A stretch of DNA of 38,851 nt, taken from Rhodoferax sp. (GTDB taxonomy: Bacteria > Pseudomonadota > Gammaproteobacteria > Burkholderiales > Burkholderiaceae_C). The stretch is from NCBI RefSeq assembly GCF_018063565.1, contig NZ_JAGPBB010000033.1, forward strand, positions 1 through 38,851, given 5' to 3'. A program made the translations under genes and the position numbers. The notes under the pieces are model-generated. The model had not been told where the DNA came from, did no database searches, and saw only the letters and a program-made list of their open reading frames with translations. Of the stretch, positions 1 through 38,851 are shown piece by piece. Positions within the stretch are counted from its first letter, which is position 1, and each line of letters starts with the position of its first letter.

Positions 1-855
1 GACTCGGATTCTGCATCGGACACAGCGGTTACTCCTACCCCCACTCCTACGCCGACTCCTACCCCCACTCCTTCTCCTACTCCTTCTCCTACTCCTACTC
101 CTACTCCTACTCCTACTCCCACTCCTACTCCTACCCCTACCCCCACTCCTACTCCCACACCCACGCCGACGCCGACGCCGACGCCTACCCCCACACCAGC
201 GCCAAGTGGCGGTGAATGTGACATGACTGGCAATATTTTTTCTGTCGTGGGTAACGCTGCCCAGATGAACAACAACATCTACAACGCCGATGGCAACACG
301 ATTGCAATGACCCAGGTCAATAACATCGTGGTCAATGGCGGCGCATCCTTCAAGGGCACGGGTGGTCTCATTGAGTTGGCCCAGACGACAAACGTCACTT
401 CCGGGACGGGGAGCGGCACAACGGCGCTGACCAAGACCTACTACAGCTTTGGCGCCACCGAGAGCAAGGCTTACGGCATCATCAACTCGTCAACGGTGAT
501 GGGGATCGCCATCACGGGTACGGTCACCTTCACACCGGCCATGGCTTGGCCGACGAATCCGAGTCTGGGTGTCCCTTACAGCAACAGCTACACCACATCA
601 ATTGAGACCATGGGTGTGACCAACACCCAGACTCAGTCCGAGGTGCGCACTTATAGCGCCGAGCAGATCACCACACTGGCGGGCACTTTTGCTGCGTGCA
701 AAGTCAAGACTGACGTCACGATCAATGGAACCACGACTACGACGTATGGCTGGAATGTTGGCTCGGGGCGTCTGAAGGGTCATATCCTCAAGCAGACCAC
801 TGGTGCTGGGGTGCGGACCATGGAATCCACTTTGCTGACAGTGAACGGCAGTTGA
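1..855 (+). CDS. Secreted/surface protein with long Thr-Pro linker, C-terminal part (5' partial)
   Basis: The frame is open from base 1 and continues without a stop into the stretch beginning at the ATG at 223, so that ATG is internal and the gene starts outside the window. Visible order: a short Asp/Ser-rich stretch, about 28 Thr-Pro or Ser-Pro dipeptides, a Gly-Gly-Glu-Cys junction, then a domain of about 210 residues rich in Thr, Asn, Gly and Ser. The C-terminal half carries [11 protein letters not shown], a pattern common in exported lipoproteins of unknown function. The Thr-Pro linker and the composition point to an exported protein whose C-terminal domain is held away from an anchor or another domain. 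I do not recognise a catalytic motif. A strong terminator follows 27 bases after the stop, so this is the last gene of its transcript. Export is inferred, because the N-terminus is missing. Confidence 0.75.
31..198 (+). repeat. Hexanucleotide tandem repeat encoding a (Thr-Pro)n linker
   Basis: These 168 bases are built from ACN-CCN hexamers encoding 26 Thr-Pro and 2 Ser-Pro dipeptides, followed by one Ala-Pro. Third positions vary (act/acc/acg/aca with cct/ccc/ccg/cca) but runs of identical ACTCCT units occur near 91-130. The tract is in frame with the C-terminal domain. Such tracts gain or lose units by slippage in multiples of six and so keep the reading frame. Confidence 0.9.
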
Positions 856-882
856 TTGGCACGATTCGCACCATGCACACAG

Positions 883-910
883 AAAAGGCCCACAGTGTTG
901 TGGGCCTTTT
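883..910 (+). terminator. Rho-independent terminator after the Thr-Pro protein gene
   Basis: A perfect 12-bp stem (AAAAGGCCCACA at 883-894 against TGTGGGCCTTTT at 899-910) encloses a 4-base loop. The A-tract and T-tract at the two ends make it potentially bidirectional. It lies 27 bases after the stop at 855 and before the most plausible kinase start at 963, so it separates the two transcription units. Confidence 0.85.
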
Positions 911-962
911 CGTTGCCGTGATTGGCAGATACTGTGGCTTTCAAGCGAAGGTGCCCTTGCCC

Positions 963-2777
963 GTGAACAAACCCAACTGGTTGCAAAGCAATGACCCTGC
1001 GATAGAACACGCGTTGTTCCAGCTGGGTTATCGCAACCTCAAGGCGCATCTGGTCGGCCACGTCTGCCTGTCTTTGCTGGTGGCGAGCGGTACATGGTTT
1101 GCCGCTTCTCACCGCCTAGTGCTGTTGTGGCTGTGCTGGATGTTGGGTTTGTCGGTGTTTTTCATGTATGGCATTCGGGCCTTCAGAGAGAAAGCCGAAC
1201 ACGAAGGCATTCACGCGGGCAATCTGGCGCAATGGAAAACCGTCAATGTCTGGATGACCACCCTGCCTGGCATCGGCTGGGGAAGCGTGGGTTTGTTGAT
1301 GGTGCCGGGGGCCGAGATCAACAACCTCATGGTGATGACCTCATTTGCCGGTGCGTTTGCCTACTCTGCGGTCAGCAATGCCTACGATTTGCGCGGTTAC
1401 TTGATCAGTGTCACGCTGGCCACGGTGGTCCTGCTGTCCCAACTGAAAGGGGCCTTTGGTGAACAGGCCTGGGTGGCAGCTGGCATGTGTCTGCTGTATT
1501 TTGGTGTCATGACCTGGGTGGCGCGCAATGCACACGGCACGCTGCTCGAGTCGATCCGCCTGCGTCTGGCCAACGAGGTTTTGGCGCAAAAGAACGCTGA
1601 AGTTGCCGCCCGCGCAGAGCAAGCCAACCGCGACAAATCCGAGTTTCTGGCCGCCGCCAGTCATGATTTGCGCCAACCTGTGCATGCCCTGCTGCTGCTG
1701 ATTGAAGCTTATCGGCAGCAGAACCCCGCTGCCGCCAGCCATCCTCTGGTGCTCAATATCGCAGCGGCCGGCCAGTCAATCGGCACCTTGTTCAACGCCC
1801 TGATGGAACTGTCGCGCTTGGAGAGTGGCATGGAAAAGCCGGTGCTGACGCGTTTCGATCTGGCCGACGAGATATTGCTGCTGGCCAGCCGCCTGCGACC
1901 GGTGGCGCACCGCAAGAGCCTGCCCATCCGCAGTTTTGTCAGCCGATGGTGTGAGCATCTGATGCTGCAGACCGACAAACTGCTGTTCGAGCGCATCGTG
2001 GGCAATCTGCTATCCAACGCCGTGCGTTACACCCACCAGGGTGGCGTGTTGCTGAGTCTGCGCCGAGCCCATGGTGGCGATGGCGTGTGGCTTGAAGTCC
2101 GTGACACCGGCATCGGCATCGCAGCGACGGATCAGGCACGCATTTTTGACCCCTACGTGCAGATTGCCAATCGAGAGCGGGACCGCGCCCAGGGGCTGGG
2201 GCTGGGGCTGGCCATCGTGCGCCACGCCAGTGCGTTACTGGGCTTGGCAGTGAGTCTGCGCTCCCGGCCTGGGCGCGGCAGCTGTTTCAGGCTGCACCTG
2301 CCCGGTCACCTGTTGCAGAGCGCCAGCCCGATACGGGTGACACCGATCGCGGCACGGCCCGATCTGGTGATGGCACCAGCCTGGATCAAGGGCCAGCATT
2401 TGCTGCTGGTGGACGACGATCTGATGATCCAGCGCGCCATGACCGCACTGTTGGGCAGTTGGGGGCTGGACGTGCGCTGTGCAGCACTTGGGGACGCCAG
2501 TGTGCTCGATGCCTGCCAGCCCGACTGGCAGCCGGACTGTGTGCTGTGCGACTTCCGGCTGCCCGGACCTATGGACGGCGTGGCCATGCTTGACTTTCTG
2601 CAGGATCACTTCCCGGCCATGGTAGGCATCCTGCAAACCGGTGAACTGGCACAAACCGTTCAAGCACGGGCCGAAGAGTCAGGTTACATGGTGCTGTTCA
2701 AGCCGGTGGAGGCCTCGATTCTGGCGTCCACACTGGCCGCCGTGCTGGACCGACGGTCCGTGGAGAGAGCCGCATGA
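963..2777 (+). CDS. Membrane hybrid sensor histidine kinase (HisKA-HATPase-REC)
   Basis: Autophosphorylating sensor kinase with a C-terminal receiver. Order for the 604-residue product: about six hydrophobic segments (residues ~30-185), a short coiled linker, HisKA with the phospho-His in SHDLRQP (His234), HATPase_c with N box GNLLSNAVRYT, G1 box DTGIGI and a GLGLGLAIV G2 box, then a receiver domain beginning LLLVDDD with the acceptor Asp in CDFRLP and the conserved Lys in FKPVE. The frame is open back to 852, but that stretch runs through the terminator at 883-910. I chose GTG 963, with GAAGG about 11 bases upstream; GTG 951 or TTG 957 are alternatives. It overlaps the next gene by 4 bases (ATGA), so the two are translationally coupled. 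The stimulus is unknown; the N-terminal region is a membrane sensor without a periplasmic domain of any size. Confidence 0.88.
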   Translation: MNKPNWLQSNDPAIEHALFQLGYRNLKAHLVGHVCLSLLVASGTWFAASHRLVLLWLCWMLGLSVFFMYGIRAFREKAEHEGIHAGNLAQWKTVNVWMTTLPGIGWGSVGLLMVPGAEINNLMVMTSFAGAFAYSAVSNAYDLRGYLISVTLATVVLLSQLKGAFGEQAWVAAGMCLLYFGVMTWVARNAHGTLLESIRLRLANEVLAQKNAEVAARAEQANRDKSEFLAAASHDLRQPVHALLLLIEAYRQQNPAAASHPLVLNIAAAGQSIGTLFNALMELSRLESGMEKPVLTRFDLADEILLLASRLRPVAHRKSLPIRSFVSRWCEHLMLQTDKLLFERIVGNLLSNAVRYTHQGGVLLSLRRAHGGDGVWLEVRDTGIGIAATDQARIFDPYVQIANRERDRAQGLGLGLAIVRHASALLGLAVSLRSRPGRGSCFRLHLPGHLLQSASPIRVTPIAARPDLVMAPAWIKGQHLLLVDDDLMIQRAMTALLGSWGLDVRCAALGDASVLDACQPDWQPDCVLCDFRLPGPMDGVAMLDFLQDHFPAMVGILQTGELAQTVQARAEESGYMVLFKPVEASILASTLAAVLDRRSVERAA

Positions 2778-3394
2778 ATATTCTGATCGTGGATGACCAT
2801 CCGCTGACTTGTCAGGGTCTGGCGGCACTGCTCAGCGCCACCCGCCCTGAAGTGCAAGTGCAAAGCGCTTATAGCGCCGAGCAGGCGCGCGACGCGCTGC
2901 GCCGTTTGCCGGCGCCGGACTGGCTGTTTCTGGACATCAACCTGCCCGACGACCCGCAGCACCAGTTATTTGCCTACTTGTGCGACTCACCCTGGATCGA
3001 CCATACCGTGTTGATATCTGCCGAGCCGGAGCATCGGTTGGTCCGCACGGCTTTGGCCGCTGGTGCCAGAGGTTTCATCCCCAAAACTGCCGACCCTGCG
3101 CTTGTGTTGCAAGGATTCGAACGCATATTGGCGGGTGATTTTTTTGTGCCACCGGCGTTGAATGCCATGCTGCAACTGGGTGGCCCGGGTGACGATATCG
3201 CAAGGCGTCTATCGCCGCGACTGCAGCAGGTGCAGGATTTGCTGCTGCGCGGTGCTGCCAACAAGGTCATTGCCCGCCAGCTGCATCTGTCAGACCATAC
3301 GGTGAAGGAGTATGTCTCTTCAGTCCTGACTTTCCATGCGGTAGCCAACCGACTTGAGCTGGTGCTGAAACTCGGCGGGCATCGCCCGCCCTGA
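2774..3394 (+). CDS. NarL/LuxR-type response regulator
   Basis: 206-residue two-component regulator, the likely partner of the upstream kinase. The receiver domain (residues ~1-120) has the acidic pair in VDDHP, the phospho-acceptor Asp54 in FLDINLP and Lys104 in FIPKTAD. The C-terminal LuxR-type helix-turn-helix (~145-200) has LSPRLQQVQDLLLRG and ANKVIARQLHLSDHTVKEYV. The HTH departs from the usual form: the common LTPRE is LSPRL and the last helix is followed by a short tail. The ATG overlaps the kinase stop (ATGA). The kinase has its own receiver domain, so phosphate could be held on the hybrid receiver, compete with this protein, or be passed directly from His234. Confidence 0.9.
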   Translation: MNILIVDDHPLTCQGLAALLSATRPEVQVQSAYSAEQARDALRRLPAPDWLFLDINLPDDPQHQLFAYLCDSPWIDHTVLISAEPEHRLVRTALAAGARGFIPKTADPALVLQGFERILAGDFFVPPALNAMLQLGGPGDDIARRLSPRLQQVQDLLLRGAANKVIARQLHLSDHTVKEYVSSVLTFHAVANRLELVLKLGGHRPP

Positions 3395-3428
3395 TAACCA
3401 ATCCGTTTTCAACCGTTAACATGACTGC

Positions 3429-4355
3429 ATGAGCAAACTCAGGCAGATGGAGACTTTTGCGGCCGTTGCTGTGCGCGGCGGCCTCACCGCGGCCGCCCGC
3501 GCTGAAGGTGTGGCACCGGCCATCATTGGTCGGCGGCTGGATGCGCTGGAGGAGCGGCTGGGTGTCAAGTTGCTGACCAGGACGACGCGGCGTGTCACGC
3601 TCACCCACGAGGGTCAGGCTTTTCTGGATGATTGCCAGCGCCTGCTGGCTGAGATTGCCAACGCCGAGGCCAGTGTGTCGGCGGGTGGTCTGCACGCCAG
3701 TGGACACCTGGCCATCACCGCGCCCGCCGGTTTCGGCAGACGCCATGTGGCCCCGCTGGTGCCACTGTTTCGGCAAATGCATCCGGCAGTGTCCCTGTCG
3801 CTGAGTTTGAGTGACCGGGTGGTCGATCTGACGGCCGAAGGTTTTGACTGCGCTGTGCGTGTCGGCGAGATGCCGGACTCCAGTCTGGTCAGCGTACGCC
3901 TGGCCGACAACCGGCGCCTGTGTGTGGCGGCCCCCGCCTATCTGCAACGACATGGAACACCGCAGCATCCACAGGACCTGGCCCGCTTTGACTGCCTGAC
4001 CCTGTCCAGCGACGCCTCGCAGACGCGTGGCTGGGTGTTCTCGGTGCCTGGCGCAACAGGAATTGACGTGGTGCATCTGAAACCAGGCGGACCTTTAAGT
4101 TGTTCTGACGGCGAAGTACTGTTTGACTGGTGCCTGCGTGGGCATGGCATCGCCTGGCGCAGCACCTGGGAGGTGCAATCCGAAGTGGCCAGTGGTGCCC
4201 TGGTGCCGCTACTGGAGGCATATGCCGCACCACCGAACGGTATTTACGCAGTGTTTGCACAACGCAAACACCTGCCGCAGCGCGTGCGGCTGTGGATCGA
4301 CTTCCTGAAACAGGAGTACGCCAACGCGCGCTTCTGGCCAACACCGGCCCCGTAA
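3429..4355 (+). CDS. LysR-family transcriptional regulator
   Basis: 308 residues, the usual LysR length. The N-terminal winged helix-turn-helix (residues ~3-62) has the family pattern FAAVAVRGGLTAAARAEGV and RRLDALEERLGVKLLTRTTR. A coiled linker and a periplasmic-binding-protein-like effector domain (~90-300) follow. The sequence resembles the CrgA/DsdC-like subgroup with SVSAGGLHASGHLAI after the linker. It starts 34 bases after the response regulator stop and is on the same strand, so it may be read from the same transcript or from its own promoter. The target is not obvious: LysR regulators often control a divergent neighbour, but none is present. Its TAA stop is embedded in the predicted -10 box of argS. 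Confidence 0.9.
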   Translation: MSKLRQMETFAAVAVRGGLTAAARAEGVAPAIIGRRLDALEERLGVKLLTRTTRRVTLTHEGQAFLDDCQRLLAEIANAEASVSAGGLHASGHLAITAPAGFGRRHVAPLVPLFRQMHPAVSLSLSLSDRVVDLTAEGFDCAVRVGEMPDSSLVSVRLADNRRLCVAAPAYLQRHGTPQHPQDLARFDCLTLSSDASQTRGWVFSVPGATGIDVVHLKPGGPLSCSDGEVLFDWCLRGHGIAWRSTWEVQSEVASGALVPLLEAYAAPPNGIYAVFAQRKHLPQRVRLWIDFLKQEYANARFWPTPAP

Positions 4356-4358
4356 AAT
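4353..4358 (+). promoter_or_regulatory. Possible -10 box (TAAAAT) giving a leaderless argS mRNA
   Basis: TAAAAT lies exactly 6 bases before the argS ATG at 4365, so an RNA start 7 bases after the box would fall on the A of the start codon. There is no Shine-Dalgarno sequence before the ATG. The -35 region is weak (TTCTGG near 4332). The box overlaps the stop codon of the preceding lysR gene. Confidence 0.35.
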
Positions 4359-4364
4359 CGGGCC

Positions 4365-6062
4365 ATGCTTACCGTTAAAACCGAACTCCTTGAAGCCCTG
4401 CGCCAAGCGCTGGAACACCTGATGCCAGGCGCCGGTGCCCAATGCGCCTTTGAATCTCCCAAGGTGGCGGCCCACGGCGACCTGGCCACCACCGTGGCCA
4501 TGCAGTTGGCCAAACCACTGCGGCAAAACCCGCGCGCACTGGCCGAGACCCTGTGCACGGCGCTGCGCGCCAGCACTGCTTTTCGTACCTGGGTCGAAGC
4601 GCTGGACATTGCTGGCCCGGGCTTTATCAACATCAAGCTCAAGCCAGCAGCCAAACAGCAGGTGGTACGAGAAGTCTTGGCCCAGACCACCGGCTATGGC
4701 ACACAGGCCGACAACGGGCAGCACATGTTGGTCGAATTTGTCTCGGCCAACCCGACCGGCCCGCTGCATGTGGGCCATGGTCGGCAGGCCGCACTGGGTG
4801 ATGCCATCTGCAACCTGTTTGCCAGCCAGGGCTGGCAGGTCTACCGCGAGTTCTATTACAACGATGCCGGGGTCCAGATCGCCACACTGGCCAGCAGTAC
4901 CCAGTTGCGAGCACAAGGCGTCAAACCAGGGGATGCCGGTTGGCCCACCGATCCGGACAACCCGGCGTCAAAGAACTTTTACAATGGCGAGTACATTGCC
5001 GACATTGCGGCAGACTTTCTGGCGGGCAAAACGGTACAGTCAGACGACCGTGCATACACCGCCTCGGGTGACGTGAACGACCTCGACGGCATCCGCCAGT
5101 TTGCCGTGGCCTACCTGCGCCATGAGCAGGATCTGGACCTACAAGCCTTTGCTGTCAAGTTTGACAACTACTACCTTGAGAGCAGCCTGTACACCAGTGG
5201 CCGGGTCGACGCCGCAGTCAGCAAGTTGCAACAAGCCGGCAAAACCTACGAGCGAGACGGCGCGCTTTGGCTCAAGTCCACCGACTACGGCGACGACAAG
5301 GACCGTGTCATGCGCAAGGGCGACGGCAGTTATACCTATTTTGTGCCCGATGTGGCTTACCACATCGCCAAGTGGGAACGCGGTTTTGCCAAAGTGATCA
5401 ACATCCAGGGCACCGACCACCACGGCACGATTGCCCGGGTGCGGGCGGGATTGCAAGCGGCGGGTGTGGGCATCCCTCAGGGTTACCCCGACTATGTGCT
5501 GCACACCATGGTGCGGGTGGTGCGTGGCGGACAAGAGGTCAAGATCAGCAAGCGCGCAGGCAGTTACGTGACGCTACGCGACCTGATCGAATGGACCAGC
5601 AAGGACGCCGTGCGCTTCTTCTTGCTCAGTCGCAAGCCCGATACCGAGTACACCTTTGATATTGACTTGGCGGTGGCCAAAAACAACGATAACCCGGTGT
5701 ATTACGTGCAGTACGCCCATGCACGCATCTGTTCGGTTCTGGCAGGCTGGGGCGGCGATGTGCAACAACTGGGGCAGGTGGATTTGCAGCCGTTGACCAG
5801 CGCGCCGGCCCATTCGCTGATGCTGTTGCTTGCCAAGTACCCGGGCATGTTGACGGCTGCTGCCGAAGGGTTTGCACCGCATGACGTGACTTTTTACCTG
5901 CGTGAGCTGGCAGCGAGCTATCACAGTTATTACGACGCCGAGCGCATTCTGGTGGACGACGAACCCGTCAAGCTGGCGCGCCTGGCCCTGGTGGCAGCCA
6001 CCGCGCAGGTGCTGCGCAATGGTCTGGCCGTGCTGGGTGTGAGCGCTCCGCAAAAAATGTGA
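4365..6062 (+). CDS. argS: Arginyl-tRNA synthetase
   Basis: Class I aminoacyl-tRNA synthetase that charges tRNA-Arg in the cytoplasm. The 565 residues match the usual length. Order: N-terminal additional domain (residues ~1-100); the catalytic Rossmann core with [16 protein letters not shown], in which His135-Val-Gly-His138 is the HIGH signature; the second signature as Lys393-Ile-Ser-Lys396 in EVKISKRAG; and the C-terminal DALR anticodon-binding domain, with [14 protein letters not shown] at its start. It begins 9 bases after the LysR stop, with no visible ribosome binding site and a TAAAAT box upstream. It is followed after 33 bases by the SPOR protein gene on the same strand. Identification is secure. 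Confidence 0.97.
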
Positions 6063-6095
6063 TTCACAATCCAACCCTGGCGACAAAGGCATGAC

Positions 6096-6773
6096 ATGAA
6101 GCAACAACGCGGCGGCACGGTTCTGGGGTTTTTTCTGGGTCTGGTATTGGGTCTGGCCATTGCACTGGCGGTAGCGGTGTATGTGACCAAGGTACCGGTG
6201 CCCTTTGTCAGCAAGGTGATGGGCCGTGACCCGGCTCAAGATGCCAACGAGCAGCAAAAAAACAAAAACTGGGACCCCAACGCGCCCTTGTACGGCAAGA
6301 ATCCGATCAAGCCTGACGGACCTGCGGAGGAAGTGGTGCCACGGCTGCCGCCCGGCGACACTCCGGCGCCCGCTACCAAGACCAGTAGCGCCAAACCCCC
6401 AGCCAGTGCTCCTGGTGCCAACACCCCGGCCAAAGAGCTCAAACCCGCGGTCACCGGGGACCCATTGGGTGATCTGGCCAAGGCCCGCACCGAGGCAGCC
6501 AAAGGTGCCGCGAGCACGGCTGCCAAAGCACCGGACCCGTTCACCTATTTTGTTCAGGTCGGGGCGTTTCGAACCGTCGAAGACGCCGAAACCCAGCGTG
6601 CCAAACTGTCACTGGCCGGCATTGAAACCAAGGTTTCAGAGCGCCAGCAAGCGGGAAGCCTGGTTCACCGGGTGCGCGTCGGACCGTTCGACACCCGCGA
6701 AGCAGCTGAAAAATCACGCAACCAATTGAACGCTTCAGGCATAGAGGCGGCGCTGGTACGGGTTCAGAATTGA
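6096..6773 (+). CDS. SPOR-domain cell-envelope protein (FtsN-like architecture)
   Basis: 225-residue bitopic inner-membrane protein. A short basic N-terminus (MKQQRGG) precedes one transmembrane helix (residues ~9-30). A Pro/Ala/Lys-rich periplasmic linker (~50-145) follows, then a C-terminal SPOR domain (~147-225) starting YFVQVGAFRTVEDAE and containing the paired pattern VRVGPFDTREAAEKSRNQL. SPOR domains bind glycan strands lacking stem peptides at division septa, so a division or septal role is likely. FtsN itself also carries short essential helices after the membrane segment; I cannot confirm these here, so I give no gene symbol. The gene lies between argS and dsbA, all co-directional. 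Confidence 0.88.
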   Translation: MKQQRGGTVLGFFLGLVLGLAIALAVAVYVTKVPVPFVSKVMGRDPAQDANEQQKNKNWDPNAPLYGKNPIKPDGPAEEVVPRLPPGDTPAPATKTSSAKPPASAPGANTPAKELKPAVTGDPLGDLAKARTEAAKGAASTAAKAPDPFTYFVQVGAFRTVEDAETQRAKLSLAGIETKVSERQQAGSLVHRVRVGPFDTREAAEKSRNQLNASGIEAALVRVQN

Positions 6774-6834
6774 ACTAATTGCGTCGACAGCGCTCAGATG
6801 CTGCGTTTGTCATCATCAACCGGAGAACCACAAT

Positions 6835-7488
6835 ATGAAACGTCGCGCATTTATCGCCACTGCGTCCAGCCTGGCGGCTGGCACCGCCACGCTGTCCCCG
6901 CTGACGGCAATGTCTCAGGCGGCTGCGCCCAAAGAAGGTACTGACTATGTCAAGCTGGCGCAGCCGGCACCCGTTGAAGCCCCCGCCGGCAAGATCGAAG
7001 TGGTGGAGTTTTTCTGGTACAGCTGCCCCCATTGCGCCGCATTTGAGCCTGTGTTGGCGGAATGGGTGAAGCGCTTGCCGGCGGACGTGGCGTTCAGGCG
7101 GGTTCCGATCGCCTTTCAGAGCAGCTATACCCCGCAGCAGCAACTTTACTATGCCCTGGAAGCCATGGGCTTGCTCGACACTCTGCACACACGGGTCTTT
7201 GCTGCCATCCATGGCGAGCGGCAAAACCTGGTCAAGCCAGATGCCATTGCTGACTGGATCGTCAAACAAGGCGTGGACAAAGCCAAGTTCCTGTCGCACT
7301 TCAACTCGTTTTCCACCAGCACCAAAGCCAACCGGGCACGCCAGTTGATGACAGCCTATATGGTGGAGGGGGTACCTGCCATGGGCGTTGCCGGGCGTTT
7401 TTACACCGACGGCTCACTTGCCAAGAGCACCGATCGGGCGCTCACAATCAGTGATTTCCTGGTGGCAGAAGTCCGGGCCAAGCGCTGA
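6835..7488 (+). CDS. dsbA: Periplasmic thiol:disulfide oxidoreductase DsbA
   Basis: Introduces disulfide bonds into exported proteins; normally re-oxidised by DsbB, which is not in this window. The 217-residue precursor has a thioredoxin fold with the active site Cys64-Pro-His-Cys67 inside FFWYSCPHCAAFEP, and the cis-proline loop EGVPAMGV near residue 182. The signal region begins MKRRAF and is long and weakly hydrophobic with several Thr and Ser, which resembles a twin-arginine signal more than a typical Sec signal. GGAGA lies about 10 bases before the ATG. The enzyme could help fold the Cys-containing exported proteins encoded around 18.6-21.1 kb, but that link is only inferred. Confidence 0.93.
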   Translation: MKRRAFIATASSLAAGTATLSPLTAMSQAAAPKEGTDYVKLAQPAPVEAPAGKIEVVEFFWYSCPHCAAFEPVLAEWVKRLPADVAFRRVPIAFQSSYTPQQQLYYALEAMGLLDTLHTRVFAAIHGERQNLVKPDAIADWIVKQGVDKAKFLSHFNSFSTSTKANRARQLMTAYMVEGVPAMGVAGRFYTDGSLAKSTDRALTISDFLVAEVRAKR

Positions 7489-7586
7489 AGGTCAAAGCAA
7501 ACATCATGGCAAACACGGTTTTGCAGCCGCGACACCGTGCTTGACCGCTACAATGCGGCACTTCTTTATGCAAGATTCGTGCCTCT

Positions 7587-8225
7587 ATGTACCACCCCAT
7601 TGCCTCCTGGCTCATCCTGTCACTGCTGACCAGCATTGCTTTGGGCGCTGCGGCCGAAAAAGCCGACCGCGACAAGCCGATGAACATCGAGGCAGACGCG
7701 TTACGGTATGACGATGCCAAAAAGATCAGCGTGTTCACTGGCCGGGTGGTGCTGAACAAGGGCAGCATCCAGATCCGTGGTGAACGTGTTGAGGTTCGCC
7801 AGGACGCCCAGGGTTTTCAGTACGGCGTGGTGACGGCAGAACCCGGCAAACGCGCCTTTTTCAGGCAAAAACGTGAAGGACTGGACCAGTACATCGAAGG
7901 CGAAGGCAGCAGCATTGACTACGATGGTCGGGCTGACACGGTCAAGTTCATCGGGCAAGCCCAGTTGCGTCGCCTGCAGGGCAGTGTGCTCAACGACGAG
8001 TTCAATGCCGGTGTCATTGTCTACAACAATACCACCGACGTGTTCACGCTCGATGGCGCGCCCACTGCGGGCAGCAATGGCAGCCTCGGACAAACCGGCG
8101 CGCCGCCCGGTCGGGTGCGTGCCATGTTGACGCCAGCCAAGGCCAGCGCGTCCGCCGCTGGCGCCACCTCTGCACCCGCTGCGGCACTGCGCAGCAGTTC
8201 ACAAATTGGCGGGGCCGCGCCGTGA
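7587..8225 (+). CDS. lptA: LPS transport periplasmic protein LptA
   Basis: Periplasmic bridge protein that carries lipopolysaccharide from the inner membrane LptBFGC complex to LptDE. The 212-residue product has a signal peptide (residues ~1-22, [12 protein letters not shown]) and the OstA/LptA repeat pattern: [15 protein letters not shown] followed by [21 protein letters not shown], then [17 protein letters not shown]. The last 45 residues form an Ala/Ser/Pro-rich tail beyond the beta-jellyroll. The stop overlaps the lptB GTG start (GTGA), so translation is coupled. A TACAAT sequence at 7549-7554 could be a -10 box, although I see no good -35. The gene lptC is not immediately upstream; dsbA is. 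Confidence 0.93.
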
Positions 8226-9040
8226 ACCCGCCAGCGGATGCCATCGCAGGTGCCAAAACGCTGGTGTCCGAGCCGCCACAACAACCGCAACTCTCGTGCG
8301 ACAGTTGCCTGGAAGTCAAACACCTGCAGAAGTTCTACGGCAGCCGAAAGGCCGTCAAGGATGTGTCGCTGTCCGTGCGCAAAGGTGAGGTGGTCGGCCT
8401 GCTTGGCCCCAACGGTGCCGGCAAGACCACGTCTTTTTACATGATTGTGGGGCTGGTGCGGGCCAGCGCCGGCGAAATCACCATTGACGGCCAGTCGATC
8501 GAGCATATGCCGATCCACCGGCGCTCCCGTCTGGGTTTGAGTTATTTGCCCCAAGAGGCGTCCATTTTTCGCAAACTCAATGTCGAAGACAACGTCCGGG
8601 CAGTGCTGGAACTGCAACTCGACGACAAGGGACGCCCATTGCGAGCGCCCGAGATCGAGCAACGGCTGACTTCCTTGCTGCAGGACCTGCGGGTGGACCA
8701 TCTGCGCCAGTCCAGCGCCTTGTCGCTGTCGGGGGGCGAGCGCCGGCGTGTCGAGATTGCGCGTGCCCTGGCCACCAACCCGCGCTTTATCCTGCTGGAC
8801 GAACCCTTTGCCGGCATTGACCCGATCGCGGTCATCGAGATCCAACGAATCATCGGTTTTCTCAAAAATCGCGGCATCGGGGTGCTGATTACCGACCACA
8901 ACGTGCGTGAAACCCTGGGCATTTGTGACCACGCCTACATCATCAGCGACGGCAGTGTGCTGGCGCAAGGTACACCGGCCGACATCGTCAACGATGTGGA
9001 CGTGCGCCGGGTGTATCTTGGCGAACATTTCAGAATGTGA
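8222..9040 (+). CDS. lptB: LPS export ABC transporter ATPase LptB
   Basis: Cytoplasmic ATPase that powers LPS extraction with LptF/LptG. 272 residues with Walker [10 protein letters not shown] (62-70), Q-loop YLPQEASIF, the ABC signature [15 protein letters not shown], Walker [13 protein letters not shown] and the switch His in LITDHNVRE. These match the LptB family closely. Starts at a GTG overlapping the lptA stop. Compared with E. coli LptB it has an N-terminal extension of about 30 residues containing CDSC (residues 26-29); a start at a later codon would need another initiation site, and I see no strong ribosome binding site there. rpoN follows with a 1-base overlap. Confidence 0.95.
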
Positions 9041-10635
9041 TGAAGCAAGGCCTGTCCCTTCGGGTGTCGCAGCATCTGGCGTTGACGCCTCAGTTGCAGC
9101 AGTCGATCCGCTTGTTGCAACTCTCGACCCTGGAACTGTCGTCTGAAGTTGATCAGATGCTCGATGACAACCCGTTTCTGGAACGCAGCAGCGATGAAGC
9201 CGAGCGCGAGTCTTTTGGCTTGACGCAGGCCGATCTGCCGGTAAGTCAAAGTGACCGTGATGCCGAATTTACTCAATTTTCAGGAGCTGGAAACACTGAT
9301 GGAATAGGCGCTAAGGCAGAAAATGACCCCCAGGACTCGGACTGGCAGGGCGACGATGGCCCGAGCTGGGACGGCGACGGCAGCGTCAGCCTGGCCGCCG
9401 ACGACAGCGAATGGGGCAGTGAGGCCAAAGCCAGGGGCAACAACCTCAGTGGCGACGACGAACTGGATGCCACCGAACTGGCCCGCAACCAGGAGTCGCT
9501 GCAAAGTTACCTGCACCGTCAGGCCCTGGCGCTGCGTCTGAGTGCAGAGGACAGCGCCGCGCTCAGGTTCCTGATCGAGTCGCTCAATGACGACGGTTAC
9601 CTCGAAGACCCGCTGGAAGAACTGGCGCGTGGTCTGGCCGGTGATGACGCAGACCAGATCGAGCAACTGCTGCACCATTTCACCGTGGGATTGGGTTTGC
9701 TGCAAAGCCTGGAGCCTGTGGGTGTCGGCGCCCGCAGCCTCGGCGAGTGCCTGCGCTTGCAATTGCAGGCGATGCAGCACCTGCCCATGCCAGACCGCGA
9801 GGGAGACACAGCAACCGTTGCAGTCGCTTTGCGCATCTGCCAGCAGCCCATGGATCTGCTGGCGCGACGCGACATCAAACATCTGATGCCCCTGTGCGAC
9901 GCTTCAGACGCCGCCGTGCGCTCAGCCATCACACTGATCGGTCGTCTGGAGCCCAAGCCAGGGCGACGCTTTGTGGATGTGGAGCGCAACATCGTGGTGC
10001 CCGATGTGCTGGTGGTCAAAATTGGCAGCGGTGCCGCGGTCAGGTTCCAGGTGCGGCTCAACCCTGAGGTGATGCCGCGCCTGCGCGTGCACGACATCTA
10101 TGCCAATGCCCTCAAGGGGCACAAAGGTGGAGGCAGCGAGGCCGCCAACGCGCTGGCACTGCAACAGCGCCTGCAGGAGGCGCGCTGGTTCATCAAGAAC
10201 ATCCAGCAGCGCTTTGACACCATCCTGCGGGTCAGTTCAGCCATTGTCGAACGCCAAAAGAGTTTTTTTGTCCACGGTGAATTGGCCATGCGACCGCTGG
10301 TACTGCGCGAGATCGCCGACGAACTGGGCCTGCACGAATCGACCATCAGCCGCGTGACCACCGCCAAGTACATGGCGACACCGTTTGGCACCTTCGAGCT
10401 GAAATACTTTTTTGGTTCCGGCCTGGGTACCGAGTCGGGCGGCAATGCATCGAGCACCGCAGTGCGCGCGCTCATCAAACAATTTGTCGCAGCCGAAAGT
10501 CCGAAAAAACCACTGTCTGACAACCAGATCTCCGACATGCTCAAAGAGCAAGGCATTGAATGTGCACGCCGCACTGTGGCCAAGTACCGGGAGGGACTGC
10601 GTATTGCGCCGGCGTCCTTGCGCAAGGCCTTGTGA
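9040..10635 (+). CDS. rpoN: RNA polymerase sigma-54 factor RpoN
   Basis: Sigma factor recognising -24/-12 promoters and needing an AAA+ activator. The start is ATG 9040, overlapping the lptB stop as TGATG; GTG 9037 would add one residue. Region I (residues ~1-50) has the Gln/Leu-rich activator-interaction pattern SQHLALTPQLQQSIRLLQLS. A long acidic region II (~55-150, rich in Asp, Glu, Gly, Ser) follows, then the core-binding domain (~155-360), a helix-turn-helix with LGLHESTISRVT, and the RpoN box ARRTVAKYRE near residue 510. The 531-residue length is slightly above typical, owing to region II. The adjacent lptA-lptB-rpoN order is widespread in proteobacteria. The usual next gene, hpf, is absent here and an RNA methyltransferase gene follows after 16 bases. 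Confidence 0.97.
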   Translation: MKQGLSLRVSQHLALTPQLQQSIRLLQLSTLELSSEVDQMLDDNPFLERSSDEAERESFGLTQADLPVSQSDRDAEFTQFSGAGNTDGIGAKAENDPQDSDWQGDDGPSWDGDGSVSLAADDSEWGSEAKARGNNLSGDDELDATELARNQESLQSYLHRQALALRLSAEDSAALRFLIESLNDDGYLEDPLEELARGLAGDDADQIEQLLHHFTVGLGLLQSLEPVGVGARSLGECLRLQLQAMQHLPMPDREGDTATVAVALRICQQPMDLLARRDIKHLMPLCDASDAAVRSAITLIGRLEPKPGRRFVDVERNIVVPDVLVVKIGSGAAVRFQVRLNPEVMPRLRVHDIYANALKGHKGGGSEAANALALQQRLQEARWFIKNIQQRFDTILRVSSAIVERQKSFFVHGELAMRPLVLREIADELGLHESTISRVTTAKYMATPFGTFELKYFFGSGLGTESGGNASSTAVRALIKQFVAAESPKKPLSDNQISDMLKEQGIECARRTVAKYREGLRIAPASLRKAL

Positions 10636-10651
10636 GACTTTGCGGAAACTT

Positions 10652-11947
10652 ATGAACCAACTCCAACTGTTCCTGCCCTGCGCCGCTGGTGTGGAAGACT
10701 ATCTGGCCCCCGAGGTGTTGCGCATCACCGGCTTGCCTCCCGGCTGCATCACCAAGCAGCGTGGCGGCGTGGCGGTGCGCAGCGGGTTTGCCCATGCCAT
10801 GTTGCTCAACCTGTACAGTCGGCTGGCACAGCGGGTGTTGGTGCTGCTGAGCTACACCGGATACCGCAATGAACAAGACCTGTACCGCGCCGCCAGCGAG
10901 GTGGCGTGGGAGCGCTGGTTCACACCGCGCGAGAGCATCAAGGTCGAGGTCACCGCGCAGCACAGCCCACTCAACAGCCTGAACTTTGCCACGCTGAAAG
11001 TAAAGGATGCGGTGTGTGACCGCTTCCGAGTGGTTGCCGCCGGTGTGCGCCCCGATGTCAATACCCAGTGGCCGGATGTGCGCATTTACGCCCACCTGAC
11101 CACCGACAGCTGTTCGCTATACATCGACACCTCAGGTGAACCGTTGTTCAAGCGCGGCTGGCGCGCGGACAAAGGCGATGCACCGCTGAAGGAAACGCTG
11201 GCTGCAGCGATGATTGCTGCGAGCGGCTGGCTCGATGGCGAAGGTGACCTGCAGCCACTTTACGATCCCTGCTGCGGTAGCGGCACCATCCTGATCGAGG
11301 CGGCCCAAATGGCTTGCAACCTGCCCGCCGGTGGTCAGCGGCATTTCGCCTTTGAGAAGTTCATTCCGTTCCAGAAAGCCGTCTGGGACACCATAAAAAA
11401 GGAAGCGGCTGAGGCGGTGGTGATGCCGCAGGCCGGGCAAAAACCCATCATCTTCGGCAGCGACGTGGCACACCGAATGGTCGATTTTGCCGAGCGCAAC
11501 GCCGAGCGAGCCGGCGTGGCGCAGGTGATCGAGTTCCGCGGTGGCGATGCCTTGCAGCGCATGCCCCCGATTGACGTCAGCCTCAGCGGCGCAGGCGTCA
11601 TGCTGCTCAACCCACCCTACGGTGAACGCATTGAGGTGGCAGGGGTGGCGCGCGCCGAACGTTTTGGTGCGCGCGAATTGCCGCAACTGGAACAGGGTGG
11701 CGAGTTCTTCAGCCAGCTGGCCAGCCACTGGAAGAAAAATTACGCCGGCTGGAGCGCCTGGATGCTCACCCCGGACCTCAAACTGCCGGGCAAAATGCGC
11801 CTGAAAGAGTCACGCCGCGTGCCGATGTGGAATGGCCCGATCGAATGCCGTCTGTTCCGATTCGACATGATGGCCGGCAAAATGCCCGGTAAAACGCCCC
11901 GTCGCGCTGGCGCAGACCCCGGCACCACAGACAACTGTGCACCCTGA
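10652..11947 (+). CDS. rlmL: THUMP-domain 23S rRNA guanine-N2 methyltransferase (RlmL/YpsC type)
   Basis: Class I SAM-dependent RNA methyltransferase. The frame is open far into rpoN, but the family start is ATG 10652 (MNQLQLFLPC), 16 bases after the rpoN stop, giving 431 residues. Domains: an N-terminal ferredoxin-like part and THUMP (residues ~1-165) with DTSGEPLFKRGWR at the junction; a Rossmann methyltransferase with the SAM motif DPCCGSGTI (Asp205 onward); and the NPPYGER motif (Asn320), diagnostic for N2-guanine or N6-adenine methylation. It corresponds to the RlmL half of E. coli RlmKL; no RlmK domain is fused. The symbol is a family-level assignment, not a proven substrate. The C-terminal tail is basic. 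It overlaps the PIN gene by 11 bases. Confidence 0.87.
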   Translation: MNQLQLFLPCAAGVEDYLAPEVLRITGLPPGCITKQRGGVAVRSGFAHAMLLNLYSRLAQRVLVLLSYTGYRNEQDLYRAASEVAWERWFTPRESIKVEVTAQHSPLNSLNFATLKVKDAVCDRFRVVAAGVRPDVNTQWPDVRIYAHLTTDSCSLYIDTSGEPLFKRGWRADKGDAPLKETLAAAMIAASGWLDGEGDLQPLYDPCCGSGTILIEAAQMACNLPAGGQRHFAFEKFIPFQKAVWDTIKKEAAEAVVMPQAGQKPIIFGSDVAHRMVDFAERNAERAGVAQVIEFRGGDALQRMPPIDVSLSGAGVMLLNPPYGERIEVAGVARAERFGARELPQLEQGGEFFSQLASHWKKNYAGWSAWMLTPDLKLPGKMRLKESRRVPMWNGPIECRLFRFDMMAGKMPGKTPRRAGADPGTTDNCAP

Positions 11948-12422
11948 AGCGCTTTTCGCCACGCCGGCTGGCACAGCGCGGGCCTTGGTCCTGGACACCA
12001 ATGTGGTGCTGGATTTGCTGGTGTTTCAGGACCCGGCCTGCGCACCGTTGCTGAACGCAATGAAAAATACCCGTTTGCGCTGGATCGCCACCCCGGCCAT
12101 GCGCGACGAGTTGGCCCGCGTGTTGGCGTATCCACAAATTGTTGCGCGGCTGGGTCGCCCACCGCACCCCACCGACCCTGCACACGCGGCCACTGAGGTG
12201 TTGCGGTGCTTTGACGCCATGACGCAGGCGGTACCGGCCGCTGGCAAAGCCCCGGTTACTTGCGGCGATCGTGATGACCAGATCTTTATCGACCTGGCGG
12301 TGGCACACGGCGCCATCCTGTTGAGCAAGGACCGGGCCGTCCTTTGTATGAAGAAACGCCTTCTAGCGCAATCTGTCGTTGCTTTGACTGCTATACCTTA
12401 TGTAAGATTTGAGTCGTCATAG
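11937..12422 (+). CDS. PIN-domain putative ribonuclease (no antitoxin visible)
   Basis: 161 residues with a PIN fold: the first acidic site is Asp20 in VLDTNVVLDLL, the Glu is in TPAMRDELARVL, and the third cluster is GDRDDQIFIDLA, followed by GAILLSKDRAVL. All expected acidic residues are present, so nuclease activity is possible. It resembles the COG1569-type PIN proteins, which often stand alone. The GTG start overlaps the end of the methyltransferase gene by 11 bases in another frame, suggesting translational coupling. No small antitoxin gene lies on either side. The last ~20 codons (12361-12422) are lower in GC than the rest and may derive from an intergenic repeat. Confidence 0.8.
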   Translation: MHPEALFATPAGTARALVLDTNVVLDLLVFQDPACAPLLNAMKNTRLRWIATPAMRDELARVLAYPQIVARLGRPPHPTDPAHAATEVLRCFDAMTQAVPAAGKAPVTCGDRDDQIFIDLAVAHGAILLSKDRAVLCMKKRLLAQSVVALTAIPYVRFESS

Positions 12423-12434
12423 GGCACGCGCCGC

Positions 12435-12488
12435 GCTATCAAACCCAGCATGGCCTACGCTTGATAACCCGCGTAGGTCTTCGCTGAC
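12435..12488 (+). repeat. Diverged copy of an intergenic hairpin repeat (copy 1)
   Basis: GCTATCAAA is followed by a 7-bp inverted repeat (CCTACGC at 12454-12460, GCGTAGG at 12471-12477) around TTGATAACCC, then TCTTCGCTGAC. The layout matches two other copies in this window, at 27174-27217 (same strand) and 35229-35282 (opposite strand). I remember similar GCTAT...AGCGCTT...AAGCGCTAGAGG...TTTGAC elements between genes of many Comamonadaceae; this could not be checked here. The rest of the gap to phaC (12489-12687) shows nothing I can assign. Confidence 0.5.
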
Positions 12489-12687
12489 ACAGCACACGGT
12501 GTAACCCGGCGTCAGAAAATTTGCACGCCATCAGGGGTGTGAGCGCGCGCCCAATATGGCTGAATGCGGATGTTTGAATCGCGCGTCAGGCCACCGTTAT
12601 TTTCGATACCTGAACTGGTGGCGGCTTTGATCAAAAGGATGTCAATCCGTCGATTGAAACAACCTCACACCGGCCTAACCCACGACG

Positions 12688-14436
12688 TCACTTTTCCAGC
12701 ACATAGGTCCCCGGTGCATCGGCCAGAGCCGGGAACTTGCGCCGCCCGGCACCATAGGCCGGCACCATGTCGCCAGTGCGCGCGTTCAGCCAGGCAGTCC
12801 AGTCGGGCCACCAGCTGCCGGTTTTCTTCGGCGCGTCGGCCAACCAGGTCTGGGCCTCTTGCTGCGCCGTTGGCTCACCAATCCAGTACGAGCGCTTGGG
12901 CGGGTCCACCGGTGGGTTCACAATGCCCAGAATGTGTCCCGAGGTGGACAACACAAAGCGGACCGGCGCATCCGGACTCAGCACGTGGCGAATGCGGTAG
13001 CACGCGGTCCACGGGGCAATGTGGTCGTCCTTGGCTGTCACTGCATACAGCGGCTGCGTGATGCGGCCCAGGTTGATCGGCTCATCGGCAATGGTCAGCG
13101 CGTCGGGCTGGATCAGGCGGTTGTGCAGGTACATCTGGCGCAGGTAATACGAATGCATGGCTTGCGGCATGCGCGTGGCGTCCATGTTCCAGAACAGCAC
13201 GTCAAACTTGGGCAGTTTTTCGCCCAGCAGATAGCTGCTGACCCAATAGTTCCAGATCAGGCTGTTGGAGCGCAGCAGTCGAAACGACGCGGCCATCTCG
13301 TTGCCGTCCAGATAGCCTTTTTTAGCCATCAGCTTCTCCAGTCCGCTCAGGCTTTCTTCGTCGATAAACACGCCTATCTCGCCGGGGTGCGAAAAGTCGG
13401 TCAGGGTGGCAAACAGCGTCCAGTGGGCCACTGGTATGCGATCGGCACCAAAACGCTTGTTGGCCCAGGCCATGTAGGTGCTCACCAGCGTACCACCAAT
13501 GCAATAGCCCACCAGATGCACCTGCGGCACCTTGCACAGTGCCGTCACCTCACGCACGGCGGCATCCACCCCTTGCAGCAAATAATCGTCAAAACGCACG
13601 TCGCGCATTTCGGCGTCGGGGTTCTTCCAACTGGTGATAAAGACCGAAAAGCCCTGGTCGGTCAGATGTTTGACCATGCTCTTTTGCGCCGTCAGGTCCA
13701 GAATGTAATACTTGTTGATCCACGGCGTGACGATCAGAATCGGCATGGCGCGCACCTCCGTCGTGGTGGGCGTGTAGTGGATCAGCTCCAGCAAGCGGTT
13801 GCGAAACACCACCTTGCCAGGCGTGATGCCCAGGTCTTTGCCGACCACAAAGGCATCGGGCTCGACCATCAGGATGTTTTTGGCATCCATGTCGCGCATG
13901 AAGTTTTGCCAACCGGCCAGCACGCTTTGCCCTTGCGTCTCCAAGTAGCGGTTGATGGCCTTCGGGTTGAGCCAGAAGAAGTTGGTGGGGGCCAGCATGT
14001 TCAGCCCGACGCGTTGCCAGAAATCAGCCACCTGGCGCTCATGCTCGGTCAGATCCGGCGTTTGCGCGACCGCGGTTTGCAGACGGTGCGTCAGCAGCAG
14101 GTATTGTTCTTTGATCAAGTCCCAGGCTGGCCAGTCTGACCAAACCGGGTCGGCAAAACGCTCATCATCGGGATTGCGTGGCTCCGGGTCACCCTCAGGG
14201 ATGCCCAGCATGCGCCGCGCTCCGTGGCCATAGATTTTCAGCAAATCAGACGTCAGTGCCGAGGTAAAGCCCCACAGCTCCTGGGGATGCCGTGCCCAGG
14301 CCGCCTGTGCCTTGAGCTGTGACGACAGCATGCCAAAGGGGTCTAACGCCTGAGTGAGGGCATTCAACCCGGCCTCAAGGGGCGCGGGCGTCTTGGTGAC
14401 AGGCTCAGGTGATATGTGGGTGGCTTGCTTGAACAT
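12688..14436 (-). CDS. phaC: Class I poly(3-hydroxyalkanoate) synthase PhaC
   Basis: Polymerises (R)-3-hydroxyacyl-CoA into storage polyester at the granule surface. The 582 residues fit class I synthases. An N-terminal PhaC domain (residues ~75-245) has WSDWPAWDLIKEQYLL and the conserved FWLNPKAINRYLETQG. The alpha/beta-hydrolase domain carries the modified lipase box GYCIGG with catalytic Cys312, the Asp in KDDHIAPW (Asp471) and the His in SGHILGIVNPP (His501); the spacing matches the known Cys/Asp/His triad. AAAGGG lies about 9 bases before the ATG. phaA, phaB and phasin genes are not adjacent, so this synthase stands alone, divergent from the BTAD regulator. Long antisense frames over it are composition artefacts. 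Confidence 0.97.
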   Translation of the reverse strand: MFKQATHISPEPVTKTPAPLEAGLNALTQALDPFGMLSSQLKAQAAWARHPQELWGFTSALTSDLLKIYGHGARRMLGIPEGDPEPRNPDDERFADPVWSDWPAWDLIKEQYLLLTHRLQTAVAQTPDLTEHERQVADFWQRVGLNMLAPTNFFWLNPKAINRYLETQGQSVLAGWQNFMRDMDAKNILMVEPDAFVVGKDLGITPGKVVFRNRLLELIHYTPTTTEVRAMPILIVTPWINKYYILDLTAQKSMVKHLTDQGFSVFITSWKNPDAEMRDVRFDDYLLQGVDAAVREVTALCKVPQVHLVGYCIGGTLVSTYMAWANKRFGADRIPVAHWTLFATLTDFSHPGEIGVFIDEESLSGLEKLMAKKGYLDGNEMAASFRLLRSNSLIWNYWVSSYLLGEKLPKFDVLFWNMDATRMPQAMHSYYLRQMYLHNRLIQPDALTIADEPINLGRITQPLYAVTAKDDHIAPWTACYRIRHVLSPDAPVRFVLSTSGHILGIVNPPVDPPKRSYWIGEPTAQQEAQTWLADAPKKTGSWWPDWTAWLNARTGDMVPAYGAGRRKFPALADAPGTYVLEK

Positions 14437-14872
14437 GATTCATACCCTTTGTTAAAAGCGCGCCATGCTTGGACGCGCAACTGACATAGTACGGGCGCAC
14501 GAAGCCGCCCGCGTGCGATTAGGTCAAATATGCATCAAAAAACCAGATCTGCCGGCCCGGCTCAGGCTCTTCTGATAGCGCATGAAGGGGCCACTGAGAC
14601 CTTGCAGTACGCCCACCTCACTTCTCAGCAGCGTTGCACCGACGCTAAACCATGGCATGATCCATGCACAGGGCAAAGATGCTCCCCAGGTTGCACAAGG
14701 CTGGCTTACCCAGAAATTTTTTTGCAAATCAGTGCAGATCAGGTGCGTCTGGCGATTCTTCGCAATGCCAGTGGCATTTGATGTTACGCGTGCGACCTTG
14801 CTATTTGCGATTTATGGTGTAGCTTTTCGTACTTTTTTGTTAGACAAACCCTAACTGCCACCCACTGACACC
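14437..14872. other. Divergent intergenic region between phaC and the BTAD regulator
   Basis: 436 bases without a convincing gene; the open frames at 14524-14781 on either strand have no family resemblance. The phaC-proximal part holds GC-rich inverted repeats, including CGCACG...CGTGCG around 14497-14518 and an imperfect pair around 14459-14478. The regulator-proximal part (about 14798-14850) is AT-rich with several T runs and is the likely promoter region for the regulator; I cannot fix a -35/-10 pair. Confidence 0.5.
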
Positions 14873-17800
14873 ATGCTGCTGCTTCTTGGCGTTCCATCCT
14901 GGCAGAAGCCCAATGGTGAAGCGGTTCAGTTACCCGCCAGTCTGCCGGTTTGTCTGCTGATTTACCTGACGTGCCAGGGGCAGTGGGTTGATCGTGACAC
15001 GCTGGGGACTTTTTTTTGGCCAGACCGTGCGCCCGATGAAGCCAGACATAACCTGCGCGTTAACCTGCATCGCGTGCGGCAATTGCTGATCGCGCGGGGA
15101 TGTGAGGCCTGCTTGCAAAGTGAACGCAGCCGGGTCAGCCTGCTGCTCCCCAGTGACCTGCAAACCCTGCAGATGGCCGTAACGACGGCTGACGGTGCCA
15201 CGCTGGCCAAACTGGCACCGCTGCAATGGCTCAGCAGCTTTCGAGTGACCGGATTCGCGGTTTTTTTTGAATGGGCTGAAGCTCTGGAAACGCAGTTGCG
15301 CCTGGACTGGCGGTCGGCCGCTGCGCTGGCCCTCAAAACCGGCTCGCGTGACCAATCACCTGCGCCCTGGTTGGATGCCTTGCGCACGAAGCTCGCCCTG
15401 CTTGAACCTGATGTTGAAACGCCCGAGGATGCAGCGCCATCCGCGGCCACCCCTGCCAACCTGGTTGGGCGCAACACCCCTTTGCAAACCCTGCGTCAGC
15501 TACAGTTTCGCGCGGTGTTGCTGACGGGTGAAGCGGGCATGGGAAAGACAACCCTGCTGGCAGCTGCCTTTCAGCAGGTGCCCACGCTGTATGGCCGCGA
15601 AGGGCTGACACAAATTCCCTACCGCCCGCTAGTTGAATGCCTGCAAGCCCACATGCCTGCCTTGCGCGCGCGCCTGCGCAACACTGATGACGAGCTGAGC
15701 GCCTATCGCCTGGATCTGGCCCGGCTGCTGCCACAACTCGCACCCAAAGAGGCGCTACCGCCTTTGGACATGCATACTGCCAAGGCGCGTCTGCTCGAGG
15801 TATTGGCCCGGGTGTTTGAGGGCTTGAGTCCCTGGCTGGTGGTGGACGACTTGCAGTGGTGCGATGCCGCCAGTCTGGAATTTCTGGCGCTACTGACGCA
15901 CCGCGGGGTGGTGCGCTGGCGTGCTGGCGCCAGGGCTTATGAACTCAGCAGCAGTCAGCGCGAATGGGTGTCGAGCCTGGAGCGTAGCGGTCACTTGCAT
16001 CAGCTGGTGCTGCCCGGTCTGGGTCGCCATGCAGTCGAAAGTTTGTGTCAGCAACTTCGTCCTGATCAGAGCTGGCAGACCGAGCAGGTGCTGCGTTTGT
16101 GCGATCTGAGCGGAGGCAACCCTTTCGCTTTGCAGGAGATGCTGCGATTTGATCCATTCGTGCTGGCGACTGGTGTGCCCACAGACAGCCGCAGCCCGCC
16201 CTTGCCAGTGAGTGACATGCTGCAACGCAGGCTCAGGGTGCTGACACCTGCCGCCCGGTCATTGGTGGAAGCCGCCGCTGTGATGGGACAACCCATGCCG
16301 CTGGCGGTGCTGGCGCAGGTGGCCGATTTGCTGCCCGCCCAACAGTTGCAGGCGGTCCGGCTGGCGCTGGAGTCAGATTTGCTGCGCGAAGATGCCAGCG
16401 GGCTGGCGTGCCGCCACGACTTGATACGTTACGCCGTGCTGGCCGACTTGAGCGCCAGCCATCAGCAGGTTTTGCACCACAATGCTGCGCTGGCCATGGC
16501 CGCACGCGCCGAAGGCGAAGCCGAACCACTGGCCGTGGCGGCGCACTGGACGGCGGCGCACGAACCACAGACGGCGCTGGCCTGGATGCTGCGCGGTGCC
16601 GTTCAGTTGAAACGACGCGGCCGGTTTGAAGAAGCGCGTGGCCTATGGAGCCGCGTGGCGCAAGAGTCGCTGGATGCCACCCAGGCCCTCCTGGCCCGGT
16701 TGGCTCTGGCCGAGTGTGAACTGCTAGACAACCTGAGTTCTGGCCGCATGGCACTGGAGTTGATTCTGGCGCAGGTACCCGCCGTGGCCGACCCACTGCA
16801 GCGGGAACACATCGAAGCGCAAACCCTGTCAGGCCTGGTGGACAACTTGGTGTTTGCCGGCAACATGGCGGCAGCGCGCCACCACGCCGGGCTGCTGCGT
16901 CCGCTGATGCCCAGACTGCGGGTGGACGACCGCATCCACGCCTGCGAAGTGCTGATTGAATTGGCCATGCGTGAACCCGACATTGCCGCAGCATGGTCAC
17001 TGCTGGCACAAGTGAAATTGCTGGCCCCCAACAACCCTTCGACACTCAGCTTTGAAGGCCAGATTCATTGGTTTGCCGGCAATGCACTGGCAGCACGCGA
17101 TGCCTTTGACGCGCTGCTGGCCAATCACCCCGCCTATTGCAGTGGTCTGACAATTGAAAATGACCTGGCGGTGATGCTGTTTGCCCTGGGTGATCTGGCG
17201 CGGGCTGAAACGATGGCGAGGCGCAGTCTGCTCAGTTGGGCGGGCGTGGCGCATACCGAGACGCTGTCGCTGCTGGTGCTGGGGTCGGTGTTGACCAGCG
17301 CTGGGCGCTATACCGAAGCTCTGGAGGCCCTGGGCCAGGCGCACCATTTGGCGACAGTACAAGGTTCAGCCCTGTTTGTGGCGGAGGCGCAAGTGCGCCG
17401 TGCCCGCCTGTGGATGCAATGTGGACAGTACGACATCGCACTGCAAGATCTTGACCAGGCGGATGAGGCCTTGCACGGCAGCACCGACCCGCTACGGGTA
17501 TCGCAGTACGCGGTGGTGCGGCTGGATTGCCAGATTGCCGCCGGGCTATTGCCTGATCGCGCACTGATCGAGCGGGTGCAGGGCCTGACCGCTCGCAGCA
17601 GCCACCCTCTGATGCTGGCGCGTCTGGCACGCATGCAGGTGGTTCTGGCGCTGTCCGATGGTCAACTTGATCTGGCCGCTCAAGCGGCTCGCCAGCAAGC
17701 CGAAACAGCAGGTGCCGCGGGTTTGCTGGAGACCCTTGTGGATGCCCGACTGCTACTGGCGTGTGCTTCTTCAAGCGCTGACGAACGCCGATTGCTGATT

Positions 17801-17977
17801 GGTGACGCGATGGAACTGGCGCAAAAACAAGGTTTCGCGGATCTGGTCTGGCGTGCCAACGCAGGCATGGCGGGGCAAGAGGGCAATTTGGCCCGGGCGA
17901 CAGGGTATGAATATCCACAAACGCCTGAGTTTGTTGAGTCCCTCGCGCGCAAGCGCGCCCCGTGGCTGGGCCAATAG
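14873..17977 (+). CDS. SARP/BTAD-type regulator with AAA ATPase and TPR-like repeats
   Basis: 1034-residue multidomain regulator. The N-terminus (residues ~1-95) is an OmpR-like winged helix of the AfsR/SARP type, shown by VDRDTLGTFFWPDRAPDEARHNLRVNLHRVRQLL. A short BTAD-like segment follows (~100-185). Then comes an AAA/STAND NTPase with Walker A GEAGMGKTT (219-227) and Walker B LVVDDLQWCDAAS (~321-333), followed by GGNPFALQEML typical of MalT/AfsR-like ATPases. The C-terminal half (~540-1000) is helical, with TPR-like repeats such as LGSVLTSAGRYTEALEALGQAH. Such proteins switch to DNA binding when a ligand meets the repeat region. No ribosome binding site stands out before the ATG. It is divergent from phaC and upstream of four co-directional genes for small or exported proteins, the likely targets. 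Confidence 0.85.
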   Translation: MLLLLGVPSWQKPNGEAVQLPASLPVCLLIYLTCQGQWVDRDTLGTFFWPDRAPDEARHNLRVNLHRVRQLLIARGCEACLQSERSRVSLLLPSDLQTLQMAVTTADGATLAKLAPLQWLSSFRVTGFAVFFEWAEALETQLRLDWRSAAALALKTGSRDQSPAPWLDALRTKLALLEPDVETPEDAAPSAATPANLVGRNTPLQTLRQLQFRAVLLTGEAGMGKTTLLAAAFQQVPTLYGREGLTQIPYRPLVECLQAHMPALRARLRNTDDELSAYRLDLARLLPQLAPKEALPPLDMHTAKARLLEVLARVFEGLSPWLVVDDLQWCDAASLEFLALLTHRGVVRWRAGARAYELSSSQREWVSSLERSGHLHQLVLPGLGRHAVESLCQQLRPDQSWQTEQVLRLCDLSGGNPFALQEMLRFDPFVLATGVPTDSRSPPLPVSDMLQRRLRVLTPAARSLVEAAAVMGQPMPLAVLAQVADLLPAQQLQAVRLALESDLLREDASGLACRHDLIRYAVLADLSASHQQVLHHNAALAMAARAEGEAEPLAVAAHWTAAHEPQTALAWMLRGAVQLKRRGRFEEARGLWSRVAQESLDATQALLARLALAECELLDNLSSGRMALELILAQVPAVADPLQREHIEAQTLSGLVDNLVFAGNMAAARHHAGLLRPLMPRLRVDDRIHACEVLIELAMREPDIAAAWSLLAQVKLLAPNNPSTLSFEGQIHWFAGNALAARDAFDALLANHPAYCSGLTIENDLAVMLFALGDLARAETMARRSLLSWAGVAHTETLSLLVLGSVLTSAGRYTEALEALGQAHHLATVQGSALFVAEAQVRRARLWMQCGQYDIALQDLDQADEALHGSTDPLRVSQYAVVRLDCQIAAGLLPDRALIERVQGLTARSSHPLMLARLARMQVVLALSDGQLDLAAQAARQQAETAGAAGLLETLVDARLLLACASSSADERRLLIGDAMELAQKQGFADLVWRANAGMAGQEGNLARATGYEYPQTPEFVESLARKRAPWLGQ

Positions 17978-18139
17978 CCACAGGTTTTTAACAAAGCCAT
18001 TACAGACCTGGTTCTGGGTCGTCCCAAGAGACGGTAGAGAGACGGCAGTTACCAACAATACCGCCACTGACTGGGAACGCTGGCTGTTCCCCCCTCGAAA
18101 ATTTTTTGTCGGCACTCAACTCACATAAGGCTGCCCAAA

Positions 18140-18517
18140 ATGAAAATGGTTCTGTTACCGCTGATAAATGCCGTCACTGATCCGGAAAATTTGCGTTTCG
18201 AAATGGTCACGGCCACCCGATCCAAGCCCGCAATGCCGACGCAATCGCAGACGCCCAATCTGCCGCCCATTGCCTCTTTGGGGGCCATACCTGGCTGCGC
18301 GTACGACGAAATGGCCGAAACGGTCGAACACAGCCTGCTGAGTAGCCATGGTACTGATCACAAAAACGATCCAACCAAGGTACCAAAGGTCAGCCCTTTT
18401 TTCGGCTTCGACTGGACCACCCTGCCAAGCTTGTTCATGGTTGTCTTTGACAGCAGCATTCCCGGCAGCGTGAAGAATGACGCATTCATTGAAGGTGGTA
18501 CCGCATGTACCGCTTGA
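18140..18517 (+). CDS. Hypothetical protein, 125 residues
   Basis: No recognised family. AAGG at about 18127 precedes the ATG with usable spacing. The product is Pro/Ser/Thr-rich in the middle (PTQSQTPNLPP) with an aromatic C-terminal stretch (VSPFFGFDWTTLPSLF). It has no signal peptide and only two cysteines. GC content is below that of neighbouring genes. It lies 162 bases after the BTAD regulator on the same strand and before three genes for exported proteins. It could be a real small protein of this cluster or a chance frame; the ribosome binding site and position support it, and the lack of a family match counts against it. Confidence 0.4.
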   Translation: MKMVLLPLINAVTDPENLRFEMVTATRSKPAMPTQSQTPNLPPIASLGAIPGCAYDEMAETVEHSLLSSHGTDHKNDPTKVPKVSPFFGFDWTTLPSLFMVVFDSSIPGSVKNDAFIEGGTACTA

Positions 18518-18653
18518 AGCAGGCGTCCATCTGGTTCAGTCGCCCAAGCCCTTTGATTTGAACAACGCAGCTGGCATACAGAACCTGGCTTCGATGTGAT
18601 CTACAGACAGCTTGCAATTTTCAGCCTTTTCCACCCACCCCCAAAGGAGTTTC

Positions 18654-19052
18654 ATGATGAGAAAAAACCTGGTTTACGCGCTGGCCCTGTCAGGCTTGGC
18701 TGTCACCGCATTGCATGCGCAGCCAGTTCTTCAAGCAGGTGTGCTGACTGATCCTGCAGGCAAAACGCTGTACATCTTTGACAAAGACCAGCCCGGCAAA
18801 AGCAATTGTGGCGGAGCCTGCCTGCAGGCGTGGCCAGCCTACACAGCCGGTTCTGGAACATCCAGCTTGCCTGAAGTGAGCCGCCTGCCAGGTGATGGCG
18901 CACAGCAATGGACCTGGAACAAGTTGCCGCTGTATTACTTTGTGGGCGATGCCAAACCCGGCGACCGTGCCGGCGATGGCAGTGGCGGTGTTTGGCACAT
19001 CGTCAAGCCTGCAAAGAACACGCCAGCGCCCACCCCGGGCTATTCCTATTGA
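18654..19052 (+). CDS. Exported COG4315/Lipoprotein_15-type repeat protein
   Basis: 132 residues. The start is ATG 18654, preceded by AAAGGAG; the frame is open a further 14 codons upstream, but those lack a ribosome binding site. A signal peptide (MMRKNLVYALALSGLAVTALHA, shown here by its positions 1-22) is followed by two copies of the family repeat: LTDPAGKTLYIFDKDQPGKSNC with GGACLQAWPAY, and WTWNKLPLYYFVGDAKPGD with GGVWHIV. These match the 'secreted repeat of unknown function' family, whose members carry a TLY-x-FD and PLY-x-F-x-GD pattern. The signal lacks a lipobox Cys, so the mature protein should be soluble in the periplasm or secreted. The second gene downstream of the BTAD regulator; function is unknown. 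Confidence 0.85.
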   Translation: MMRKNLVYALALSGLAVTALHAQPVLQAGVLTDPAGKTLYIFDKDQPGKSNCGGACLQAWPAYTAGSGTSSLPEVSRLPGDGAQQWTWNKLPLYYFVGDAKPGDRAGDGSGGVWHIVKPAKNTPAPTPGYSY

Positions 19053-19104
19053 TACCCGATTTTCCTCATTTGCACATTTTTGCTTTTTCTTCCAGGAGAT
19101 ATCC

Positions 19105-19494
19105 ATGAACAAGTTTTTCTTTGCCTGCGTTTCTGCATTGGTCCTCGTCAATGCCGTCCAAGCCCGAGAAGTCGCCTTCTGCGAAGGCAGCGGCTTCACC
19201 ATCCAGAACTTGGCGGCCAACAAGGTTGGCTGCGCCAAGACGGAACGGGTGCTGGACGATGTGGGTCCGCGCAGGTGCGGGCCCGGTGGCACTCGTGTTG
19301 CGGCTGAGGCAGGTGACTTTGGCGATTTGTGCCAAGGTACCGGGCTGGCATCTTTGGCAGCGTTGCCCGCGTTGGACTGCAAGTTGAGCTACGGACCAGA
19401 TGCCCGAAATCAACTGGTGGCAAATGGCCCGGACCGTTGCCAAAAGCTGAAAAACCAGACCCAACTTGGCAGCATTGGTACCCGCAACGAGTAG
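19105..19494 (+). CDS. Small secreted cysteine-rich protein
   Basis: 129 residues, start ATG 19105 with AGGAGA about 7 bases upstream; the upstream open frame belongs to the previous gene's shadow. A clear Sec signal peptide (residues 1-20, ending VNAVQA) precedes a mature part beginning REVAFCEGSGFTI. The mature chain has six cysteines (AFC, VGC, RRC, DLC, LDC, DRC), an even number that suggests three disulfides formed in the periplasm. It is rich in Gly, Asp and Asn in its second half. I know no family for it. It sits 52 bases after the previous exported-protein gene and 52 bases before the lipoprotein gene, all in one direction. Confidence 0.75.
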   Translation: MNKFFFACVSALVLVNAVQAREVAFCEGSGFTIQNLAANKVGCAKTERVLDDVGPRRCGPGGTRVAAEAGDFGDLCQGTGLASLAALPALDCKLSYGPDARNQLVANGPDRCQKLKNQTQLGSIGTRNE

Positions 19495-19546
19495 ATTTTG
19501 TATCGCCCGGGGCAACAACGCGGTCGCAACCAGAAAGGATTTGGGC

Positions 19547-21103
19547 ATGTCAACAACCTGCAAGTCAATCGTCTGGCTGGTTTGTTCGACCGGGCTACTG
19601 TCGGCCTGCGTCAGCAACCCGAGCCAGCAGACCTTGACGGAGGTGCGCAGCAAGGTCAATCCGGTTGACCGCAGTAGCCGCGCGGTCACCAATTTCACAC
19701 CGGCGTTGCGCTGCATGGATGAGTTGATGTTCAACCAGGGCGTGCGCGACATCACACTGATGATGGAAGAGTTTCGTGATATCACGCAAAAACTGCCCAT
19801 CTCAACGCGTGACATGATGACCTCGGCCGTGTCAGACATGACCCGCCGCTCACGCGCGGTGCGGTTGTCTGTGTTTGGCAGTGACCAGCAGAACCTGACC
19901 CAGTTCCTGCAACAAGCGCAAAAGCAGTCTGCCTTTGCGGTGGTACCGCAGTACAGCATGCGCGGCAATATCAGCCAGCTTGACGACAGCGTTGAAAAAC
20001 GCGGTGTGTCGGTCGGTCTGGGCTTGGCCGAACGGCTGTTTGGTGTGCGTTTTGGGAGCGAGACCAAATTTTCGGTGATAGGGTTTGATGCCGCGCTGGT
20101 GGAAACCGACGGCATGACCTTGCTGCCGGGGGTTACTTCCAAGAACCTCACGGTTCTAGCCAGTCGCGATGCCAGCGCTGGCGACGGCCAGGCCAAATTG
20201 ACCAATCCAGGACTGGATGTGGTGTTTTCGTTCTCGGCCTCGCGCTCCGAAGGCACCGCACAGGCAGCTCGCAACATGGTGGAATTGGCCGCCGTGGAAC
20301 TGCTGGGCAAGTTGGTGCGGTTGCCGTACTGGCAATGCGTCAACGTCAGCGACGAAGACCCTGAGGTGCAGCGCGAAATGGAAGACTGGTTTTTGAGCTT
20401 GGATGCCCAGGAGTTACGCAGCTTCCTGCAAGAGCGCATGCGCGAGCGGCGCTATTTTGACGGTGCAATTGACGGGCAGGAAAGTGACCACTTCAACCAG
20501 GCCATGGCCATCTACCGCCAGGTGCTCGGCTTGCCGCCGGCGGGCCCCCCGGATCTGGCATTCTTCAAGCAGTTTATCGCAGTGCCGGTTGCAAAAGGTC
20601 CACTGGCTGCACTGCCACGCAAAAGTCGACTTGCCGCAGCACCCACTGCCGCTGACGCATCCGAGTCCGTGCTGGCGAGCGTGCCGATGCCTGAGCCGCC
20701 AGCTGTATCGGCGGTGGTTCAAATCAACCTGGTCGGCACTGGTGCTGCCAGTCGCAAGGGACTACAGCTGGAAGTGCAGGCCAGTCAGAGTGGTTACCTG
20801 TATTGCTACAGCCAGGACCTGGTGAGCCAGAAAATCGTTCGAATTTTTCCAAACCGGTTTGTGCGTGATCCGCGCATTGAGGCGGGTACGCCCATTCGCG
20901 TGCCTGACGGACAACGATTTGTGCTCAATCCAGCGGCGCAATACGCCTGCTTGCATGCCCCGCGAGAGGTCTATGGTGACCTCCCAGCGCCCTTGCGCTG
21001 GGGTGACTTTGAAGAGATTCGCTTGAAATCGTTTGACGAAATTCGTGGCCATTTCAGTCAGGCAAGCGGTGCCAGCATCGAATTGCAAAGGCTTGCCCGT
21101 TAG
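19547..21103 (+). CDS. Outer-membrane-type lipoprotein: CsgG-like, peptidoglycan-binding-like and DUF4384 domains
   Basis: 518 residues. ATG 19547 is preceded by AAAGGA; an upstream extension in the same frame lacks a signal. The signal peptide ends in a lipobox, LLSAC, with lipidated Cys21. Residues ~40-285 resemble CsgG/curli-assembly proteins: AVVPQYSMRGNISQLDDSV, GLGLAERLFG, then ARNMVELAAVELLGKLVRLPYW. Residues ~290-345 resemble a peptidoglycan-binding helix bundle (QERMRERRYFDGAIDG...AMAIYRQVLGLP). After a Pro/Ala linker, ~395-490 match DUF4384: LQLEVQASQSGYLYCYSQD, IVRIFPN and FVLNPA. It therefore combines a possible pore or assembly domain, cell-wall attachment and a surface-sensor-like domain in one lipoprotein. 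It is the last gene of the cluster behind the BTAD regulator. The exact role is unknown. Confidence 0.78.
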   Translation: MSTTCKSIVWLVCSTGLLSACVSNPSQQTLTEVRSKVNPVDRSSRAVTNFTPALRCMDELMFNQGVRDITLMMEEFRDITQKLPISTRDMMTSAVSDMTRRSRAVRLSVFGSDQQNLTQFLQQAQKQSAFAVVPQYSMRGNISQLDDSVEKRGVSVGLGLAERLFGVRFGSETKFSVIGFDAALVETDGMTLLPGVTSKNLTVLASRDASAGDGQAKLTNPGLDVVFSFSASRSEGTAQAARNMVELAAVELLGKLVRLPYWQCVNVSDEDPEVQREMEDWFLSLDAQELRSFLQERMRERRYFDGAIDGQESDHFNQAMAIYRQVLGLPPAGPPDLAFFKQFIAVPVAKGPLAALPRKSRLAAAPTAADASESVLASVPMPEPPAVSAVVQINLVGTGAASRKGLQLEVQASQSGYLYCYSQDLVSQKIVRIFPNRFVRDPRIEAGTPIRVPDGQRFVLNPAAQYACLHAPREVYGDLPAPLRWGDFEEIRLKSFDEIRGHFSQASGASIELQRLAR

Positions 21104-21147
21104 ACGTTTGTACCGCATGGACAGGCGGTACAAACGATTTAATCCGA

Positions 21148-22638
21148 CTACTGAAACGCCACCTCCACAAAACTGCGTAGCTTGCGACTGTGGAGCTGGT
21201 CAACGCCTTGCGCGCGCAGCAGTTCCAGCGCGCGCACCCCGATGCGCAAATGTTGGTCCACCCGCTCGCGGTAAAAGTGGTTGGCCATGCCGGGCAACTT
21301 GATTTCGCCATGCAGCGGCTTGTCGCTCACACACAGCAGTGTGCCGTAGGGCACCCGAAAGCGAAAACCGTTGGCCGCGATGGTGGCACTTTCCATGTCC
21401 AGTGCGATGGCACGGCTTTGACTGAAGCGGCGTTGCGGGCCGTTGTCGGGCAACAGCTCCCAGTTGCGGTTGTCGGTGGATGCCACGGTGCCCGTGCGCA
21501 TGATGCTTTTCAGGTCGGCACCCTTGAGCTGTGTCACCTCAGACACGGCCGACTCCAGCGCCACTTGAATCTCGGCCAGGGCGGGGATCGGCACCCACAG
21601 CGGAAGTTCCTCGTCAAGCACGTGGTCTTCACGCACATAGCCGTGCGCCAGCACATAGTCACCCAGTTGCTGCGTGGTGCGCAGCCCGGCGCAGTGACCC
21701 AGCATGATCCAGGCGTGTGGGCGCAGCACGGCGATGTGGTCGGTGATCGTCTTGGCGTTGGCCGGCCCGACACCAATGTTGACCATGGTGATGCCACTGC
21801 CATCTGCGCGCTTGAGGTGGTAGGCCGGCATTTGCGGCTGGCGCGGCGGCGGGGTGCCGGTGGTTGGATTGCCATTGGGGGAAACACCTCGGGTCGTTAC
21901 CACGTTGCCCGGCTCGACAAACGCTCTGTATTCACTGGCTCCCTGCGCCATCTCGGCATGGCCCAAGGCGATAAATTCATCAATATAGAACTGGTAATTG
22001 GTGAACAGCACAAAGTTCTGAAAGTGCTCAGGTGCCGTGCCGGTGTAGTGGCGCAGGCGCTGCAAGGAATAGTCCACCCGGGTGGCGGTGAACAGGCTCA
22101 GCGGCTGAGCCTCACCCCGATGTGGTGCGTAGGTGCCATTGGCTATGCCATCGTCCATGGCCGTCAGATCGGGCAGGTCAAACACGTCGCGCATGCGCTG
22201 GCGCCGCTCAAAGCTCAATTCGCCCTCGATGTGTTCGTTATCGGCAAATGAAAAATGCACCGGGATCGGCTGGTTGCTGGTGCCAATTTCCAGCGCGACC
22301 TGGTGGTTTTCCAGCAGCAGGGTGAACTGTGCCAGGTAATAGCTGGCGTACAGGTCAGGGCGGGTCAGCGTTGTCTCAAAGCGGCCCGCACCCGCGACAA
22401 AACCGTAACTCAGACGCGCTGTCTGGTCTGAGCCGCGCCGGGCCACGGTGTCGGTCTGCACCCGCACAAAGGGGTAACAGGCGCGCACATGGCCGGGGAG
22501 TTCGGCGCCTGCGACATAGGCCTGCATGGCCTGGCGCAAATGGGCAATGCTGGCATCGTAGATCAGTTGCGCCTGCGCCAGTGCGGCGGCGGGGTCGTTA
22601 AAACGCTGCGGTGCGATGAAGTCGGGTAGATAAGACAT
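21148..22638 (-). CDS. amn: AMP nucleosidase
   Basis: Hydrolyses AMP to adenine and ribose 5-phosphate in the cytoplasm. The frame is open to 22695, but the family-like start is ATG 22638 (MSYLPDF), giving 496 residues, close to E. coli Amn; ATG 22647 is an alternative. Matches along the length include RRVDYSLQRLRHYTGT-type sequence, FVLFTNYQFYIDEF, MVNIGVGPANAKTITDHIAVLRP, MLGHCAGLR, GDYVLAHGYVREDHVLD, the nucleoside-binding ALDMESATIAANG, RFRVPYGTLLCVSDKPLHG and the C-terminal LHSRKLRSF. Identification is secure. It is divergent from gshA with about 70 bases between start codons, so their promoters must overlap. AACAAT on the minus strand 7 bases before ATG 22638 could be a -10 box for a leaderless message. 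Confidence 0.96.
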   Translation of the reverse strand: MSYLPDFIAPQRFNDPAAALAQAQLIYDASIAHLRQAMQAYVAGAELPGHVRACYPFVRVQTDTVARRGSDQTARLSYGFVAGAGRFETTLTRPDLYASYYLAQFTLLLENHQVALEIGTSNQPIPVHFSFADNEHIEGELSFERRQRMRDVFDLPDLTAMDDGIANGTYAPHRGEAQPLSLFTATRVDYSLQRLRHYTGTAPEHFQNFVLFTNYQFYIDEFIALGHAEMAQGASEYRAFVEPGNVVTTRGVSPNGNPTTGTPPPRQPQMPAYHLKRADGSGITMVNIGVGPANAKTITDHIAVLRPHAWIMLGHCAGLRTTQQLGDYVLAHGYVREDHVLDEELPLWVPIPALAEIQVALESAVSEVTQLKGADLKSIMRTGTVASTDNRNWELLPDNGPQRRFSQSRAIALDMESATIAANGFRFRVPYGTLLCVSDKPLHGEIKLPGMANHFYRERVDQHLRIGVRALELLRAQGVDQLHSRKLRSFVEVAFQ

Positions 22639-22709
22639 GGGCGGCATTGTTCCACGTCCGTGTGACAGGCGCGTGATGCCATACTCTGTCCCCAAAACCC
22701 AATGACACC

Positions 22710-24281
22710 ATGCTCAAATTCACCTGTTGTGACCAGATCCGCCAGTTCTCCCAACCCGGCAACGCGGCCTTGCTACGCGGCATTCAGCGCGGTTATGAGC
22801 GCGAATGCCTGCGCGTGGACCTTAGTGGCCAACTCGCCACAACCCCCCACCCACTGGCGCTGGGCAGCAAACTGACGCACCCCTGGATCACCACCGATTA
22901 CGCCGAAAGTCTCCTTGAGTTCATCACCCCCCCTTCGCCTGACCCGGCTTATCCGTTGAAGTTTTTGACCGACATCCACCGCTACAGCGCGCGCCAGCTC
23001 AACGGCGAGTTGCTCTGGGCGGGCTCCATGCCATGCAAGATCGGCGCTGACCCGGACATTGCCATCGCTGACTACGGAAAATCCAACAACGCCCAGTTCA
23101 AGATGGTGTACCGCGAGGGCCTGGGCCTGCGCTACGGTCGTGCCATGCAGACCATCGCCGGGGCGCATTACAACTGGTCGCTGCCCGACGACTTCTGGCG
23201 CGTCCTGCGCGACATCTGCCCGGGTGGCGAGAGTTTGCAAGACTATGTGAACCAGCGTTACTTTGGCCTGATCCGCAACTTCATGCGATATGGCTGGCTG
23301 GTGCCCTATCTGTTTGGTGCTTCACCGGCGCTTTGCAAAAGTTTTTTACAAGGTCACCCCAGCGACCTGGTTGAACTCACCCCCGGCACGCTGCACGGAC
23401 CTTACGCCACCAGTCTGCGCATGAGCGACCTGGGCTACCAGAACCACTCGCAAGACAAACTGGCGGTGAGCTTCAATTCCCTGGATGCCTACACCGCTGC
23501 GCTGGAAACCGCCATCCGCACCCCTGACCCCTATTACCAAGAACTCGGCATTCGCGAAGGCGATCGCTGGCTGCAGCTCAACGCCTGCCTGCTGCAAACC
23601 GAAAGCGAGTTTTACGCCCCGATGCGTCCCAAACGCGTCGGACTGCGGGGTGAACGCCCGGCACTGGCACTGCAGCGGTACGGCGTGCAATACGTGGAGA
23701 TGCGCCTGTTTGACCTGAACCCTTTCATCGACATCGGCATTGCCCCGGAGCAAAGCCTGTTTGCCGACACCTTGCTGCTGATGTGTCTGCTGCGCACCAG
23801 CCCACCCATCACCGCGCGTGAACAAGGCGAAAACGACGAAAACAAGCACCGGGTGGTCACGCGCGGGCGCCAGCCCGGCCTGCAGCTGCTGCTGCATAAC
23901 CGCGAACAAGCTCTGCGCGCCCTGGCGCATGAACTGTTCGACGACATGGCTCCCTTTGCTGCCATGCTCGACGGGGCCTATGGGAGCACCGCCTATGCTC
24001 AAGCCATGCAGCAACTGCGTCAGCGCATCGACCAGCCCGAGCTGACCCCCTCAGCGCGCGTGATTGAAGCCATCCGCGAGCATGGCAGTTATTTCGACTT
24101 TGCATTCGAGATGTCGCAAGCCCACACGCAGACCCTGCAGTCCCAGCCACTCGATGACGCCACGCAGGCACGCTTTGCCAGCAGTGTGCAGAGCTCGCTG
24201 CAACAGCAGGCTCAAGGCGATGACGAAGACGCCGCCCGGGGTCAGCCATTTGAGGACTTTGTGGCGGCATATTACGCTTGA
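22710..24281 (+). CDS. gshA: Glutamate-cysteine ligase (gammaproteobacterial GshA type)
   Basis: Catalyses the first step of glutathione synthesis, ATP-dependent joining of glutamate and cysteine. 523 residues, near the E. coli length. Diagnostic stretches: GIQRGYERECLRV near the N-terminus, TDYAESLLEFITP, SMPCKIG, MQTIAGAHYNWSLP, NFMRYGWLVPYLFGASPA, LQGHPSDL, YATSLRMSDLGY and YVEMRLFDLNPF. These place it in the same subfamily as E. coli GshA rather than the shorter, plant-like form found in many alpha- and betaproteobacteria. The start codon follows CAATGACACC without a strong ribosome binding site. gshB is not adjacent. The C-terminus ends with an acidic GDDEDAARGQPFEDFV stretch. Confidence 0.95.
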   Translation: MLKFTCCDQIRQFSQPGNAALLRGIQRGYERECLRVDLSGQLATTPHPLALGSKLTHPWITTDYAESLLEFITPPSPDPAYPLKFLTDIHRYSARQLNGELLWAGSMPCKIGADPDIAIADYGKSNNAQFKMVYREGLGLRYGRAMQTIAGAHYNWSLPDDFWRVLRDICPGGESLQDYVNQRYFGLIRNFMRYGWLVPYLFGASPALCKSFLQGHPSDLVELTPGTLHGPYATSLRMSDLGYQNHSQDKLAVSFNSLDAYTAALETAIRTPDPYYQELGIREGDRWLQLNACLLQTESEFYAPMRPKRVGLRGERPALALQRYGVQYVEMRLFDLNPFIDIGIAPEQSLFADTLLLMCLLRTSPPITAREQGENDENKHRVVTRGRQPGLQLLLHNREQALRALAHELFDDMAPFAAMLDGAYGSTAYAQAMQQLRQRIDQPELTPSARVIEAIREHGSYFDFAFEMSQAHTQTLQSQPLDDATQARFASSVQSSLQQQAQGDDEDAARGQPFEDFVAAYYA

Positions 24282-24372
24282 GGTTGTTTTGTCTCGCGAC
24301 CAGCACAACACAGAATGCGCTGTTTTCGCCATGGATTCTGCAGGACTTGCCTGGTTTTGACTGCAACCACTA

Positions 24373-24393
24373 AATATGGCTTCAGCCCATATT
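24373..24393 (+). promoter_or_regulatory. Inverted repeat upstream of oppA, possible operator or mRNA hairpin
   Basis: AATATGG (24373-24379) and CCATATT (24387-24393) flank CTTCAGC; the inner GGC/GCC can extend the stem with one bulged C around a TTCA loop. It lies about 130 bases before the oppA ATG, in the 244-base gap after gshA. No T-run follows, so it is a poor terminator. An operator or leader hairpin for oppA is possible but unproven. Confidence 0.3.
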
Positions 24394-24525
24394 AAGAAGG
24401 CTTGGTGCGCTACTTTTTGGAAAGCGATTTCGTGACCACTCATGGCCCTCATCACCACTCGGACAAACACGAGCATGCAAACTTTTAGAATCCAGCCTTT
24501 ATCCCTACCACCTGGAAATGATGCG

Positions 24526-26136
24526 ATGATGAAATTCACCAAAAACGCGCTGGCGACCGCCATGCTGCTGGGCTGTGCCGGACTGACCCTGGCTGCCACC
24601 ATCCCTGCCGGCGTTCAATTGCACCCCAAACAGGAAATGGTGCGCAACAACGGCTCGGAGCCCGACACGCTTGACCCGGCACGCGCCGAAGGCGTGCCCG
24701 CCAACAACGTCATTCGCGACCTGTTTGAGGGCCTGACCGCCGTAGACGGCGCTGGCAACACGGTGCCTGGCGTGGCCGAGAGCTGGAAACAGGTCGATGC
24801 CAAGACCTGGGTGTTCAAGCTGCGGCAAAACGCCAAGTGGTCCAACGGCGACCCGGTGACGGCAGAAGATTTCATCTACGGCATGCGCCGCTTTGTTGAC
24901 CCCAAGACAGCGTCTGAATACGCCGCCACCTTTGGTATCTTCTTTGTGGGTGGCAAAGAGATTGTTGAAGGCAAGAAACCGCCGACAGAATTGGGCGTGA
25001 AAGCGCTCGACAAATACACGCTGGAGCTGAAAACCCCGTTCCCGGTGGGCTTTATGCCCTCGCTGGTGTCCAACCTGCAACTCGGCCCCGTCCACAAAGC
25101 CAGTCTCGAGAAGAACGGCAAAGACTGGACCAAACCCGGCAACCTGGTGAGCAATGGTGCCTACACCCTGGCCACCTGGGACGTGAACGCCAAGATCGTT
25201 TTGGCCAAAAGCCCCACCTACTGGGATGCCAAGAACGTGCAGATCACCAAGTTCACCTACCTGGCAGTCGAAGACGGCAATGCCGACGTGAAACTGTTTG
25301 AGTCAGGCGAGAACGACATGGTGTACCAGTTGCCGCCAGGCACCTTTGAGAAGTACAAGGCACAGTACCCGAAAGAGATCCACAACTCGCCCATGCTGGG
25401 TCTGCGCTATTACTCGTACCTCAACACCGACCCGCTACTCAAGGACATCAAGGTGCGCAAGGCCTTGTCGATGGCCATTGACCGCGACATCCTGGCGCAG
25501 CGTGTCACCGCAGACGGGCAGAAACCCGCTTATGGCGTGCTGGTGGAAGGCGTCGAGGGCGGCGAGCCCACCACCTACGACTGGACCAGCTGGCCGATGG
25601 ACAAGCGCGTGGCCGAAGCCAAAAAGCTGCTGCTTGAGGCCGGTGTCAAACCCGGCACCAAGCTGAAATTCAGCTACAACACCAGTGAATACCACAAGAA
25701 GATGGCGATTTTTGCAGCCTCCGAGTGGAAAACCAAGCTCGGGCTGGACGTGGAACTGGATGCCATGGAGTTCAAGGTGCTGATCAAGAAGCGCAACGAC
25801 GGTGAGTACCAGATCGCCCGCAACGGCTGGGTGGCCGACTACAACGATGCCACCACCTTTTTGACGCTGGTGCAGTGCGACTCCGACCAGAACGCGCAGA
25901 AAAACTGCAACCGTGAGGCAGAAAAGCTCATCGATGAAGGCAACCAGAGCCTGGATGCGGCCAAGCGCAAGAAGCTCTTGACCCAAGCCTCCAAGATGAT
26001 CATGGACGACTACCCGATGCTGCCGCTGCTGCAATACACCCAGCCGCGTCTGGTCAAGGCCTATGTGGGTGGCTACACCAGCACCAACAGCATGGACCGC
26101 TACCGCGCCAAAGAGTTCTACATCATCAAGCATTGA
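24526..26136 (+). CDS. oppA: Periplasmic oligopeptide-binding protein OppA
   Basis: Substrate-binding lipid-free periplasmic component of an oligopeptide importer. The start is ATG 24526 (MMKFTKN), with GGA about 9 bases upstream; the longer open frame has no signal peptide at its N-terminus. The signal peptide ends ...GLTLAA near residue 24, and the 536-residue length matches OppA/MppA. Family landmarks: MVRNNGSEPDTLDPARAEG, NNVIRDLFEGLTAVD, VPGVAESWKQVDAKTW, GNLVSNGAYTL, AMAIDRDILAQRV-like sequence and RNGWVADYNDATTFL, ending MDRYRAKEFYIIKH, almost as in E. coli OppA/MppA. Peptide specificity, or murein tripeptide use as in MppA, cannot be told. It heads the oppABCDF cluster, with a terminator-like hairpin just after it. 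Confidence 0.95.
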   Translation: MMKFTKNALATAMLLGCAGLTLAATIPAGVQLHPKQEMVRNNGSEPDTLDPARAEGVPANNVIRDLFEGLTAVDGAGNTVPGVAESWKQVDAKTWVFKLRQNAKWSNGDPVTAEDFIYGMRRFVDPKTASEYAATFGIFFVGGKEIVEGKKPPTELGVKALDKYTLELKTPFPVGFMPSLVSNLQLGPVHKASLEKNGKDWTKPGNLVSNGAYTLATWDVNAKIVLAKSPTYWDAKNVQITKFTYLAVEDGNADVKLFESGENDMVYQLPPGTFEKYKAQYPKEIHNSPMLGLRYYSYLNTDPLLKDIKVRKALSMAIDRDILAQRVTADGQKPAYGVLVEGVEGGEPTTYDWTSWPMDKRVAEAKKLLLEAGVKPGTKLKFSYNTSEYHKKMAIFAASEWKTKLGLDVELDAMEFKVLIKKRNDGEYQIARNGWVADYNDATTFLTLVQCDSDQNAQKNCNREAEKLIDEGNQSLDAAKRKKLLTQASKMIMDDYPMLPLLQYTQPRLVKAYVGGYTSTNSMDRYRAKEFYIIKH

Positions 26137-26154
26137 GCCTTTGACTCAAGCTTG

Positions 26155-26191
26155 CCGCCGACCCGTCACACGTGTCGGCGGTTTGTTTTTT
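26155..26191 (+). terminator. Terminator-like hairpin between oppA and oppB
   Basis: CCGCCGAC (26155-26162) pairs with GTCGGCGG (26174-26181), giving an 8-bp GC-rich stem with an 11-base loop, followed by TTTGTTTTTT. It begins 18 bases after the oppA stop. Since oppBCDF follow on the same strand, it most likely terminates part of the transcripts or protects the oppA mRNA 3' end, giving more binding protein than permease. Confidence 0.8.
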
Positions 26192-26246
26192 GCGGGCCGG
26201 ATGCCATAAGCACCTGATCTGCTGACCTGTTACAGGAGTTTTGCTG

Positions 26247-27167
26247 ATGTGGACCTACGCGCTGCGCCGCCTGCTGGCGACCATCCCGACGCTGCTGGCG
26301 GTCATCACGCTGTGCTATTTGCTGCTGCACCTGACCCCCGGCGGCCCGTTTGACACCGAGCACAAGATTCCCGAGGCGGTGCTGGCCAACCTGCAGGCCA
26401 AGTACCATCTCAACGAGCCGCTATGGAAACAGTATTTGCTTTACCTGGGCAGCCTGCTGCAGGGCGACCTGGGCGCGTCTTTTCGCTACGAAGACTGGAG
26501 CGTCAACGATTTGGTGGCCAAAGCCTTGCCGATCTCAGCGGCCATTGGCGGCGGCTCACTGCTGATGGCGATTTTTATTGGCGTGGCGCTTGGCACCATG
26601 GCAGCACTCAAACAAAACAGCCTGGCCGACTACCTGACCATGATGATGAGCAGCGTGGGCAGCGTGTTCCCGTCGTTCGTCATCGGACCGCTGCTGATTC
26701 TGGTGTTTGCGTTGTGGCTGGGCCTGGCACCGGCGGGTGGCTGGGACAACTTTGCGCCACGCTACATGGTGCTGCCGATGGCGCTGCTGATCTTCATCAA
26801 CGTGGCCACCATCGCCCGGGTGATGCGCGGCAGCATGATCGAGGTGCTGGGCAGCAACTTCATCCGCACCGCACGTGCCAAGGGCTTGCCGATGCGCACG
26901 CTGGTGCTGCGCCACGCCATGAAACCGGCGCTGCTGCCGGTGGTGTCGCTGATCGGGCCGATGGCGATCTCCTCCATCACCTCGGCCGTGGTGACCGAGT
27001 CGGTGTTTTCACTGCCGGGGCTGGGCAAGCTGATTGTGACGGGTGCGAGCAACCGCGACTACACCCTGGTGCTGGGTCTGGTGGTGCTGGTGACGGTCGT
27101 CACGGTGGTGTTTAACCTGCTGGTCGACCTGGCCTACGCGCTGCTGGACCCCAAGATTCGCTATTGA
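26247..27167 (+). CDS. oppB: Oligopeptide ABC transporter permease OppB
   Basis: Inner-membrane permease subunit, 306 residues, with about six transmembrane helices. ATG 26247 is chosen over TTG 26241 because AGGAG lies 8 bases before it. The N-terminal MWTYALRRLLATIPTLLAVI helix and TPGGPFD loop are typical OppB features. The EAA-type coupling loop FIRTARAKGLPMRTLVLRHA contacts an ATPase subunit. FSLPGLGKLI and DPKIRY close the protein. It is separated from oppA by the hairpin at 26155-26191 and from oppC by a 60-base gap holding an intergenic repeat. Confidence 0.95.
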   Translation: MWTYALRRLLATIPTLLAVITLCYLLLHLTPGGPFDTEHKIPEAVLANLQAKYHLNEPLWKQYLLYLGSLLQGDLGASFRYEDWSVNDLVAKALPISAAIGGGSLLMAIFIGVALGTMAALKQNSLADYLTMMMSSVGSVFPSFVIGPLLILVFALWLGLAPAGGWDNFAPRYMVLPMALLIFINVATIARVMRGSMIEVLGSNFIRTARAKGLPMRTLVLRHAMKPALLPVVSLIGPMAISSITSAVVTESVFSLPGLGKLIVTGASNRDYTLVLGLVVLVTVVTVVFNLLVDLAYALLDPKIRY

Positions 27168-27173
27168 ATGTAT

Positions 27174-27217
27174 TGCTACCAGCGTTTATTGCATAAGCGC
27201 TAGAGGCGATTTTGACC
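27174..27217 (+). repeat. Intergenic hairpin repeat (copy 2) between oppB and oppC
   Basis: TGCTACC is followed by AGCGTTTAT (27181-27189), TGC and ATAAGCGCT (27193-27201), a 9-bp stem with one G-T wobble, then AGAGGCGATTTTGACC. It fills almost the whole 60-base oppB-oppC gap inside an operon. The arrangement matches copies at 12435-12488 and 35229-35282 and is the closest of the three to the form I remember from Comamonadaceae intergenic regions. Confidence 0.6.
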
Positions 27218-27227
27218 CAATATTCAC

Positions 27228-28139
27228 ATGTTCAAAAACAAAGATGACGCGCTGGTGGCCAGCCTTGGTGCAGCGCTGGAGCCCGAGCTACAGGGCCACA
27301 GCCTGTGGTACTCGGCGCGCCTGCGCTTTATGCGTAACCGGGCGGCGGTATTCAGCCTGGGGCTGCTGTCACTGATCACCTTGGCCTGCATCGTCGGCCC
27401 GTGGCTGCTACCGCACGCGTTTGACTCCGCCGACTGGGACGCCATGAGCAAGCCGCCCACACTGCAGAACTGGCACCTGTTTGGCACCGACGACTCCGGG
27501 CGCGACCTGCTGGTGCGCACCCTGATGGGCGGGCGCGTGTCGCTGATGGTCGGGCTGATGGCCACGCTCTCATCGGTCAGCCTGGGCATTGCCTGGGGTG
27601 CCGTGGCCGGTTTTATGGGTGGCAAGGTGGACGCGGTGATGATGCGCGTGGTGGACATGATGTACGCCGTGCCCTACCTTCTGATTGCGATCTTGATGGT
27701 CACGCTGCTGGGGCGTGCCTTTTACCTGGTGGTGATCACCATCACCGTGTTTTCATGGATGGACATGGCTCGCGTGGTGCGCGGCCAAACCTTGTCGCTT
27801 CGAAGCAAAGAGTTCGTTGAAGCCGCGCGCGCCATTGGCGTGCCGACGCGTCGCATCATCTTCGGGCACATCGTGCCCAACCTGCTGGGCATTGTGGTGA
27901 TCTACACCACCGTCACCGTACCGGGGGTGATACTGACCGAATCGGTGCTGTCGTTCCTGGGGCTTGGCATTCAGGAGCCGATGACGAGCTGGGGCGTGCT
28001 GATCCATGACGGCGCCCAGGTGATGGAAATCTCGCCGTGGATCTTGATCTTTCCCGGCTTGATGCTCTCAGCCGCGCTGTATTGCTTCAACTACATTGGC
28101 GACGGGCTGCGCGATGCACTCGACCCCAAAGACCGATAG
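27228..28139 (+). CDS. oppC: Oligopeptide ABC transporter permease OppC
   Basis: Second permease subunit, 303 residues, with an N-terminal cytoplasmic tail (MFKNKDDAL...) and about six transmembrane helices. Typical OppC/DppC landmarks: HLFGTDDSGRDLLVRTLMGGRVSL after the first helix, MMRVVDMMYAVPYLL, the coupling loop FVEAARAIGVPTRRIIFGHIVPN, and FLGLGIQEPMTSWGVLI followed by GLRDALDPKDR. There is no strong ribosome binding site before the ATG (AATATTCACATG), so expression may depend on transcription from upstream. oppD starts 9 bases after its stop. Confidence 0.95.
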   Translation: MFKNKDDALVASLGAALEPELQGHSLWYSARLRFMRNRAAVFSLGLLSLITLACIVGPWLLPHAFDSADWDAMSKPPTLQNWHLFGTDDSGRDLLVRTLMGGRVSLMVGLMATLSSVSLGIAWGAVAGFMGGKVDAVMMRVVDMMYAVPYLLIAILMVTLLGRAFYLVVITITVFSWMDMARVVRGQTLSLRSKEFVEAARAIGVPTRRIIFGHIVPNLLGIVVIYTTVTVPGVILTESVLSFLGLGIQEPMTSWGVLIHDGAQVMEISPWILIFPGLMLSAALYCFNYIGDGLRDALDPKDR

Positions 28140-28148
28140 GGCTTGGCC

Positions 28149-29153
28149 ATGAACTTGCTTGAAGTCAAAGACCTCGCCGTGCAGTTTGCGACCCAGGATG
28201 GCACGGTCTATGCCGTCAATGGCCTGAGTTTTGCCCTGGACAAGGGGCAAACGCTGGGCATTGTGGGCGAAAGCGGCTCGGGCAAAAGCCAGACCGTCTT
28301 GGCGCTGATGGGCTTGCTGGCGCGCAATGGCCGCGCCACGGGCCATGCGCTGTACCACGGGCAAAACCTACTGACACTGCCCGCACCGGAGCTGAACCGG
28401 ATCCGCGGCAACCGCATGGCGATGATTTTTCAGGACCCGATGACCTCGCTCAACCCCTACCTGACGGTGGAGCGGCAAATGACCGAGGTGCTGCAACTGC
28501 ACAAGGGGCAAGACCGCGCCTCGGCGCGTGCTGCGTCTGTGCGCATGCTCGACGCAGTGCGTATCCCCGAAGCCGCCAAGCGCGTGGACATGTACCCGCA
28601 CGAGTTCTCAGGCGGCATGCGCCAGCGCGTGATGATTGCCATGGCGCTGCTGTGCGAGCCCGAGGTGCTGATTGCCGACGAGCCCACCACCGCCCTGGAC
28701 GTGACGGTGCAGGCACAAATGCTGCTGCTGCTGCGCGACCTGCAGCAGGACTTTGGCACCGCCATTGTGCTGATCACACACGATCTGGGCGTGGTGGCCG
28801 GGCTGTGCGACCAGGTGGTGGTGATGTACGGCGGGCGTGTGATGGAGCAGGGCAACGCGCAGCAACTCTTCAAGAACGCCACCCACCCGTACACGCTGGG
28901 CCTGCTCAAAGCCGTGCCGCGCATGGACCGCGATGACGCGTCGCTGCTGGCCATTCCCGGTGCACCACCCAATATGGCGCGCCTGCCCAAAGGCTGCCCG
29001 TTCAGCCCGCGCTGCACCTTGGCCGATGCGCGATGCCACAGCACACTGGCACCGCTGCAGAGCCTGGCCGCACCGAGCGGTCACCTGCGCGCCTGCCACC
29101 GCGAAATCGCCACGGTGCAAGCCGCCGTGCAACAGGAGGCCGCCCATGGCTGA
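28149..29153 (+). CDS. oppD: Oligopeptide ABC transporter ATPase OppD
   Basis: Cytoplasmic ATPase of the importer, 334 residues. The start is ATG 28149 (MNLLEVKDLAVQF); TTG 28143 is a less likely alternative. Walker A GESGSGKSQ, Q-loop IFQDPMTSLNPYL, ABC signature FSGGMRQRV, Walker B VLIADEPTTALD and switch LITHDLGVVAG are all present. The C-terminal oligopeptide/dipeptide domain has PYTLGLLKAVPRMD and a Cys motif, KGCPFSPRCTLADARC, with a later HLRACH, which in related ATPases binds an Fe-S cluster or metal. It overlaps oppF by 8 bases (ATGGCTGA). Confidence 0.95.
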   Translation: MNLLEVKDLAVQFATQDGTVYAVNGLSFALDKGQTLGIVGESGSGKSQTVLALMGLLARNGRATGHALYHGQNLLTLPAPELNRIRGNRMAMIFQDPMTSLNPYLTVERQMTEVLQLHKGQDRASARAASVRMLDAVRIPEAAKRVDMYPHEFSGGMRQRVMIAMALLCEPEVLIADEPTTALDVTVQAQMLLLLRDLQQDFGTAIVLITHDLGVVAGLCDQVVVMYGGRVMEQGNAQQLFKNATHPYTLGLLKAVPRMDRDDASLLAIPGAPPNMARLPKGCPFSPRCTLADARCHSTLAPLQSLAAPSGHLRACHREIATVQAAVQQEAAHG

Positions 29154-30138
29154 TACCCGCCAACCCATTCTGTCGGTGCGCGACGTCAAGGTCGAGTTCA
29201 GCATCAAGGATGCCAAAGCCTGGCCGTGGACCCCACCGCGCAGCCTCAAAGCCGTGGGCGGCATCTCGTTTGACCTGTACGCGGGTGAAACGCTGGGCGT
29301 GGTGGGCGAGTCAGGCTGTGGCAAATCCACCCTGGCGCGCGCGTTGCTCAACCTCAACCCGGCCAAGTCCGGCAGCATCCGCTGGATGGGGCAGGAAATG
29401 CAGGGGGCTTCTGAATCAGCCTGGCTGTCGGTGCGCAAAGACATCCAGATGATCTTCCAGGACCCGTTGGCCAGCCTGGACCCGCGCATGACGGTGGCGC
29501 AAATCATTGCCGAGCCGCTGCGCACGCACCACCCTGAGCTCAGTCACGACGCTGTGATGACCCGGGTGCGCGCCATTATGGGGCGCGTGGGCCTGACGGC
29601 GCAGCAGATCAACCGCTACCCGCACGAATTCTCTGGCGGGCAGTGCCAACGCATCGGCATTGCGCGCGCGCTGATTCTGCAGCCCAAGCTGATCGTGTGC
29701 GACGAGCCGGTGTCCGCGCTGGACGTATCGATTCAGGCACAGATCATCAATTTGCTCAAAGAGCTGCAGGCCGAGTTTGGCCTGGCACTGATCTTTATCG
29801 CGCATGACCTTGCGGTGGTACGCCACATCAGCCACCGCGTGATGGTGATGTACCTGGGCCGCGCGATGGAGTTTGCCGACAAACACGCGCTGTACACCGA
29901 CCCGCGGCACCCCTACACCCAGGCTCTGCTCTCGGCCATTCCGATCCCTGACCCGGAGCTGGAGCGCAACAAGGTGGTGCAACTGCTGCAAGGCGACCTG
30001 CCGTCGCCGATGAATCCGCCTTCAGGCTGTGTGTTTCGCACCCGCTGCCCCAAAGCGCAGGCACAGTGTGCGGATGCCGTACCCGAACTGCGCACCACGA
30101 CAACGCCCGGCTCGCAAGTGGCCTGCCTATTGACATGA
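29146..30138 (+). CDS. oppF: Oligopeptide ABC transporter ATPase OppF
   Basis: Second ATPase of the importer, 330 residues. The frame is open to 28933 within oppD, but the true start is ATG 29146 behind AGGAGG, overlapping the oppD stop. An insert after the first strand (AWPWTPPRSLKAVGG) is typical of OppF. Walker A is GESGCGKST, Q-loop IFQDPLASLDPR, signature FSGGQCQRIGIARAL, Walker B LIVCDEPVSALD and switch FIAHDLAVVRH. The signature motif has QCQR, where QRQR is more common. The C-terminal domain has PYTQALLSAIPIPDPE and the Cys set GCVFRTRCPKAQAQC. A strong terminator follows 7 bases after the stop, closing the operon. Confidence 0.95.
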   Translation: MADTRQPILSVRDVKVEFSIKDAKAWPWTPPRSLKAVGGISFDLYAGETLGVVGESGCGKSTLARALLNLNPAKSGSIRWMGQEMQGASESAWLSVRKDIQMIFQDPLASLDPRMTVAQIIAEPLRTHHPELSHDAVMTRVRAIMGRVGLTAQQINRYPHEFSGGQCQRIGIARALILQPKLIVCDEPVSALDVSIQAQIINLLKELQAEFGLALIFIAHDLAVVRHISHRVMVMYLGRAMEFADKHALYTDPRHPYTQALLSAIPIPDPELERNKVVQLLQGDLPSPMNPPSGCVFRTRCPKAQAQCADAVPELRTTTTPGSQVACLLT

Positions 30139-30145
30139 CGGCCAC

Positions 30146-30180
30146 GCCAATCGCATGGCGCCCCATGCGATTGGCTTCTT
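30146..30180 (+). terminator. Terminator of the opp operon
   Basis: A perfect 13-bp inverted repeat (GCCAATCGCATGG at 30146-30158 and CCATGCGATTGGC at 30163-30175) surrounds a 4-base loop and is followed by TTCTT. The T-run is short, but the stem is long and lies 7 bases after the oppF stop. The remaining gap to 30389 shows nothing I can assign beyond an in-frame extension of the next gene. Confidence 0.8.
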
Positions 30181-30389
30181 CCGCAGTCTGCAGACCTGTC
30201 GCAATGACGCGCAGCCCCCAGTCTTGCGAGCCAACCCAGGTCACCTTAAGAATGGGTTAAGAACGCTTGAGTAAGCTATTGCTTCTTCCAAGGGAAGGAA
30301 ATCAAGGTGCTTGCCAGGTTTGCGTTGATGAATGGTCTACCGCGAAGGGGCATGCCTTTCGGAATTTTTCACACCGGAAACGGCTTGCC

Positions 30390-31661
30390 ATGACATCCCT
30401 GCAGCTTTTCCTTTGGATTGTGGGCGCCATCCTCTTGCAGTTGGCGATCTACCTTGGCATTGTTTTTTCACGCCACTGGCTGAACTACCAGACCCTGCGC
30501 CTGAGTGTCGAACGTGGCGAGCTACCGACTGCGCTGGCGCCCGACCCGCTTGAATCTGAAAACCTGCCTGCGGCGTGGAGCGGACTGCGCGACTTCAAGG
30601 TGATTCGCAAGGTGGTTGAAGATGAGGCGCAGGACATCTGCTCGTTTTATCTGGCTCCACAGGACGCACAGCCCTTGCCGCATTTTTGGCCCGGTCAGTT
30701 CTTGACCTTTCGACTGGCGATTGCAACAGCAGACGGTGACGCCGAGCGGCTAACGCGCTGCTATTCGCTGTCGGACGCACCGCGTCAAGATGCCTATCGG
30801 GTGTCCATCAAGCGCGTGCCCGCCCAAAACAGCCATGCGCCCGGGCGCTCGTCGAACTTCTTTCATGATCAGGTTCAGGTGGGCAGCGTCCTGCAGCTGC
30901 GCGCGCCCGCAGGGCACTTTCATATTGACGCTGGCCATGGACCGGTGGTGCTGATTGCTGGCGGCATCGGCATCACACCCATGCTGAGCATGCTCAACTG
31001 GTGCCTGCCCGCCCAGCCCGGGCGCGAGGTCTGGCTGTTTTATGGGGCGCGCACCCGCCATGAACTGATGGCGCATGGGCACCTGAAGGCATTGGCCGAC
31101 CAACACCCGAACTTTCACCTGCATATTTGCCTGAGCCAAGCCGCTACGGGTGACGTGGCGCGACAAGACGATCAGCATCCTGGTCGGGTGGATGTAGCGC
31201 TGCTGCGCCGGTTGCTGCCGCTCAAGCCCTACCACTACTATCTGTGCGGCCCTGCCCAAATGCTGGAAACCATGGTGCCGGCGCTGGAGGACTGGGGCGT
31301 GCCGGATGCACACATCCATTTTGAAGCCTTTGGCCCGGCCAGCGTCAGACGCAAAAACGCGGGGACCTCAGCGATGGAGGATGAACCGGGTTCCGCCACA
31401 GGCCAAGTCGTCACGGTGACTCTTGCCAGATCTGGCAAGCAATTCGCTTGGGACGCCGCCGCGGGCAATTTGCTCGACTGGGCCGAATCGCATGGTATTG
31501 CTGTGGATTCAGGTTGCCGCTCGGGTAGCTGCGGCAGTTGCCAGACCCGCATTGCCGCAGGCCAGGTGCGCTATCGGCAGAAGCCAGACTTTGACCCGGA
31601 ACCCGGTAGCTGCCTGATGTGCGTGTGCCAACCCAAAACCAGTGTGACCCTGGAGCTCTAG
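30390..31661 (+). CDS. Membrane-anchored NAD(P)H:flavin/[2Fe-2S] oxidoreductase
   Basis: 423 residues. The frame is open from 30267, but ATG 30390 (MTSLQLFLW) follows GGAAA and starts directly with the membrane helix (residues ~4-27). The FNR-type core follows: FAD-binding RCYSLSDAP and the flavin stretch KRVPAQNSHAPGRSSNFFHD (~125-160), then NAD-binding VVLIAGGIGITPMLSM and the terminal YYLCGPAQMLE. A C-terminal plant-type ferredoxin domain holds Cys376, Cys381, Cys384 and Cys408/411 in GCRSGSCGSCQ and CLMCVC. It resembles Hcr-like and phthalate-dioxygenase-reductase-like flavoproteins but is membrane-bound. It adjoins the b-type membrane protein (stop and ATG 1 base apart) and the octaheme cytochrome, suggesting a one-operon electron path from NAD(P)H to the periplasm. 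Confidence 0.87.
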   Translation: MTSLQLFLWIVGAILLQLAIYLGIVFSRHWLNYQTLRLSVERGELPTALAPDPLESENLPAAWSGLRDFKVIRKVVEDEAQDICSFYLAPQDAQPLPHFWPGQFLTFRLAIATADGDAERLTRCYSLSDAPRQDAYRVSIKRVPAQNSHAPGRSSNFFHDQVQVGSVLQLRAPAGHFHIDAGHGPVVLIAGGIGITPMLSMLNWCLPAQPGREVWLFYGARTRHELMAHGHLKALADQHPNFHLHICLSQAATGDVARQDDQHPGRVDVALLRRLLPLKPYHYYLCGPAQMLETMVPALEDWGVPDAHIHFEAFGPASVRRKNAGTSAMEDEPGSATGQVVTVTLARSGKQFAWDAAAGNLLDWAESHGIAVDSGCRSGSCGSCQTRIAAGQVRYRQKPDFDPEPGSCLMCVCQPKTSVTLEL

Positions 31662-32240
31662 ATGGAAAAATCCCTCTGGCGTCGTCATGTACTGCCCTTT
31701 ACCTTTTTGCTCGGCGCAATGGCTGCGGCAGCCATTGCCGGTGACTACCTGCTGCATTGGTTCAAGCTGGTGTGGGTCGGTCGCTATTTGGGCATCCCCG
31801 GCACGCTGCTGATCATCGGGTCACTGTATTACTCTCTGCGCAAGCGCAAGTATGTGAGTAGCGGCGAGCCCAAGATGCTGCTGAAACTGCACGAATACAG
31901 CGCCTGGCTGGGCTCGCTGATGGTGCTGATCCACGCCGGCGTGCATTTCAACGCCATCCTTCCCTGGCTGGCCACGGTGGCGATGGGCATCAACGTGATC
32001 AGCGGCCTGGTGGGCAAGATGTTGCTTAACAGCGCGCGCCGACATGTGCAAGGCCAGCGCAGCCATTTCCAACTGCGCGGCCTGTCAAAACCCGAGGTGG
32101 AGCAGGCGGTGTTCTGGGATGCGGTAGCGCTGGACGCCATGGCGCGCTGGCGCAAGGTGCACATCCCGATCTTTATCGTGTTTTCGGTATTGGCACTGGG
32201 CCACATCGTCAGCGTGTTTTTGTTCTGGGGCTGGGTATGA
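31662..32240 (+). CDS. Small predicted diheme b-type membrane cytochrome
   Basis: 192 residues with about five hydrophobic helices (~10-33, 41-58, 73-93, 99-120, 165-190). His77 and His91 lie 14 residues apart on helix 3, and His167 and His181 lie 14 apart on helix 5. This is the spacing of the two heme-ligand pairs on helices B and D of cytochrome b, and helices 3 and 5 run in the same direction. Two stacked b hemes are therefore a reasonable model. The loop between helices 4 and 5 is basic (NSARRHVQGQRSH), which fits a cytoplasmic position. No c-type heme motif is present. The start directly follows the reductase stop and the end overlaps the octaheme gene by 4 bases (ATGA). The family is not one I can name. 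Confidence 0.75.
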   Translation: MEKSLWRRHVLPFTFLLGAMAAAAIAGDYLLHWFKLVWVGRYLGIPGTLLIIGSLYYSLRKRKYVSSGEPKMLLKLHEYSAWLGSLMVLIHAGVHFNAILPWLATVAMGINVISGLVGKMLLNSARRHVQGQRSHFQLRGLSKPEVEQAVFWDAVALDAMARWRKVHIPIFIVFSVLALGHIVSVFLFWGWV

Positions 32241-32965
32241 ACAAGTGGCTGAAGATCATCCTGGCCTTCAATCTGGGGCTGTTGGCGGCGCTGGTGTTTA
32301 TCTACCCCGAGCTGATGGTGAGCCCGGGCAAGCTCATTCCCGGCCACAAGGCGCTGGAGGGCGACTGTTTTGCCTGCCATGCGCCGTTGACCGGTGCCAG
32401 TTCGCTGCGTTGCACCAGTTGCCACAAGCCAGCCGACATTGGCCTGCTGGCCACCAACGGGCGGGTGCTAACCAAGCCAGCCACCAAGGCCGCCTTCCAC
32501 CAGGAGCTGAGCAGCCAGGACTGCGTGGCCTGCCACAGCGACCATGCCGGTGTCAAACGCTTTGCCCGCGCCCGCTCGTTTGACCACAACCTGCTTAAGA
32601 AAGCCACGCGCGATCAATGCCAGACCTGCCACAAAACCCCGACTGATTCGCTGCACAAGCAAATTACCGGCAACTGCCTGCAGTGCCATACGCAGGAGAA
32701 ATGGACCCCCGCCACCTTTGACCACAACCAATATTTTGTACTCGACCGCGACCACAACGAAACCTGTGTCACCTGTCATGTGCGCAACGACTACAGCCGT
32801 TTCACCTGCTACGGCTGCCACGAGCACACGCCCGACAACATCCGGCGCAAGCACATCAAGGAAGGCATCAGCAAGTTTGACAATTGTGTGGAGTGCCATC
32901 GCAGCGCCGATGAGCACGACATCAAGGGCCGCAATGAAGGTCGTGGCAAGCGTGACAATGACTAA
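32237..32965 (+). CDS. Membrane-anchored octaheme c-type cytochrome
   Basis: 242 residues with eight CXXCH heme sites at residues 44-48, 59-63, 96-100, 128-132, 147-151, 177-181, 191-195 and 217-221 (CFACH, CTSCH, CVACH, CQTCH, CLQCH, CVTCH, CYGCH, CVECH). Ten other His residues (such as GHKAL, FHQEL, FDHN twice, RKHIK) are enough to supply bis-His ligands for all eight. One N-terminal hydrophobic helix (~5-27) without a clear cleavage site suggests an inner-membrane anchor with the hemes in the periplasm. Short spacing and low aromatic content resemble class III/c7-type multiheme proteins. The last ~20 residues are charged and heme-free. It overlaps the b-type gene by 4 bases. Likely electron acceptor: a periplasmic or extracellular partner not in this window. 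Confidence 0.93.
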   Translation: MNKWLKIILAFNLGLLAALVFIYPELMVSPGKLIPGHKALEGDCFACHAPLTGASSLRCTSCHKPADIGLLATNGRVLTKPATKAAFHQELSSQDCVACHSDHAGVKRFARARSFDHNLLKKATRDQCQTCHKTPTDSLHKQITGNCLQCHTQEKWTPATFDHNQYFVLDRDHNETCVTCHVRNDYSRFTCYGCHEHTPDNIRRKHIKEGISKFDNCVECHRSADEHDIKGRNEGRGKRDND

Positions 32966-33001
32966 CCCAACACCGCAAGACCACTGATCGACATTCCCCC
33001 G

Positions 33002-33937
33002 ATGATTTCCCTGTTGCCCACCCGGTACCTGACACCGCAGCACTTGCTCAAGGTGTCGATCGGCGTGGCGGCGACGACCATCACCCTCAAGACCCTGGCT
33101 TGGTACGTCACCGGCTCAGTCGGCTTGCTGTCAGATGCGATGGAATCGTTCGTGAACCTTGCCAGCGCCATCTTCGCCTTGATGATGGTGACCATCGCGC
33201 AACGCCCCGCGGATCAGGAGCACCCCTATGGCCACAACAAGGCCGAGTATTTTTCGTCGGGTTTCGAAGGGATATTGATCGTTGGCGTATCGATCGGCAT
33301 CATCTGGGCTGCCGTTTCGCGACTGCTGCAGCCGCAGCCGCTGCAAGAGCTGGGCTGGGGGCTGGCCCTGTCCGTGTTAAGTTCTGCGCTGAATGGTTTG
33401 CTGGCCTGGGTGATGTTTGGCGTTGCCAAAAGACACCGGTCCATCGCGGTGGAGGCTGATGCCCGCCATTTGGTGACCGATGTCTGGACCTCGGTGGGCG
33501 TGGTGCTGGGGCTTACCGGCATGGCCCTGACCGGCTGGCTGTGGCTGGATGCGCTTGCCGCCATTGGCGTGGCGCTGAATATTCTGTGGGAAGGCGGCCA
33601 CCTGATGTGGCGCTCATCGCAGGGTTTGATGGATCAGGCGGTTGAACCCGATGTGCAGCGCGATATTGACATGGTGTTGGCCAGTTTTGATCAGCCAACC
33701 ATTCGCTTTGACCATGTCATCACCCGTCGCTCAGGGCAACGCCGCTTTGTTGACCTTCACATGCACATGCCGGCCAACTGGACGCTGGGGCAAGCCGCCC
33801 AGGTCAGGGGTAACGTCGAGCAGGCCTTGATGCGGGCGGTGCCGGGTCTACGTGCCACGATCCAGCTGCTGCCCAGCGATGTGGAGGCGAACCAGGACGA
33901 AACTGCCGAACCGCCAGCGACCGCTACCAACTCATGA
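33002..33937 (+). CDS. Cation diffusion facilitator (divalent metal efflux)
   Basis: 311 residues, six transmembrane helices and a cytoplasmic C-terminal domain of the CDF family. Family marks: GLLSDAMESFVNL on helix 2, RPADQEHPYGHNKAEYFSSGFEG after helix 2, and DARHLVTDVWTSVGV on helix 5, with His156 and Asp160 as metal ligands. On helix 2 Asp45 is kept, but the second ligand position is Ser49, not the Asp of E. coli FieF, so specificity may differ; iron, zinc and manganese are all open. The C-terminal domain has VDLHMHMPANWTLGQA. It is 36 bases after the octaheme gene, possibly in the same transcript, and a palindromic repeat follows directly. Confidence 0.92.
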   Translation: MISLLPTRYLTPQHLLKVSIGVAATTITLKTLAWYVTGSVGLLSDAMESFVNLASAIFALMMVTIAQRPADQEHPYGHNKAEYFSSGFEGILIVGVSIGIIWAAVSRLLQPQPLQELGWGLALSVLSSALNGLLAWVMFGVAKRHRSIAVEADARHLVTDVWTSVGVVLGLTGMALTGWLWLDALAAIGVALNILWEGGHLMWRSSQGLMDQAVEPDVQRDIDMVLASFDQPTIRFDHVITRRSGQRRFVDLHMHMPANWTLGQAAQVRGNVEQALMRAVPGLRATIQLLPSDVEANQDETAEPPATATNS

Positions 33938-33971
33938 AACCGTTCGCCCTGAACCTGGTCGAAGGGCTTTT
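33938..33971 (+). repeat. Palindromic repeat of the GTTCGCCCTGAGC..TCGAAGGGC type, probable terminator
   Basis: The 34 bases after the CDF stop read AACCGTTCGCCCTGAACC, then TGGTCGAAGGGCTTTT. TTCGCCC and GGGC/CGAA make a short stem, with GCCC pairing GGGC, and it ends in TTTT. The sequence matches a REP-like motif I remember from many proteobacterial intergenic regions; that recollection is unchecked. It can act as the terminator for the upstream transcript and sits between convergent genes. Confidence 0.55.
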
Positions 33972-34020
33972 CATCGCACCGCCGCTTTGACAAGATCAGC
34001 ACGAAACGGTGTATTTCACA

Positions 34021-35172
34021 TTAAGTACCAGCCCGAGCCCAATCCAGTAACGGCTGCAGCACGCTGGCACCGAGCCGCTTGGAGCGTTCGCCGTTCCAGC
34101 CGACCTGCGGATCGGGCAGATTGGCGTTGTCCTTGAACGGCATCTCAATGGTAAAAGCCAGGCAGGCAAACTGCTGGCCGACCCAGTTGGTGGCCAGCGT
34201 CATATTGACCGCACCATTTTTTCCGCGCGGGTAACCATAGGTCGTCTGGAAGTCCGGACTGGCAGCCAGCCAGCTGGTTTTGAACGCTTCTTGCAGCGCC
34301 TGAATGCGCGGGTTGAAGCCGGGGGTTTCTTCGGTGCCGGCGACAAAGTTGTAGGGCAAGCCTTCGTCGCCGTGCACGTCCAGAAACAGGTCCACCCCGG
34401 CTTCGAGCATTTTCTTGCGCACCCAGAACACCTCGGGCGACCGGGCCAGAATGGGTGTGGCCCACTCGCGGTTCAGGTTGGCTCCCGCCGCGTTGGTGCG
34501 CAGGTTGCCACGCACCGCGCCATCAGGGTTCATGTTGGGCACCACATAAAACTGGCATTTGTCGAGCAGCACGCGCGACACCGGGTCGGCATCGTCGAGC
34601 AGGCGCTCCAGAAAACCCTCGGCAAACCATTCGGCCATCGACTCGCCGGGATGCTGACGGGCAATCAGCCAGACCTTTTTTTTCTCCGGCAACAGTGTGG
34701 CACTTTGCGCATCGGTGACGTGCAGCAGGCTCATATCGCGCCCGTCAAGCGTGCTGCCCAGGTGTTCCAGCGCACCATGTGGTGAGCTGGCGGCCGAACC
34801 CAGCAAATCCAGATGACGCTCGTATGAATACGGCTCAAAGTAAGCCAGATAAACACAGTTGCTTTGCGGCGTAAAGGCCACGCGCATCACCTGGCCGTCA
34901 AAGTCGGTGCTCAGGCGAAACCAGTTCTGGTGGTCGTAGCTGCACGCCATGCGGTAACCCTCCCAGCCCTTGGGGTAGGTGCACTGCCCGGCGTTCATGA
35001 AGTTCAGACACACCGGCTCGCCTGCGGCGCAGTGCAGGCAAAAGCAAAACCATTGGGCAAATTCGCTGGCGTTGTCGGGGCGGATATTGAGCTGGATGTT
35101 TAGCGGGTCAGTCAGGCTCTGCACCTGAATGGCACCGGCATCGAACTGACTGGAAATATGAAGTGTGGGCAT
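34021..35172 (-). CDS. M14-family cytosolic-type zinc carboxypeptidase
   Basis: 383 residues without a signal peptide. An N-terminal beta domain (~1-135), as in cytosolic carboxypeptidases, has FCLHCAAGEPVCLNF and WEGYRMACSYD with FRLSTDFDGQVM. The M14 core has the zinc ligands in RQHPGESMAEWF (His and Glu) and DVHGDEGLP (His), the substrate-binding VVPNMNPDGAVRGNLRTN with NLNREW, and the general base Glu in AFTIEMPFKD. This matches the CCP/AGTPBP1-like subfamily, whose eukaryotic members remove glutamate from protein tails; bacterial substrates are unknown. Its ribosome binding site is weak. It is convergent with the CDF gene and divergent from the toxin-antitoxin remnant. Confidence 0.9.
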   Translation of the reverse strand: MPTLHISSQFDAGAIQVQSLTDPLNIQLNIRPDNASEFAQWFCFCLHCAAGEPVCLNFMNAGQCTYPKGWEGYRMACSYDHQNWFRLSTDFDGQVMRVAFTPQSNCVYLAYFEPYSYERHLDLLGSAASSPHGALEHLGSTLDGRDMSLLHVTDAQSATLLPEKKKVWLIARQHPGESMAEWFAEGFLERLLDDADPVSRVLLDKCQFYVVPNMNPDGAVRGNLRTNAAGANLNREWATPILARSPEVFWVRKKMLEAGVDLFLDVHGDEGLPYNFVAGTEETPGFNPRIQALQEAFKTSWLAASPDFQTTYGYPRGKNGAVNMTLATNWVGQQFACLAFTIEMPFKDNANLPDPQVGWNGERSKRLGASVLQPLLDWARAGT

Positions 35173-35228
35173 GGGCTTGTTCCAGGAAGATGACTGATTC
35201 TAAGAGCTACGCCAGTATTTACATGATA

Positions 35229-35282
35229 AATTGGTCTCCAGCCTTTTCTACATATGCGATGACAGCTATGAATTTTGTGATG
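35229..35282 (-). repeat. Intergenic hairpin repeat (copy 3, inverted)
   Basis: Read on the minus strand it gives ATCACAAAATTCATAGCTG, then TCATCGCATATGTAGAAAAGGCTGGAGACCAATTT. This corresponds to copies 1 and 2 in layout (GCTAT..ATAGCTG..CGC..GGAG.CCAATTT) but is more diverged and its stem is largely lost. It lies in the 190-base gap between the carboxypeptidase and antitoxin genes, next to the toxin-antitoxin deletion. Confidence 0.45.
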
Positions 35283-35362
35283 ATTTATCGCTGGCAGAGT
35301 GCGCCACGCATGTTGGTGAACCCGTGTGCACTGCGACGCATAGTGCACACCAGTTTCAGCCC

Positions 35363-35572
35363 ATGCTACGCAACATCACCCTGACCGCAGACGATCAGCT
35401 CATTGGCCAAGCGCGAAAGAAAGCCACGGCGGCACTCAGCACGCTGAATGTGGACCTTCGCAAATGGCTGGCAAGCTGTGCCGGTTCACACAACGACGCT
35501 GCCGTGTTGCGCTTTCGGGCCGTCATGCAACAACTTGGGCAGGTGGATGCCGGGCGAACATTTACCAGGTGA
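35363..35572 (+). CDS. Antitoxin-like protein, partner of a deleted PIN toxin
   Basis: 69 residues from ATG 35363 (MLRNITLTADDQ). The frame is open upstream to 35231, but that part runs through the intergenic repeat. The N-terminal beta-strand and ribbon-helix-helix-like pattern RNITLTADDQLIGQARKKA resembles VapB-type antitoxins that bind operator DNA, followed by a toxin-binding C-terminus with MQQLGQVDAGRTFTR. In relatives I remember, the protein continues beyond this with an EEMN-type tail; here a stop follows at once because the gene is joined to the toxin remnant in a different frame. DNA binding could persist, while toxin neutralisation may be lost and is not needed. Confidence 0.7.
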   Translation: MLRNITLTADDQLIGQARKKATAALSTLNVDLRKWLASCAGSHNDAAVLRFRAVMQQLGQVDAGRTFTR

Positions 35573-35826
35573 TTCAGGAATTTGCCAACGTGGCCACGCG
35601 CAAATTTGCCAAGCGTCTCACCGCTGACGAATGCCAACCGTTCATCGACGCGGCCTTGGCCTTGCAGACCAGCACTGGCTATGGCCTTTATGACTGCCTG
35701 ATCCTGTCCAGTGCACTGCAGAGTGGTGCCACCGTGGCCTTCAGTGATGACCTGCAACACAAGCAACGGATTGACGGCACCCTGCGCATCGTGAATCCGT
35801 TTTTAAATCTGGCAATGCAGGATTGA
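35557..35826 (+). pseudogene. C-terminal remnant of a VapC-like PIN-domain toxin
   Basis: Read from AAC 35557 the frame gives NIYQVIQEFANVATRKFAKR, then LTADECQPFID, LALQTSTGYGLYDCLILSSA and ATVAFSDDLQHKQ with a TLRIVNPF end. These match the second half of PIN toxins that pair with antitoxins of the preceding type, including the Glu (QEF) and the second Asp (YDCLI). The first strand with the essential DTN Asp is missing, and about 15-20 residues between CQPFID and LALQ also seem lost. No start codon or ribosome binding site serves this piece. It overlaps the antitoxin by 16 bases in another frame. It ends 5 bases before the stop of the convergent PLP-enzyme gene. Confidence 0.75.
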
Positions 35827-35831
35827 GCTGG

Positions 35832-37292
35832 TCAACCGGCCAGCACTTCGGCGTTGAAGTCTTCAATCATCTTGTCAAGATCGGCGCACTGGGTGCGCAA
35901 GCAGCCCCAGTAATTGCGGTGGTCATCCCACTGGGCACGCAATTCTTCGACCGTTTTTCCAAGTTGCTCGACCCACGAGAAATACTTGAGCTGATGCACA
36001 CGCCGCTTGTCAACGTGTGACAGCTCCATCACGTAATCCAGCGAGATTCCTGACAGCCGGTCGTAGTCACGGTCAGCCTGGCGCTGGTCGTAAACACCCC
36101 GCTCGGCGGTGAGTTCGGTCAGGCGGCTCTGGTACATCGCCATCGAATCGGTGAACACGGTGAACACCACATCGTTCTCGCCCAGCTCATAGTACTTGGC
36201 GAACTTGATGGCACCAATCATGTTGCCGATGCTCGAAATCCCCATCCATTCCAGTTTGTCGAGGACCTCTTGGCTGACCCCGTTTTCAGCCAGTAATTTT
36301 TGACCGGCGGGCTCGTTGAACAGCCGGATGAAACGGATCGGCAGCTCGTCATCGACACCGATGGCTGTGTCGGTGTCGCGCAGGTTGTGAATCCAGGGAA
36401 TATGCTTGTCGCCGATGCCCTCGATGCGGTGGTCACCAAAGCCGTTCTCCAGAATGGTCGGGCATTGAAGGGCTTCGGCCACACCAACTTTTGCGCCAGC
36501 AAAGTTGTCGCGCAGGTAAGAGCCCGCCGCCATGGTGCCAGCTGAGCCCGACGAAAGCACCGCGCCGGCCACCACATCGCCGGGGCGGGCGATCTGTTTG
36601 AACACTTCGGCCATTGCCGGGCCGGTCACGTTGTAGTGCCACAGAGAGTTGGGCAACTGGTCAAACTGGTTGAAGATGATGGCCTCGGGGCGGGTGCGCT
36701 CCAGCTCGATGCACTTGTCAAAAATTTCCTTCACGTTGGATTCGCAGCCCGGCGTGGCGATGACTTCTTCGGCCATCGTGCGCAGCCAGTCAAAGCGCTC
36801 CTGCGACATCCCCGCCGGCAGAATGGCGACCGAGGGGCATGTCAACAGCCGGGAAATGTAGGCCCCGCCGCGACAATAGTTGCCGGTGCTGGGCCAAACC
36901 GCTTTCTGGGTTGTTGGGTCGAAACGGCCGGTGACCAGTTCGGGCAGCAGGCACGAAATGGCCGGGCCGACTTTGTGCGCGCCGGTCGGGAACCACTTGC
37001 CAACGATGCCGACAATGCGCGCCTTGGTGCCGGTGATGGTACGCGGCAGTTCGATGAAATTGACACCGCCGAAATTACCACCCTTGTCAGTCGGTTCGTT
37101 GTGCCAGTTGATGCGAAACAGGTTGCGCACATGCACATCCCACAGGCCGATGCTCGCCAGCTCTTGTTTGATGGCATCGGGAATCAGCGCCGGGTCGCGC
37201 ATTTGTGCATAGGTGGGCAGCAAGATGCCATTCTCGCGGCAACGCTGGATGTTCTTTTTGCGTTGGACGGGGTTGATGTTCAGGTCGATCAT
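35832..37292 (-). CDS. TrpB-fold PLP-dependent enzyme of unknown reaction
   Basis: 486 residues, fold type II PLP enzyme. The Schiff-base lysine is Lys107 in WFPTGAHKVGPA, very close to the TGAHK of tryptophan synthase beta. The phosphate-binding loop is SSGSAGTMAAGSYL. It is longer than TrpB (~400) and differs elsewhere: KAVWPSTGNYCRGGAYIS replaces the typical substrate loop, and a helical C-terminal part (~390-486) has YDQRQADRDYDRLSGISLDYVMELSHVDKRRV. No TrpA partner is near. GGAG lies 7 bases before the ATG. It is 19 bases downstream of the threonine-synthase-like gene, on the same strand, and they probably share an mRNA. A beta-elimination or replacement on an amino acid is likely; the substrate is unknown. 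Confidence 0.85.
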   Translation of the reverse strand: MIDLNINPVQRKKNIQRCRENGILLPTYAQMRDPALIPDAIKQELASIGLWDVHVRNLFRINWHNEPTDKGGNFGGVNFIELPRTITGTKARIVGIVGKWFPTGAHKVGPAISCLLPELVTGRFDPTTQKAVWPSTGNYCRGGAYISRLLTCPSVAILPAGMSQERFDWLRTMAEEVIATPGCESNVKEIFDKCIELERTRPEAIIFNQFDQLPNSLWHYNVTGPAMAEVFKQIARPGDVVAGAVLSSGSAGTMAAGSYLRDNFAGAKVGVAEALQCPTILENGFGDHRIEGIGDKHIPWIHNLRDTDTAIGVDDELPIRFIRLFNEPAGQKLLAENGVSQEVLDKLEWMGISSIGNMIGAIKFAKYYELGENDVVFTVFTDSMAMYQSRLTELTAERGVYDQRQADRDYDRLSGISLDYVMELSHVDKRRVHQLKYFSWVEQLGKTVEELRAQWDDHRNYWGCLRTQCADLDKMIEDFNAEVLAG

Positions 37293-37311
37293 GGTGTTTC
37301 TCCGTTATGTT

Positions 37312-38478
37312 TCAAAGGGTCAATCCGAGGCCTTGTGCGGCCGCCTTGATGTCTTTCAGGCCGTTTCCGGTAATCAGCAACAGGCAACTTTCCTCGCGCG
37401 CCAAGCTGGCCTGAACCTTGATCCAGCCGGCAAACGCCGTGCAGGAGGATGGTTCGGCAAACAGCCCGGAGCCGCTGGCAAGCGTCTTCTGGGCAGCAAG
37501 AATTTCATCGTCAGAAACGACGACGGCTTTGCCGCCATGTTTCTTCAGTTTGGACAAGGCATGCAAGCCGTTGCGCGGTACATCCACGGCGATCGAGTCG
37601 GCCAGGGTTTGTGATGAACGGGGCGGGCCGAAGGGGTCGCCTTCGGCGTGTGGTGTCGTCAAGGCACGTGCGATGGCGCTTGAGCCCTGCGCCTGGCAAG
37701 CCCAGATCGTGGGTATTTTGGTGATGCGGCCAAGTTCAAGCAGGTTCTCGAAGCCCCGATAGACCCCAGCAATGATCACGCCGTCACCGACCGGAACAAA
37801 AACATGGTCTGGTGCGCTGGCCCCCGCCCGTGCCAGATCGTCGATGATTTCGAAGGAAACCGTTTTCTTCCCTTCAATGGTCAAGGGGTTATAGGCGGTG
37901 TTGCGCGACAGGGCGCCGGTGCGATCGGAATATTCGCGCGACAAGTCAAACGCCTGATCGTAGTTGCCATCGACCGACACCAGTTCGGCCCCGTACTGCA
38001 GCACCTGGATGCGCTTGGCAATGGGTGCATTTGCCGGCAGAAAGACCTTGATGTTCAGGCCGGCAGCGGCACCGACCGCCGCCATGCTCGATGCGGCGTT
38101 GCCGGTGGATGCCAGCACGATTTCCTGAACGCCGTGCTGGCATGCAAACGCTGCCACCAGCCACGAAGCGCGGTCCTTGAACGAACCCGACGGGTTGCAG
38201 GTATCGTCTTTGATCCACAAATGGGGGGCATCATATTGCTCGCGCAAGCGCTGCGGCGCCCACAAGGGCGTGTTGCCAACCGGAATCGGGGGGAACCACT
38301 GCGGCTCTACTGGCAGCGGAATGATGCCTGGATCTGGCTCGCCCTCCCAGGCCAGCTCCAACACACCTTCAAGCGGTCGATCAGCTTGCTGCTTCTTGGC
38401 GCAAACATCGCATAGATAGCGGCCCGGCACCAGGTCGTAGCGCGCGCCACATTGATCACAACGGCAAAACCACTTCAT
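37312..38478 (-). CDS. Threonine-synthase-like PLP enzyme with N-terminal zinc ribbon
   Basis: 388 residues. The N-terminal CXXC pairs (Cys7/Cys10 and Cys23/Cys26, in RCDQCG and LCDVC) form a zinc ribbon like that of some threonine synthases. The PLP core has Lys101 in NPSGSFKDRAS, the phosphate loop STGNAASSMAAVGAAAG and the C-terminal Ser/Asn region LLITGNGLKDI. This is the archaeal/plant-like threonine synthase fold, but the context argues against threonine biosynthesis: the neighbours are an M20 amidohydrolase and another PLP enzyme, not hom or thrB. I therefore do not call it thrC. A catabolic ammonia-lyase or beta-replacement role on an amino acid is equally possible. Confidence 0.85.
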   Translation of the reverse strand: MKWFCRCDQCGARYDLVPGRYLCDVCAKKQQADRPLEGVLELAWEGEPDPGIIPLPVEPQWFPPIPVGNTPLWAPQRLREQYDAPHLWIKDDTCNPSGSFKDRASWLVAAFACQHGVQEIVLASTGNAASSMAAVGAAAGLNIKVFLPANAPIAKRIQVLQYGAELVSVDGNYDQAFDLSREYSDRTGALSRNTAYNPLTIEGKKTVSFEIIDDLARAGASAPDHVFVPVGDGVIIAGVYRGFENLLELGRITKIPTIWACQAQGSSAIARALTTPHAEGDPFGPPRSSQTLADSIAVDVPRNGLHALSKLKKHGGKAVVVSDDEILAAQKTLASGSGLFAEPSSCTAFAGWIKVQASLAREESCLLLITGNGLKDIKAAAQGLGLTL

Positions 38479-38558
38479 GTTCAGTCCTTTCTGTCAGTCG
38501 CTCAGGTGGCGCGACAGTGCGTCACTGAGCTGGGCATTACTCAAGCGGGCAGAGCCTT

Positions 38559-38851
38559 TCACGAAGCCAGGCGCAGCAGGGTATGCAGCAGCACGTTGGC
38601 ACCGGCCTCCAGGTCCGCCGGGCTGGTGAATTCCTTCATGTTGTGGCTGATACCACCGGCACTCGGTACAAAGATCATCGCGGTCGGGCAGACGCGGGCC
38701 AGCATCTGGGCGTCGTGGCCGGCGCCGCTGGGCATGCGTTTCACACGCAATCCGAGACGCTTGGCGGTGGCTTCGACCAGCGAGATGCTGTCCGGATCAA
38801 AGTCCACCGGTTCAAAGCGCGCCAACTGGCGGCTCGACAGTGTCACGCCTT
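38559..38851 (-). CDS. M20-family amidohydrolase (carbamoylase/allantoate amidohydrolase-like), C-terminal part
   Basis: The frame runs off the right edge; the GTG at 38846 is internal. About 97 C-terminal residues are visible. Characteristic stretches are KRMPSGAGHDAQMLARVCPTAM-type sequence (SGAGHDAQ with a metal-binding His) and FVPSAGGISHNMKEFTSPADLEAGANVLL, which match Zn-dependent N-carbamoyl-L-amino acid hydrolases and related allantoate or ureidoglycolate hydrolases. These proteins hydrolyse a carbamoyl or ureido group. It is upstream of the threonine-synthase-like gene by 80 bases and on the same strand, so the three genes probably form one catabolic operon. The N-terminal catalytic half is outside the window. 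Confidence 0.85.
   Translation of the reverse strand, partial: GVTLSSRQLARFEPVDFDPDSISLVEATAKRLGLRVKRMPSGAGHDAQMLARVCPTAMIFVPSAGGISHNMKEFTSPADLEAGANVLLHTLLRLAS

Follow-up and report, generated by a model that had tools for sequence, protein, structure and literature searches.

A conserved gene trio of Rhodoferax and other bacteria as a probable quinone-independent route from NAD(P)H to a periplasmic octaheme cytochrome c

Introduction

To our knowledge, electrons from metabolism reach periplasmic multiheme cytochromes via quinol in most of the routes described. In NADPH oxidase and ferric reductase (PF01794), and in the Fre-MsrQ-MsrP system, electrons from NAD(P)H instead pass through FAD and cross the membrane by way of two b hemes, with HX13H pairs in the membrane protein. 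The gene trio described here differs from these systems by an additional [2Fe-2S] domain and an octaheme c-type cytochrome.

Closer in make-up are porin-less clusters noted by He et al. (2017, PMC5566968), in which a multiheme c-type cytochrome and "another redox protein" accompany a short HX13H protein with five helices, and which those authors deemed less likely to serve extracellular electron transfer (EET); for the membrane proteins of PCC3 and PCC4 they proposed contact with quinone. The clusters share with the trio a short membrane protein containing two HX13H pairs, an unassigned periplasmic multiheme c protein, a redox protein, and the apparent lack of a porin, but their membrane gene often lies downstream of the multiheme gene, whereas it lies upstream in the trio, and the type of their redox protein is unnamed in the text portions compared with the trio. 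Given these clusters, the trio's kind is not wholly new, and an earlier claim, made from the sequence only, that no complex of such make-up had been described was too strong. The exact trio is not named in the literature searched, the unnamed clusters of He et al. aside and their Supplementary Table 6 lying outside that search. Our additions to earlier work are the homology of the trio's membrane protein to that of PCC3, as judged by profile alignment, and the occurrence of a pyridine-nucleotide reductase near PCC3-like loci.

Results

The window, which is the whole stretch of DNA analyzed (38,851 nucleotides, positions 1-38,851 of contig NZ_JAGPBB010000033.1 of Rhodoferax sp. GCF_018063565.1, genome G000 in our locus labels), contains at 30390-32965 three open reading frames on the + strand, RED, CYB, and CYC (Table 1). 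RED and CYB abut (TAGATG), and CYB shares a 4-base overlap (ATGA) with CYC; the sequence-only reading had rightly given this overlap but had placed a 1-base gap between RED and CYB. No frame in the window other than CYC has two or more CXXCH motifs, and a scan at that threshold detected no second multiheme gene across the window frames. The nearest genes identified beside the trio encode an oligopeptide ABC transporter, a CDF cation-efflux transporter, and an M14 peptidase. The CDF gene starts 36 bases past CYC, and its product matches Pfam Cation_efflux (1.4e-44) and exceeds the CDF superfamily cut-off, its best NCBIfam model being MntE at 262.9 bits, below the cut-off of 500. The oligopeptide ABC genes, which lie upstream, are not kept directly beside the trio in 13 congeneric loci, some of which have ABC-domain matches elsewhere.

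Table 1. Coordinates and features of the trio and the adjoining CDF gene
Feature	Position	Strand	Length	Description
RED	30390..31661	+	423 aa	Reductase: N-terminal membrane anchor, FAD, NAD, and C-terminal [2Fe-2S] domains
RED motifs	R-x-Y-S 123-126; GGIGITP 191-197; CGP 286-288; C376, C381, C384, C408 (residues)			Motif patterns: RxYS, GGxGxTP, CGP, Fe-S Cys pattern
CYB	31662..32240	+	192 aa	Inner-membrane protein with two HX13H pairs and SGxxG; putative two b hemes
CYC	32237..32965	+	242 aa	Octaheme c-type cytochrome; N-terminal hydrophobic stretch read as anchor
CDF	33002..33937	+		Cation-efflux transporter (MntE/FieF-like), Pfam Cation_efflux; possible operon partner

RED, CYB, and CYC are conserved as one unit. 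With the trio defined as RED no more than 400 bases upstream and CYC no more than 700 bases downstream of CYB, CYB was flanked by both partners in 79 of 80 named loci, the exception being at a contig end. Among 25 further loci from family and class draws, RED was present in 24 and CYC in all 25, and the 13 congeneric loci contained RED in every case and CYC in 10, the other three being contig ends. One lineage (L079/L197) has CYB and CYC without RED in the 17 kb examined, about 8 kb on either side. It had been anticipated that frequent separation of the members in other genomes would speak against the unit, and such separation was not seen in the 80 loci. The three proteins show correlated pairwise distances across 68 loci (r 0.72-0.77), a correlation that may partly mirror plain species descent. 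Two divergent trios (L182 and L190; 28-31% identity) encode a FAD/NAD/Fer2 reductase, an HX13H protein, and a protein with seven CXXCH motifs. The trio is carried by many freshwater bacteria, and its loci include Gallionella, Sideroxydans, and Rhodoferax; it occurs in genera with known roles in iron cycling, denitrification, and phosphate accumulation.

Each of the three proteins had been described beforehand from the sequence: a membrane-anchored reductase with FAD, NAD, and ferredoxin domains, a b protein with two 14-spaced His pairs, and a c protein with eight CXXCH sites and enough His for bis-His ligation. All three descriptions were borne out. RED matches FAD_binding_6, NAD_binding_1, and Fer2, all above the Pfam cut-off, which fits an FNR-type reductase with a C-terminal [2Fe-2S] domain, and has a hydrophobic stretch at residues 7-25. 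The RxYS, GGxGxTP, CGP, and Fe-S Cys patterns are present in 77, 72, 76, and 76 of 77 orthologs, respectively. The nearest solved structures in a profile search are the reductase parts of flavohemoproteins (best E 7.4e-64), the reductase domain of which is the nearest relative of the FAD/NAD domains of RED; unlike a flavohemoprotein, RED has no globin and has in addition a membrane anchor and a C-terminal Fer2 domain. RED was also considered as NqrF and rejected, scoring 91.9 bits with the nqrF model, below the curated cut-off of 295, with its Fer2 domain C-terminal.

The His pairs of CYB are H77/H91 and H167/H181, with SGxxG at 114. The four paired His together with H32 and H95 are invariant in alignments of 26 and 55 rows, both of which include the window CYB, and two HX13H pairs plus SGxxG are found in 76 of 76 distinct orthologs. 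The window CYB has no Pfam or NCBIfam match at E up to 1, and a profile search found no matching solved structure at E up to 1. Nine of 26 orthologs match DUF4405 (best 1e-4) and three of 26 match cytochrome b561 (best 1.7e-5) when E up to 0.1 is allowed; neither the window CYB nor any of the 26 orthologs matches Ferric_reduct PF01794 at that threshold. The membrane part of FRE, a recurrent neighbor of the trio, was rejected as a CYB relative (hhalign probability 0.9%), so that CYB matches neither of these membrane domains. The AlphaFold model of CYB is weak (mean pLDDT 64.8), and a PDB search with it returned chance-level matches (best E 0.2), many of them BAR-domain proteins.

CYC contains eight CXXCH motifs, 10 further His, and a hydrophobic N-terminal stretch (residues 4-22). 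Nine of the 10 non-CXXCH His are invariant in 51 aligned sequences, and in a more diverse set of 22 sequences six of those nine are invariant and three nearly so. Eight CXXCH motifs occur in 71 of 73 distinct orthologs, one other having 10 and one (125 aa) three; when the bases of the CYC region were shuffled 2000 times, 1991 of the shuffles contained no CXXCH and nine contained one. CYC matches Pfam Paired_CXXCH_1, Cytochrom_c3_2, Cytochrom_CIII, and Cytochrome_C7; a profile search against solved structures gave one weak match (E 0.0027), and the AlphaFold model is unusable (pLDDT 48.3). Two assignments were rejected: a DmsE-type decaheme of the MtrA group (TIGR03508, 17.7 bits against a cut-off of 192.2) and a catalytic octaheme reductase acting on tetrathionate, hydroxylamine, or nitrite, CYC having nine invariant spare His for eight hemes and no match to such a family.

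By profile-profile comparison, CYB is a remote homolog of the PCC3-type inner-membrane protein: hhalign gave a probability of 98% over 96 columns, with E 1.3e-13 for one pair, the aligned part covering the first His pair and SGxxG and not the second pair, and all 24 PCC3-type proteins compared with CYB carry two HX13H pairs and SGxxG. The systems differ in scale and partners, since the PCC3 membrane protein has about 300 aa against 192 in CYB, the PCC3 c protein has 21-27 hemes against eight in CYC, and PCC3 has an extracellular multiheme gene that the window trio is without. CYC and the large PCC3 c proteins align at 23-31%, a level that CXXCH motifs by themselves may explain. Within about 3 kb of 13 of 24 PCC3-like loci there is an unrelated pyridine-nucleotide reductase, a hint that the wider family may be linked to NAD(P)H; 11 of the 24 have none within that distance, one of these having one ~8 kb off. 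In one such reductase, 4Fe-4S and Pyr_redox domains are present, in contrast to the Fer2 type of RED.

Discussion

We consider it probable that the trio works in the inner membrane as an oxidoreductase between NAD(P)H and a periplasmic multiheme cytochrome c and exports electrons without quinone. Gene content and order, their conservation, the motifs, and the invariant candidate ligands are observed; cofactor binding, topology, direction, the pyridine nucleotide used, and complex formation are what we infer from the sequences. RED would be held at the cytoplasmic face by its single helix and pass hydride from NADH (or NADPH) to FAD, and its [2Fe-2S] cluster would forward single electrons to CYB, where they would first reach the heme b on the cytoplasmic side (H77/H167) and next the one on the periplasmic side (H91/H181). 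CYC, tethered through its N-terminal helix and otherwise periplasmic, could then take up electrons on eight bis-His hemes and hand them to periplasmic acceptors, the acceptor being the least certain part. The continuous path from NAD(P)H over FAD, [2Fe-2S], and heme b to heme c across the inner membrane, proposed from the sequence, stands as the best reading. The trio would work like NADPH oxidase or Fre with MsrQ, ending in a heme wire rather than at O2 or MsrP. Such a route would bypass quinone and dissipate membrane potential rather than store it, which suggests a part in redox balancing, detoxification, or metal handling and not in respiration. For the acceptor, we favor a redox supply to the periplasm in connection with metal or NO/O2 stress over extracellular respiration, because of the CDF, SHP/DHC, and copper contexts described below, although CDF and SHP neighbors are missing from most of the 80 loci.

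Within the flanks examined at the 80 trio loci, homologs of CDF were found in 18, DHC in 14, FRE in 12, and SHP in eight. The trio might reduce DHC or SHP, with SHP then acting on O2, NO, or another ligand, a possibility that we regard as rather unlikely. FRE lies directly 5′ of the trio in 10 of the 80 loci, in most of them preceded by DHC and in some by SHP, and at locus L174 a divergent regulator is followed by the complete series SHP-DHC-PepSY95-FRE-RED-CYB-CYC-TerB-CDF. The SHP/DHC/FRE label, borne by 11 of the 46 loci that have 1.5 kb on either side, needs at least six changes on a FastTree tree of those 46 loci. SHP or DHC is nevertheless missing from the examined flanks in most of the 80 loci, DHC is present in 8/9 congeners with the trio but also in 10/13 without it, and the FRE of the same operon could do the job. 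In favor of this role, genome G000 also contains an SHP-DHC-CytB/diheme chimera cluster. That cluster lies on another contig, and the window trio stands apart from the SHP/DHC/CytB operon; SHP, DHC, or FRE genes adjoin the trio in some lineages. In the portions of Meyer et al. (2010, PMC2909971) considered, SHP operons occur with regulators and CzcD, and NO dioxygenase activity is cited, but these operons carry their own CytB.

A role as a metal-linked periplasmic reductase, shifting the redox state of Fe, Mn, or Cu and so aiding efflux, resistance, or uptake, appears rather doubtful. CDF lies either upstream or downstream of the trio in its 18 loci, and its label (14 loci) requires at least nine changes on the same tree; a group that we labeled ZIP from its sequence is near the trio in five loci. 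The divergent trios adjoin multicopper oxidase, CopB, and Metal_resist genes in both loci, the calls resting on Pfam for L190 and one L182 gene and on homology for the other L182 genes. Against this, copper resistance usually favors oxidation over reduction, and among 22 congeners a close CDF ortholog (at least 74% identity) occurs in 4/9 with the trio and 7/13 without it, so CDF presence does not track the trio.

It is unlikely that CYB instead oxidizes quinol (or reduces quinone), with RED on another route, which would follow what the text portions of He et al. (PMC5566968) propose for PCC3. The DUF4405 and cytochrome b561 matches among CYB orthologs are in keeping with a quinone partner, as is the L079/L197 lineage, where the missing RED means that quinone or another donor may serve; however, RED directly precedes CYB at nearly every locus examined, and both divergent trios keep the reductase.

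The sequence-only reading had raised EET, in which CYC would feed a conduit of porin and cytochrome in the outer membrane (MtrAB or PCC3-like) for reduction of iron, humics, or electrodes, and had pointed to conservation of the trio and to linked porin or decaheme genes as a check; the conservation was found, whereas the window holds neither an MtrB/PioB match nor a second multiheme gene. In G000, one MtrB/PioB porin (G000:C51) has three 10-CXXCH genes nearby, but both MtrB/PioB matches are on contigs other than that of the trio, and the Mtr cluster holds its own 9-CXXCH gene as well as a gene that, from its sequence, we take to be b-type, which also counts against EET. MtrB is somewhat commoner in congeners with the trio (7/9) than in those without it (7/13), numbers too few to tell, and two genomes have the trio without MtrB (G003, 99% complete, and G018, 94% complete). 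The homology of CYB to the PCC3-type protein, the trio loci in Gallionella, Sideroxydans, and Rhodoferax, and a congener with the trio, PCC3-type genes, and a multiheme cluster inside about 16 kb (G001:C115) would fit EET. For the wider family, two reports diverge: one PCC3 inner-membrane gene was up in strain CL21 (PMC12442390), whereas on Fe(II) strain ES-1 had both of its PCC3 clusters down (PMC8788666). Together with the assessment of porin-less clusters by He et al., this makes EET quite unlikely as the role of the trio.

Returning to the quinone-independent route, we offer tentatively, as an idea that is possible and short of probable, that the HX13H membrane proteins, including those of PCC3, form one family of quinone-independent wires, each with a periplasmic multiheme c protein and a pyridine-nucleotide reductase of its own in the cytoplasm. 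The same membrane protein would then have recruited two types of reductase that are unrelated to each other, FNR/[2Fe-2S] and disulfide-oxidoreductase-like/[4Fe-4S], the trio being the minimal, apparently porin-less form. A single wire family, if true, would change the published quinone-pool model for PCC3, and the trio offers a small, testable model for the inner-membrane part of PCC3.

A plasmid search for CYB found none. At the Aromatoleum locus L112, an extra reductase considered as part of a second trio was rejected, having no adjacent HX13H membrane protein or multiheme gene; the gene beside it presumably encodes a Rieske oxygenase-like protein. RED is broken across two reading frames in L106 and L032, which are seemingly one and the same contig.

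Conservation of the trio as a unit

A scan of species genomes recovered 485 stretches encoding a relative of the HX13H membrane protein (CYB), distant relatives perhaps included; the best 80 are the closest ones, so that figures drawn from this set are weighted toward near relatives. Taking as a unit a reductase gene (RED) no more than 400 bases upstream of CYB and an octaheme cytochrome c gene (CYC) no more than 700 bases downstream, RED and CYC flank CYB in 79 of the best 80, the sole miss (L123) having 182 bases of contig remaining. RED is split into two frames in L106 and likewise in L032. Among 25 further loci from family and class draws, RED is present in 24 and CYC in all, and the 13 congeneric loci have RED in 13 and CYC in 10, the three misses being contig ends. 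Because RED and CYC are kept beside CYB, the frequent separation of members that the sequence-only reading had named as counting against a module was not seen. No RED or other reductase was detected within the 17 kb stretch of the L079/L197 lineage. Pairwise distances of the three proteins correlate (r 0.72–0.77, 68 loci), shared species descent included. The trio is real and conserved; no functional characterization was found in the literature searched. Its kind was already glimpsed in the portions of He et al. 2017 (PMC5566968) available to us, and the trio is a variant.

Coordinates of the trio and of related or neighboring features
Feature	Location	Coordinates	Strand	Basis
Oligopeptide ABC transporter genes upstream of trio, apparently unrelated	window	24526-30138	+	
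RED	window	30390-31661	+	
CYB	window	31662-32240	+	
CYC	window	32237-32965	+	
SHP (DUF1924), DHC and CytB/diheme chimera cluster	L198 (G000:C171, window's own genome)	6147-8142		
Mtr-type cluster: MtrB porin, three 10-CXXCH genes, 9-CXXCH gene	L199 (G000:C51)	5760-17133		
CYB and octaheme CYC; stretch GC 36%	L197 (G671), L079 lineage	7556-8940		
Divergent trio with multicopper oxidase, CopB and Metal_resist genes	L182 (G443)	3696-9748		part Pfam, part L190 homology
Divergent trio with multicopper oxidase, CopB and Metal_resist genes	L190 (G545)	3440-9508		Pfam
70-CXXCH multiheme frame, cut at stretch edge, adjoining PCC3-like inner-membrane protein	L185	1-6114		

Anatomy of the three proteins

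All three genes are open on the forward strand where they had been placed. The claimed 4-base overlap of CYB and CYC is present, and RED and CYB abut rather than being separated by a 1-base gap. The RED start is level with the N-termini of the nine other congeneric rows available at full length, among eleven rows in the alignment. RED has the anchored FAD/NAD/ferredoxin architecture first described for it, with Pfam domains FAD_binding_6, NAD_binding_1, and Fer2 after one N-terminal hydrophobic stretch, and its [2Fe-2S] cysteine pattern is found in 76/77 RED sequences. The nearest relatives of the reductase part in NCBIfam and solved-structure profile searches are flavohemoproteins, which suggests NADH as the putative substrate.

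CYB had no match in Pfam or NCBIfam. It contains the two 14-spaced histidine pairs as two HX13H motifs, plus SGxxG, and H32, H77, H91, H95, H167, and H181 are kept in all 26 aligned sequences. Charges and hydropathy suggest a position close to the cytoplasm for H77 and H167 and one close to the periplasm for H91 and H181. CYC carries the expected eight CXXCH motifs; in 2,000 base shuffles of its region, 1,991 gave none and nine gave one. Nine histidines outside these motifs never vary among 51 sequences, a number sufficient for bis-His ligation of eight hemes, as had been proposed. Across a more varied set of 22 rows, six of the nine stay fixed and the other three almost so. The L103 CYC has 10 CXXCH, and those of L051, L054, and L061 carry an insertion with two extra CXXCH, as would be expected of a repeat-built wire.

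Proposed electron route and role

The simplest route employing all conserved parts would run from NAD(P)H through FAD and [2Fe-2S] to two b hemes and then to eight c hemes. By established bioenergetics, electron export runs downhill in redox potential and along the membrane potential; the module should therefore dissipate energy, and redox balancing, detoxification, or metal handling would thus fit better than respiration.

As to extracellular electron transfer (EET), the role first suggested, the window contains no MtrB/PioB and no second multiheme frame. The genome does encode an Mtr-type cluster elsewhere, beside a gene that we take to be b-type. Among 22 congeners, MtrB is encoded by 7/9 with the trio versus 7/13 without. 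One of the latter seven counts by an MtrB fragment, G017 is placed in the trio group on the strength of a CYB fragment, and several of the genomes in the group without the trio are incomplete. With neither MtrB/PioB nor a second multiheme frame in the window, and with these MtrB frequencies, service of the trio in EET is possible but weakly supported.

Distribution and gene neighbors

Within the genus, 36 genomes were compared, among them the one that holds the window; 13 gave a long CYB match (that of G026 cut at a contig end), and G017 has only a CYB fragment, at a contig end. Matches were weak or absent in 24 relatives outside the family. At E <1e-70, CYB matched 21/399 genomes in the family draw and 8/369 in the class draw, the window's own genome being in both. 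Titles among the best 80 of the 485 stretches include Rhodoferax, Gallionella, Sideroxydans, Ferrigenium, Accumulibacter, Azonexus, Dechloromonas, Propionivibrio, Thiobacillus, Sulfuritalea, Aromatoleum, Zoogloea, and Methylococcales, and others too. CYB had no match in the plasmid collection, and neither CYB nor CYC had a second match in the window's own genome (92.77% complete).

Recurring neighbor groups in the best 80 of 485 loci, with flanks of varying length, were cation efflux (CDF, 18), response regulators (17), histidine kinases (14), diheme cytochrome c (DHC, 14), ferric-reductase-like (FRE, 12), TerB-like (10), SHP/DUF1924 heme protein (8), and two PepSY-labeled groups (7 each), the kinase and regulator groups possibly mixing unrelated genes. 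Labels for CDF, DHC, FRE, TerB, SHP, and one PepSY group rest on Pfam matches of one member each; those for kinase, regulator, ZIP, and the second PepSY group are our presumptive assignments from sequence. FRE lies directly upstream of the trio in 10 of these 80, and L174 has the row SHP-DHC-PepSY95-FRE-RED-CYB-CYC-TerB-CDF. On a tree of the 46 loci with 1.5 kb on either side, the raw minimum number of changes is nine for the CDF label (14 loci) and six for the SHP/DHC/FRE label (11 loci). A close CDF orthologue is encoded in 4/9 genomes of the genus with the trio versus 7/13 without, which disfavors a strict CDF–trio link. Sensor kinases and CzcD are tied to SHP operons in the portions of Meyer et al. 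2010 (PMC2909971) available to us, the text of which does not contain the word octaheme.

A wider family of PCC3-like and divergent loci

Weak CYB matches in the genus, family, and class draws led to a second protein class: 24 of 28 loci examined encode a protein matching the L040 member at E 1e-15 or better. These adjoin a frame with 21–27 CXXCH in 22/24 loci, the remaining two being contig ends, and in many of the 24 another large multiheme frame is present as well. Such gene content fits the porin-cytochrome cluster PCC3 (inner-membrane protein plus large periplasmic multiheme c) as described in the available parts of two papers (PMC5566968, PMC10734462); our label PCC3-like rests on the membrane protein and multiheme frames, a porin being no part of its basis. 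Two HX13H motifs and SGxxG are present in 24/24 PCC3-like membrane proteins, and a profile comparison of one such protein with CYB gave a probability of 98% and E of 1.3e-13 over 96 columns, from helix 2 to helix 4. Since He et al. 2017 (PMC5566968), in the portions available, found no significant homology between short and long inner-membrane proteins, the predicted homology would be a small addition to that work, provided that their short proteins are CYB.

A pyridine-nucleotide-disulfide-type reductase is encoded within about 3 kb of the membrane protein in 13/24 PCC3-like loci (L031, L040, L043, L046, L179, L186, L187, L189, L191, L192, L193, L195, and L196) and at about 8 kb in one more; the L040 member, the one assigned by Pfam, has 4Fe-4S and Pyr_redox domains. 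L044 and L045, with 10-CXXCH frames, are excluded from the PCC3-like and divergent counts. The divergent trio of L182 and L190, next to copper-resistance genes in both, comprises a FAD/NAD/Fer2 reductase, an HX13H protein, and a 7-CXXCH protein, that of L182 having no Pfam match at 1e-5.
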